Of a stretch of DNA of 64,000 nt, positions 1 to 64,000 are shown in pieces. Within the stretch, counting starts at the first letter, position 1, and every line of letters begins with the position of its first letter. The stretch covers positions 682,001 through 746,000 of the forward strand of contig NZ_CP012328.1 in the NCBI RefSeq assembly GCF_001262715.1, in the 5' to 3' direction. The notes beneath the pieces are model-generated. The model was not told the origin of the DNA, searched no databases, and worked only from the letters and a program-made list of their open reading frames with translations. A program made the translations under genes and the position numbers. Origin of the DNA: Spiroplasma turonicum (GTDB lineage Bacteria; Bacillota_I; Bacilli_A; Mycoplasmatales; Mycoplasmataceae).

Positions 1-2213
1 CTAACAAATGCTTTTTTACCATCTTTAAACCTTTTAAATAAAATTGTTTGTGGTTTTATTATTTTTGCACTTGGAAATTTCTTAAGTCCAAAATTATATG
101 GTAAATTTAGTTTACTTTTTTTAGAAACATTTATTATATTTTTTATATTATTTTTTATAAAATCTGAAATTGTTGGGTTGTTTATTTTTGTAATTTTTAA
201 AAACTTAATGATGTCAAAACCTTTAAAATTTAATCCGGGATATTTGTATTCTATATCTAATTCTAATTTATGGATATCTACAATTTCAATGTCACTTTCA
301 TTATTTCTATAAAGTTCATATCAATTATTTTTGTTTTTATCCATAATCAAAGTAAATATAATTTTTTTATTATTTTTTTTATTAAAGCAAACTAAATCTC
401 ACGCTATAAAATTTTTAATCTCTTTAGAAACAATATAATTGTGCTGTTCTTTTAATTTAGATAGAAGTTCTTCTTCACATAAATTTTCAAATTCAATCGA
501 AATACCTTTGAACTTTCTTACATCATTTTCAATTAACTCAGTTAATTGAAAACTATCAAAAACATTATTTAATCTATCTAATCAATAATTTTTAATATTT
601 ATGTTTGTAGCTATGTCAATTACTTTAAGAACTTTATTGTCCTTCTTTCTTAACCCCCTACCTAATTGTTGCAAATAAATTGTCTTTGATTTAGTTGGTC
701 TAAGAAATATTACATTAGAAATCTCAGGAATATCAATTCCTTCATTAAAAATATCTACAACACATAAAAAATTTAAATCTTTATTTCTAAATCTATTTAT
801 TTTTTCATGTCTATTATTATCACCAGAAACTAAAAAATCTGAAATATATCCATTTTCAGTAAGTAATGAGTTAATTTTTTTTGCATGATCAATATTTATG
901 CAAAATATTAAACTAGTTGAATTTTCATCAATATAGTTCTTTATAGATTCAACAACTAAATTATTCCTTATATCATTATCAGCTTTTAGAATAAGTCTAA
1001 TTTCATCCTTAAGATCAGATTCGTTTATAGTTATATTACTTTTATCTTTAATTAATATATACTTTATATCTGAAACTAATCTTTTTTCAATAGCTTCATA
1101 TAATTCCATTTTATATAACACATTATTAAAAACTTTTGTAATATCTGAAATACCATCTCTTCTTTCTGGTGTTGCTGTTAACGCAATATTATTTTTTGGT
1201 TTGAAATATTTATAAATAAAATCAAATGTATTAGTTTCAGATTCGTTATCATAATGATGTGCTTCGTCATAAAATATAATGTCGAAATTATCTGCTTTAA
1301 ATATATTTTTTAAGATCATATTTTTTAATAGTCTATTAGTAATGAATATATTTTTATCTCTAAAATCATCAAAGGTGTAATTATTTACATTTTCAGAGGT
1401 TATGTATAAACAATCATAGTTTTCTATAATTTCTTTAAATTTATCATGTGCATTTTTTAATATTTCAATTCTATGAGTTGTAAATAACATCTTTGAGTTC
1501 TTAAAACTTTTAATAAAATTCATGTACATAAAAACTGCTACAACTGTTTTACCGGTTCCAGTTGGTAAAATTACGCTGTGATTTTTGTGATCTAATTTAT
1601 CCACATTGTATCTATCTATAATTTCTTGTTGGAAATCGAATAATACATAATCTTTTAAATCTGATTGTATTATTTTATCTTTAATGAAGTAATCCCTCTC
1701 TCAAATTATTAGATCTTTTATATCAAGTTCATCAAAATCAATTAAGTCATAGTCACCGTTATTATTGAGCATATATTTAATATCTTTATAAGCATCTTCT
1801 TTTTGGCCTTCCAAAAGTAAAATAGAACTCTCTTTACCACTTAATCCTCTCAATGTAAAATTAGAGCTTCCATTAAATACTTCATAACTATTTTCGTTCT
1901 CAAAACAATAAAGTTTTTTATGGATTGGAAGTTCATTTTTCTTAACTACTTGTACTTTTATTTTTATAGAACCCTTATATTTATTATTTATTTCAAATAA
2001 ATCTTTATAATTAAAGGATTCCATTGTCTCACTAAAAGTTGAAGTTATAACATAAATAAACCCCCCTTTATTAATAAAATCATTTAACTCTAGTTCAAAT
2101 TCTTTAAATGCTTCTTTAGTTATAAAAGGTGAAACTATGTATATAGTTTTAGATGATTTAATAAACTTTTTAAAATCTTTTATTAAACTTTTACCTACAT
2201 CAGAATAATACAT
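1..2213 (-). CDS. PLD-like nuclease / DEAD-DEAH box helicase (C-terminus off window)
   Basis: Helicase-nuclease that probably acts on invading DNA. Reading minus from ATG 2213 with TGA as Trp (for example at 1701 and 582), the frame stays open to the window edge, giving at least 737 residues. The N-terminus is a phospholipase D-like domain with H98-x-K100 and a GSSN at about 115-118. An SF2 helicase follows, with Walker A PTGTGKT near residue 215, DEAH (YDEAHH) near 316, and motif VI QQLGRGLRK. The C-terminal part after about residue 545 is unrecognised. It starts one base after the stop of the DUF2075 helicase gene at 2215, so the two are almost certainly co-transcribed. PLD-helicase fusions are known from restriction and defence loci. 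The defence role is inferred from this pairing and the island context. The 3' end lies outside the window. Confidence 0.85.
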
Positions 2214-2214
2214 T

Positions 2215-4104
2215 TTATACCTCTATGTTCCATAATTTATATTTTATAAACTTAGATAAATTTTTATCAGTGCAATATATGTAACGACCCTTCATAGCTC
2301 TTGTTAATAAGACATTATAAGTATTTCTAGTAATTAAATCACCTATTTCATCAGCTTTATTTTTTTCAATTGATTTTAAACCAATAATAGATTTATCAGT
2401 TTTTACTCTATTACTTCCATCAGTCAAAATTTTTTCTCCATCACTATACATATCAGGTCCAATAATTACTCCTGCGTAGTCAATTTCTAGACCTTGTGAT
2501 TGATGTATACAGCCAATTTGATTGATAGACTCTTTTTCTAACATATAATATTTATAATTTTCTAAATTTCATTGTTTTTTAAAATCGCCAATTACAATAT
2601 CATTTAATGATTTATCTTTTTTTGATATTCAATCTCAACAATATCCAGCCAATACTCTTGCTGAATTATTAAGCGATTTTGCTTTAACTTCATCATACAT
2701 TTCTTGAACATTATCAAAGACTTTTAAATCAAACTTATTTAAAAATGTTAAATCATATTCTTTGTTTTGATATAATATATCATCAATGAATTTTATATAT
2801 TCATCGGCTCCACTTGATCTAAATTGAGATAATAATGGATCGAATAAAATTATATTTTCTGCTGATATACCCTCTAGAATTGCTTGATCTTTTATCTCAT
2901 TGATTGAACCGATATCTTTAGTGGTAACAATTTGTTTTTCATCAATAAAAAAAACTGAGACTTTAGATTCACAAATTATTTCTCTTATTTGATTATTATA
3001 CCCTTTATCTATTTTTGTATATTGATGTCTATTAATTAATCTATGAGCTTCATCAACAATGGTAACGTCTAGACGATTTTTTATAAGGTTGCTAAAAACA
3101 GCAGATCCATAGAATAAATTATCTATTGTTACTCTAGTATACTTTTTATCAAGATTATCATCAATAATTAATTTTTTAAAAACATTTCTAACAGCTTCAT
3201 TTTTTGTACAATAAATTGCATTAAAGTTGTTTTGAATACATTGAGATAATAATTTTAATGCAATTAATGTTTTACCTGTGCCTGGTCCACCAGGTATGAT
3301 TAAAACAGCTTTATTAGTGTTGTTTTTATTTTTATTTATGAAAGATAATATGTTTTCAAATATGACTTTTTGATCATCAAGTAATAGAAAATTGCTTTTA
3401 TTATCAATTATTTTTCTCATTTGTTTTTGAATTGATTTGCCTGGTCTAATTTTACTACTATCAATATCATCAATTAAATTACCATTATCACCTTTATTTA
3501 AAAAATCTTTAATATAGTTTCTAAATTTTTTTAGATCTCTTTTAAAAAATAATGGTGATTCATTTATATATTCTTGATATTGTAAGTCAATAATATCAGG
3601 GTGTAGTTCAGGGTTATAATTATGTAGATATGCACAAGTTTGTATTTCTATATTTGTGTTAGTGTATACAACTTCTGAAAAATCACTTAAAAATTTACCA
3701 TAGGCAAATGATTGATAAGATGGATGACTAACATTTCTTTTTCCACCACCTACATATGTATTTACTATCATGTCTTGGCCAACAACTTTAGTACATTCTT
3801 CTCATTGTTTTAATTCAATTATTAATAATCTACGTTTTTCATCATTTAAACCTGATAATATAACATCAATTCTTTTGTTGCTTCTTGGTAAATTATACTC
3901 AATTGCGATACCAATGTTTTTATCTATATTTTCATCTGCGAATAGTATTCTCATTTCTCTTAAAGAATTGTTTCAACTATTAACTTCATTTTTTGAAACT
4001 TTTTTGTTAACCATATTTATCATGTTATTATTTAATTTTTCCGTTAAAATACCATCATCTATGTCTTCAATAAAACCATGTAAACTACTTTTATAAATTA
4101 GCAT
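2215..4104 (-). CDS. DUF2075 (Schlafen group 3-like) helicase with N-terminal PD-(D/E)XK-like nuclease
   Basis: The predicted 629-residue protein starts at ATG 4104, chosen for the GAGG ribosome binding site just upstream. Residues 1-110 carry a PD-(D/E)XK-like pattern: E69, D80 in RIDVIL, then E97-x-K99 in IIELKQW. From about residue 120 it matches the DUF2075 helicase family, with Walker A GGPGTGKT near 270, a DEAH-like VDEAHR, and the hallmark C-terminal motifs HQSQGLEIDYAGVIIGPD and RNTYNVLLTRAMKGRYIY. TGA codons (for example at 2635) are read as Trp, and no frameshift is visible. It is the first gene of a two-gene operon with the PLD-helicase downstream at 1-2213. Each partner pairs a nuclease domain with a helicase domain, which suggests a two-component DNA-targeting defence module. 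That function is inferred, whereas the family assignment is firm. Confidence 0.85.
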
Positions 4105-4257
4105 ATCTACCCTCACTTATTTAATATTATAAAATAAATTTTATAATAAATAAGGGTAATTATATATATTTAAACTATTATATTAATAACAACTGCTTAT
4201 AATAATTATATAAAACAATGAATTTAATTACCTTAGTCATAATTTAATAAATTCTTT

Positions 4258-5560
4258 AAGTTAGTTTTTGGTTTTTTATGTGTTATATTATTTATTTTAT
4301 AAAAGTTTATTTATTGCCATCTATTACTAAGTTTTTTTTCTTCTTGTTGCTGTATACAATGTTCTTATTGAATTAAAATTAACTTATTTGATTCTCAAAA
4401 TCCAATATAAATCATTTTATTATATTCTCCACCTTGTAATTTGTAGACACTTATTGCATATGCAGAATCTATATTTATTAAAGTCGTATTTTTACTATTT
4501 GATCTATATATGCTTTGTTGATATTTAAATGATATTTGAATAAATAACAGATAATATTAAATTTTTTAAAATGTATGTCTAATTTATTTATGCAATTAAT
4601 ATTAGAAAAATAATTATAATCAGTCAATTTCTTGATAAAACCTATTTCCACATTAAATAACTTAATACCAAGAGTAATATTAGATATATTTTTAGTTATA
4701 ATGATTTTTATCATTATTTTTATAATAACTATTATTATCAATATCAAATAAAAACAACTTTGCTGTTTGATTGATTTTAGTTGTAGAATATAAGTTATTA
4801 CTATTTATTTCATTTATATTTGCAATTACTTGTAAGTTATTATTTTCAAATAACATATAATCATTTTTTTGTACTCATTAGTAATATAGTTATAAAGCTC
4901 ATTTTGTTCTAAATTAAAAACTCTAAATCATTTAAAATATTGTTTATTAATACGTATAAATCGTCTCTAATTTATCATTCTATAATATGTAGTTTGTTTA
5001 ACTTATAACTTCACTTTCATCCGTATGGTCAAATGATAAAGTTTGTTTTTTATTTATTGTCAATTTATTTGTTGCTACTATACCACTTTTTACTGAATTA
5101 AAAAAAACAGAACCAATTGATAACGACTTTAGTAATTTACATTACTAATCAAAACTAAATTATTGATGTCACTTGGTAAAGCTGTTAATAAATGATAAAA
5201 CATTTAAAACCCATCATTGAACATTGACCAATAATTAGAAAATTGCAATTTAAATTATAAAATTTATTATATTCAAAACTATTAAGTTAATTTAATTCAA
5301 TATTTTATGTATAGTTAATTAATTAATATTTATATTTAGCTCCGATATTTTTATATTAGTTGAAATTAATCTGAATATGTATATAACTTAATTTCTTAAC
5401 TCAGATTTTTCATTTAGTTAAATCTACAATTCTTTTGATAAAAGTTATTTTACTTGTTCTTACTCTACCAATAATTATATTTATTTTATTTTTTCTTTAA
5501 GCTATTAGAAATAATTGTTTTTTGCATACTTTACTAATTAATTTAAACTCTTAGCAAATT
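4258..5560 (-). pseudogene. decayed RecD-like SF1 helicase
   Basis: No intact reading frame remains, but minus-strand fragments keep helicase motifs. Near 4425-4480 there is SAYAISVYKLQGGEYN, resembling SF1 motif V. Near 4320-4375, in another frame, is RTLYTATRRKKNLVIDG, resembling motif VI. Near 5410-5500 is GRVRTSKITFIKRIVDLTK, a ruined Walker A matching the intact GRAGTGKTTVIKSIVDLTK of the fragment at 30965-32166. Frames change repeatedly and stops are frequent. It is the relic of a RecD-like helicase, paralogous to the truncated one at 31 kb. Nothing else was recognised between 4105 and 5886. Confidence 0.6.
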
Positions 5561-5886
5561 CTTATATATACTATAAAAATAAAAAGTTTTAGGGGTTTAT
5601 ATATTATTCTAATTAATTTTGATTCAACTTCAATATTTAAATCCTTAACAACTTTAATAACATTTTCTCAACCTTTATAATTTTTATTGCTTAATTTTCT
5701 ATTTATTAATACATAAATCTCTGCATTATTTCCTTTCTAACAAAAAAAAACTAGAATTTTATACTAGTATACTTAGATTACTTTTACTAAAATAATGTTT
5801 TTATAATTATAATCAATAGCAATGCAATTATTATATTGTTAATTTTACTAAACCTAATATTGTAAAATTATTTTAATTTTATATAC

Positions 5887-8123
5887 TTAATTTTGTAAAT
5901 ATTCATGCTCAATTATTTCTTCTTTAATTATATTTTTTTCATTTAAAATCTCAAAATTATTTAATGAACCTATATTTTTTTCCTTTAATAAAATGGCACA
6001 AGCATAATTTATAGTTTCATTATTTCTTTCAAATAAATCAGAACAATCTAATTTGATATAGAAATTATTAGTATCTTTAGTATAACCATAAGGTTTATCA
6101 AAATCCTTATTTATTAAAACTCTATTTGGATCATATTTTTTAAAATGCTCTAATAAAACTTTTTCTGTAGCATTTATTCCATTTATTTTTTCTGTTTTTT
6201 TGGATTTAAAAATATCTCTTTTATTACCCATTTTATTTTCTGCAACAATTTTAAATTCTAAATTAATTGTTGAATACTCATCTCCAAGTTTATTCGATGG
6301 AACAACAAAATATGAAATACCTATGGCATAAGTAAAATCTTGTTTTACTTTTTCAAAATTATTTTTTATTTCTGTATACGTTGGTAATTTTATATTAATA
6401 ATTTTAGAATCTTTTGGACTTGCTTTTCCTTCAATTATTAACATTAACATATCTAAACTATTATTAAAATTAATATTTGGTAAGTTATTATCTGAGACTT
6501 CTGTTAATATATTAATTAATGCTTTTATTGATTCTAATGATAAATTGTATTTGTTCATTAAATAACAACATTTTCTTGCTGTTAAAGGTGCTGAAAATGA
6601 AGTTCCATCATTCCATACCATATAACCAGATTCATCAATACTATATTTTCAATCATAAGAACTATCTTTAGCAGAAATATCATTTGAAACTTCATAGGTA
6701 TTTGGTTTTTTGAATCTTCCGAAAATATTTTTTGATCCTGAATAACTTGCAATCTTTAATTCATTATTAGTATTTTCATATAAAGATCCCACAGTTATAG
6801 CAGATAACGAATCAGCTCCTGAGGCAATTTGATTATGAGTATTTCCAGCAGAAATTACAAATAAAACATTATATTTTTTTTGTAAAATATCAAAATAATG
6901 TCCTAATAAAGAAATTCCTAGATCATTATTTTCTGAATCAATAGATAAATTTCATATTTTAATTTGTTTATGATTATTTTTTATTATTACTTCAATTTTT
7001 TTCATAAAATAAAACATACTGATTTTACCTTGAGGTAAAATCCCAAATAACTTAACTTTAAAAATTCCTAAATCATCTTTAAATTTATCATTTATAATGT
7101 CATTCCCTATTATTAAGGAACTAACAGAAGTTCCATGACTATAATCTTTATTAAAAACAATACCTTCAATTTTCGGAAATGGTTCTTCAATATATTCAAC
7201 ATAATTTTCTCATCCATTACTAAATGATCCATATGTATCAATAACTCCTATTAAACCATTTACTTTTAAATTAGGTTCAATTAATATAGGTTTTTTAATT
7301 TTTTCATTAGATTCTGAAGTTTTAATATCTATATCTTTAGTAGCTTTAGAAATTAAAAAGGGATATAGCTCAACTATTTTATTAATACTAATTTTATCTA
7401 AATTTATAAACTTGTTCAATACTATAACTTCCTGAGGTATTTCAATTCCACCATCTGATAATTTATTAATTATAGTTGAAAAATTATCAATATCAAAAAA
7501 TGTAATTATTTTTCCTTCATTAAATGAATCATGTTTAACTACTTTTACAAATCCTATTTCATATATTTCTTCATAATATTTTTTAAATAACTTTAAATTA
7601 TTTTTCATAATATAATTATCAATCTCAAAGTTTAACTTTTTTCTTAAACCTTTATAATCTTCTTCTCTTTTGTTACTGATTTGTTCTTTATGAAAATAAT
7701 ATATATTTTGACGTTCTTTAATAAACTTAATTAATTCATTTGATCATAAATTAATTAATACTTCAATATTTCTTTTTGTAATTTCAATATCTTTTCTTGA
7801 ACACAAGTAAATTAGATCAATTTTATCTTGTATTTTATTATTAATAAATATATAGTTAGATCCTATTTGTTGAGGCTTCTTATTATTATATTGAAAAATA
7901 TTTTTAGGCCTATCACTTTTAGGTAACAATCGATTAAATCTAATTTGTATAGGAAGATAAGAAAAGGCATGTTTATAAATTTTAAATTCTTCTATAACTT
8001 TATTTAATTGACTTAAAATTTGATTTAGTAAATCGTAATTGAATTTTCATCTTAAATAATTAAAACTTCCTCCTCTTTTTTTTTAATTATTTTATTTGGA
8101 CATTTATATTTAATTAATTTCAT
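5887..8123 (-). CDS. subtilisin-like (S8) serine protease, frame broken at a poly-A tract
   Basis: Peptidase partner of the AAA+ ATPase upstream. If one A is added to the run at 8076-8084, the protein is 745 residues. Catalytic residues are all present: Asp in GVIDTYG (about 297), His in YSHGTS (about 332), Asn in SAGNTHNQ, and Ser in GTSFSAP (about 507). No signal peptide is visible, so it is probably cytoplasmic. The start is ATG 8123, which overlaps the ATPase stop by 14 bases and implies translational coupling. From there the frame runs MKLIKYKCPNKIIKKK into nine As and then stops; with ten As it joins the long protease frame. No good alternative start exists in the long frame. AAA ATPase plus S8 peptidase pairs are recurrent in mollicutes and other bacteria and are suspected of defence or self-cleavage roles. 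The substrate is unknown. Confidence 0.75.
8076..8084 (-). repeat. A9 homopolymer in the protease gene (slippage site)
   Basis: Nine Ts on the plus strand (nine As in the coding strand) lie 40 bases after the protease start codon. Nine As put translation into an early stop, while ten restore the 745-residue frame. It is a candidate for phase variation or RNA polymerase slippage, or else a sequencing artefact. Confidence 0.6.
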
Positions 8124-9114
8124 TTTTTTGTCTCCTTATAGTTGAATAACTTTTATTTAATATTATTGCCTTATCTTTATCTGAAAATTCTATTGAAGTT
8201 AAAATTTCATTTCTATCAAAACTTAATATTTTATAAATAGAATGTTCTAAATTAGTATTATTAAATATACTATCAGTAATAAAATCATCAATATTAGAGT
8301 AATTTAAATAACTTTTTTTAATACTTAACATTTTTTTTACAATGTCCTTTTTAAAAGGAATCTCTTTTTCAAGAGCTAATTTAAATAATCTTTCAATAAA
8401 CATTTTCATATCAATCGACTTACAAAAAATTTTAACATTAAATCTTCTTAATGTAGCACTGTCAATCATATCAAGTCTATTTGTTATAGCAAAAATAATT
8501 GTTTCAGGTAATAATTTATCAAGCATTAAATTAAATGAGCCTATCATTCTATGATATTCCTTATTCATAATCTCATCTCTTGAACCAATTACAGAATCAA
8601 ACTCATCAATGATAAATATACTTTTTTTATAATTATTAGCAATATCTTTAAATAATAAATCCATATTTTTTTGAGTCTGACCAATTAATGACGAAACTAG
8701 TTTACCAGCACTGATACTATATAACTTTCTATTAGTTAGTTTTGCTAAATCTTTTACAAAAGTTGTTTTTCCTGTACCAGGCATCCCATATATAATTACT
8801 TTTAAATAACCTAATTGTCTTAATTTTACTTTATCTAAAATAATATTTACAAATTTTGTAATATCTTTATTATTCTTATTATAAATTTCATTTTCTAAAA
8901 ATAAATCTTCTAAAATTAATAATTGTTCACAATCACTATTAAATGTTGAACTTTTTACAGTTTCTTTTGAGCCTAAAATATTAAAAATATACTCTGAATC
9001 ATTATATTTTCCTTCGCTTCTAAGATGCTTTGCATATTCTTTTAATTTTAATATCGCATCTTCAGAATTTGTTAATAATACTAAATCAATTATGTCCTTT
9101 ATTGAACTATTCAT
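8110..9114 (-). CDS. AAA+ ATPase partnered with subtilisin-like protease
   Basis: AAA+ ATPase of 334 residues. Walker A YGMPGTGKTTF is near residues 108-118, Walker B IFIIDEFDSV near 168, sensor-1-like FAITNR near 208, and an arginine finger in TLRRFN. The N-terminal 100 residues are helical and unassigned. ATG 9114 is chosen over an in-frame GTG at 9129 because GGAGG sits 8 bases before the ATG and overlaps the GTG. The stop overlaps the start of the S8 protease gene, so the two form an operon. In such pairs the ATPase is thought to present substrates to, or hold in check, the protease; that is inference here. The region upstream holds 21-bp tandem repeats and a long TA run that may affect its promoter. 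Confidence 0.85.
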   Translation of the reverse strand: MNSSIKDIIDLVLLTNSEDAILKLKEYAKHLRSEGKYNDSEYIFNILGSKETVKSSTFNSDCEQLLILEDLFLENEIYNKNNKDITKFVNIILDKVKLRQLGYLKVIIYGMPGTGKTTFVKDLAKLTNRKLYSISAGKLVSSLIGQTQKNMDLLFKDIANNYKKSIFIIDEFDSVIGSRDEIMNKEYHRMIGSFNLMLDKLLPETIIFAITNRLDMIDSATLRRFNVKIFCKSIDMKMFIERLFKLALEKEIPFKKDIVKKMLSIKKSYLNYSNIDDFITDSIFNNTNLEHSIYKILSFDRNEILTSIEFSDKDKAIILNKSYSTIRRQKNEIN

Positions 9115-9198
9115 ATTTTTTGCCTCCACTACAAATATTTCTTATTTATTGTATCATTAGACTAAAAGAAATTATTTTTTAAAAATATAATTGAATAA

Positions 9199-9262
9199 TT
9201 TTTTATGTATTATGAGTAACTTTTTATGTTTTATGAGTAATTTTTTATCTTTAAAGAGTAAT
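9199..9262. repeat. three 21-bp tandem repeats upstream of the ATPase-protease operon
   Basis: Three head-to-tail copies of about 21 bp, each with the core TTTTTATGTwTTATGAGTAA, at 9199-9220, 9221-9241 and 9242-9262; the third has diverged. They lie 85-150 bp upstream of the ATPase start, in the expected promoter region, and could be protein-binding iterons. Confidence 0.7.
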
Positions 9263-9301
9263 TTTTAATATTTTTTTAAATTTTAAATATAAGTTTTTTT
9301 T

Positions 9302-9344
<43 letters not shown>

Positions 9345-9351
9345 AATTAAA

Positions 9352-10750
9352 TACAGCGAAAAAATAAGTAGACTATTACAAAAATACTGGTTTTTTCTGT
9401 TAGAAAGGAAATAGTACAAAATATTAATTATAAAGATATAAAAATAGAAAATATAGACAAATTGCTAAAGATTTTAATATTTAAGCGAGATTGTAATTAT
9501 TAAAAATTTGATTAGATGCTCAAAATCTTGTTATTCTTATATTATGTATAAAAATTGCATATAGATTTAGTTAATGATTCAAAGAATTAAAAAAAGAAAA
9601 TAAACTACTTAAAGATAATTAAAAAATTTGAATAATTTTAAGGTATAAATAAAAAAAATGATAGTATTAATTAGTAAAGAAATATTGGAAAATTAAATTA
9701 ATTCTTGCATTGAAATAATAATGATGAATTTATTGAAAATGAGCAAGAATAAAAAGATTATGATAATGGCGACAAAAGATTATAGATATTATGCATGCTC
9801 AAAATATATTATTTTGTTGCAAATTTTTGTTATGAGAACTAATAGATTAATAAACTATTTTAGAGTTAATAAAAACACTTATTCTAAATTTAAAATTAAA
9901 TTAGAATTAGAAAACACTATTTTATTATACAAATACAAGCTTAACATTCAAGTTATTAATAACTTTAAAAATGAAAATTTTAAACTACAGTTAATCTAGT
10001 TAAATATTTTTAAAAAAGCAATTAAAATTAACAAAAGATTTTTTTTAATAAAAAATTTAATTTTTGTCAATGAAAATGAAAGAGTCTCTGAAAAGATAAT
10101 CACTTAATCACAAGAGAAAAAAGCTTAAGTCTTTAAAAATTAATTTATGGAGTTAATTATAAAAAAATTATATCAGTGAATAAATATTATATAACTCTTA
10201 TGCTAGAGATGATCTAATTAAATGAATTATAATACACCTAATGTAGTTGGAGTTGTTGGTACAAATCTAAAATTAGAATTAAATGGTTTATCTTATAAAA
10301 AAATTAAATTGCATAGTATCTTATTATTGGAGTTTAAAAAATATTATTGGATATAACTTTTATAGAAACTAAAATTCAACAGCACAGTAAATGTTTTTAA
10401 AAGAATAAATGAGTTTAAATAAACACAAATTAAAAAGTAAATCAATAAGACAGAGGTTTAGATTCATTATTTAAAAAAAATATGATTATGAAAATGATAA
10501 TAGCAACATATTGCATTCTATTTCTAAAAAAAATTAAACATAATGCCTCAACCAAGAGTTAATTAGTTAAGTTAAGAAAAGTTTTTTTAAAACTTATGGT
10601 TAAAAATTTAATAATATACAAAATTTTTATGATACTTTTAAAAAGATGTTTATCACTTTGACAATCTATAATTTTTTAAATATAATATATTTAATCAAAA
10701 AAAACAACTATTTATTAAATAATTTGTCTAATTAGATTCTACGATTCTAA
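9352..10750 (+). mobile_element. IS-A copy 1 (degenerate DDE/IS3-like element)
   Basis: Dead copy of the element that is best preserved at 20351-21822. The left end has AATAAGTAGACTATTACAAA, followed by the AGAAAGGAAATA leader seen in the other copies. The right end has AAATAATTTGTCTAATTAGA, matching the inverted-repeat end. Inside, fragments such as the plus-strand frame 9721-9999 (MMNLLKMSKNKKIMIMATK) match the transposase, but frameshifts and stops occur throughout. No functional gene remains. Confidence 0.8.
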
Positions 10751-10900
10751 TTTTTATTTTACTTATATTATTAGAACATAATTATATAATTAATTTTTTT
10801 TATAAAATAAAATTAAAAAAATACTTAGTTTAAAAATCTAAATAAAATGTTGACTTAGTTACTAAAAAATATAAACTATAAATGAAGGGAGATGAAATTT

Positions 10901-11167
10901 GTGAATAGAAAAGATTGAAGTGAAGAAGAACTTATAAAAATTTGGACAAGCAAAAATGGAAATGCCAACGAAGCAAAATGTCCTTTTTCAGAATGTCCAA
11001 ATAAAAATGTTTTAATGAGATTTTCAAATTATGGAAATCATAGTGAAGTTTCATGAGTTGTTGATCACATAATTGCTATTGATAATGGAGGAAAAAATGA
11101 ATTATCTAATTTAAGACCTTTACATAATTTATGTAATTCTATAAAAAGTAATAGAATGATTAAATAA
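10901..11167 (+). CDS. small HNH endonuclease-like protein
   Basis: 88 residues. The GTG start at 10901 is chosen because AAGGGAG lies 9 bases upstream; an in-frame ATG at 10892 would touch that site. Two Cys pairs come first (KCPFSECPNK), then an HNH core, VVDHIIAIDNGGKNELSNLRPLHNLCNSIKSNR, with His, Asn and a final His in register. Two TGA codons are read as Trp (KDW, SWVV). It is the right length for a stand-alone HNH nuclease such as those in small restriction or phage-packaging contexts. It sits alone, with a strong terminator behind it and 530 bp before the next operon, so membership in the nucleotidyltransferase operon is not supported. The substrate is unknown. Confidence 0.75.
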
Positions 11168-11206
11168 TTTTTAAGAAACAAATATTTTGTTAAAAAAAAA
11201 TAAATT

Positions 11207-11252
11207 ATCAATGATCTCTATACAAATCATGTATAGAGATTATTGATTTTTT
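11207..11252 (+). terminator. rho-independent terminator after HNH gene
   Basis: A long stem, AATGATCTCTATAC / GTATAGAGATTATT with loop AAATCAT, is followed by a run of seven Ts. It ends the HNH transcript. Confidence 0.85.
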
Positions 11253-11703
11253 TAGTTAGCATTAAATCCAAAACTAAATAAAATTTTATATTTTACAGTT
11301 GAATTTAAATGACTTTAGATCTTTTATTTATAAATTTAATTTTCATAACTTTTGTTTATCACACATTTTTCACAAGCTTTCTTTGTGATCTTCCTTCATT
11401 TCTTGATTTAATTATATTTTTTAATAATGTTATATCAATTTATAAGCAACATTTTTAAAGCAGCTTTTTTTAAAAAAAAATTGTTGTTAACTTCAATTAT
11501 TCTTGTTTCATGATATTTAAATAGTCCTTTCATAATTTTATCCATTTATTTATTATAAATGAGTACAATATATCTTGTTAATTATAGTGAAATTATTACT
11601 TTTTTTGTTCATAAGTTTAATTAGTAGAAAAAAAATACAAACTATAAAATACTAAATAATTGTGTTAATATTTAATAAATATTTAAGTAAAATATTAAAG
11701 AAG
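11253..11703. other. intergenic stretch with one doubtful 45-codon frame
   Basis: Only a short minus-strand frame at 11408-11545 (starting MDKIMKGLFKYHE) is seen, with no clear ribosome binding site. Next to it are traces such as SRNEGRSQRKLVKNV that could be transposase debris. Nothing here can be named. The promoter of the 11704-13750 operon should lie at the right end. Confidence 0.4.
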
Positions 11704-12255
11704 ATGGGTGTTATTTTGAAAAGTTTAAATATTCTATTGGCGTATTCTGCTTCAAGTTTTTGAATTGTTATAGTATTAGTTTTAACAATAAGTCCAAATT
11801 ATTTATCTAAAGAAGTTTTTTGAATAGCTTTATTTGTATTGGCAGCTCCAACAGGTATGTTACTTGAACCAATTTACTCATTATATTATTCTTTTTTAGT
11901 TTTATTATTGAAAAAAACTAAAATTTTAAATATAATGATCAATTTACTTTTTAAAAAAAATAAATGTTACTTTGAAAACTTTAAAATTAATACAAAAGAT
12001 TATATGGAAGACAAAAAGTTTCAAATGTTTTTATCAGAAAACAATTTTTTAAGAAACACATGAATATCGACAATAGTTTGTATTTTTATAATTGCATTTT
12101 CTTATAATACTTTTTTTTTAAACATAGATAGGTTTTATTTAGTTTATTTTGTTCCAACAATAACTATTTTAGCTATTGTAGGAAATATAAGGAAAGAATA
12201 CCAATTAAAAAAACTTAAATATTTAATAATGGAGGATAAAAAAAATGAGTATTAA
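11704..12255 (+). CDS. four-TM membrane protein, candidate CBASS-type effector
   Basis: 183 residues with four hydrophobic segments: about 8-30 (LAYSASSFWIVIVLVLTI), 38-70, 118-140 (STIVCIFIIAFSYNTFF), and 148-165 (VYFVPTITILAIVGNI). A roughly 45-residue basic loop lies between TM2 and TM3. ATG 11704 is preceded by AAAGAAG; TTG 11716 is an alternative start in the same frame. The gene overlaps the nucleotidyltransferase start by 11 bases, so the two are translationally coupled. Two- and four-TM proteins encoded next to CD-NTases are known as membrane-disrupting effectors (SMODS-associated TM families). Membership of such a family was judged from architecture and context, not from a search. 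Function is inferred with moderate confidence. Confidence 0.7.
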
Positions 12256-13194
12256 AACACTAAAAAATGAAATAGAAAAAATATCATTAACTTCATTTCA
12301 AAGAGATAATGTTAATGAGCATTTTAATAAAATAAGCAACGAAATTAAAAAACAGGGTATTGCTAATAATATACAAAAACAAGGTTCTTTTGGGAGGGGC
12401 ACTGTAATAAAGGGGCAAGAAAGTGATGGATTTGACTTAGATATAGCGATATTAGTAAATAACAATAATGCATCTAGAGCCAATCAGTTAAATGACAGTA
12501 TAATGAGTTTACTAAAAAAATTATATCCAGAAAAAATTATGTTAATTGAAAAAAAGCAAAAGCTATAGGTATTAAAGTTAAAAGTAATTTTTCAATTGAT
12601 ATTACACAAATTTTTAAAACAAATTACGAAGAGTTAGTATTTAATAGTTATACAAATAATTTTGAAAATTCATATGCTATTGAATTTAAGAATATGTTTA
12701 GAAAGAAAAGTACTGAATCTAATAATGAGTTAAGAGATATTTGTAGAATATTTAAACATATAAGGGATTCTGTTAAAGATATAGAAGTTAAATCTTTAGC
12801 GCTGGAAATAATGCTTTATAATGCATTTCATTTTCAAAAAGATTATAATTATGGTCAAAGTATGATAAATGCATTAAAGAATTTAGAAGTAAGATTGAAT
12901 AAAATGATTAATGATAATCAATTTCAAAAAATCTCAAATCCTGCATTTAAAAATGATTTAATAAAAACTGGTTTGGAAAATGTTTACGAAGTAAAAGACT
13001 TAATTACTCTAAGTACTTTGGTATTAAAAGTGATAGAAGCTTGTGTTTTGAATGAAAAAGAATTTCATGGTTTAAAAAGAAAGTACAAAGCTTTATCTGA
13101 CTTAAATAAAGATTTTACTAGCTCACTTATACCTGAAAACAAAACTATAATATCAGGAGGTGTTTTTGGTGGAGATCAAGTGAACGAAGATTAA
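12245..13194 (+). CDS. CD-NTase-like nucleotidyltransferase, frame broken at A7
   Basis: Nucleotidyltransferase-fold enzyme, predicted to make a nucleotide second messenger. The motif is QGSFGRGTVIKG (G47, S48) followed by D64-x-D66 in FDLDIAI, with a third Asp in FSIDITQ (about 118), giving the three-Asp metal site. The C-terminal half is helical. GGAGG lies 9 bases before ATG 12245, and the start overlaps the TM gene. At the A7 run 12549-12555 the frame enters a TAG. One extra A gives a continuous 316-residue protein (EKKAKAIGIKVKSNF...). It lies between a four-TM protein and an unknown protein, which suggests a minimal CBASS-like operon. Other NTase-fold enzymes (for example toxin-type MNT) are less likely because of the spacing GSxGRGT-x(10)-DLD and the TM partner. 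Confidence 0.7.
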
Positions 13195-13750
13195 AGAAAA
13201 TACTGATTCAATAGTTTATTCTTCGGAATATTTTAAATTAAGAATTTTAGCTATTTTTTTAAAAGAATCGAATAGTTTTGAAGGCTGTTACATTGTAAAT
13301 TTGAAAAATATTAATGATAATATAAGTAAGTATCACTTTTATACTACTAATTACATTTTGTTTGATAATTTGTGAAAAATGTGTATTAAACCACTAAATT
13401 CAATTATAGATATTAAAAATGAAACTAATTTAGAAGAAATTAATATAAATATTGAAAAATGATTTAAAAATAATTTAATTATTTTTAAATATAATTTAGA
13501 TTTTCTTGGTCAATGTCATAATAGTAATATTGTTGAATTTTACAGGTCTGTTCAAAATGGTGATGACGCGATGGAAGCTTGAACAACATCTATTAAGTAT
13601 AAAGATAATGATTTTGAAAACTTCCAAAAAAAATATAAATTAATACTAAATATTATAAATACCATTAAATATTTAATGGATATAGAGATTTATAATTTTA
13701 TTAAAAATTCAAAAGTTTATGAAGTTGATACGTTTTTTAAAATAGACTAG
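13169..13750 (+). CDS. unknown third protein of the nucleotidyltransferase operon
   Basis: 193 residues, family not recognised. GTG 13169 is chosen because AGGAGG lies 8 bases upstream; a TTG one codon before is an alternative. The gene overlaps the nucleotidyltransferase by 26 bases in another frame, so it belongs to the same operon. The protein is soluble and mixed alpha/beta, with four TGA-encoded Trp. It has conserved-looking patches FYRSVQNGDDAMEAW (about 128-142) and LDFLGQCHNSN, but no known catalytic motif. Its place suggests a regulator, sensor or second effector of the putative CBASS-like system; that is only positional inference. It is followed by about 180 bp with no recognised terminator, then an IS. 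Confidence 0.6.
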
Positions 13751-13932
13751 TATCTTTTATTATTTTATACATAAACCATTTTTCACAATTTTTTGATTAG
13801 TTGTATCAAAAAAATAAATATCATTTTTGCTTTTATGTAATATTTTTTTCATTAATCGATTATAAGATTCAAATAAACAAATAATTAAACAATTAATAAG
13901 GAAAAAATAAACTTTTAAATAATCATAAAGTA

Positions 13933-15401
13933 ATAAGGAAGTTAAGTAGACCAGTATAAAATTACTGGTTTTTTTGATAGAAAGGAAATAATACCAAAAA
14001 TTTATGATAAGAATATAAAAACTGAAGCCGTAAAAAGGTACAAAAACGGTGAAAATATAGACAAAATAGCTAATGATTTAAATATTAAAGCATAATCGCA
14101 ATTAATAAGAATTTGGTATAAGTCCTCAAAATCTTGTTATTCTTATAGTGTATATAATGATTGCAAAGAGGTTAAATTGATGAGTCAAAAGTTAAAAAAA
14201 GATTTTATTTCTAAGGAACTTAAAGAAAAAATAAGGAAAAATAATACTTAAGGACCGAATAAAAAAAACTTAAAACTTGAGATAGAAGAAAAAAATGTTA
14301 GCATTAGCGAGTAAAGAAATATTGGAAAAGTTCATTCCTTCTTGCACGGTAACAATATTGATGAATTTATTGAAAATGAGCAAGAAGGAAAAGATAATGA
14401 TAATGGCAACAAAAGCTTATAAATATTATTCATGCTCTCAAATATATTATTTAGTTGCTAATTATAGCATGGGAACCAATAGGTTAATAAATTATTTTAA
14501 AGTTCATAAAAATACTTATTGGAAATTAAAAATTAAATTAAATTAGAAAACCTTATTTTGTTATAAAAATACAAGCTAAAGATTCCAACTATTAATAGCT
14601 TTGAAAATGAAAGATTTAAAAATGAAATAGACTTAGTAAAGATTTTAAAAAAAGTAAATAATGATTCACAAATAGGTTCTCTTTTAATAAGTAAATGAAT
14701 TTTTTTTAATAAGAATAAAAGAGTTTCTGAAAAAATGATTAACCTAATCAAAAGAGAAAAACCTGAGGTATTTAAAAACTCATTTGATAGGGACGATTTC
14801 AAAAAAATAAGTAATTTCAATGAATCAAAACTAAACATAACTCTTATGTTAGAAATGATGAAATTGAATTGAATTATAATACAATTAATGTAGTTAAAGT
14901 TAGGGGGACAAATCTAAAAATAGAATTAAATAATTAATCTTATAAAACAAAATTAAATTGAATGATATCTTATGATTGGAGTTTAAAAACTATTATTGCA
15001 TATAATTTAAGTTAAAAATGAGAACCCAAGCAGTTCTTAAAATGTTTTTAAAAGAATAAATGACTATTCATTAAACTCTAAAACAAAACAAAATAATACA
15101 ATCTGACAGAGGTTTAGCTTTTTCATGTGAAAAATATATGAATTTGTAAATGAGAATTATAATATAGTGAATTCTATGTCTAAAGAGGTTTTAAACATAA
15201 AGACGCAACCGAAAGTTTAAATAGATAAGTAAAAGGAAAGTTTTAAAACTTATGGGTGCAAATTTAAATATATACAAAATTTTATGATACTTTTAGAAAA
15301 TTTGTTTATAAATTTAATAAATTACAATTTTTGAAATATAATATATTTGATTAAAAAAAACCAACATTTATAAAATAATTGGTCTATTTAGGTTACACTA
15401 T
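13933..15401 (+). mobile_element. IS-A copy 2 (damaged)
   Basis: Bounded by inverted ends TAAGTAGACCAGTATAAA (from 13943) and its partner ending at 15390. The core is 1448 bp, the same length as copy 3. The transposase frame opens at 14295 (MLALASKEILEKFIPSC) and is broken by stops at about 14546, 14896 and beyond. The DDE triad can still be traced in pieces. The right flank TTAGGTTACAC matches that of copy 3, so conservation runs slightly past the core. Confidence 0.85.
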
Positions 15402-15473
15402 GCTGTTTTTTATATTTTTAATATTTATATTTATAATAAAAGGATATTTTATAATATATAACTTTTAACTACA

Positions 15474-16874
15474 TTATAATTCAAAACCATTAGTCTCTAT
15501 TATTTTTTTATATCAATAAAAACTATCTTTTTTATATCTTTTAAGATCTTTTAAATCAAATTCATCCCTATTTACATATATAAATCCGTATCTTTTTTTT
15601 ACACCCTCATGTGTAGATACTAAATCAAACGCACTTCAAGGATTATAACTAAATACATTTATATTATCTTCAAGTATGGCTAGCTTTAATTGTTCAAGAT
15701 GTTTCTTGTAGTAGTCGATTCTATATTCATCATTTATTTTAAAATCATCATTTAATTTATCATATCCACCAATACCATTTTCAGTTATCATTAATGGTAG
15801 GTTATAACGATCTCAAAGTTCTCTCAGAGTATTTCTAAAACCTAATGGATCAATTTCTCATCCAAATTCAGTTTTCTGCAAATTATCATTTTTTATTTGT
15901 TGATACATATTTCTTACACTCTTTAATTTTTGCTGATCAGGTAACTCATCAAAATCTTTATCACTTCGAGGCATCTTAGCAGTGGCTGATGCGTAATAAT
16001 TAAAAGCAATAAAATCAGGTTTAGCATTCTTTATAATATTCATATCTTCATCATTGTACTCAAACATTGAATTTTTATTTTTAAGATAATTTATAACTAA
16101 ACTATTATATTTACCAAAAACACAAGTATCAAGATAAAATCAATTTCTCATTACTCTCATATTAAAGGATGCAAAATTATCAATAGGACTTGAAGTTTCT
16201 GCATAAACAGATGATATATTTGGTGCAGGACCAATTTTTCCATCAGGTATAATTTTGTGACACATATTAATTGCTTTTGCTTGTGCTACCATCATATGAT
16301 GATTTACCTGATAAAGACTTTTTACTTTATTACCATTATCAGGTAAGTTTACTCCGACAATTTCACCAAATAATATCATTATGTTTTGTTCATTAATTGT
16401 TAATCAGTATTTTACTCTATCTCCAAAATTTTCAAACAGAATTTTTGAGTAACATTCAAATGCATTAACTGTGTCATAGTTTAATCAACCTCCATTAATA
16501 TTTAACTTATGAGGTAAATCAAAATGATACATTGTAACTATAGGAGTTATATTAAAACTTATTAATTCATTTATCAAATCATTATAGAAATTTATTCCCG
16601 CTTCATTAATCTTACCAACACCATCAGGTATAATTCTACTTCATGAAATTGAAAACCTATATGATTTTAAACCTAACTCAGCTAATAGTTTTACATCCTC
16701 TTTTCATTTATTATAATGATCAGATGCTACCTTAAAATCAGATGTTCCCTCTGGTATGTTGGTCCTAACGTCTTGGATTGACATGCCCTTCCCATCAGCA
16801 TTATATCCACCCTCGAATTGGTATGCACTTGTGGATGCTCCTCAAAGAAAGTTATCTGGAAATTTTTTTTTCAT
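15474..16874 (-). CDS. 6-phospho-beta-glucosidase (GH1)
   Basis: Hydrolyses phosphorylated beta-glucosides delivered by the PTS encoded just upstream. 466 residues, full length for GH1. The N-terminal signature is FLWGASTSAYQFEGGYNADG, the acid/base Glu lies in LTINEQN (about E162), and the nucleophile Glu in MITENGIGG (about 360). Phospho-sugar-binding residues are expected near the C-terminal HEGVKKRYGFIYV. ATG 16874 has AAAGGAGGAATT upstream. The start overlaps the 3' end of the PTS gene by 23 bases, so it is the last gene of the operon RpiR-PTS-GH1 (if the regulator is co-transcribed). No terminator was seen before the IS 70 bp away. The substrate class is firm, but the exact sugar is not. 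Confidence 0.9.
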
Positions 16875-19356
16875 TTTTTAATTCCTCCTTTGTTTTTAAA
16901 TTAATAAATTCTTTATTTGAGTAATTTATTTCTTTATAATCTAGGATTTGGTAAGAAATATTAATAGAATTTAAACTATTTCATATATTATTTGAAAAGT
17001 TTGACAATATTTTATTTTGTTTTTTGTTATAACTATCAATTAATCGATTGTATAAGTTTATTAATTTATCATTGAAATTATTGACTTCATTTTGATTATT
17101 ATTTACAATTATATTCTGTTCTTCAATTTTTTTAACTAACAAATCATATTTATCATCTAATTTTAAATCATTATATATTTTTGCAAAACTATTATATTTT
17201 GCAAGATTTTTATCTTCATATTTTAAAGCCTTTATATAAATTTTATCTTTGGTAATTTCTAACTTATTTATTATAGATTGTTTTCTCAGTTCTAATTTTT
17301 GTAAAGTAATAATATTTTTTTCGTAGTTTTTATAAATTGAATTAACTTTTTTTACTTCTAAATAATAATTAATTAATTTATTTTTTAATTCCTTTGTTTC
17401 TGATTCTTTTAGATTGAAATTTTTAGATATTATTTTATAAAGTTTTTTATTGTTGTCTCTTATTCCTATATACTCAAGTTTTCTGTCTTTATAAAACACC
17501 AATGTTATTAAAAGTGCAGAAAATAAAGCTACAAAGTTTGCAATTATACCAAAAGCAGTTCCTCAACCGATGTCAAACCCTAATCAAGACATTATTCCTA
17601 ATCCAGTTCTTCTATACTGCGCAACATTTAGAATTCCTGCAAGAGTTCCTCCTACTAGACCACCTAAACAACCATAAAGAAAAGGTTTAATTTTAGGAAG
17701 GTTTATCCCATAAACTATTGGTTCTGTTACACCAAAAATAGCACCAGGCAACGCTGCAAAAATAGCTTGTTTAGTAATTTTGTTTTTTGTAATTATTGAA
17801 ACTGCAATTACTGCTCCTATTTGACCCATTATACCAATTTGACACGAAGCATACATAGCTGATGGATCACCAACTTGCATAGGTAGTGTAATTACAGCAA
17901 TTACAGCAACGTGGGTCCCTGTCAATATTAAAGGTTGTCATAGCATAGCAAATATACCCATACCTATTCCAAATGGTATTTTACCCAATAGTATTACAAA
18001 TTTTGCAATTAATTGTTCAACTATTTTGAAAAAAGGTCCTACAGTAAATAACATAATTATGAAAACACTTAAAAATACTAATGCGGGTCTGAAAACAATA
18101 TCAACAGATGTAGGCATTCATTTTTTTACTCATCTATCCATAAACACAAGCATTAAGCCAGTACAAATCATTGGTAGTACAGTACCTTCATAAGTTTTTA
18201 TTACAATAGGATTTTCAAATACTGTAAACAACGTCCAACCACCACCAAATAAATATCTACTAGTTAATGCAACACCTAATCATATTGCAAACCACGGATC
18301 TCCCTTAAAGTACTTAACGGTACTACACAAGAATACTATACCAACAAGTTCTATCCCAACTTTAGACATTATATACATTAACGCACTGAACAAATCTATA
18401 TCCATAGGAGTTTGCCCTACAGCAGGATTAACAATAACTTTAGATAACACTAGAATGGATTGAATACCGCTGATTACACCAGTTCCAATAAGAACCGGTA
18501 TAGTAGGAAATACTATAGCAGTTATTGCTCCCATTATTTTTTGCTTAAATGGAACTTTTTTCTTTATTTCCTTAACTTCAACTAATTCATCATTAGGTCT
18601 GTCAATTATCTTCTGACACTCATCTTTTACCTTATAGACTTCACCACCAATAATGATTTGTAGTTCTTCACCATTTCAATTAATTCCTTTTGTTAATTCA
18701 ATTTTTTTAATTACTTTTTCATCTACTAATTCCTTATTAATTATCTTAAATCTAAGTCTTGTCATACAATTGTGACAATTAGATTGATTTTTTGTCCCAC
18801 CTATTGCTAGTAAATATTTTAAGGCTAATGATTTGTACTTGCTTTCACGTTTATCTAATATTATTTTATTAATTTTTTCTGAAGATTCTACAACTTCAAA
18901 TTCAACTTCATATAAAAGATCACCCTTATTAACATTTTTTCCTATTTTGTTACAAATTATTTTATAAGTTTTAAAATCTTTTACATCGATTAAAACTGGA
19001 GTTGATCTATCTAAACTTTTTTTATCAATTAAGTCTCAATCAACTCTTAGTACTTCTTCATCTTTTTTTAAGATATCACCCTGTTTTTTGTAAACTTTAA
19101 ATGGAAGTCCATTTAAAGAAACAGTTTCAAGTCCAATATGCACTAAAACAACAGCATCATCATTTTTAAAATATAAAGCATGCTTAGTGTCAGTAATTAA
19201 TTCTATCTTAGAATTATTAAGTGGTGAACACAATATACTATCTGTTGGTTGTATAAATACTCCATCGCCTAGATTTTTTTCAGCAAAAACTGGATCTTTA
19301 ATATTTTCAATTTTATCAATATATCCAGATATTGGTGCATAAACTTTTATCTTCAT
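16852..19356 (-). CDS. PTS beta-glucoside transporter EIIABC with coiled-coil tail
   Basis: Membrane permease that phosphorylates a beta-glucoside during uptake. 834 residues. The EIIA domain is 1-150, with H59 and the phosphoryl-accepting H73 in LVHIGLETV. EIIB is about 170-260, with the Cys in HNCMTRLRF (about 195) and GINWNGEELQIIIG. EIIC is about 270-615, with many TM segments. From about 618 to 830 there is a Lys/Asn/Glu-rich coiled coil not found in classical BglF. The domain order A-B-C also differs from BglF (B-C-A). The in-frame start MKIKVYAPISG at 19356 has GGAAAGGAGAATAT upstream; an earlier ATG at 19380 lacks a site. It lies 84 bp after the RpiR regulator and overlaps the GH1 gene. 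Confidence 0.88.
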
Positions 19357-19372
19357 ATATTCTCCTTTCCAA

Positions 19373-19386
19373 TAGAACATTTTCTA
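19373..19386. promoter_or_regulatory. palindrome in the PTS promoter region
   Basis: TAGAACATTTTCTA, an inverted repeat with 5-bp arms, lies 17-30 bp upstream of the PTS start and just downstream of a TATATAAT-like -10 box on the minus strand. It is a plausible operator for the RpiR-like regulator encoded next door, or for a global regulator. Confidence 0.4.
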
Positions 19387-19440
19387 TTATATAAACATAA
19401 TATGGAAAAAAATATAGAAAGTTATAGTTTATGAACTTGT

Positions 19441-20226
19441 TTAGAAATTATGAACTTGTTTAGTAAGTTTGAAAATTAAATTTGTTAAAATTAGATTTAT
19501 TTGACCAATTCTAATAAAACATCTAGTTTCTTTGGTATAACCAATTAATGTTTTGACAGATATTATATTTTTACTATCTATATTAAATTTATCTAGCTTA
19601 CTAATGTGAGAGTCTGATGTTAAATAAATTGATTTTATGTTTCTTAAATTTACTTTTTTCATTAATAATAAAATCTCACTAATGTCCAGTCCAGTTAAAA
19701 TAAAAAAAACAAGACTATCTTTGTCGAAATTATTAACAAAAAAACTTTCATATTTTCTATTTTCAAAGAAATAACAAGTATTTATAGTATTTAAAAAATT
19801 AGAAAATAGGTTTAATTGTTTAAAATCATTTTCTTCTGTTGAAACTATCATAACTTTATTAGAGTTTTTTATACTTTCTACAAAATAATCTAATTTTTTA
19901 TTTAGTTCATAAAGATTAAAAAGTTTATTTATAACTATTATTTCATTAATTTTTTTATTTTCTTCTTCATTAATTGAATTATTATTCAAACCAAAAAAAT
20001 TATATTCATTTGTTAAATTATGTAATAAATCAGAATAACCTTCATATCCTAGTTTTTTAGAAAAAAGTGTTAGAGTTGATTTAGAAATACTTAGTTTTGA
20101 TGCTATCTCCTTTGACTTATAAAAGTTGCCTTTTTCAGCTTCAATTAATAAGTAATTAGAAATATAAAAATTTAATGTTTTATCATTTAATTTAACAATA
20201 TCTTTTAGTTTTTCTAATAATCTCAT
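19441..20226 (-). CDS. RpiR-family transcriptional regulator
   Basis: 261 residues. The N-terminal helix-turn-helix (about 25-75) contains KSKEIASKLSISKSTLTLFSKKLGYEGYSDL, typical of RpiR/HexR regulators. The C-terminal part (about 100-260) resembles a shortened SIS sugar-phosphate-binding domain (VMIVSTEEND, LVFFILTGLDISE). ATG 20226 is preceded by AAAGGTGA. It stands directly upstream of, and in the same direction as, the beta-glucoside PTS, so it most likely senses a sugar phosphate and controls that operon. The SIS motifs are weak, and the ligand is unknown. Confidence 0.85.
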   Translation of the reverse strand: MRLLEKLKDIVKLNDKTLNFYISNYLLIEAEKGNFYKSKEIASKLSISKSTLTLFSKKLGYEGYSDLLHNLTNEYNFFGLNNNSINEEENKKINEIIVINKLFNLYELNKKLDYFVESIKNSNKVMIVSTEENDFKQLNLFSNFLNTINTCYFFENRKYESFFVNNFDKDSLVFFILTGLDISEILLLMKKVNLRNIKSIYLTSDSHISKLDKFNIDSKNIISVKTLIGYTKETRCFIRIGQINLILTNLIFKLTKQVHNF

Positions 20227-20350
20227 TAATTCACCTTTAATTTATTATATACTTTTATGTATTAAAAAAATATTAATTAATAATTATAATTAAATATGCT
20301 ATTAATTATTTATTAAAAAAATGAAAAAATTTACCGGTTAAATAAAGTAA

Positions 20351-21822
20351 GCATTGTGTAACCTAAGTAGACCAATTATTTTATAAATGTTGGTTTTTTT
20401 GATCAAATATATTATATTTCAAAAATTGTAGTTTATTAAAGTTATAAACAAATTTTCTAAAAGTATCATAAAAATTTTGTATATTTTTAAATTTGCACCC
20501 ATAAGTTTTAAAAAACTTTTCTTTTACTCATCTATTTAAAATTTCGGTTGAGGCGTTATGTTTAAAACCTCTTTTAGACATAGAATGCACTATATTATTA
20601 TTCTTATTTACATATTCAAATATTTTTTCACATGAGAAAGCTAAACCTCTGTCAGATTGTATTACTTTGTTTGATTTAGTGTTTACTGAATACTCATTTA
20701 TCCTTTTAAAAACCTTTAACGAGCTGTTTGAATTTTCGTTTTTATCAAAGTTATATGCAACAATAGTTTTTAAATCCCAGTCATAAAATATCATGCAATT
20801 TAATTTTGTTTTATAAGAAGAATTATTTAATTCTATTTTTAGATTAGTACCATCAACTCCAACTACATTAGGAGTATTGTAATTCATTTCAATCAAATCA
20901 TCTCTAACATAAGAGTTATGTTTTTTAGATTCATTGAAATAACTTGATTTTTTGGAATTGTCCCTACTAAATGAGTTTTTAAATACCTCAGGTTTTTCTC
21001 TTTTGATTAGGTTAATCATTTTTTCAGAGACTCTTTTATTCTTATTAACAAAAATTCATTTCCTTATTAAAAGAGAACCTGTTTGTAAATCATTATTTGA
21101 TTCTTTAAAATCTTTTACTAAGTCTACTGCATTTTCAAATCTTTCATTTTCAAAGCTATTAATAGTTGGAATCTTTAGCTTGTATTTGTATAACAAAATA
21201 GGGTTTTCTAATTTTAATTTCATTTTGAATTTCGAATAAGTATTTTTATGAACTTTAAAATAATTTATTAACCTATTGGTTCCCATGCCATAATTAGCAA
21301 CTAAATAATATATTTGAGAGCATGCATAATATTTATAAGCTTTTGTTGCCATTATCATTATCTTTTCCTTCTTGCTCATTTTCAATAAATTCATCAATAT
21401 TGTTGCCGTGCAAGAAGGAATGGACTTTTCCAATATTTCTTTACTCGCTATTGCCAACATTTTTTTTGATGAAAGTTTAAACTTTTTTCTAATTTTTTTA
21501 TTTTGTCCATAACCAATTTACTTTCTTTATTTTTTTCTTTAAATTTCTTAGAAATAAAATCTTTTTTTAACTTTTGACTCCTTATCTTAACCGCTCTGCA
21601 ATTTTTATATATTATAAGAATAACAAGTGTTTGTGGACTTATATTAAATTCTTATTAATTGCGATCCTACTTTAATATTCAAATCTTTAGCTATTTTGTC
21701 TATATTTTCTCCATTTTTATATATCTCTAAAGCTTTTTTTAAATTTTCATCTTAATTCTTAGCATTATTTCCTTTTTAACAAAAAACCAGTACTTTATAC
21801 TGGTCTACTTAGCTTCCTTTTC
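20351..21822 (-). mobile_element. IS-A copy 3 (best preserved)
   Basis: Core of 1448 bp between TAAGTAGACCAATTATTTTA (from 20364) and the matching inverted end at 21811. Conserved extra ends are GTGTAACC on one side and GAAAAGGAAGC on the other. It encodes an apparently full transposase (20381-21460). A short upstream helix-turn-helix frame (KNGENIDKIAKDLNIK) has stops. Three other copies in the window are more decayed. Confidence 0.88.
20381..21460 (-). CDS. IS-A transposase (DDE)
   Basis: 359 residues, uninterrupted under code 4. The DDE triad is visible: Asp in VVGVDGTNLKIEL, Asp in IQSDRGLAFS, and Glu in HNASTEILNRW. The N-terminal 90 residues are basic and probably bind DNA. The start MLAIASKEILEK follows a run of eight As; the upstream helix-turn-helix frame ends before it, so expression may need frameshifting or may be lost. 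It is related to the IS-C transposase at 26450, with the same spacing of D-D-E motifs, and resembles IS3-like OrfB proteins. Confidence 0.82.
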
Positions 21823-21889
21823 GCTATTAATTACTAATTTAGCTTTTTAATTTTTTCATAATTTTAACTCATTTTAATATATATCTAAC

Positions 21890-21962
21890 ATTTTCAATCA
21901 TTGTTCAACTGTTAAATTTTTTACATAAAAAACTACACCTGTCTCTCTAGTGTAGAATTTTT
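21890..21962 (-). repeat. orphan end of IS-B
   Basis: 73 bp matching the left end and first codons of IS-B orfA (KNLTVEQWL, then TTCTACACTAGAG). The rest of the element is absent. It lies between IS-A copy 3 and the Cys-rich gene. Confidence 0.65.
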
Positions 21963-22073
21963 TTTAATTTAAGAATAATTTATTGAATATTTTATATTTT
22001 TAAAGTATTCAATGTTTTTTCAACGGTCTAGTTGACGTAATTTTAATTGAATTATTATATAAAATAAATATTT

Positions 22074-22187
22074 TTATTTTCTTTCGTGATTGCCTTGACA
22101 GTCACATTCCATGCATTTATGACCACTATTTGTTCCTTTGCATGAACATTTACATCCATTACATGGCAAAATACAACTATTATTCAC
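22074..22187 (-). CDS. 37-residue Cys-rich, metallothionein-like protein
   Basis: Tiny gene with a GTG start at 22187 preceded by AAGGGGTGAG. The product has 8 Cys and 2 His in 37 residues, arranged C-x3-C-x2-C-x-C-x-C-x7-C-x2-C-x-C, plus a lone N-terminal-side pattern SCILPC. The C-x-C-x-C and C-x2-C-x-C groups are the kind that bind Zn, Cu or Cd in metallothioneins. No family was recognised by memory. The strong ribosome binding site and an unbroken composition amid rotted DNA argue that it is real. Alternatively it could be a small zinc-ribbon protein. It sits between two mobile elements, so it may be accessory cargo. Confidence 0.55.
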   Translation of the reverse strand: MNNSCILPCNGCKCSCKGTNSGHKCMECDCQGNHERK

Positions 22188-22428
22188 TTTCTCACCCCTT
22201 ACTTATTATATTATTGTTATAAAGATTAGTATAATATTAACATTTCTTTTTTATATAAAAGTATGTATAATAAGCGAAAATGTCCCCAATAATTAATAAG
22301 CGATTATGTCTTCATTTATAATAAATAAATTGAGGAATTAATAGAAGGAACATTTTAAACACTATGAAACAAGAATAACTAAGATTAATTAGAGAATTAT
22401 TTATAAAAAAAGACACAATAAAAAATAA
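22188..22428 (+). mobile_element. left remnant of IS-D
   Basis: Around 22262-22330 is a sequence with AAGCGAAAATGTCCCC, then a plus-strand frame MKQE(stop)LRLIRELFIKKDTIKNK at about 22364 that looks like the first codons of an OrfA. It is cut off exactly where IS-B begins at 22429. The presumed continuation lies at 28341, on the far side of the composite element. Nothing is recognised in 22188-22261. Confidence 0.45.
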
Positions 22429-22454
22429 ACTGGGAAAAATAAATTTTACAGTTT

Positions 22455-23235
22455 TTAAATAATAGCGCTATCTCTGGCTGGCGTTTTTCAATTTAAAACT
22501 TTTTGTATTCTTTTGTTATTGTACCAATTAATATACAAATTTATGTGTTTGTATATTTCATCAAATTTCATATTGTGAGTATTAATGTGATTTAAATATT
22601 ATCCTTTTAAACAACTAAAAAAATACTCAATTTCTCTGTTGTCTAGTGAATTACCTATTCTACTCATTGATATTTTACAATCCATTTTTTTTACTAAACC
22701 TCTTACTTCATAGCTTGAGTATTGTGTTCCATGATCAGAATGCAATATGAATTTAGTTTTATTAAATTTTTTTAATGTGTCTACAACTAATTGTGTATTA
22801 TTTCTTTTAGATAAACATCATGACTCAATTTTTTTAGTCTTATGGCTAATGGCTGCAAATAAATAATAATTGTTTCCTTCAACCAACCCAGGAATATAAG
22901 AAACATCTGTCGCTATTATGTTGTCTTTTTCCGGATTATAATTACGTTTAACTAAATCAAGAAACTTAACTTTAGTATTTTTTAATTCTTGTTTACGTTT
23001 TTTAACTCTTGTTTTAATTATAAAACCTCATCTTTTCAAATAATGTCTCAAAGTTCTATCATTGATAATGAATCCTTTTTGTTTTAAAATAATGATTATT
23101 TTTCTACTACCATAAATAAATTTTGACTCTATTATTATACTTTCAACAGCATCTTTTAGATGATTATATTTAAACTTTCTACTAACACATTTTTTTATAA
23201 AATGATGTTCTATGCATCAGTATAATTCTTGCTTT
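22455..23235 (-). pseudogene. IS-B OrfB transposase with one nonsense codon
   Basis: IS3-family DDE integrase core. Asp is in IIATDVSYIPG, Asp in LHSDHGTQYSS, and Glu in SLDNREIEYFFS. The HTH_21-like start YGSRKIIIILKQKGF is present. A TAA replaces a sense codon after EYFFSCLKG, removing the last roughly 40 residues (IYKHINLYINWYNNKRIQ... to the TAA at 22455). Probably inactive unless suppressed. Confidence 0.8.
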
Positions 23236-23598
23236 TAATGTTGTGTTTAATGTCTTTATTTTGTTAATAGATTGCCTTTCTTGTTCATCTCTCTTTTTTT
23301 TAATTCAATCTTCTATAATTTCTCTTTTTTGTTCTTCGTTCAAATCATCGATTATTCCAGGAATATCAGAATCATATCTTTTTTTGTATCTTCCAGAACC
23401 TTTTTTTCTAGTTAAACTTGTCATACCATAAATATTTACTAATTTAGCTTTTCTTTTAGTTCTTTTACGAATTTCACATGAGTGTTTCAAAACTTTAGAT
23501 TTTATTATTCTATATTCCAACTCAGCTATTCTTATTCCTTCATTTTTATATATATTTATTATTTTTAATCATTGTTCAACTGTTAAATTTTTTGACAT
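23182..23598 (-). CDS. IS-B OrfA (IS3 family helix-turn-helix protein)
   Basis: 138 residues, starting MSKNLTVEQWLKIINIY. It has an N-terminal helix-turn-helix (KNEGIRIAELEYRI) and a C-terminal charged helix (EEQKREIIEDWIKKKRDEQERQS). It is the DNA-binding part of an IS3-type transposase and reads into orfB through a frame change near an A7 run at its end. Confidence 0.75.
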
Positions 23599-23782
23599 AA
23601 AAAAACTACACCTCTTTCTAGTGTAGAATTTATTTTTCCCAGTTTACCTCATTATAGTGTGAATTTATTTTTCTAAGTTAATTAGTTTTATTCAAACTGC
23701 TTAAGTTATAAATTAGATGATTTTAACCACCTTTGAGGGTAATTTTTTGTTAATATTAAAACATAAATCAAAAGGGGTAAAC

Positions 23783-25696
23783 ATGAAAATAAAAATAGTA
23801 AAGTATCAAAATTTTGAGGAAAATTCAGAATTTCAAGTTGATGAATTAAATTTAATAATGGGTGAAAATGAAGTGGGTAAATCAAGATTTCTTGAATTAA
23901 TAAAGGAAACATTAAATATAAATAATATTAAAAATTTAGAATTTAATAAATTAGAAGACTTTTCTATTGAATATTCGTTTGATAATATTCTAATTTTAAT
24001 TGAAAAAAAAGATAATGAAGTTAAAATTAAATTTGTTTCAAAAGAAAATACTATTTTAACAAATAGCATTGTAGAACATTATGAAAGATTTTTAGAAAAT
24101 AAGTTCTTAAATATTTTTGATAATATTGAATTTGAAGAAGATGATCATTTTTTTGAAGAAGCAAAAAAAATTTTTTTAAATTGGAATGATTTATATAAAA
24201 AAAATTTGAATTCATTAGAAATTGTTAAAACAATATTATCAGAAAAAAGTCAAAGTCAAAAATATTTCACATTACATAATTTTATTAATAATGTTAATTT
24301 TAATGACGTACTTTATAAAAAAAATTTGATAGATTTTAAAAACTTTTTAAAACAAACTAATTCATGATATTGAACTGATATTTATGATGATTCAATAGAC
24401 TATATATTTGAAAATATTATTTATAAGTTAATACCAAATATTTCATGTATTTCTAATGATATATACAATGATTTTAGTTTTAATTTACTTGATTATGAAT
24501 CCATTACTAATGAAAATTTAAATTATATTCAAAATAAATTTATGGAAATAAGTAACATAAGTAAAGAAGATTTTATTAATTTAACCTCTAAAAGGGGTGA
24601 AGAACATGATGAAATTAAAAGCATTATAGAAAAAAAATTATCAGATTTAACAATGGAAATAAATGAATTTTATAAAAAAAATGTTTCTGAAAGTTTATTA
24701 AATAATAGTGTATTTTATTTAGGTTATGATAGTGGTAAATATTTTATAAATATTAAAGACAACTCTTTAAAGAATTCTTCTTTAAAACACATGAATGAAT
24801 ATAAATCATCAGGTTACATTGAGTTTTTTTATATCTTTATTATATTAAAATGAATTTCTTTAAAAGATAAATATAATAAATACATAATTTTATTAGATGA
24901 ACCCGGTAACTTTTTACATCCTACTATAAGGTTCAAGTTAATTGAATTGTTTGAAAAAATTAGTTCTAGAGATAGAAAAATAATTTTTACATCACATAAT
25001 TTAGAAATGTTTGGTTTTAATGTTGGTACAATTTTCAAGTTCAAAATAAGCGAAGATAATAAAATTCAAATCTTAAATCATTATAACACTATTGATTGAA
25101 GATATACAATGTTGGAGGATGTTATGAAAAATTTATATAATCATGAATATGATCAAAAATTTAGTAAAAACGATGAAATATTGATAGTTGAAGGATATAC
25201 TGATAAAATAATTTATTCAAAAATTATTAAAAATGGAAAAATTAAAATTTTTGCAGGTTCTGGTAAAGGGAATGACAAAAATAAAAAATTATTAAAATAT
25301 ATTTCATACATGCTTGTTTATGATTTAAAGATTAATGTTTTAATTGATAATGATGATGATTCTTTTAATGATACTATAAATAAATATCAAAATTATTTTA
25401 ATCCTGATATAGTTAATATTATATTATTGGATAAAAATTTTAAAGATGCAGAATATTTAGTAAAATTTATTACGGATGACTTTAAATATATTGATAACTC
25501 TTCTATATTATTAGAATTATCTAATTGTTTTGATAAAATAAAAAAATCAGAAAATAGAGAAGAAAAAGTTAAGAATAAACTTGATTTTGCAAATTTATTT
25601 GATAAAAACTTTGATGAAATTGAAAAATGTATTAATCAAAAAAAATTGGACTTATTTTTAAATACTCTTAAAAACGAAAAACATAACATTTCATAA
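23783..25696 (+). CDS. OLD-family ATPase-TOPRIM nuclease
   Basis: 637 residues, intact under code 4. The N-terminal ABC-type ATPase has Walker A GENEVGKS (27-34), a signature-like YKSSGYIEF, Walker B IILLDEPGNFLHP (about 368) and an H-loop FTSHN. The C-terminal TOPRIM domain has Glu in ILIVEGYTDK (about 468), the acidic run LIDNDDD (about 520), and DAEYLVKF. This is the OLD (overcoming lysogenization defect) architecture: ATP-dependent nucleases that act in phage exclusion, alone (class 1) or with a UvrD-like partner as in Gabija (class 2). No helicase neighbours it, so class 1 fits. ATG 23783 has AAAAGGGG upstream. It is bracketed by two IS-B copies, so it looks like transposon cargo. An anti-phage role is likely but inferred. 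Confidence 0.85.
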
Positions 25697-25706
25697 AAAT
25701 GTTATT
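25682..25706 (+). terminator. hairpin at the end of the OLD-family gene
   Basis: ATAACATTT-CATA-AAATGTTAT, overlapping the stop codon. There is no strong T run, so termination is weak or uncertain. Confidence 0.4.
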
Positions 25707-26374
25707 ACATTTATAAGTTTAAAAGATTTAAAACAACACTGAAAATAATTTGGGAAAATAAATTTCAAGTTTTTAAATAATCACGCTATCTATGGATGTA
25801 GTTTTTCAATTTAAACTTTTTTTTATTCTTTTGTTAATGTAACAATTAATATACCAATTTATGTGTTTGATATTTAATCATATTTCATTTTGTGAATATT
25901 TATGTGATTCAAATATTTTCCTTTTAACAATAAAAAAAATCAATTTCTCTGTTGTCTAGTGAATTACCTACTCTACTAACTGATATTCTACTATCATTTT
26001 TTTTACTAAATCTCTTACTTCATAGCTTGAGTATTGTGATACTTGATCAGAATGCAATATGAATTTAGTTTTATTAATTTTGTTTAATGTGTCTCCAACT
26101 AATTGAGTATTATTTCTTTGTGATAAACATCATGACTCAATTTTTTTAGTCTTATGGCTAATGGCTGCAGATAAATAATAATTGTTTCCTTCAACCAGCC
26201 CAGGAATATAAGAAACATCTGTCGCTATTATGTTGTCTTTTTCCGGATTATAATTACGTTTAACTAAATCAAGAAACTTAACTTTAGTATTTTTAAATTC
26301 TTGTTTACGTTTTTTAACTCTTGTTTTAATTATAAAACCTCATCTTTTTAAATAATGTCTCAAAGTTCTATCGT

Positions 26375-27756
26375 AGAATAAACAACCTTAAAGAGACCAT
26401 ATTAGTGATACTTTAAATACTAATATATTCAAAAGAAAGGTTGTTTTTTATGCCAAAAATAATAGATAAAAAGATAAAATTAATAGCTATAAAAAAATTT
26501 TTAAGTGGTGAAAAACCGAAGTCAATAAAAGAAGATTTAAATTTAAAAAGTGGCGTTGCTCAGATATATCAATAAGTAAAAAGATATAATATTAATGAAT
26601 TAGAAAGCGAATTAGATTATTCGCCTTGTGAGGTTAATATTTATATGCAGAAAGATATAGAAAATAAATTACTTAAAAAAGAAAATCAAAAACTCGAAAA
26701 AGAGATTAAAAACTTAAAAAAAGAAAAATTGAAAGATAGGGCTAAAATAGAATTTTTGGAAAAGCGCATGCCTTCTTGCATGAATTTATCGAAAGAACAG
26801 ATGAAGATACAGACAAGTAAGAAGGCTTGAAAAAATGATGCCTATAATATTATTTTTTATGATAATTCAGTTGAGCTGAATTTAAAGGATAAATGTAAAG
26901 CACTTTTTGTAAATTACTCAAATTATGCTAAGTGAAAAATAAAATATCATGATATTTTATCAAGAGGTAAGACAACTAAGTTAAAACGAAAGTATAATAA
27001 ACGTGCGATTGAATTAATTAATAAGTTCACTAAATTAAATGGTGCTTCAGGCGCTCGCAATGTAAGTTCTTGAATTACGGACAATCATGCAGTTAACATT
27101 AGTTATAAAATAGTAAACGAACTAAGAAATAATAAACTTGTAAAATTACCAAAAATTAAGAGAGTTGCAAAAAAATATACTAGTCAAAGGGGCAATGTTG
27201 TCCCAGACCTTATTAAAAAAGATTTTAAATCACAATATAATTTTCATAAAATTGGTTTAGATGGTTCTTATTTAGATCTTATAATAAATGGGAAAAAAAC
27301 AAAAATATTAGGAGAATTTGCATACAATTGATACAATCGAGATATGATTGCTTACAATTTTGATTTCAGTGAGAATTCGCAAGTAGTAAGTAAAACAATT
27401 ATGGATATTATTAATGTAGTAAGTAATTATAAAGTTGATTATTCAATTATCCAAATGGATAGAGGTACAGCAAACACTTCTAATATAGTTAAAAACATAA
27501 TTGAATGTTACCCAAATTTTGTTTTATCAATGTCAGAAGCTGGTTTTAAACATAATGCTCCGACAGAATCATTAAATGGTTGATTTAAGGAATGTTTTTT
27601 TGCAGAATATGGAAATATATTTCTTAGTATCCAAGAATTTTTAAATAAATTTGATGAATTTATTATTAAAAGAAACTCTTTACAAACTTACATATACAAT
27701 AAAAAAAGAAGCCAAATAATATAAAATTTTCAGGTCTCTTTAAGGTTGTTTATTCT
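26375..27756 (+). mobile_element. IS-C copy 1, with 3-bp target duplication
   Basis: 1382 bp with inverted ends AGAATAAACAACCTTAAAG / CTTTAAGGTTGTTTATTCT. CGT is duplicated on both sides (TATCGT|AGAATA ... TTATTCT|CGTTGA); removing one CGT plus the IS restores the IS-B sequence TCTATCGTTGATAATG. It is nearly identical to the copy at 35498-36880, so insertion was recent. Confidence 0.92.
26450..27724 (+). pseudogene. IS-C transposase (one internal TAA)
   Basis: A 424-codon frame starting MPKIIDKKIKLIAIKKF. It has an N-terminal helix-turn-helix (KPKSIKEDLNLKSGVAQIYQ), a coiled coil (about 67-100), and DDE residues in HKIGLDGSYLDL, IQMDRGTANTS and NAPTESLNGWFKE. After AQIYQ the codon is TAA where the other copy has TGA (Trp), so a single G-to-A change has broken it. 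Re-initiation downstream (MQKDIENK at 26645) could still make the catalytic part. It is related to the IS-A transposase. Confidence 0.8.
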
Positions 27757-28340
27757 CGTTGATAATGAAACCTTTTTGTTTTAAAATAATAATTATTTTT
27801 CTACTTCCATAAATAAATTTTGAATCTATTATTATACTTTCAACAGCATCTTTTAGATGATTGTATTTAAACTTTCTACTAACACTTTTTTTTATAAAAT
27901 GATGTTCTATGCATCAGTATAATTCTTGCTTTTAATGTTGTGTTTAATGACTTTATTTTGTTAATAGATTTCCTTTCTTGTTCATCTTTCTTATTTTTAA
28001 TTCAATCTTCTATAATTTCTCTTTTTTTGTTCTTCGTTCAAATCATCGATTATTCCAGGAATATCAGAATCATCTCTTTTTTTTGTATCTTCCAGAACCT
28101 TTTTTTATAATTAAACTTTTCATACCATAATTATCTACTAATTTAGCTTTTCTTTTAATTCTTTCACGAATTTCACATGAGTGTTTCAAAACTTTAGATT
28201 TTATTATTCTATATTCAACTCAGCTATTCTTATTCCTTCATTTTTATATATATTTATTATTTTTAATCATTGTTCAACTGTTAAATTTTTTGACATAAAA
28301 AACTACACCTCTTTCTAGTGTAGAATTTATTTTTCCCAGT

Positions 28341-29394
28341 TTAAACAAGAGTTAAATTTTTTAAGAAAATAGATACAAAACAAAAATAAGGAAAATAGAG
28401 ATTTAATTAATAAGTTCAAAATCATGGGAAAGTTTACAGAATCTATAGTAAATGATTTAAAAAGAAAAAAAATAAACATTGAGATTTATAAAATAAAAAG
28501 TAAATACTTGCAAAAAAGATATAAAACTTCAATGACTATTAAATTTATTAAGCATTAATTTTAAAACTTATAAAAATTGAGTTAATAATGGTTCTTAAGA
28601 TTATAAAACATAAAGAAATACTTCTTATGATCTATTCATTTAACTACTATTTAATGATTGTTACTTAAAATATGGCACCGACCGTAAATGAGGGCATAAA
28701 AAAATAGCTTTAAAAATCGGTCTCGGTAGAAAAACAGTTTTAAACTCAATGAAAAGTCAAGGACTTTTTCCAGATAATTGTGAAAAAAGTTGAAAATGAA
28801 AATCTTATGTTAATGGCAAAAAAGAACCTGTAAATACAGCTCCAAATTTATTAAAAAATCCATTTACTGTTAAGGTAGAATTTTTTGCTTCAAGACCTTT
28901 GGAAAAAATATGCATTGAAATATTAGAATTTAAGTTTAATAACTCTAAATTATATATGTTTGCATATATTTATGTTTATTCTAGATTACCTTTAAAAACT
29001 TATTTTTCAAGTAATCAAACTACAAAAGAATTAATAAAATCAATAAATATATTAAAAATAACTACAATATATGTAATTCAATTATCTATACAGATAGAGG
29101 AGCACAATTTAGAAGTATTAGTATGATAGACTTTTGTAAAGAAAATAAAATACAATAAAGTATTACGGAAGGTTATGCTTCATGACAAAACGCAATAGTA
29201 GAAACTTTTTTTTAATAATATTATATAAAATAATTTTAAAATATATAAATTTTTAAACAAAACAGAATTTCTATCTTGAATGGAAAACTGTATCTGAAAT
29301 ATTCATACAATAGAATAATAAATAAATTAAAAATTACTCCTATAGAAATGTACAAGAGTAATTTGTTAAAGTAATTGTAGTTTGAGGTGATCCT
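28341..29394 (+). mobile_element. right remnant of IS-D (IS3-like)
   Basis: Degenerate transposase in several frames: a coiled-coil OrfA tail (NRDLINKFKIMGKFTESIV), then OrfB pieces (NLLKNPFTVKVEFFASRP, YTDRGAQFRSISMIDFC, ITEGYASWQNAIVETFF, KLKITPIEMYKSNLLK). Asp and Glu of a DDE core can be recognised. It is probably the continuation of the piece ending at 22428, split by the composite element. Confidence 0.65.
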
Positions 29395-29507
29395 TTAGCT
29401 ATTAACTTTATCTTTTTATCTATTATTTTTGGCATAAAAAAACCCTTTTTTTGAATATATTAGTATTTAAAGTATCACTAATCTGGTCTCTTTATAGTTG
29501 TTTATCT
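29395..29507 (-). repeat. orphan terminal fragment of IS-C
   Basis: About 110 bp matching the first part of IS-C in inverse direction (start codon region TTTTTGGCATAAAAAA and the end GGTCTCTTTATAGTTGTTTA). The rest is missing. It is a relic of an older insertion or deletion. Confidence 0.8.
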
Positions 29508-29663
29508 GTCAATTTTATTTAGTTATTATATTTTTTTAAATATTTCATTTATTAAAACTTTTGTTTTGTTCAAACTAAATATTAGTTTTTTTCTTTTAAA
29601 ATTAATTATTAAATTATTTTTAATAATATATCTTATAAAATATTTAAGAAAGAAGGTTTTATT

Positions 29664-30728
29664 ATGTCTAATTCTAAAGTTAATCAACATTTTTTACCAA
29701 AATTTTATATTAAAAAATGAGCAAATAATAATATAATTAATTACTATAATATAAAAAATAACAGTTATGAAAATTATAATATAAAAGAAAGAAATAAGGA
29801 CCCATTTTTAGAAAAAGAGTTTTATGAGGGAACAATTTACGAATTCAACAAAATAGAAAATATTCTTTCAAATATGGAAAATTCCTGTTCATTAGTTTTA
29901 AGTGATATTATAGAAAAATTTGGAAAATTTCAAACTATCAGAATAACCAGAAAAGAAATTATGTTAATAAAGCTCTTTCTTGCATTACAATGATATAGAA
30001 ATAAAAGTAGTCTTATCAAAAAAAATAATTTAGATGGTGATTACTTATTTAATGAAACATTTAAAAATTTAAATCCAGAAGAAAATAAAATTTCTATGCT
30101 TAATGATATAGTCTTGTTATATGAAAATTATTATTTAAAGATAATTAGAGGTGATTTTGAAATATACAAGCTATTTAATGAAGATGAATCTTACAACTCG
30201 TTTTCAATTAGATATCACATCAAATTTCTTTTTAAAGAAACTTATTTGAATTTTATTAAATTAGATAACATAAATGATAACTTTATTTTAAATGATCATA
30301 TTTCAGTTCATATTGCCGATAATATAACAAGTACTCCAATAATCGAATTTATGCCTATAACCCCAAAACTTTGTATTACTCTAAACAAAACTACAGCATT
30401 AGATTGTATACCTGACACTTGTATTGCGGATTATATTACAAGAAAAAATAATCCGTGAGGTTTTTATCTTCTAGATACTTATTTCCCAGAAATATTTAGT
30501 AAGAGAAACCACAGAGTTAATTATATTCAGAAACATAAATTTAATATTAAAGACTTGTTTATTTATGATATAAAATTTTTTAATTCTGAGCAAGTTAAAT
30601 TAATCAACAGTCTTATTTACTCTCAAAGTATTTTAGATGTAATATTTATTAATAAAGACGATATAAAAAATGCAAAAGTTATGATAGAAAAACTTAATAT
30701 CCAAAGAATCGAGGAAATAAATAGATAA
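29664..30728 (+). CDS. DUF4238 family protein
   Basis: 354 residues, intact. It opens with VNQHFLPKFYIKKW (residues 6-19), the signature of DUF4238 proteins, and has EKEFYEGTIYEFNKIENI near 53 and the family's late block FMPITPKLCITLNK near 232. No membrane segment or known catalytic motif is seen. ATG 29664 has AAGAAGG 7 bases upstream. The function of DUF4238 is not established; members often lie in variable regions close to defence genes, as here. It stands alone between IS debris and a truncated helicase. Confidence 0.75.
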
Positions 30729-30964
30729 ATAAAAAACCATAAATAATATAAAATGTACATTATTAAAACATGCTAAAATAAAATTTTCTTGTATCAAATA
30801 TTAACAAACACAATAGATTAAAAAAATATTATATCAAGTATAACATATGAATAAAATCCTCTATGTATAGAGTTTGAATAAAAAATTTCTAATATAATCT
30901 ATATATAGAGAATTTTTATATGGCAAATTTATAAAGAAATAAATCAAACATTGTTTCATTAGAA
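30729..30964. other. intergenic, small palindromes only
   Basis: AT-rich, with CTCTATGTATAGAG at about 30860 and a related CTATATATAGAG at about 30900. No gene seen. Confidence 0.5.
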
Positions 30965-32166
30965 ACAAAAATAAATATAACGTTAATGAATTAATATTAT
31001 ATTCATCACCTATTTTTGTCTTTATGTTACTTGCAGCCATACCTGATAATGCACATAATTTTATTTCACAACTGGGATTTACTTTTTTAGTTAAATCTAC
31101 AATGCTTTTAATAACAGTTGTTTTGCCTGTTCCTGCTCTTCCATTAATAATAATTATTTTATTTTTAATATAACTTTTTAATACTTCTACTTGCTCTTCA
31201 GTTAATATATTTAAATTAGCGATATTAAAATTTTTTGCATAATATTCTCAATCATTTTTAAATAAATTTATATGTTCTTGTTTTAATATTTGTTTTATTT
31301 TTTTAGATATCTCATATTCATATAGATAGTATATATAAGGATAGTATTTGATCTTATTAGAATTAGTAGATACTTTTTTAATATAATTGTTTTCAATACA
31401 ATCAGTAATTAAATTTCTAACATCTTTTAAATATGTATCATCTAATAATTTCATTAACTCAGTACTTTTTAGGTAAAGATCCCCATTTTCACTGCAGCTT
31501 TTATAAATATTTAGAATAAAATATAAATGTTTTATTTTTTCAACATTAAGATTTAATTTTAAAGATATTAAACAATCAAATATATCACTATAATATTCAG
31601 TTACATCAATATATTTATCAATATTTCTTAATCTTTCTAAAATAGAACTTACAAATTTACTTTTAAAATAATCTATATCATCTATTTCAATATTATTAAA
31701 AAAAGTAGTCAGAATATTAAAATTTAGACATTCAAGATGAAAAAAAGATAGGATCTTAATGCCTAAATTTTTGAATTTTTTTTGAGAGTTTTTTAAAAAG
31801 TGCAGTAAAACATCATTATTCTCTTTATTAATTAAGTTTTTATCATTATTATTAAATGACTCAATTCGATATAAAAATCACTTGATCAAATATATTTATT
31901 CATAGCTTGGCAAAATAATGAAAATGCATTGTTATTTCAACTTGCAATAGTATAAAAATTTAAAACTTCAACTGCACCTTTTGATAAAAATCATTTAGGT
32001 TTTACTTCTATTACAATTGTTTTATTAATATTATTATTGATAAACTTTTTACTTTCAATTAATATACTTGAAACGTCAAATATTAGTACTTTCTGATCAT
32101 CTAATAGTAAATGAATTTCATTATTAACATATTTTGTTAATAATCCTTTGTTATATTTTTTATACA
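30965..32166 (-). pseudogene. RecD-like helicase, truncated and frameshifted
   Basis: ATG 32166 opens MYKKYNKGLLTKYV, and a frame change occurs near 31890 (around QAMNKY / RIESFNN). The second frame then runs to a Walker A IINGRAGTGKTTVIKSIVDL at about 31080-31130 and motif Ia-like CALSGMAASNIK. After KIGDEY (about 30995) homology stops, so motifs II-VI are lost. It is the N-terminal part of a RecD-like SF1 helicase, paralogous to the decayed copy at 4258-5560. A functional product is unlikely. Confidence 0.65.
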
Positions 32167-32234
32167 TTCTTTCTATTACCCTTTATTTCTTAATCACTAC
32201 ATATATTTTAAAACATTATATTTATATTAACAAA

Positions 32235-32820
32235 TTAGTTATTAATTGATTTTAAAAACTCGTCATCACTTGTGGATGTACTTACACATACTTTAAAACT
32301 TAATATTTTATATAATACTTCTTTATAGTTAATGTATAGAATATAAGCATACATAATTGTTTCAAAATAGGATTTTTTAGTTAAGTTATTCTTTATATAA
32401 AATTGTCATAATGTTTTCTTTTCTTCGTGATAACAATCAAAAGTACCACTATTAATAATGTCAGTAGTTAAATAATTTTCTTTTATAATTCTTATAGATA
32501 GACACTTATCATGATTTATATAAATTAATTCTTTATAATTTAGTTTGTTTGATGGGTCACCTTCATTAAATAATTTTTTAGCATATACATAAAAATCTTT
32601 AGTTAACCATTCAATTTTAGTTTTTTTTAATTGATTATATTGAAATAATCTACGAGAAGTTATAGCTTATAGTAAACAAACAATTTTTGTTAAATCTCTT
32701 ATATAAAAATTGTTTTTATTTAATAATTTATTAATATAATTTTTTATTATAAAAAAAATGTAATCATTATATATTTTTAAGTTGATTTTTATGTTTAATT
32801 TTTGTGAAATATAACTTATT
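32235..32820 (-). pseudogene. unknown gene next to the reverse transcriptase, one stop
   Basis: A minus-strand frame of about 190 codons is interrupted by TAA near 32668 (TKIVCLL stop AITSRRLFQYNQ) and lacks a clear start. The remaining protein is helical and rich in Lys and Asn (ELIYINHDKCLSIRIIKEN, FDCYHEEKKTLWQFYIKNN). Family not recognised. It lies just downstream of the reverse transcriptase and may be a lost partner of it. Confidence 0.4.
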
Positions 32821-32848
32821 TAAATTAAATAATTTTCAATTTAATTTA

Positions 32849-34659
32849 CTACACATCTATGAAATCAATGTTATCTATGATAAATTTTAAAAAATTATCT
32901 TCAGGTTTATCTAAATTATCTAGTATAGTGCTAGGAAATAAATTATTATATTTTATTTTAAATTTATAAATTTCAATAAATAGGTAGGATTTATCACTAA
33001 AATAGATATTATCGTATATTTTTTTAGTTAATTCTATCTCCTTATTTATTATTTCGACTAACTTATAAATAAAATCTTCGTAAATATATTCACATTTATT
33101 TAGATTTTTTCTTAGGTAATTGATAACAATCATTAAAGAAAATGTATTAATAGCATCTAATTCGTATATAAATTCAACTAATTCTTTAATATCAATTTCT
33201 AATTTTATTAATATATAGAATAAATATATTACTGAAAGAGCATTATTATTAATACTTTCTTTTATTAAAACTTTTAACTTATTTATATAAAATCCTTTAT
33301 CTTCTTTACAATATTTAAAAGCTTCAAAAAGTATATCAAAAATAATGTTGCTTGGTCTATCGTTAATCATCAAATAATTAACTAAATATACAAAAATATA
33401 TTTATACAAATTATCGTTAATTTGTTTAATTATTATGTCTTTTAAAATTTTAAATACATATTTGCTATTTCTATATTCAACTTTGCTGATATAATTACTT
33501 AATGCATTTCACTCATTAATAGATGGTTTTTTTAAATTACTATATCTTTCTTTAATATAATTTAACTTAATATAATCTACATCTTCGTTATACAATATAC
33601 TTTTAACACTTGTCTTATTTGGGTTAATTTCAAAATTTATTTCTCTAATAATGTTTTGGAATATATTGTGTATTTTTAAATATTCAGATTCATTGTTACA
33701 ATAAAACTCATAATCATCCTTAAAATTGATAAAGTTAGTAATCTTTTCTTGATGTAATTTATAATTAATAAAGGATAATATTATTTCAGAAATTATATTT
33801 GAAGTAAATGGACCTGTAATAAGTAAATTGGTTTGATTCTCATTTACAATATTACAAAAATTGTCTAATAAATCTCCAAAACTATTTATATAATTATTTT
33901 CTTTAAAAATTTTTTCGTTTTCATTTATACTTGTAAGAAATTCAATTATAGGTGGTTGTGTAAAGATATGACTATAAACTCTGTTATAAAAATCTTTTAT
34001 ATCTATTTTATAAATATATCTCTTACCAAATTTTTTTCATTTTTTATTTGAATGTTTTTAGAAAAATTATTATTAGAATTAAAATCACAATAATTAATAT
34101 CTGAAATATTATTTAAATGGAAAACTTGTTCATCGTAGTTTTGTTGAAGATAACTTATTTCTTCATAGTTTTTATTATCATTAAACAATTTAAACAAATT
34201 ATTTTTATTAATATTATTATTTATGATTTTATAAATCATTAATTTATTTATTAAAAAATAAAAAACTTGAAAAATATATGATAAGAAATGTGGTACGCTT
34301 ATTTTTCGTAAAAAATTATCACTTTTTTGTATTAGAAATGAAGCGCTTGGAAGCCCTTTTTTTTGTTTTCATCCATTTGCATTTTTAAGTGTGTAATTAA
34401 CTTTACTTTTAATTATTTTTATGAAATTTTTTAATTTTTCAAAATCAGTTTCAAAATCTATATTTATTAGACTTGAATAAGTATCATCATTAGTAGTTTC
34501 AAAATATTCTATTATTTTGAGAAAAGAATTTTTTTTATTTTTAGAGCTAGTAAAACATTTCGGTAGATTATGAAACAATCCACTATTTAAAAATATGTTT
34601 AACTCTTCATCAAAAAGTTCATTATTAATTAATTTTTCTTTTAAACTGCTGATTTTCAT
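32849..34659 (-). CDS. defence-type reverse transcriptase (Abi/DRT-like), frame broken at A7
   Basis: With one extra A at 34031-34037 the frame is a 603-residue protein. RT landmarks are FLRKISVPHFLSY (about 120), motif A YIYKIDIKDFYNRVYSH (about 214-230), motif B-like LLITGPFTSNIISEIILSFI (about 275-295) and motif C FKDDYEFYC (about 313), i.e. the catalytic Asp pair. The last 230 residues are an alpha-helical extension without known motif. The TGPxTSNxISEIIL form and the DFYxxVYSH element are typical of the unknown-group/Abi RTs used in phage defence (DRT systems), not of group II introns or retrons. AAAGGAG lies before ATG 34659. A decayed gene follows it. The class within DRT is uncertain, and activity depends on the frame. 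Confidence 0.75.
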
Positions 34660-34911
34660 AATTTAACTCCTTTCATTTTTAAATTTAATTAATGTAAAAA
34701 TCATTAATTATTATGCTTTTAGTAAACCACTTTATAAACGTAGCTTTTTAGATAAATTTTAATTAAATGATATTACATAAGTTTTCATACTTTTAATTTA
34801 TAAAAATTTTTATTGTTATAAATTAAAAAAAATAATTTTATTATAAATAATTATAACTAATATAAAAAGTATTTTCATTAATTATCTTAAAAATATGTAA
34901 AAAAAATATTA

Positions 34912-37000
34912 AAATTAATTTTACAGTTTTTAAATATTAATGCTTGTTATGGTCGGGATTTTTCAGTTTAAAATTTTAAGTATAATTTTGTTAATTACTT
35001 TGTTTATTATTAATGTGATTTAAACATTCTCATTTTAATCAGCTTAAAAATATTTCATTTTCACTGTTGTATATTGAATTAACTATTCTACTCATTGATA
35101 TTTTACTATCTTTTTTTTACTAAACATTACTTCAAAACTTAAATATTGTAAATATGATATGATTAAAAATTTATTTTATTAATTTCGTTTATTTTTTCTA
35201 CAACTAATCGGATATTGTTCTTTATAATAAGCATAAAGAAACTCTTTTTTATTCATATTATTGATAGTTGCAAATTAATAATTATTAATTTCTTAAACCA
35301 ATGCATCAGTATGATAAAATTAGTTACTGTTAATTAATTTGTTTTATATTATAATTATGCTTAACTATATTAGGAAACTTGATCTTATTATTCTTTGACT
35401 ATTGTCATAATTGTAAAATCTCATCTTTTTAAATATTATATTAAAGAACTAAATTTAAAATAAATCTTTTTTTAACAAAATTATCTTTTTTCTACTTAGA
35501 ATAAACAACCTTAAAGAGACCTGAAAATTTTATATTATTTGGCTTCTTTTTTTATTGTATATGTAAGTTTGTAAAGAGTTTCTTTTAATAATAAATTCAT
35601 CAAATTTATTTAAAAATTCTTGGATACTAAGAAATATATTTCCATATTCTGCAAAAAAACATTCCTTAAATCAACCATTTAATGATTCTGTCGGAGCATT
35701 ATGTTTAAAACCAGCTTATGACATTGATAAAACAAAATTTGGGTAACATTCAATTATGTTTTTAACTATATTAGAAGTGTTTGCTGTATCTCTATCCATT
35801 TGGATAATTGAATAATCAACTTTATAATTACTTACTACATTAATAATATCCATAATTGTTTTACTTACTACTTGCGAATTCTCACTGAAATCAAAATTGT
35901 AAGCAATCATATCTCGATTGTATCAATTGTATGCAAATTCTCCTAATATTTTTGTTTTTTTCCCATTTATTATAAGATCTAAATAAGAACCATCTAAACC
36001 AATTTTATGAAAATTATATTGTGATTTAAAATCTTTTTTAATAAGGTCTGGGACAACATTGCCCCTTTGACTAGTATATTTTTTTGCAACTCTCTTAATT
36101 TTTGGTAATTTTACAAGTTTATTATTTCTTAGTTCGTTTACTATTTTATAACTAATGTTAACTGCATGATTGTCCGTAATTCAAGAACTTACATTGCGAG
36201 CGCCTGAAGCACCATTTAATTTAGTGAACTTATTAATTAATTCAATCGCACGTTTATTATACTTTCGTTTTAACTTAGTTGTCTTACCTCTTGATAAAAT
36301 ATCATGATATTTTATTTTTCACTTAGCATAATTTGAGTAATTTACAAAAAGTGCTTTACATTTATCCTTTAAATTCAGCTCAACTGAATTATCATAAAAA
36401 ATAATATTATAGGCATCATTTTTTCAAGCCTTCTTACTTGTCTGTATCTTCATCTGTTCTTTCGATAAATTCATGCAAGAAGGCATGCGCTTTTCCAAAA
36501 ATTCTATTTTAGCCCTATCTTTCAATTTTTCTTTTTTTAAGTTTTTAATCTCTTTTTCGAGTTTTTGATTTTCTTTTTTAAGTAATTTATTTTCTATATC
36601 TTTCTGCATATAAATATTAACCTCACAAGGCGAATAATCTAATTCGCTTTCTAATTCATTAATATTATATCTTTTTTACTCATTGATATATCTGAGCAAC
36701 GCCACTTTTTAAATTTAAATCTTCTTTTATTGACTTCGGTTTTTCACCACTTAAAAATTTTTTTATAGCTATTAATTTTATCTTTTTATCTATTATTTTT
36801 GGCATAAAAAACAACCTTTCTTTTGAATATATTAGTATTTAAAGTATCACTAATATGGTCTCTTTAAGGTTGTTTATTCTCTTTCATAAAGAAAATTGCT
36901 TTTTTAAAAAATGATTAAACATATACATTAAATGATTGTTTAAAAAGATATACGATGAATTAATATAATTCTCACTTTAATTGTTAATTATAACAACATT
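34912..37000 (-). mobile_element. IS-B copy d (very degenerate), hosting IS-C copy 2
   Basis: Weak but collinear similarity to IS-B. The left part (34912-35497) has the AATTTTACAGTTTTTAAATA end. The right part (36881 to about 37000) has the ATGAATTAATATAATTCTCACTTTAATTG stretch. No reading frame left. Confidence 0.6.
35498..36880 (-). mobile_element. IS-C copy 2, with 3-bp target duplication CTT
   Basis: 1383 bp, nearly identical to copy 1 but inverted. CTT is found at both borders (TACTT|AGAATA ... TTATTCT|CTTTC). Its transposase has two defects: one extra A in the run after the QIYQW region (six As instead of five) and GAA-to-TAA in LSMSEAG. Copy 1 lacks both but has its own TAA. Confidence 0.92.
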
Positions 37001-37560
37001 TTAACTTTTATAGGTAACTTTAGAAGTATAATTTGTTACTTGGATAATGATAAGGAAATTTATTGAAAGAAAAAACTAGATTCGTTGCGTAATTTATTAA
37101 ATAAAAAATCTATATATGAATACGGCTTTGCAGGTACTATGTAGTGATAATTTTATTTTACTTATAAACTATATATTAGTAATCTATAAAAACATATATC
37201 ATTAAACACAAATATTTTGTTCATATATAAAGAACAATATAATATTGTTATATAAAACTTTCATATATGAATGCAAATTCAATTAACCGTTTTATAATAT
37301 AGACTCAATACTATAATTAATCCGGCAAATTTAAAAAATGCTTCTAATAAAAGATTAATAAAATGTTATGTGAATCTGTTTTTCGTTTTTTTAATTTTTA
37401 TTTTTGTTTTTATTATCAATACTTTATTCAATACTCTAATAGTTATTGTTGAAATAAAATCAATAATATTAAAAAAATAGTTATTTATTATTGTCAAATT
37501 TAGTTAAATATAAATTTTGTATAATGTTATTTAATTTACTATAATAAAAGCTTGTCTAAA
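37001..37560. other. decayed intergenic DNA
   Basis: No gene recognised. A short minus- or plus-strand trace (KKKLDSLRNLLNKKSIYEYGF at about 37070-37130, plus) may be transposase debris. Confidence 0.4.
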
Positions 37561-37588
37561 ATAAAAAAACTAGTAATATTACAAGTTT
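37561..37588 (-). terminator. terminator of the sucrose operon
   Basis: On the minus strand, ACTTGTAAT/ATTACTAGT forms a stem followed by seven Ts, 20 bases beyond the stop of the GH32 gene. Confidence 0.75.
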
Positions 37589-37607
37589 CATAATTATTAA
37601 ATATAGT

Positions 37608-39059
37608 TTATTCAATGTTCATGTTTTTTATATCTGATGCTATTAATTCAATCTCTTTTGAAAATTCGATTCTATTAAATTCTTTAACAAAAAATCTTGA
37701 TGTAAATACAGTTTTATAATCATCTGCAAATAACTCTATTGAAGAAGAATCAATAAACATTTCAACTTCTTGTTCTTTTCCTACAACTTTTCTTTTTGCA
37801 TATCTTGGTGTTTCAAAATCTCAATCAACTTTAGCTGACTGTTTATTTCTATCCATTAATATTTCTTTATCACTAAATTCAACTAATAAATATTCATTTT
37901 TATCATTTAATATTTTAAATGATATATTATCAGATAATTTAAATTTAATATGTTTAGCTTTATTGATTTCTATAATATTTGTTTTTATTTTTTTTGAATT
38001 AAATAAAACATTGTCTTTAAAGTCTTTTAAAGGTTTTTGTATTAACATATCGTTTTCAACATTTAATTCTCTTGGGATAGTTAGCATTGAATGTCATGAA
38101 TATTCATCAGTTGGGTATTGTACATCACAAACTCCAAACCAACCATATCAAACAAGTTTTTTATTCATTCAGTATGTTTGAGGTGCATAAAAGTCATAAC
38201 CTGAATCTACAGTTTTCATTTCAAACTTTTCATTTAACTCAGAACTATTTAAATCCAATTTATTTAAAAGTGTATATACAACATTTCTTGAACTATTAAG
38301 TTCATACTTATCCTCACTATTGTAATAGCCTTCTGCAGAAATAAAGAATAAGTAATTATTATCAACAAAATCTAAATTAGGACATTCTCACATATTTCCA
38401 TAATTATTACCTTTAATTGATGGTTTAAAGATTGTAACAAATTCAAATTTATCATAATCTTTCATTTCATAAAATGCTAATCCACCTAGATCATCATGTT
38501 TTGTTCTAACTCCAAATATAAGATATTTTTTATTATTATATTCAAATATTTTTGGATCTCTTGCATGTGGTGTATATTTTTCACCATCTCAAGGCACCGC
38601 TACTCTTTTATTAATTATTTTACCATCTTTAAAATCAGCTACTAATTGAATTTCTTCGCTCATTTCGCCTTTGCCGTCTTCCATATTACCGGTTCAATAT
38701 ATTTTGACAGTATCTCCGAAGTCGTATGCACTTCCTGAAAATGACCCGTATTTTTCTTTTTCATGATCTGGAACCATTGAAACTCCATGATCTTTATAAT
38801 TTATGAAGTCTTTTGTTGTAACATATCTTCAATGTTTAAAACCATGAAATGGCTCAACTGGTGATCATTGATAATGTATGTGGTGAACACCATCTTTAAA
38901 TAATAGTCCATTTGGGTCATTAACCAAACCATTTGGTGATGCTATGTGATATTTTGGTCTATAATAAACATCACTTTTTACAAGTTGATTTGCTTTATCA
39001 AAATATTCTTTATCAATATCATAATATTTTTTTCATTGAATATCTTTATTTATTTTCAT
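37608..39059 (-). CDS. scrB: sucrose-6-phosphate hydrolase (GH32)
   Basis: Splits PTS-imported sucrose-6-phosphate to glucose-6-phosphate and fructose. 483 residues. The nucleophile Asp is in NDPNGLLF (about 48), the transition-state Asp in HARDPKIF (about 165), and the acid/base Glu in WECPNL (about 222). A C-terminal beta-sandwich is expected from about 340. ATG 39059 has TAAGGAGTAAATT upstream. The ribosome binding site overlaps the 3' end of the preceding PTS gene, so the two are co-transcribed and coupled. Fructan or raffinose derivatives are possible side substrates. Confidence 0.92.
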
Positions 39060-39062
39060 AAT

Positions 39063-40664
39063 TTACTCCTTAATTTTTTTTATTTTTTTATCAATATTAT
39101 TTTCACCTTCAAGTGGTGCAAAATCTCTATCAATTATGTCTTTTGTCATTCTTTTAAAATAACCAATTCTTGAGAATAGAACTGTCAATAAAAATGTTGA
39201 TGCAATTGTTGATGCTAATGCTACAGCCATTCATAAAAATCCAGTACCAGCTCATGTATTTATACCAAGGCCTGGTATAGAACCTGCATCTTGAATCACA
39301 CATAAGAATACTAATAATGATACTGGTCCCATTGTTGTTAAAGTTCCAGAGGCTGTAATAATTGTACATCCAACCGCTGTTCCAATACTTGTTGCAAGTA
39401 CTGGGAATAAGAATCTTAATGATACTCCAAACAGAGCTGCTTCTGTAGAACCTCCAATATATGCAATTAAGTAAGAAGGTGTTGCTACTTTTTGTAATTC
39501 TTTATTTTTTTTATGTAATAAAGCAATTACCATAGTACTAGTTGCAACCGCAATATTTAATTGTGTACACATTGGTGCTACAGACATTGCTCCATAAGTT
39601 ATGAACTGTTGTAAACCAACTACATTAAATATATGAATAAATCCTGTAACAACCATTCATGGTAATAACAACCCTATTATTGGGTTAAATATATATTTAG
39701 CAATTGGATTTGTAATAGTAGCTCAAGTTATTGCAAGATTCATACCATATGTAATTAACATTCCTATTGGTGCTATTAATAATAAGCCTACAAAGAAAGG
39801 TATTATTAGTACCATAGGTATACCTAAAAGTTCTCTAACAACTCCTGATTTTATTTTTTTAGCTAATCTTTCAATATATACTGCCATAAATCCAATAAGC
39901 ACTAGAGTTAATATTTGTCCTTCAAAGGAAATTTTTCATGGATATCCACTAGCATAGTCAGAAAAAGATCATTTAAAACCTTCACTACTACTTAATCCTC
40001 AATCAAATAGTTTTCCATCACCCTGCATAAACATATTAGTAGATGCTAAATCCTTAGCACACAAAACTACTCCAAGAGAAATACCAAGTGATTGACTCCC
40101 TTTCATCATTTTAAATATTGTTCAAGGAATTAAAATACTAAAAGTTAATACTAATGCATTTTGAAAAGATTCAAACATTGAACCTAATGTATATGCAAAC
40201 TTACCAAGATCTTTAATTTTTAAACCATTAACTTCAATGTTGTTTATAATATTTCCAATAGTAGCTACAAGCGCAAGACTTATTGCATATGGAAATAATG
40301 GTGTAAATAAAACTCCAATACCATCAGTTAATCATTTAAAAAAACTTTTTTTAATGTTTAATTTTACATCAAAAAGATTAGTTAATCTTTTAATATTTAC
40401 TCCTAATTCTACTAAAAACTCCTTGTTAAATTCTTCAGTGCTTTTTTTTACTGCAAATTGTAATAATTTATCTTTTAAAATAACACCATTTATTAAGTCT
40501 AGATTTTCAATATCAGTTATATTTATACTTTCAGTGTTTTTCAATGTTATTCTCATTCTTGTGGAACAATGATTAACATTTTCAATATTATCCACATTCC
40601 CTAGCAATTGAATTAACTTTTTTAATTCTGGGTCCACTTCTTTCTTCTTAATAAAAAGTTTCAT
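39063..40664 (-). CDS. scrA: PTS sucrose-type transporter EIIBC
   Basis: 533 residues. EIIB is 1-90, with the phospho-Cys in VNHCSTRMRI (about C33). EIIC is about 110-500, with 9-10 TM segments and the sucrose/glucose-family block SVAPMCTQLNIAVATST. No EIIA domain is present, so phosphate must come from an EIIA in trans, perhaps one of the three EIIABC proteins in this window, whose EIIA domains are of the glucose (Crr) type. The start MKLFIKKKEV at 40664 has AGAAAGGATAAAG; an upstream in-frame ATG at 40715 lacks a site. It is directly followed by the GH32 gene. Sucrose is the likeliest substrate because of that partner. Confidence 0.88.
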
Positions 40665-40718
40665 CTTTATCCTTTCTTTATATAAAATTAAATAAATAAA
40701 TAAATCCACTATCATATA

Positions 40719-40770
40719 TATGAAAATATTTTATTTTCAAATAACTACAGATTATCTAAGTAAAACTTAG
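40719..40770 (-). promoter_or_regulatory. two palindromes upstream of scrA
   Basis: CTAAGTAAAACTTAG (40756-40770) is a perfect inverted repeat with 6-bp arms. TGAAAATATTTTATTTTCA-like symmetry lies at 40719-40737. Both sit 55-110 bp before the scrA start and are candidate operators. Confidence 0.4.
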
Positions 40771-40895
40771 TATAAATATTTATAGTAAATGATTATTTAT
40801 GTATTTTATAAACCAAAATTTTTATATTTTATTATACTTAATATACTTCATCGATATATTAATTAATATTTTAAATAATTCTAAAGAACACTTAT

Positions 40896-40911
40896 ACTTA
40901 TAGTTATAAGT
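40896..40911. promoter_or_regulatory. shared operator candidate, site 1
   Basis: ACTTATAGTTATAAGT, a perfect palindrome with 7-bp arms, is identical (with TTT after it) to the site at 45458-45473 in front of the next PTS operon. It lies about 240 bp upstream of scrA in a 550-bp gene-free stretch (40665-41213). Confidence 0.6.
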
Positions 40912-41138
40912 TTTAAAATTAAAAAAACTATTTAAAAAATACACAAAATTAAAAGAATCAATAATTATAATCTATAAAATTAATTGAGAAAAATTTATTT
41001 ATGACTAACTTAAATTTTATATAAAGTTATATATATTTAAAAATATAAAACTAAAAAATAACTTTATATAATATTAAACTAACAATTTAATTACTTAATA
41101 TATTAAATACCATATAATTAATAAAAATATGTCGATTT

Positions 41139-41162
41139 AAAAATCCAGTGTTGGACACTGGA
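41139..41162 (-). terminator. terminator of the GH13/PTS operon
   Basis: TCCAGTGT-TGG-ACACTGGA, with an A run on the plus-strand left side (T run on the minus strand). It lies about 50 bases beyond the GH13 stop. Confidence 0.85.
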
Positions 41163-41213
41163 GTAATAATATGCTAATAAAACTATATAAGTTAAAAATT
41201 ACAATTATAGATA

Positions 41214-42876
<1,663 letters not shown>

Positions 42877-45408
42877 TTACATTTTCCAATCTTTTTTAAA
42901 GTTAAATTTATCATTAAGTTTAGTTTTTAAATCATAGCATAAGTTTATAGAATTTAATGAATTACTGAACCCATTAAGTATTTTCTCTTTATTAAAGCTT
43001 ATACTTTCGTTTATACTAGTTAATATACTTTTTTGTTTATCAAATATTTTATTTATAAAATTATCAAATTTGTTTTTCAGATCAACAGAAGTTAGTATGA
43101 TATTTTGTTTTTTAAGTTCTAAAACATTTTTTTCATTATTTAAATTATAATTTTTAAATTTTAATATAATTTTATTTTTATCTTCAACTGTTAAATTTTT
43201 ATTTTTTTTAGCTCTAATTGCACTTTTATATAATTTATTTTTATTTTTTTCTTCCTTAAATTTAATTTTCTCTAGTTTTGCATCAATACAATTTAAACTA
43301 ATAAGATATTTTTCATAATTTTTAAATAAAAGTTTATTATTTTTAATTTCATTTGATGCTTCTTTTAAATTATTAAAAACATTAGATACTTCATTTTCTT
43401 TTAAATTTGATTTAATAAGTATTTTTTTTAATAGTCTATTATATTTCATAGAATATTTAAACTCATCTAATTTTTCTTTATAAATTAGGATTGTAAATAA
43501 TATTGCAAAACCTATAGATAAAGTTCACATTAATAGAATTAATAATTGTTTTTTGATTCCTATGAAACCAAATATAGCAAATAAACCACCACCTGCAGGT
43601 ATATCAATTTTTAAATCAAGATAATATATTAAAAATGAAGTTATTCCAGCAGCTAATGAAGATGCAATAAATGGTTTTATTTTTGGAATAGTAACCCCAT
43701 ATAACAATGGTTCTGAAATACCTCCTAAAAATAGTGGAGCTAATGTTAAACCTGCATTTCTTTTAAACACTTTATTCTTTGTTAAAAGTATTACACCTAT
43801 ACAACCACCAGCTTGTGCATACATTGCAACTCCTGCTACTGCAAATATTAGTGAAGGTGTTCCTTTTAGAAAACTAATATTTACTGCCATATTAATAATA
43901 TTATGGGTGCCTGTCAATACAATTGCTTGATAAAGTAGACCATATATTGTTATACCAATACCAAAAGGTCATTTTTCCATTCATATAATAGCGGTTGAAA
44001 TACCATATTCGACAAGTGAAAGTAATGGACCTAAGATAAAAAACATTGGTATTAAAGTTAATATCATTGTTAGAAATGTACCAAATATAAAATCTAAAGA
44101 TTTAGGGACTATCTTTTTAGTTAATATATCTACTTTAGTCAATATAAAACCAGCTGCCACAAATGGTATTATAGAACCTTCATAAGCTCTAATAGTAACG
44201 GGATAATCACCAATTCTAAATAAATATCAGCCATTTATTCCTCTATCAATATCATTAATAAAAGTTCCAAATGCTATATCCTTTATTGATTTTGCTCCAT
44301 CAACCATTTCACTTGAAACTTGTGTACCAACAAATGAATAAAGTCTTGAAGTTAATATTAGCCCAATGAGAATTGCTATATAAACATTACCACCAAAATA
44401 TTTTGTAGTGTTGTAGCATAAGAATATTCCTACTAATGATAACCCAGTGATTGAAGAAATATACATTAAAAATCCAAACATATTTTCCTGTGGATCTGAT
44501 GGTATTGCTTTAGATTGAGTTAAAATCGAGTAGAGAGCAAATAAAAGTCCTGATGCAGTCAATAAAGGTAAACATGGAACAAGTATTCCTGAAAGAGCTG
44601 ATGATATACTAAACTTTTTGTCTTTGTTATTTTTTTTAAAATCTATATTTGAATAATCACCATTGTTTAATTTTTTTATCTCTTTTTTTACTAGACCACT
44701 CTCTCCTCCTACAATAACTTGAAGTTCATTACCCGCTCAATTAACACCTTTAATATTTAAAAGTTTTTTAAGTTCTTCATATTTAACTTTTTTCTTATCT
44801 AATATCTTAAACCTAACTCTAGTAACACAATTATAAACTTTGTCGTAATTTTCCTTTGTTCCTACTAATTCATTAATCTCTTTTGCAAGTTTTAGAAATT
44901 TTGATTCATAACCTTCTAAATCCTCTTCAATTTTTTCATCTTTTATTAATCGATTTGTAAAAGGTACGTTTACAATTGTTATTAACTCCCCTCTTTTGTA
45001 ATCTTTTTCTTCAAATCCCTCCATTTCATAACTTCCTTCATAAACAAATGGAGTTTCAACTGAAAAGTTTTCTTTTTTCAATTGTTTTATATCCACTTTA
45101 AATATTCGATCATTTAAAGACTGATTGTTATTGTTATCAATATAACTTGTAAAAACATTTGAACTTAAATTTACTGTATTTAACCCACAATGAAGTAAAA
45201 ATTCGATTCCATTTACATTAAATAAATAAGCATGGTTTGTTTCAAATACAGATTTAACTGTCGCATTTTCAAACATGCTATAAAATTCATCTTCTTTAGG
45301 TATTATTAAAAATCCATTACCCAATGATAAACTAGAAAACGCTCCATCTTTGCACTTTCTAATATTTTTTATCGTGCAATCTAATGGTGCATAAATTTTT
45401 ATTTTCAT
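42877..45408 (-). CDS. PTS transporter EIIABC with coiled-coil tail (trehalose / alpha-glucoside type)
   Basis: 843 residues, intact. EIIA is 1-150, with H59 and the active H73 in LLHCGLNTV. EIIB is about 170-255, with Cys in YNCVTRVRF (about 194) and GVNWAGNELQVIVGG. EIIC is about 270-650. A long Lys-rich coiled coil runs from about 655 to the end (KSAIRAKKNKNLTVEDKNK...). The start MKIKIYAPLD at 45408 has TAGGGGGTTGTGT before it; an in-frame ATG at 45450 has none. Its stop touches the GH13 start. A palindromic operator candidate lies 50 bp upstream. The sugar is inferred from the GH13 partner. Confidence 0.85.
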
Positions 45409-45457
45409 ACACAACCCCCTAGTAACTATATTGTTAATCAAATTAAACAATAATATA

Positions 45458-45473
45458 ACTTATAGTTATAAGT
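45458..45473. promoter_or_regulatory. shared operator candidate, site 2
   Basis: ACTTATAGTTATAAGT, the same 16-bp palindrome as at 40896, centred about 57 bp before the PTS start where a promoter should be. Its size and symmetry resemble GntR/TreR-type operators. The regulator is not encoded in the window. Confidence 0.65.
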
Positions 45474-45504
45474 TTTTATATGTATGAAAAATAATAAATA
45501 TAAA

Positions 45505-46668
45505 TTGGAGAAACAAATTATACAGTTTTTAAAAAATCACGCTATCTTTGGTTGGAGTTTTTCAATTTAAAACTTTTTATATTATTTTGTTATTGTACAA
45601 GTTAATATACCAATTAATGTGTTTGTATATTTCATCAAATTTAAATATGTGAGTATTAATGTAATTAAATATTCTCCTTTTAAACAACAAACAAAATATT
45701 CAATTACTCTATTGTTTAGTGAATTTCCTATTATACTCATTCATATTTTTACTATCCATTTTTTTTACTAAATCTTTTATTTCATAGCTTGAGTATTTTA
45801 ATCCATGTTTAGTTTTATTAATTTTGTTTAATATGTTTACAACTAATTATGTTTAATTTCTTTGCGTTAAAAATCAAGACTCTATTTTTTAAGTCCTATG
45901 GCTAATAGCTGCAGATAAATAGTAATTATTCCTTAAACCAACTCAGGAATTCATAAACATCAGTCGCTATTCTATTGTCTTTTTCTGGATTATAATTATG
46001 TTTAACTAAATCAAGAAATTTAACTTTAGTATTTTTTAAATCTTGTTTTAATTATAAAACCTCATCATTTTAAATAATGTCTCAAAGTTCTCTCATTAAT
46101 AATGAATCCTTTTCGTTTTAACAAAACGATTATTTTTCTACTTCCTAAACAAATTTTAACTCTATTAAAATACTTTCAACAACACCTTTTAGATGGCTCT
46201 ATTTATACTTTCTAGTAGCATTTTTTTTATAAAAAGGTGATCGATGCATCTGTATAATTCTTGCTTTTAATTTTGTGTTTAATGACTTTATTTTGTTAAT
46301 AGATTGCCTTTCGTTTTCATCTCTTTTATTTTTAATTCAATCTTCTATAATTTCACTTTTTTGAAATTATAGATTATTCCATGATTATCAGAATCATCTC
46401 TTTTTTTTGTATCTTCCAGAACCTTTTTTTAATTAAACTTTTCATACCATAATTATCTACTAATCTAGCTTTTGTTTTAATTCTTTTACAAATTTCACAT
46501 GAGTGTTTCAAAATTTTAGATTTTATTATTCTATATTCCAACTCCGCTACTCTTATTCCTTCATTTTTACATACATCTATTATTTTCAATCATTGTTCAA
46601 CCGTTAAATTTTTTGATATAAAAAAATACACTTCTTTCTAGTGTAGAATTCATTTTTCCCAGTCTAGT
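45505..46668 (-). mobile_element. IS-B copy c (dead)
   Basis: Clear similarity to IS-B throughout, ending TTCATTTTTCCCAGT at 46668. The best remaining frame is the orfA piece 46374-46589 (MKIIDVCKNEGIRVAELEYRI). orfB is full of indels. Confidence 0.82.
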
Positions 46669-47290
46669 TTAATATTATTTTTTATTTTTTTGCACTTACC
46701 TTAGATGATAAAATTCATTTACTATTTTCATTTTTTCAACTGAAAAAAATAGTTTTGTTTTTTGCTATAAAAAGACAACATTCTATAAAAATTTAATAAA
46801 TAATTTTTGTATAGTTTGGGGTGACCCTTTAAAGTATAGAATATGTTTTTTTTGTTAATTAATATTTCTTATTTGGATAAAATAAATATAGAATATTTTA
46901 AATAAATCATTAGTATAATTTAGACTATTTTTAAAATTATAATATTTAAATTTTTTAAGATTATTAATTAAAAATCATTAAAGTAGATGAAAAGTTTTAT
47001 TTATTTTAAAAATATATTAAACCATTTAAATCACATATATTATTAGTTCTATATTAATATAATACAAAGATCTATGTACTTTAATTGTAAATAACATTTC
47101 AAATAAAGATGTTTAATTTAAAACACTCTTATTTTTTTCAATAGATATATAATACAATAATTGTATTTATAATAAAATTTATGTTAATCGATAAAATAAT
47201 TAAATAGTTGTTGAAAATACAAATAACAAGTTCTATTATTAATTTTAATTAATTAAATCAGTAATTTAATATTAAAAATAAAGAAAGCAA
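46669..47290. other. gene-free stretch with possible IS-D end
   Basis: TAGTTTGGGGTGACCCTTTA at 46815-46834 matches the last bases of the IS-D remnant (TAGTTTGAGGTGATCCTTTA at 29376-29395). Otherwise only AT-rich DNA without a recognisable gene. Confidence 0.4.
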
Positions 47291-47902
47291 CTAACTATTA
47301 AACAAACAAAAATCATAAAAATTAATATTTTCGTTAAATTTATCTAAAATGAATAAAGTATTTGTTTTTTTATCAAATGATTCAAAACTCATAGCTTTAG
47401 CTTTAAATTCAATATTTTCGATTGTAAAAAATTTATTGAGTTTTTCTTCTAAGATATTACAAATATGATTAGCTTTAAAAGAATCATTTGCAGGTCTTGA
47501 TATTCTAGATTTATAAACAAAATAAAATATTATTTCATTTGTAAGTAATAAATTAATAAGAACTGCTAAATAACAAACGGAGTCTCTAATTTTTATCACT
47601 AAATTTTCTATTTTTAGGTTTTTTAAATTTATATGCTTAAATTCTATTAAAAAAAGTAATGACTTACTTGAGATTTTATTATTAAATAAAATTGAGTCAA
47701 CTGATTTAGGTGTTAACTTATGTTTACTACATATCCTTCTATTAGAAAAATAAGTTTTTACAATATAATCAAAATCTATGCCTTGATCTAAAGAATTACT
47801 AGCGGAATGCAGAGTTGTAGACTCTTGTTGTACATAACAACAATTATTAGAAAGACAATTCTGAGTGCATTTTGATATTTCTTTATATGTTTTAAAAATC
47901 AT
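47291..47902 (-). CDS. unknown protein with PD-(D/E)XK-like pattern, partner of AAA ATPase
   Basis: 203 residues, not a recognised family. It begins with a Cys-rich patch (CTQNCLSNNCC, residues 12-22), then has a plausible nuclease core: D in SVDSILFN (about 69) and E-x-K in FLIEFKH (about 86-90), with beta-strand-like surroundings. The C-terminal half is helical. ATG 47902 overlaps the ATPase stop by 11 bases, so translation is coupled. ATPase-nuclease pairs of this layout (as in Septu, where PtuB is an HNH protein) are anti-phage systems; here the nuclease would be of another fold. The assignment rests on a short motif, so it is tentative. Confidence 0.55.
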   Translation of the reverse strand: MIFKTYKEISKCTQNCLSNNCCYVQQESTTLHSASNSLDQGIDFDYIVKTYFSNRRICSKHKLTPKSVDSILFNNKISSKSLLFLIEFKHINLKNLKIENLVIKIRDSVCYLAVLINLLLTNEIIFYFVYKSRISRPANDSFKANHICNILEEKLNKFFTIENIEFKAKAMSFESFDKKTNTLFILDKFNENINFYDFCLFNS

Positions 47903-49559
47903 TTATATTTTCCTCTTCAATAAAATTCATAACGTCATTTATATTAGAACCTATAACAATATTATTATTAGATTCTATTACTTTACTAAACTCAGAATCA
48001 TTCTCTTTATCTATATAAATATAATTAATATTTACATTTTTATATTTATTTTTTTTAATATCTATTGATGTAAGTAAAGAAGGGCTATGTGAAGATAATA
48101 TTATTTTACAATTCAACTTTTCACATATTTCAAAAAAGATTTCAACTATTTTGTGTTGTCACAATGGGTTTAAAAAATTTTCAACCTCGTCTAAAATAAC
48201 AACTGAGTTTTTTTTAAAAACCCCTGATTTTAACATTAGTATCAAAGCTTGAAAAGTAATTACCCCCTTAGATAAGCTTAATGCATTTATTTCATAATTT
48301 CTTCTACTTAAAAATAAACCATTATTTTTTCTCCTCATAAAAGAGTGGTCAAAATTAGTTATATTAACTATTTTTTCAATTATTAAATCAACTTCATTTT
48401 TATCTGAAAAATAACTTATTAATTCATCATTCAAGTCAAAAGATTCATTTTTAATATTCTTGATTATTGAATTAGGATCTAATTTTTGCAACAGATCTAT
48501 TTCTGGAGAATTAATATTATATATTTTATTCGAATCTATCATATTTGAATTTTTAAATCTAAGTTCGTTAATACTTCTTGAAGATTTATAATTCTCAAAT
48601 GAAAATTTATTTGTTAAAAAATAGTTAAAAGTTTCAATTAAGTTCTCACAATATGTAACATCACTTATTTCATAATTATTTTTTTTTATAATAACATCTA
48701 AATTATCATTATAATTGTTATTAACATAATGATATTCAAAACTAATATCATTATCATCATAAAAAACATTAGTGACTAAATCTGTTGATGTAATTTTTGA
48801 TTTTACATCATTATTAAACATACTTTTTGTAAAACTAGGAACAGTCAAAGATAACAATGTTTTTTTTATGTCTAAATCATTTTTATTCTCTATAATTCAA
48901 TTATAACAAGTATTTAAAATTATGAAAACTTCTTTTAAATTCTTTTGTTGTTTTAGTCTCAAACTTAATATACGAAAGTACCTTTCAGTATTAACATCAC
49001 TAATTAAAATATTGTATAAATTTTGCAAAGGTTCAAAATATTTTTTTAAAAGTAATTTATTATTTTTGTAGTTAATTTCTGATATTTTTTCTTCAATATA
49101 CTGTATCATACTAAGTATATAATTTAAGCTAAACAGCATTTCATTTTCATTTTTAATATTTTCATCAAAAAATATGTACTCATCAGTAAAAAACTCATCA
49201 GTAATGTTATTTGTATTATCTTTACTTTTCATGAATATATCAAACTCTTTAATTAGATTAAAATCATTATTAAAAACTTTCTTTGCTTTAATTTTCTTTT
49301 CTTTGTATAAATTAGGATCTATTTTATAAATATACTTTATTAAAAATTTGAGAGAATTAAAAAATTCAACTAGATTATTATCAAATTCATTATATAAATT
49401 AAATTCTTTTGAAATACTACTACATTTAATTAATGAATATATTAATTTATTTAAGGTACTTTTACCTATATCGTTTTTACCATAAATTACATTCAAATCA
49501 CTTAAATGAACTGTGTTCTGATTACCAAATAGACATAAATTTTTGAAAGATATTTTCAT
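47892..49559 (-). CDS. ABC/AAA-type ATPase (OLD/PtuA-like, no TOPRIM)
   Basis: 555 residues, intact. Walker A is YGKNDIGKST (26-35), a signature-like NALSLSKGVITFQAL lies near 425, Walker B VVILDEVENFLNP near 455, and the H-loop LSSHSPSLL near 487. A long helical insertion between Walker A and the signature is as in SMC/OLD-like ATPases. The protein ends after the ATPase fold, so unlike the gene at 23783 it has no TOPRIM domain; the effector is probably the coupled downstream gene. ATG 49559 has TTGGAG before it. The architecture resembles PtuA-type ATPases of defence systems. The role is inferred from family and coupling. Confidence 0.82.
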
Positions 49560-49710
49560 ATTTTAACTCCAATCATATTATTAATTTATTAAACATATTT
49601 TTAATTAATAATAATTAGATTATACCCTTATATTTTTGATTTATTAATTTTATATATACTTTATGTAAAATATTATGTTATAAGTTTAATTACTTATTTT
49701 TAGAATTAGA

Positions 49711-51180
49711 ATCACGTAATCTAAGTAGACTAAATTATTTTATAAATAGTTGGTTTTTTGATAAAATATATTATATTTCAAAAATTATAGTTTGTTAAAA
49801 TCATCAACTATTTTTTTTAAACGTATCATAAAAATTTTTTATATTATTAAATTTTTAACCATAACTTTTAAAAAACTTTTTTTATACTCATCTATTTAAG
49901 CTTTATGTTGAAACATTACGTTTAAAACCTTTTCTAGACATAAAATGCATTATATTTTTATTTAAATTTACAAATTAATATATTTTTTCACTTGAAAAAG
50001 TTAAATCTCTGTAAGATTGTATTATTTTGTTTGTTTTAGATTTTAATGAATAGTTATTAATTAATTTAAAAACATTTTACACGTTTTTTAAGTTCTCATT
50101 TTTATCAAAATTATATGCAATAATAGTTTTTAAACTCCAATCAGAAGATATCATGCAATTTAATTTTGTTTTATAATAATAATTGCTTAATTCTATTTTT
50201 AGATTTGTACCATCAATTCCAACTACATTAAGTGTATTATAATTCATTTCAATTAGATCATCTCTAACATAATAATTATGTTTTTTTGATTCATTGAAAT
50301 GACTTGTTATTTTTAAACTACTTCTAATAAATAAATTTTTAAAGACTTAAGGTTTTTTATTAAGTTAATCAACTTTTTAAAGACTCTTTCATTTTTATTA
50401 ACATAAATTCATTCCTTTATTAACAAAGACCCTATTTGTAAATTATTAATTGCTATTTTAAAATCTTTAGCTAGGTAACTGAATTTTAAATTTATCAATT
50501 TTAAATTTATTAATAATTGGGATCTTTAGCTTGTATTTGTATATTAAAGTAGGGTTTTATAATTTTATTTTCATTATAAATTTAGAATAAGTGTTTTTAT
50601 GAACTCTAAAATAATTTATTAGTTTATTAGTTCCCATATCAAAATTAGCAACAAAATAATATATTTGTTAACATGCATAATGTTTTTAAGCTTTTGTCGC
50701 CATTATCATAATCTTTTACTTCTTGCTCATTTTCAATAAGTTCATCATTATTGTTGCCGTGCAAGAAGGATTGGACTTTTCCAATATTTCTTTACTCGGT
50801 GTTTCCTGCATTTTTTTCTTCTGTTTCAAACTTTAAACTTTTTTCTGATTTTTATATTGTGTCTTTAAGTATTTATTTTCTTGATTTTTGTCTTTAAGTT
50901 CCTTAGAAATTAAATCTTTTTTTAAATTTTGACTCATTAATTTACCTCTTTGCAATTTTTATTTATGTTGTAAAAATAGCAAGTTTTTAAGGACTTATAT
51001 CAAATTCTTATTAATTGCGATCCTGCTTTAATATTCAAACTTTAGTTATTTTTCTATACTTTCTCCATTTTTATATCTTTCTATAGCTTATTATTTAAAT
51101 TTTCATCATAAAATTTTGGCATTATTATATTTCTACAAAGAATCAATACTTTTATACTGGACTACTTAGCTTCCTTTTGC
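49711..51180 (-). mobile_element. IS-A copy 4 (dead)
   Basis: Ends CTAAGTAGACTAAATTATTT (left) and ACTGGACTACTTAGCTTCC (right), as in copy 3. The transposase sequence can be followed along the whole length (for example VVGIDGTNLKIEL, MSRKGF), but with many stops and indels. Confidence 0.85.
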
Positions 51181-51294
51181 TAAGTATGAAAATTATTATA
51201 ATAAAATCTAACATATTTGTAAAAATAAATTATTTAATTGTTTTAAATTTAATAATAAAAATTAAATTTATTGTGTATCCAGTATAATATTTAT

Positions 51295-52761
51295 TTATTT
51301 CCACAGTTCCTCACCATTGCTATCTGCAACTTTTTTGAATCATTTACCTGACTCTTTTATTTTTCTTTCTCCACTGCCAATTCCATAATCATTTAAATCA
51401 ACATAAATTAATCCATAACGTTTTGACATTTCTTTTGAAGACATGCTTATTAAATCAATTGCAGTTCATATTGTATAACCTATACAATTAACACCATCTT
51501 CATTTATTGCTAAAAGCATATTAGTTAAATGATCTTTTAAATATTCTATTCTATAAATATCATTTAGAATGTTTTTATTATAATCTCACTTTTCATCAAC
51601 ACCAATGCCATTTTCTACAATCATTAAAGGTTTTTTATATCTATAATATAACTCGTTCATAAAAATTCTTAAACCGATTGGATCAATATTTCACCCTCAT
51701 TCTGTTGAATTAAGATGTGGATTAGATAAACCTGATTCAATTAAGATGTCATTATTTGTATAACTTTTACATTTATTTAAAGTTGATGAGTAATATGAAA
51801 ATGTTATATAATCAACTGTATTATTTTTAAGTATGTTTATTTCATCATTTGTATTTTGTAATTTAATATTATTTTTAATAAAATAATTTAACATATACTG
51901 TGGATATTGACCATTTGCTATAACTTCATAGAAGAATCAATTATTTATTTGTGAAGATTTTAAGTTAGCTAATGAGTCTAATGGGTTTGAACTATAAGGA
52001 TAAGTTTGTGCAGCTGCATTCATTGAACCCATCATATTATTTTTATTAATTTCTTTTGCTAACTTAACACAAAGAGCTTGTGCAACAAATTGATTATGTA
52101 CTGCATTATAAAGTTTTTCTAATCGATTATCATCATTTTTTTTAATTAAAAAACCAGCTCCAGTATAACTAGAATGTAAAGTAAGATTTATTTCATTAAA
52201 TCCTATTCAATAATTTGTATATTCATCAAATTCTGTTAAAACAACTTTAGCATATTCTAAAAATTTGTTTATTGCTTCTTTATTTAAAAAACCATTGTAT
52301 TCTTCAAGTAATCAAATTGGATAATCATAATGACAAAGTGTTAAAACAAGTTTGATGTTATTTTTTTTTGCACAATCAAATATTTTTTTATAATGCGTTA
52401 TTGCTTTTGTATTTACAACTCCATCACTTTTTGGAATTATTCTACTCCATGATATAGAAGTTCTAAATGTATTTATACCAACTTGCTTAAATAATTTAAA
52501 ATCTTCTTCATAATTATTATAAAAATCAATTCCTCATCTAAACGGAAATACTGCTTTATTATTATTTTTAATATCATTATATTCTTCATAACTAACTTCT
52601 AATCAATTATGATTAGTATCACTACGATTTAAGTTAGGGTTATATATTTTATAATCGGCAACTGATAAAGATTTTTTATCTTGATCATATGCTCCTTCAT
52701 ATTGTGATGATGCCGCAGCTCCACCAAACATAAAATTTTTTGGGAAAGTATATTTTTTCAT
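51295..52761 (-). CDS. 6-phospho-beta-glucosidase (GH1), second copy
   Basis: 488 residues. GH1 signature [16 protein letters not shown], acid/base Glu in WIGFNEINL (about 190), nucleophile Glu in LMIVENGIG (about 385). It differs clearly from the enzyme at 15474, so it is not a recent duplicate and probably prefers a different phospho-beta-glycoside. ATG 52761 with AAAGGAGTTAATT; the PTS stop overlaps its first codon region (52764), so the two are tightly coupled. No terminator was noted in the roughly 110 bp before the IS. Confidence 0.9.
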
Positions 52762-52763
52762 AA

Positions 52764-55289
52764 TTAACTCCTTTTACTTATAAATTCTTTAATAGATTTT
52801 TTATCGTCTTTAGTAAGACCTCATTCTTTTAAATCTTCATAACCATATGATATATCTACTGAATGTATTGCATTTCAATATCCATTTTTAAAATTTAATA
52901 ATGATTTATAATAACTTATATCTTTTAATTTATTAAAAAATATATCAACATCATTGTTTAAACTATTTATTCTATTATTATAATTATCAATTATTTCTTT
53001 ATTATTAATATTTATCTTTTGTTTTTCTAAAGTAAGTTTTTGTTTTATATCATTTAATGTGTAATTATTATATTTTATTACTAATTCATTTCTTTTTGTT
53101 TCTAGGTTATTTGATTTTTTATTATTTAAATTATTTAATTGTTTAAATAATTTCTTTTTTTGATTCTCTTCTTTTTGTTCAACTTTTAATATTTTATTTT
53201 CGACTTTTGTAATACTTTGACTGTACTTTTCATATTTTGATAAATCAACTTTACAATCTACAAATTTTTTATTTAATGATTCTAACTCTTTTTTAAAAGA
53301 ATCTTTATTGTCAATAATTAATAATGATATATATTTAAATAATTTATTTGAAACTTTTTTAGCATATTTACTTTCTATAATTCTTTCTTTATAAAAAATA
53401 ATGGATAAGATTATTCCTGTTAATAAACTAACTAAAGAACCTATAATAAAATACAATTGATCAATGCCGTCTAACCCCATTGGATATAATACTCCATCAC
53501 CAACAAGTCTTTTAAGTTTAGCACCAAGCATTCCCATAACTATTCCACCAGCAGCTCCTGAAATACAACCAACTAAAAATGGTCTACCTTTAGGAATGTT
53601 TACACTATATAATATAGTTTCAGTTATTCCAAAAGTTGCACTTGGCAACGTTCCAATAATTATAGATTTAAAGTTTCAATTCTTAGTCATTATTAAAACA
53701 CCAATTGCAGCACCTATTTGTCCTCAAACAGCTGCTTGTCCTCCTGGTAAAATTAAACTTTCAGCACCAGTAACACCAGCTAATAATTGTGATTGTAAGG
53801 TTACATAAACAGCTACATGCACACCCATTAAAACCAGTGGTTGAATAATAAATGCAAATATTCCAACACCTAAACCAATAGGTCAATCTTCTACAAATCC
53901 TATTGCTTTTGCAACTCCTATTTCTACAAGAGATAATAATGGTCCTAAGATAAATAGAGTTGGTAAAATTGTAATTATAATTACTAATGGATATCTAAAA
54001 ACTACATCAATAGTAGAAGGCATTCAAGTTTTAATTCATTTATCTACATAAGTTGATAAAAATCCTACTAATATAAAGGGTAATATTGAACCTTCATAAG
54101 ATCTTATTGTAACTGGGAAGTTACCTATATTAAATAAAAATCAACCTGATACTCCATAATTTTTATTTTGAATGTATGTTCCAAATTTATATAAAGATTC
54201 ATCAGTTACACCTTCTTGAAAATAAAATCTAGAAACTAATAATAAACCTAATAATGCACCTAATAAAATATTTCCTCCTAAATATTTGACTGTATTCATA
54301 CAAAAGAATACTCCAACCAATACAAGACCTGTTTTACTTAATATTTTCATTATTGATGAAAACATATCTTTATCATTATTAGCATCAATTAAATTGGTGG
54401 CTGCAAATAAAGCATATATAGCTGATAAAATACCTGATGCAAGTATTATAGGAACATTTGGTGCCATTATAGCTGTTATAACACCTAAAACTCTTTTACT
54501 AAAAGGTGGTTTTATTTTTTGTTCATTATTACTAGTAGTTTGGTTTTGTTTTTTTAAAATCTCATCTTTAACTTTATAACATTCTCCACCAATGACTATT
54601 TGTAACTCTAACCCATTTCAAACAACACCTTTTACTAGTTTATTTTTTTCAATATTTTTACTATTTACTTTATTTTTATCAATGATTGAAAATCTCAATC
54701 TTGTCATGCAGTTATAGACATCTTTATAATTAATATGTCCACCAACATCATTTATAAATTGTTCAGCTGCGAGTTCATATTTACTTTTATACTCTAATAA
54801 ATCAGAGTTATTAGCTTGGATTTTAACTTCTTTGAATGTTATATTGAAGATTACATCACCTTTGTTAACAACACCATAATTAATATTTGTTATTTCATAT
54901 TCTTGATCACCCACAACTGTAATTGGAGTTGCTAAACTAATGTTATTGTCAACTATAAATTTAGTGTCAACATTTACTATTAATGAGTTTAAATTTATTT
55001 TATGATTTTCTTTTACTTTTACTTTAAAAGGCTTACCATTTAATTTGACTGTATCTATACCAATATGCAATAATATTTGATTTTCAAATGATTCATTTTT
55101 TATAAAATATGCATGTTTAGTTTCAAATATTTGAGATAATGTACCTTCTTTAATAACTGAATAAAAATCTTTTTCTTCAGGATAAAATAATATTCCATTT
55201 CCTAAAAATCCTTCTGAGAATACTCCATCTTTTAAATCAGATAGTTTTTCTACTCTACCTTTACAAGGTGCATAAATTTCTATATTCAT
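52764..55289 (-). CDS. PTS beta-glucoside transporter EIIABC with coiled-coil tail, second copy
   Basis: 841 residues, intact. EIIA has H59 and the active H75 in LLHIGIDTV. EIIB has Cys in YNCMTRLRF (about 194) and the GVVWNGLELQIVIGG block. EIIC is about 270-640. The C-terminal coiled coil from about 650 to 800 (KVENKILKVEQKEENQKKK...) is as in the other two EIIABC proteins of the window. AGGAGGTAAAT precedes ATG 55289. It forms an operon with the GH1 gene at 51295. A MerR-like regulator lies upstream in the same direction, separated by a terminator. Confidence 0.88.
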
Positions 55290-55343
55290 ATTTACCTCCT
55301 TAGTATTTTTATATAACTTAAAAACAATATAAACAATATAAAA

Positions 55344-55372
55344 AAAGTACTATCATTATGATAGTACTTTTA
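55344..55372 (-). terminator. strong hairpin between MerR-like gene and PTS
   Basis: AAAAGTACTATCAT-T-ATGATAGTACTTTT, a near-perfect 13-bp stem with T runs on both strands. It ends the regulator transcript; the regulator stop codon lies in its right arm. Confidence 0.85.
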
Positions 55373-56068
55373 ATATTTTGAACATCAAATTAAAGCCTGT
55401 TTAAAAATTTCTGGACCATAATTTAATTTACATCTATTTTTAATTTGTTTAACATATCTTGGATCAGTCGTTCACCATTTAAATAAACATAAAAAATGTA
55501 ATTTATTGTAATTTATAATATTTGATTCTAAAAAATAATTTAATTTTGTAAATAATGAATTTAATTCAGTTATATTGTTATTTTTATTATAAATGTGAAA
55601 TTCCTTAAAAATTGATGATCTTAAGTCTTTAAGTTCCTCTTTCTTAAACTTATCTTGATATCACATCTTTCTAAAATTATATAATTCAAACATAACACCT
55701 CTTCCTAATGATTCAGATTTAAAGTAACCAAAAGTATCTATGTTTATAATTAAAGAATTACTATTTAAAAATGTTTTAAAGTTATTTTCAAAGCAACTTA
55801 ATAAATTATTTTCAGTAATTAGAAAATAATTAAACATTTTATAAATATCGATATCTTTCATATTATCAAAAATTATTTTGATATCATCTAAACTAAATCC
55901 TATATATTGTAAAAACTTTATTTTATAAAGTTTTATTAATTCATAGTCATTCATTTCTAGTTTATTGTCAATTATAGAACTATTTAACAATTTCTTATCT
56001 ACATAATTTTTAATTTGTTTTAAAGAGCTATTAGTCTTGTGTCTAATGATTTTACTATTGTATTTCAT
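55370..56068 (-). CDS. MerR-like transcriptional regulator
   Basis: 232 residues. The N-terminal part has the MerR pattern: ELIKLYKIKFLQYIGFSLDDIKIIFDN (about 43-70), the recognition and dimer helices of this family, although the first helix-turn-helix is diverged (SSLKQIKNYVDKKLL). The C-terminal 140 residues (LYNFRKMWYQDKFKKEEL, HFLCLFKWWTTDPRYVKQI) resemble the ligand-binding TipAS-like domain of MerR proteins. It is encoded upstream of, and parallel to, the beta-glucoside PTS operon, which it may control. The ligand is unknown. Confidence 0.65.
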
Positions 56069-56152
56069 AATTTTATTTTATATAAATTTATATGAATATT
56101 TATAATTTATATTCTTAATTCAGAATATTTTTAAATTTAAATTTGGTTAATG

Positions 56153-59093
56153 GTTCTACTACTAAATAATTTTACAGGGTACCATAACAAATGTTAAGTA
56201 TGTTATTAATTGTTAAGAGTTCTACTACTACATAATTTTACAGGGTACCATAACTTTTGTCTTCTTTACTATAAGCAACATTATGTTCTACTACTACATA
56301 ATTTTACAGGGTACCATAACCATCACTTCCATCATTTTGCATTTTGTAAAGTTCTACTACTACATAATTTTACAGGGTACCATAACGCAAACTTAATTCA
56401 TAATTAGAATTAACTGGTTCTACTACTACATAATTTTACAGGGTACCATAACAGTAGAATCTTAATAAAATTTGATTAACATGTTCTACTACTACATAAT
56501 TTTACAGGGTACCATAACTACAAGTCAATATTAAACTGTGAGTTTCTGGTTCTACTACTACATAATTTTACAGGGTACCATAACTAAAAACTTAAATAGT
56601 CTAAATGACTTAATGTTCTACTACTACATAATTTTACAGGGTACCATAACAAACCAACTTTTTTATTGTTTTTGGTTAATGTTCTACTACTACATAATTT
56701 TACAGGGTACCATAACAAGTATTAAGTAAAGCAAGGTCATTAAAAGGTTCTACTACTACATAATTTTACAGGGTACCATAACGTTCTGCAAAATTATCAT
56801 ATAATTTAATAGGTTCTACTACTACATAATTTTACAGGGTACCATAACCAGATAAACAATATTGGAGTAGAAATATTAGTTCTACTACTACATAATTTTA
56901 CAGGGTACCATAACCGTCTAACACATAAAACAAATATTTCAAAAGTTCTACTACTACATAATTTTACAGGGTACCATAACTCATTTGCTTAATTATAGGC
57001 ATTGGTTTTGGTTCTACTACTACATAATTTTACAGGGTACCATAACTTTGGTGAATTTATTAGTTAATCATTGGACGTTCTACTACTACATAATTTTACA
57101 GGGTACCATAACTACTTTCACGTATTTTTTTGGCTTCACTGTGTTCTACTACTACATAATTTTACAGGGTACCATAACATTGTTCCGGTGATAAAGTGAT
57201 TTCGTAAAGTTCTACTACTACATAATTTTACAGGGTACCATAACCAGTTATTAATCTTTCTTTTTTGCCCTCCAGTTCTACTACTACATAATTTTACAGG
57301 GTACCATAACACAATGGGTTGGAAGCTAGAAACAATGGTGGTTCTACTACTACATAATTTTACAGGGTACCATAACCAAATCCTGTTGATGCTTTTGATT
57401 TAATTAGTTCTACTACTACATAATTTTACAGGGTACCATAACAACGCTATTGTAGTTGTTATTGCTTGTAATGTTCTACTACTACATAATTTTACAGGGT
57501 ACCATAACGTGGTGCTTAAACCTTTTTAATTGGTTGTGGTTCTACTACTACATAATTTTACAGGGTACCATAACTTTACTTCTAAATCAAATTCTAATTC
57601 TAAAGTTCTACTACTACATAATTTTACAGGGTACCATAACGGTTAGACTGTTTTGTGAGTTTGTCTGCTAGTTCTACTACTACATAATTTTACAGGGTAC
57701 CATAACTTTCTAACCATTTTTAACATGTTTTCATTGGTTCTACTACTACATAATTTTACAGGGTACCATAACGTGGAAAACTATATAAAAATACAGTGTA
57801 CGGTTCTACTACTACATAATTTTACAGGGTACCATAACAAATTAACTTTTTTGGTTATTTTGGTTAATGTTCTACTACTACATAATTTTACAGGGTACCA
57901 TAACATTAAAAGCAGAAACTCACAGTTTAATATTGTTCTACTACTACATAATTTTACAGGGTACCATAACTTGTTTATAGAAAGATTTTCAAAGTTAAAA
58001 GTTCTACTACTACATAATTTTACAGGGTACCATAACTATTTGCATAAAATGTTTCAAAAGTACGTTGTTCTACTACTACATAATTTTACAGGGTACCATA
58101 ACAATTATTATTGTTAACAACTTTATATAAAAGTTCTACTACTACATAATTTTACAGGGTACCATAACGTGCTTTGTCATTGTGTATAGTCTCCTAAAGT
58201 TCTACTACTACATAATTTTACAGGGTACCATAACAGGTTGGTATTAATAGTAAAATAAAAAAACTGTTCTACTACTACATAATTTTACAGGGTACCATAA
58301 CAAATGATAAGACACTTTTTTAGTTTTTAACGTTCTACTACTACATAATTTTACAGGGTACCATAACTTTTCAGTTTCATTTGGAAATAGCACTTTTGTT
58401 CTACTACTACATAATTTTACAAGGTACCATAACACACATTTGGCAATTCTACTTCTTTGCTAGGTTCTACTACTACATAATTTTACAGGGTACCATAACC
58501 AGATGTTAAAAATAATGTTGATAGTGTTTGTTCTACTACTACATAATTTTACAGGGTACCATAACACGCAGAGGATGAGTTAAATTCTTTAATAGGTTCT
58601 ACTACTACATAATTTTACAGGGTACCATAACCAATACGACTGTTATTGAAAATATGTCTACGTTCTACTACTACATAATTTTACAGGGTACCATAACTCA
58701 TTGTAGAGTTTTAATAAATGTTGAGTTGTTCTACTACTACATAATTTTACAGGGTACCATAACGTTTTAAGGTTGTTAAATTTAATGCAAATAGTTCTAC
58801 TACTACATAATTTTACAGGGTACCATAACAATATAGTTATGGTTATGAGCAACCAGTTTGTTCTACTACTACATAATTTTACAGGGTACCATAACGTATC
58901 TTGGTTCATTGTTTGGCTAAAATATGTTCTACTACTACATAATTTTACAGGGTACCATAACGTATAGGTTCAGGTCTATTTTCTGCTGCAAGTTCTACTA
59001 CTACATAATTTTACAGGGTACCATAACTCCTTTAAGTAATTTTTTTCTATAATTTCTGTTCTACTACTACATAATTTTACAGGGTACCATAAC
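56153..59093 (-). CRISPR. type II-A CRISPR array, 45 repeats / 44 spacers
   Basis: 36-bp repeats every 66 bp. On the plus strand they begin GTTCTACTACTACATAATTT and end ACAGGGTACCATAAC. Spacers are 30 nt, except one of 31 (58235-58265). The array is transcribed from the minus strand, as shown by the anti-repeat in the tracrRNA (61331-61356) and by the leader on the right. The farthest repeat (56153) carries a C-to-A change, as expected of the oldest, trailer-end repeat; the repeat at 58398 has a single G-to-A change (ACAAGG). All other repeats look identical, so the array is active or recent. Two spacers (56519-56548 and 57905-57934) overlap in opposite orientation. Confidence 0.98.
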
Positions 59094-59150
59094 CTCAAAT
59101 CAAGTCTTTTTAGTTAATTTTTATAAGTTTATAATATATTGGAAAACGGG
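59094..59150 (-). promoter_or_regulatory. CRISPR leader
   Basis: Directly before the first repeat the minus strand reads GACTTGATTTGAG. The ATTTGAG ending is the known leader-anchoring element used by type II-A Cas1-Cas2 for integration. Only 27 bp separate the repeat from the csn2 stop at 59121, so the rest of the leader and any promoter lie inside the csn2 3' end. Confidence 0.75.
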
Positions 59151-60050
59151 ATAGTTTAAATCTATTAACTTGTTGTTAAAATTAATTATAATTTTATATA
59201 TATTTTCTAGTAATTCAGCTTTAAATTTATCTAAATTATCTGTATTAGAGAAATTCATATAAAACTTTAAATCATCATAAATATTTGAGAAATCAATGAA
59301 ATTATTATTAATATATAATTTTAAATTTCAATAATCAATATAATCTTCAGTTAAAAATTTATCTGTTATTATTATATAGTTTTTTAGGTTTAATATTTCA
59401 TCAAAATAATCTTTCATGCTATTGTAGTCTAAACCAAAAAAAGGATTTATAAAAATAAAGAATAAATTTTTATCTTCGATAACTAAAAGCAATTTTAATA
59501 TTTCAATATATATACTTCTTAATTTTTTTTGATTTAATAAAACAACGTTATCATTATCGTTTTTATGGCTAATCTCTAATATTGTTTGTTCTGCGATATA
59601 ATTAATTATCTGATCTTGTATTAAATAATTAAAATTGAGTTCAAATTTATTATTCAAATTATTTAATAAGTTTTCAAGAACTTTAATTTCACATAAATCA
59701 ATCGTATTAATAAAACTAAATAAATTAGTTATACTCTCAGAAGAAAATGCATTATATTTTAAACATAATATAATTAAATCTTTTAGAATACTTTTATTAC
59801 CACCGCAAATATCTTTTGAAAATTCGAGAAAAGAAGGTATTCTAACCAATTTACAGTTACTTTTATCTATTTGAATGTCGTTTTTACTCATACTTATATC
59901 ATAATCACTTGTAGAAAATTTATTTGAAAATATTAAACTTAAACAGTTATTAATATCTTCTATCATCTCAATATCATTTAATAAAAAGATATTTTTATCA
60001 AGAAATGTAAATGTATAATTTTTATTCGTTATTTTGTTTGTAATTTTCAT
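59121..60050 (-). CDS. csn2: Csn2, long form
   Basis: 309 residues, longer than the roughly 220 of the classical Csn2. It is a ring-forming DNA-end-binding protein needed for spacer acquisition in type II-A systems. Identified from position (last cas gene, before the array) and from the Csn2-like pattern NDIEMIEDINNCLSLIF near the N-terminus and LFFIFINPFFGLD near 195. ATG 60050 shares one base with the cas2 stop (TAATG). One TGA (at 59328) is read as Trp. The sequence is otherwise diverged, as usual for this family. Confidence 0.8.
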
Positions 60051-60373
60051 TATATTTCGATCAATCTCCTATCATCAATTATTAATTCTTCATTACTTTT
60101 TTTACCAACAACTACTTTTATATTTTGATATTGTTTTTCTGTTATTGTTAAAAATCTTACATTTCCTAATTTTGGAAGAAATTTATTAATTCTTTTAATT
60201 ACAAAGTCTACAGACTCTTTATTGTAACAAACCTTTGAATATATTGAATATTGCATCATATGAAAGCCTTCTTTGAATAAATTATTTCTAAATGTATTAT
60301 ACGATCTTACATTTTGTTTAGTATCAAAAGGTAAATCATAAAAGACCATTAATCTCATGTATCTATAACTCAT
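60050..60373 (-). CDS. cas2: Cas2
   Basis: 107 residues. The start MSYRYMRLMVFYDLP matches the conserved N-terminus of type II Cas2 proteins, with the Asp of the ferredoxin-like core (FYDLP). It forms the integrase complex with Cas1. ATG 60373 overlaps the cas1 stop by 11 bases, and the stop overlaps csn2, so cas1-cas2-csn2 are one coupled operon. Confidence 0.95.
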   Translation of the reverse strand: MSYRYMRLMVFYDLPFDTKQNVRSYNTFRNNLFKEGFHMMQYSIYSKVCYNKESVDFVIKRINKFLPKLGNVRFLTITEKQYQNIKVVVGKKSNEELIIDDRRLIEI

Positions 60374-61268
60374 AATATTCAACTGATGATATAATTGGAT
60401 AAAATAAATTTGAGATATCTTTTGTATCAAAATAATTTATTATCAAATCAACATATTTTTCAATGGCATTAGTTAAATAGATTTTAGTATCTCTAAATGT
60501 TATTTTTGAATTTAAAAGATTAACTAGTTCTAATTTTGTTGCTCTAGAAAAATAATCAATATTCATAACATTTTTATATACATAGTTATCAACAATTGGT
60601 CTAAATGGTTCCATTAAATCATCTGCTAAAGCAAAAGCATTATACATATTATGATGAAATAATGCTATTGATGGATGTAAACCTTTAGAAACTATTGTTC
60701 TTGCAAATGCATGTCTTAATATTGTATATCCAAAATTTAAAGCTGCATTAATATGATTTTCTTTATCTCTTGTAAAATCATGACCATATAATTCTTTAAA
60801 ATAAACTTTTGCTGCATGACCTTCTCTATTAGTCACATCACTAAATTGAAGTTCTTCAATATAGTTATATAATAATTGGATTTTATTAATATCCTTTAAA
60901 TTTAGTTTTAATATATCAATTTGAGCTTCAATCTTTTGTCTTACAATTTGTGTTCATAAATATAGTTTATCTTCTTTATTTCATTCAAGTTGATTATTAA
61001 TAATTCTTAATTGCATATGATTTGCTTCTATTGGTTGAATAATAGAAATAGGTTTAAAATCAACATCACATATTATAGTTAAAATCTTCTTTTCTGCTAA
61101 TTTATTTATTATTCTTGTAGTTATAGTTGTTTTATAATTTTCAAATAAAATTGCATTTATATCATCTAATGGAATATGATATTTCATATTATTGTTTTCA
61201 ACAACAAAATTATTTAAAAATAAACTAACCCTTTCTCCATCTTTTATAATTATAGTTTTCCAAGACAT
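60363..61268 (-). CDS. cas1: Cas1 integrase
   Basis: 301 residues, intact under code 4. Catalytic Glu is in NREGHAAKVYF (about 149), His in ALFHHNMYN (about 205), and the acidic pair in ADDLMEPFRP (about 220). It is the spacer integrase of the type II system. It starts just downstream of the tracrRNA terminator; no independent promoter is obvious, and expression may come by read-through from cas9 or from a promoter near 61300. Confidence 0.96.
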
Positions 61269-61272
61269 AATT

Positions 61273-61362
61273 ATAAAAAAAAGAGGAATAAATTCCTCAG
61301 TTACGGCATTAAAGCCTTATATATGATAGTCCTGTAAAATTATGTAGTAGTAGAACTCATAT
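61273..61362 (-). ncRNA. tracrRNA
   Basis: Lies between cas9 and cas1 on the minus strand. It opens with a 26-nt anti-repeat (61331-61356) identical to the plus-strand repeat and so complementary to the minus-strand crRNA repeat. Next come a bulge region (ACTATC), a nexus-like hairpin GGCTTTAATGCC (61305-61316) and the terminator hairpin GAGGAATTTATTCCTC followed by eight Ts (61275-61298). The position and order match type II tracrRNAs. The exact 5' end is unknown; it probably begins 5-30 nt upstream. Confidence 0.92.
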
Positions 61363-61391
61363 ACAAATTAATAATACTACATTAATTTTAA

Positions 61392-64000
61392 TTAGTCAAT
61401 AACTTTTATCTTTGTTCTTGTAGAATTTGTGGTTATTAATTTGATATTTTTCATTTTCTTTACGGCATATGTTATACGTTTCTCAGAAGAAGTTTTTTTA
61501 TCTAAATATTTAAATTCTAATCTTTCTGTATTTCTCGCATAACCTATAACAATAAGATGAAATAAGTTGTTATCATAATTAAATATTAATTCATTATTTT
61601 TATTTAATGTATATTTTTTTATATAAGTATTGTCGATATTTAATTTCTCTTTCATAATTTCATAATCTTTTATTTTATATTCAACATCTGATGAATAATC
61701 ATTTGTTTTAAATCTAGCTACTTCATGTGTAATAGGCAAAATTTTATATAGATTGTATTTTTCAGAATAAAATAAATCTCAACCTAATGTATTTGAACCT
61801 GTCATTACTATTTCCTTATTTCTTTTGACATTTTTGAATTTATGAGTAATAGATGTATATTTTTCTACTTTTTTTCCAATATATTTTAAATATCTAATAT
61901 TTGGTGGATTAGTCTCATTTGATTGTTTTACAAGTTTTTCTTTTAATTCATATACAAAATGATAAAAAGGGTTTTTAACTGGCTTATTGTCTATATCAAC
62001 ATCATTTACATATGCATCAAAAACTTTTTTCAAATACTCATAAGTTTTTTTATCAGATTCATAAATTGATAATTTATGCATATCAGTTGTAAATAATGAT
62101 TTTAAAGTCTTAAGTTTAGCATTATCTAATGTTAATAAATCAATTTTCTCTACTTTATATAATTGATTGTTAATGTTTTTACAAGTATAAATAGTATCAT
62201 TAAATAACATTGTATTTGATTTTTTTTCTACTTTTTTAGTTATTTTATAATCAAATGTTAAAATGTCTTTGATTAAATTGTTTAATTCTTCTTTTTTTAT
62301 AATCTGATCTTGAGATAACTCTTCATTAGACAAACTATTAATTGTTTTACCTTCAATGATATCAATTAGTGGTGCAATAGCACATACTGTTGCATCAATA
62401 GCGTGATGTTTAAAGTCATCACGATCTTTTTTAGGTAAATGTAAATAGTTGTTTCTAATATAATGGGTAAAACTTCCATTTATTGTTTTTATTGAATAAC
62501 TTTTATTTAACTCTTTTTTAAAGTATGTTAGGTAATTTTTTACTTCTAATGTTGCATATCTTGTATCGTTTAAATTACGGTTAATAAATGATTGTTTTAC
62601 CTCATCATTATCAATATCATCTTCAAATACAAGATTTTCATATTTTTTATGACCATACTTACCAAAATTTTTGTTTTTAATATAATGGTTATATGCAAGA
62701 GTCTTAAATGTTAATCAATCTCTATTAATTTCTCTAAAATATTTATATGGTGTTTTTTTACCTTTTTGTTGATTTTCACTTCATAATACTAACACTTTAT
62801 TAGCTCTTGAATCATCAAGTGATACTGAAAATGGAATTATATGATCAATTTCACAATAATTTGGATCATTAAGTAATCTGTCTAAAAGAATTTCTTTATT
62901 TGAATAAGCACACTTACCATCTTGTTCATTAAATAATGCTAACTTTAGTTTTGTTTTAAAGTCTTTTCTAACAGTTGAAATATTATGTTTATTTATAATT
63001 TCATTGTTTTCTTTTTCATTTTTTTTCTGAATTTCAGTTATATGTTTTCTTAAGTCTTCTGAATTTGATTCTCTAGCTAGTTCAATTACAATATCTTTTA
63101 TTTCATATTCATCCATTTTTTCTATTTCTTTAATTATTTTTATACTTTCAATTAAAGATCTTTTAACAACTGGTGATATATACATATCTGATATTTTTCT
63201 TTTTAATAATGGCATTGAATTAAATCTACGATTTATTTTAATGTTATAATCGGGTTTAATGTTTTTTTCAGAGAATATTTGCATATGGTTTTTATTTTCA
63301 TATCACATTTCTTCAATAGCAATATTCATTGTTTTATAACTTAAACTATGTGTTCCTGAAAGACTAATTAGTGAGATTGCTTCGGCTTGATCTTCATTTA
63401 AATCAAAACTATTAATTGATAATAATTTAGCTTTTCTTGAATCTGCTGTTTGAAATGTTGTTAATATATTTGCAATTTCATCTAATAATTTAACATTATT
63501 TAAGTTTATAAATGAATAATCTAGTTTTGAATTAATTAACACTGTTCTTAAATTATTTATAAACTCAAATTTAGTAAAATTAGGTTTGCTATCTTTATCA
63601 ATTCGATAACCTTTTATACTAGATTCTTCAACATCAATTAATTTAGCAATATGTTTTAAAGTAATATTTTTATTTTTATTTCCATCATGATTAATAACTG
63701 AATCAATAATTTTGTACTTTTGTTCATAACTAAGTCCGTCATTAAACTTCTCAATTTTTAAGTTATTTAAGTCATTTAAAATGTTAAACAAATATGAAGT
63801 CATTGAATGTTTTGGAGCTCTTTTTTCACTACTATCATATGTATCATATCCAGATAATCTACTATAAAATTCTTCTTCATCTTTTCAACCATATTTACTT
63901 TTTTCAATTCTTGAACTTGTTGTAAAACCAGGTCCTTCAAAATATAGTCTTTTTCTATCAAATAAGTTTAAATAATCTTCTTTAAAAGATTCACTTATTA
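61392..64000 (-). CDS. cas9: Cas9 (N-terminus off window)
   Basis: 869 codons of Cas9 up to its TAA at 61392, without frameshift. RuvC-II Glu is in IVIELARES (about 63085). The HNH domain is [24 protein letters not shown] (about 62780-62855), with the catalytic His. RuvC-III is [10 protein letters not shown] (about 62390-62420). The C-terminal PAM-interacting part ends TKIKVID. The RuvC-I segment and arginine bridge lie beyond the window. TGA codons give Trp (for example after NKVLVL). With csn2, cas1 and cas2 this makes a complete type II-A set. The end is followed after 30 bp by the tracrRNA region. Confidence 0.97.

Follow-up and report, generated by a model that had tools for sequence, protein, structure and literature searches.

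A broken class 1 UG/Abi reverse transcriptase gene in a degrading defence island of Spiroplasma turonicum

The 64,000-base stretch of DNA analysed here, called the window, corresponds to bases 682001-746000 of the single 1,261,374-base chromosome of Spiroplasma turonicum, and positions are given within it. On its minus strand a reverse transcriptase (RT) gene of about 605 codons occupies 32852-34659, lies in two reading frames and is open throughout except for one frame break. The N-terminal piece (34003-34659, minus strand, 218 residues), which corresponds to the fingers, begins with an ATG at 34659 preceded by the Shine-Dalgarno sequence AAAGGAG (34673-34667, minus strand) and aligns to both homologues described below. 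The C-terminal piece (32852-34036, minus strand, 395 residues) contains the palm, with motifs A (IYKIDIKDFY, 34015-33986), B (LLITGPFTSN, about 33826-33797) and C (FKDDYEFY, about 33724-33701), and the helical domain, as judged from profile matches, an AlphaFold model and fold matches. The second frame is open from 34057 to 32852 and resumes where both homologues continue, and the two pieces joined by an X give a protein of 605 residues. The longest open run was 124 codons when 300 random sequences, each of 3000 codons and matched in dinucleotide composition, were examined, so the 395-codon frame is not a product of chance. The core sequences KIDIKDFY, ITGPFTSN and FKDDYEFY are present with the catalytic aspartates intact, the protein exceeds the cut-off of Pfam RVT_1 (34.6 bits, cut-off 29.6), and its best PADLOC match is RT_UG30 (116 bits, E 3e-34). 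An earlier note on this DNA had recognized motifs A, B and C of an Abi/DRT-like RT in a mollicute, and the presence of a real RT, with motifs far beyond chance, is hereby confirmed. The span of 32235-34659 that it gave to the gene holds for the RT only from 32852 onwards, since 32235-32820 is a separate, decayed gene. Its statement that such RTs are little known in mollicutes agrees with their rarity in the order, where the UG30 profile is found in 5 of 320 genomes at E <= 1e-8. A promoter scan of the DNA found 48 candidates where shuffled sequences gave an expectation of 43, which is no excess.

Unbroken homologues of the RT (34-39% identity) are present in two congeneric genomes, G185 and G187. 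The N-terminal piece is 42% identical over 135 residues to the G187 protein (L009), and within this unbroken 605-residue protein it aligns to residues 7-138 and the C-terminal piece to residues 209-604. Given that both pieces match the same homologues in order and that no domain is missing from a three-way alignment of the window RT and the two homologues (34-37% identity), the protein has a single break; the truncation that the earlier note had allowed for did not turn up. The break is at a run of seven A residues (34031-34037, minus strand) in GAAAAAAATTTGG, where the downstream frame is -1 to the first and both homologues are uninterrupted. In the sequenced strain, therefore, the RT is not encoded in one reading frame, and translation runs into a stop at motif A with loss of the palm from the product. 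The break is recent, as there is no stop in the 395 downstream codons. Because the palm is lost and the neighbouring genes are decaying too, the gene is probably non-functional in this strain.

That the gene is instead alive, either because the break is a sequencing error or because full-length RT is made through slippage on the A run or through ribosomes shifting to -1 at A AAA AAT, seems to us possible though rather unlikely. There is exactly one break, it falls in a homopolymer and the entire downstream frame is open, and the first frame at this site reads A|AAA|AAT, which fits the X XXY YYZ pattern of slippery sites and needs the appropriate -1 shift, so that rescue by frameshifting may be possible in principle. 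Furthermore, resequencing with Illumina of the PacBio record of strain Tab4c (CP012328) revealed one 1-bp homopolymer indel, its position unstated (PMC5034139). However, no more than one indel of this kind was found across 1.26 Mb, and a glycoside hydrolase-like gene at 41214-42876, which is split into two frames with an A9 run near 41650 and resembles the RT in this respect, competes for it; the indel could be in the hydrolase, in the RT or elsewhere. Such errors must also be rare, given that the 88 runs of at least seven A or T inside intact open reading frames of the window are all unbroken. Moreover, both homologues carry the join in one frame, and the genes adjoining the RT are decayed as well.

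Directly downstream of the RT, a UvrD-like SF1 helicase gene survives as a remnant (32235-32820, minus strand; the match, to the body of the helicase, covers 32238-32624). The earlier note had correctly described this gene as decayed, and had suggested that the system may have lost a partner and that an intact homologue should be sought beside related RTs. Relatives of the helicase lie elsewhere in the S. turonicum genome and in three other genomes (G182, G186 and G195), and none is beside the RT in G185 or G187. We therefore rejected it as a lost partner of the RT, and the remnant gives no evidence for such a loss. Next on the same strand are two fragments of a RecD-like helicase gene, the first of which (31883-32167, minus strand) encodes the N-terminal 90 residues, with 28% identity to residues 27-117 of the RecD-like protein of L009, while the second (30861-31889, minus strand) matches residues 162-415 of 786 and ends soon after the P-loop. 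Another, even more decayed RecD-like remnant at 4339-5526 has 76% DNA identity to 30982-31166 along some 186 bases. Upstream of the RT lies an insertion sequence with a truncated transposase frame (35457-36880, minus strand) that is 98.6% identical to an inverted copy on the far side of the block (26375-27799, plus strand), and both copies lie in or against remnants of an older element. The RT locus is an old, degrading defence island rich in insertion sequences.

Several other defence-related genes were observed in the window. An IetAS pair, consisting of an IetS-like subtilase and an IetA-like AAA ATPase, both intact, is found at 5887-9129, and a similar pair is present in G182 (L033:10846-14062). 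A 166-residue open reading frame at 12694-13194 resembles the C-terminal part of a CBASS nucleotide cyclase without its N-terminal part, an OLD/AriA-like ATPase is encoded at 23717-25696, and an AriA/PtuA-like ATPase together with an adjacent 203-residue open reading frame of no known family is at 47291-49559. The region 56139-63803 contains a CRISPR array of about 2.96 kb (about 56139-59100), which fits the 2,940-bp locus published for strain Tab4c (PMC4653801), with Csn2 (588 bits, type II-A) and two open reading frames (60363-61268 and 61392-63803) whose sequences, judged without a profile, suggest Cas1 and part of Cas9.

The unbroken RT of G187 is surrounded by a nine-gene, same-strand defence cluster (L009:1335-14923) in the order Z1 helicase, unnamed gene, DndC-like, unnamed gene, DUF262, RT, LmuA-like, LmuB-like and RecD-like, in which the LmuA match is weak (E 0.004) and DndC- and Z1-like genes are present but no DndA, DndB, DndD or DndE was noticed. 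Among relatives of the RT, UG31 loci were found in Acholeplasma oculi, Bacillus sp., Robertmurraya, Ruminococcus bromii and Clostridium viride. UG31 RTs are located inside BREX operons in two Bacillus contigs and one Robertmurraya contig (BrxC, PglX-like, RT, PglZ, BrxL), immediately behind a type I restriction gene of A. oculi, and after McrBC-like genes in R. bromii. Sequence context, and not a profile, is the basis for naming McrC, the PglX genes in the BREX contigs and some more of these neighbours. In a Clostridia MAG (L082:7392-10365) a UG31 RT (414 bits) is directly beside a UG13b RT (349 bits) and near a type III methyltransferase, another UG31 RT is near PglX-like genes in a second Clostridia MAG, and one stands alone. 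We take this as recurrent proximity to modification and restriction genes in a small sample and not as proof of joint function. It is conceivable that the RT is part of a larger system, comprising the Z1 helicase, DndC-like, DUF262, RT, Lamassu-like LmuA and LmuB and RecD-like proteins, of which the window holds a decayed RT and a RecD remnant. These genes are contiguous and on one strand around the RT in G187, in the window, too, a homologous RecD, itself broken, comes after the RT on that RT's strand, and UG31 relatives lie inside BREX operons (three loci) and beside McrBC-like, type I and type III restriction genes. Nevertheless, we consider this improbable, as the unbroken RT of G185 is without such neighbours, G182, G186, G180 and G183 have the RecD-like gene but not the RT, and tblastn of the window found no remnants of DndC, DUF262, LmuA or Z1, while what LmuB matched was limited to brief, weak stretches of unrelated genes. 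There is also no DUF262 relative in the whole S. turonicum genome, and defence islands gather unrelated systems. A broader version, in which RTs of the UG30/31 type, those of the Spiroplasma branch among them, serve as working parts of DNA-modification defences (BREX, restriction and Dnd-like operons) and not as free-standing Abi genes that happen to share islands with them, strikes us as speculative and equally improbable; if true, the RT would act as an inbuilt reserve, producing toxic DNA once the host system is overcome.

The reading that we favour is that of a class 1 UG/Abi polymerase, and it begins with the profiles. After RT_UG30, the PADLOC models that match the window RT are UG31 and Drt6 (94 bits each), Drt4 (76 bits), then UG14, AbiP2 (57 bits) and AbiK (53 bits), most of the matches running into the helical C-terminus, while the models for RTs of group II introns and for CRISPR-associated RTs come far behind. 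The best profile is UG30 for the window RT and UG31 for the two homologues, although the Spiroplasma RTs score 116-135 bits compared with 329-462 bits for true UG31 members. In a 28-row maximum-likelihood tree, which includes AbiK of pSRQ800 and has no true UG30 row, the window RT and the two homologues (L008 and L009) form a clade with 100/100 support, and this trio groups with UG31, AbiK, Abi-P2 and Drt3b, the group II introns and the retrons lying outside this grouping. One row (L048) scores as Drt8, and neither it nor L040 affects the result. When the longest branches were removed, the class 1 set that includes AbiK and Abi-P2 had support of 98/99 and the trio was sister to UG31 with support of about 74-90. 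As this sister support is weak and a basal position of the trio in class 1 is not rejected, we assign the RT on its sequence and predicted fold to class 1 of the UG/Abi (DRT) polymerases and claim no UG number. The phylogeny that the earlier note had proposed thus places the protein in class 1 with AbiK, Abi-P2, DRT3b and UG31, and the position among group II intron or retron RTs that it had contemplated did not arise. Indeed, there is next to no chance of the RT being of group II intron or retron type, as its generic match to TIGR04416 (31 bits) is far under the cut-off of 300, tree and fold both point to class 1 UG/Abi, and an Rfam scan of 28-38 kb gave no match, and hence no intron RNA and no msr/msd, in line with class 1 RTs needing no ncRNA.

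With respect to distribution, a plasmid search with the G187 homologue gave no match, a UG31 RT used as query against plasmids and phages led to AbiK- and Abi-P2-type RTs, which served as references, and the sole match in viral contigs was one Drt3b-like RT. A search of 149 genomes for the AbiK family was without a match, but as the controls were equally silent this result carries no weight. A DRT3-type system is present in the same genus, with a Drt3a-like RT gene (94 bits) next to a Drt3b-like one (135 bits) in G187 (L010:6357-9918).

The C-terminal region of the RT (32852-33595, minus strand, model residues 148-395), which the earlier note had described as a 230-residue extension of unknown type and for which it had suggested structure prediction, is predicted to be the HEAT-like, alphaRep helical domain of class 1 UG/Abi polymerases. 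The AlphaFold model of the C-terminal piece itself, aligned with eight UG31 proteins, is of moderate quality (pLDDT 61.5), the helical region around model residues 170-310 being better (pLDDT about 60-86). Foldseek with this model gave 16 matches at E <= 0.001, all to the solved structures of DRT4, UG15, DRT6, Abi-P2 and AbiK, and VIA-align has concordant top matches and adds HEAT-repeat proteins over residues 148-337. A model of the UG31 relative from C. viride (L080, pLDDT 76.8) matches DRT4 over its full length (Z 21.6 over 446 residues) followed by DRT6 (Z 20.7), UG15, AbiK (Z 16.6) and Abi-P2 (Z 14.4), while group II RTs match only the palm and fingers (the best at Z 12.6 over 151 residues). 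On these models, the extension is the alpha-helical domain that defines the class.

We now put forward, with a probability of about 0.78, that the RT, now broken, belongs to a branch of the class 1 UG/Abi DNA polymerases that is specific to Spiroplasma and close to UG30/UG31, and that its intact form most likely acted like AbiK, Abi-P2 and DRT4. AbiK and Abi-P2 require assembly into trimers or hexamers, held together by the helical domain, and they synthesize untemplated DNA that is primed by a tyrosine (Tyr44 in AbiK; PMC9508834). For class 1 RTs in general, an alphaRep domain and untemplated synthesis are reported (PMC13174585), and DRT4 produces toxic, random single-stranded DNA, with DRT6 seeming to be similar (PMC13314766). 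By analogy, we propose that the palm and helical domain of the intact Spiroplasma RT would assemble into a trimer or hexamer, that one of its own tyrosines would prime DNA synthesis, and that phage infection would trigger the production of random single-stranded DNA without a nucleic acid template. This untemplated DNA would then kill or arrest the cell in an abortive outcome. A tyrosine that is invariant across the Spiroplasma trio, Tyr61 in the window protein, is in the same loop as Tyr44 of AbiK and is a candidate for the priming residue.

The RT is well classified, rare in mollicutes and of a kind already known, and the window gene is probably a dying one and adds little beyond distribution. 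It nevertheless extends the class 1 UG/Abi polymerases to Spiroplasma, organisms of reduced genome, and the two unbroken congeneric homologues are open to testing. Of the side results, the one of greatest interest is that UG31-type RTs are found within defence operons based on modification; with such RTs in BREX and restriction operons, a functional link between modification systems and suicide polymerases becomes testable.

Compared with the known systems, AbiK and Abi-P2 share with the window RT the palm, the helical HEAT-like domain and the class 1 clade, but they are distant from it, and Tyr44 of AbiK has no aligned tyrosine there. DRT4/UG15 and DRT6 are likewise single-gene RTs and provide the best solved folds across the palm and helical domain, although the DRT4 and DRT6 profiles score below UG30/31 on the window RT. 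The closest likeness is to UG30/UG31 (PADLOC-DB), which have the top profile scores and share the N-terminal G-F-F-x-E-L-P-like motif, motifs A-C and the helical domain. In contrast to these, the Spiroplasma RTs are longer (about 590-605 versus about 500 residues) carry roughly 50 additional residues within the fingers and form a clade of their own; over the C-terminal piece, identity to the window RT is 22-27%.
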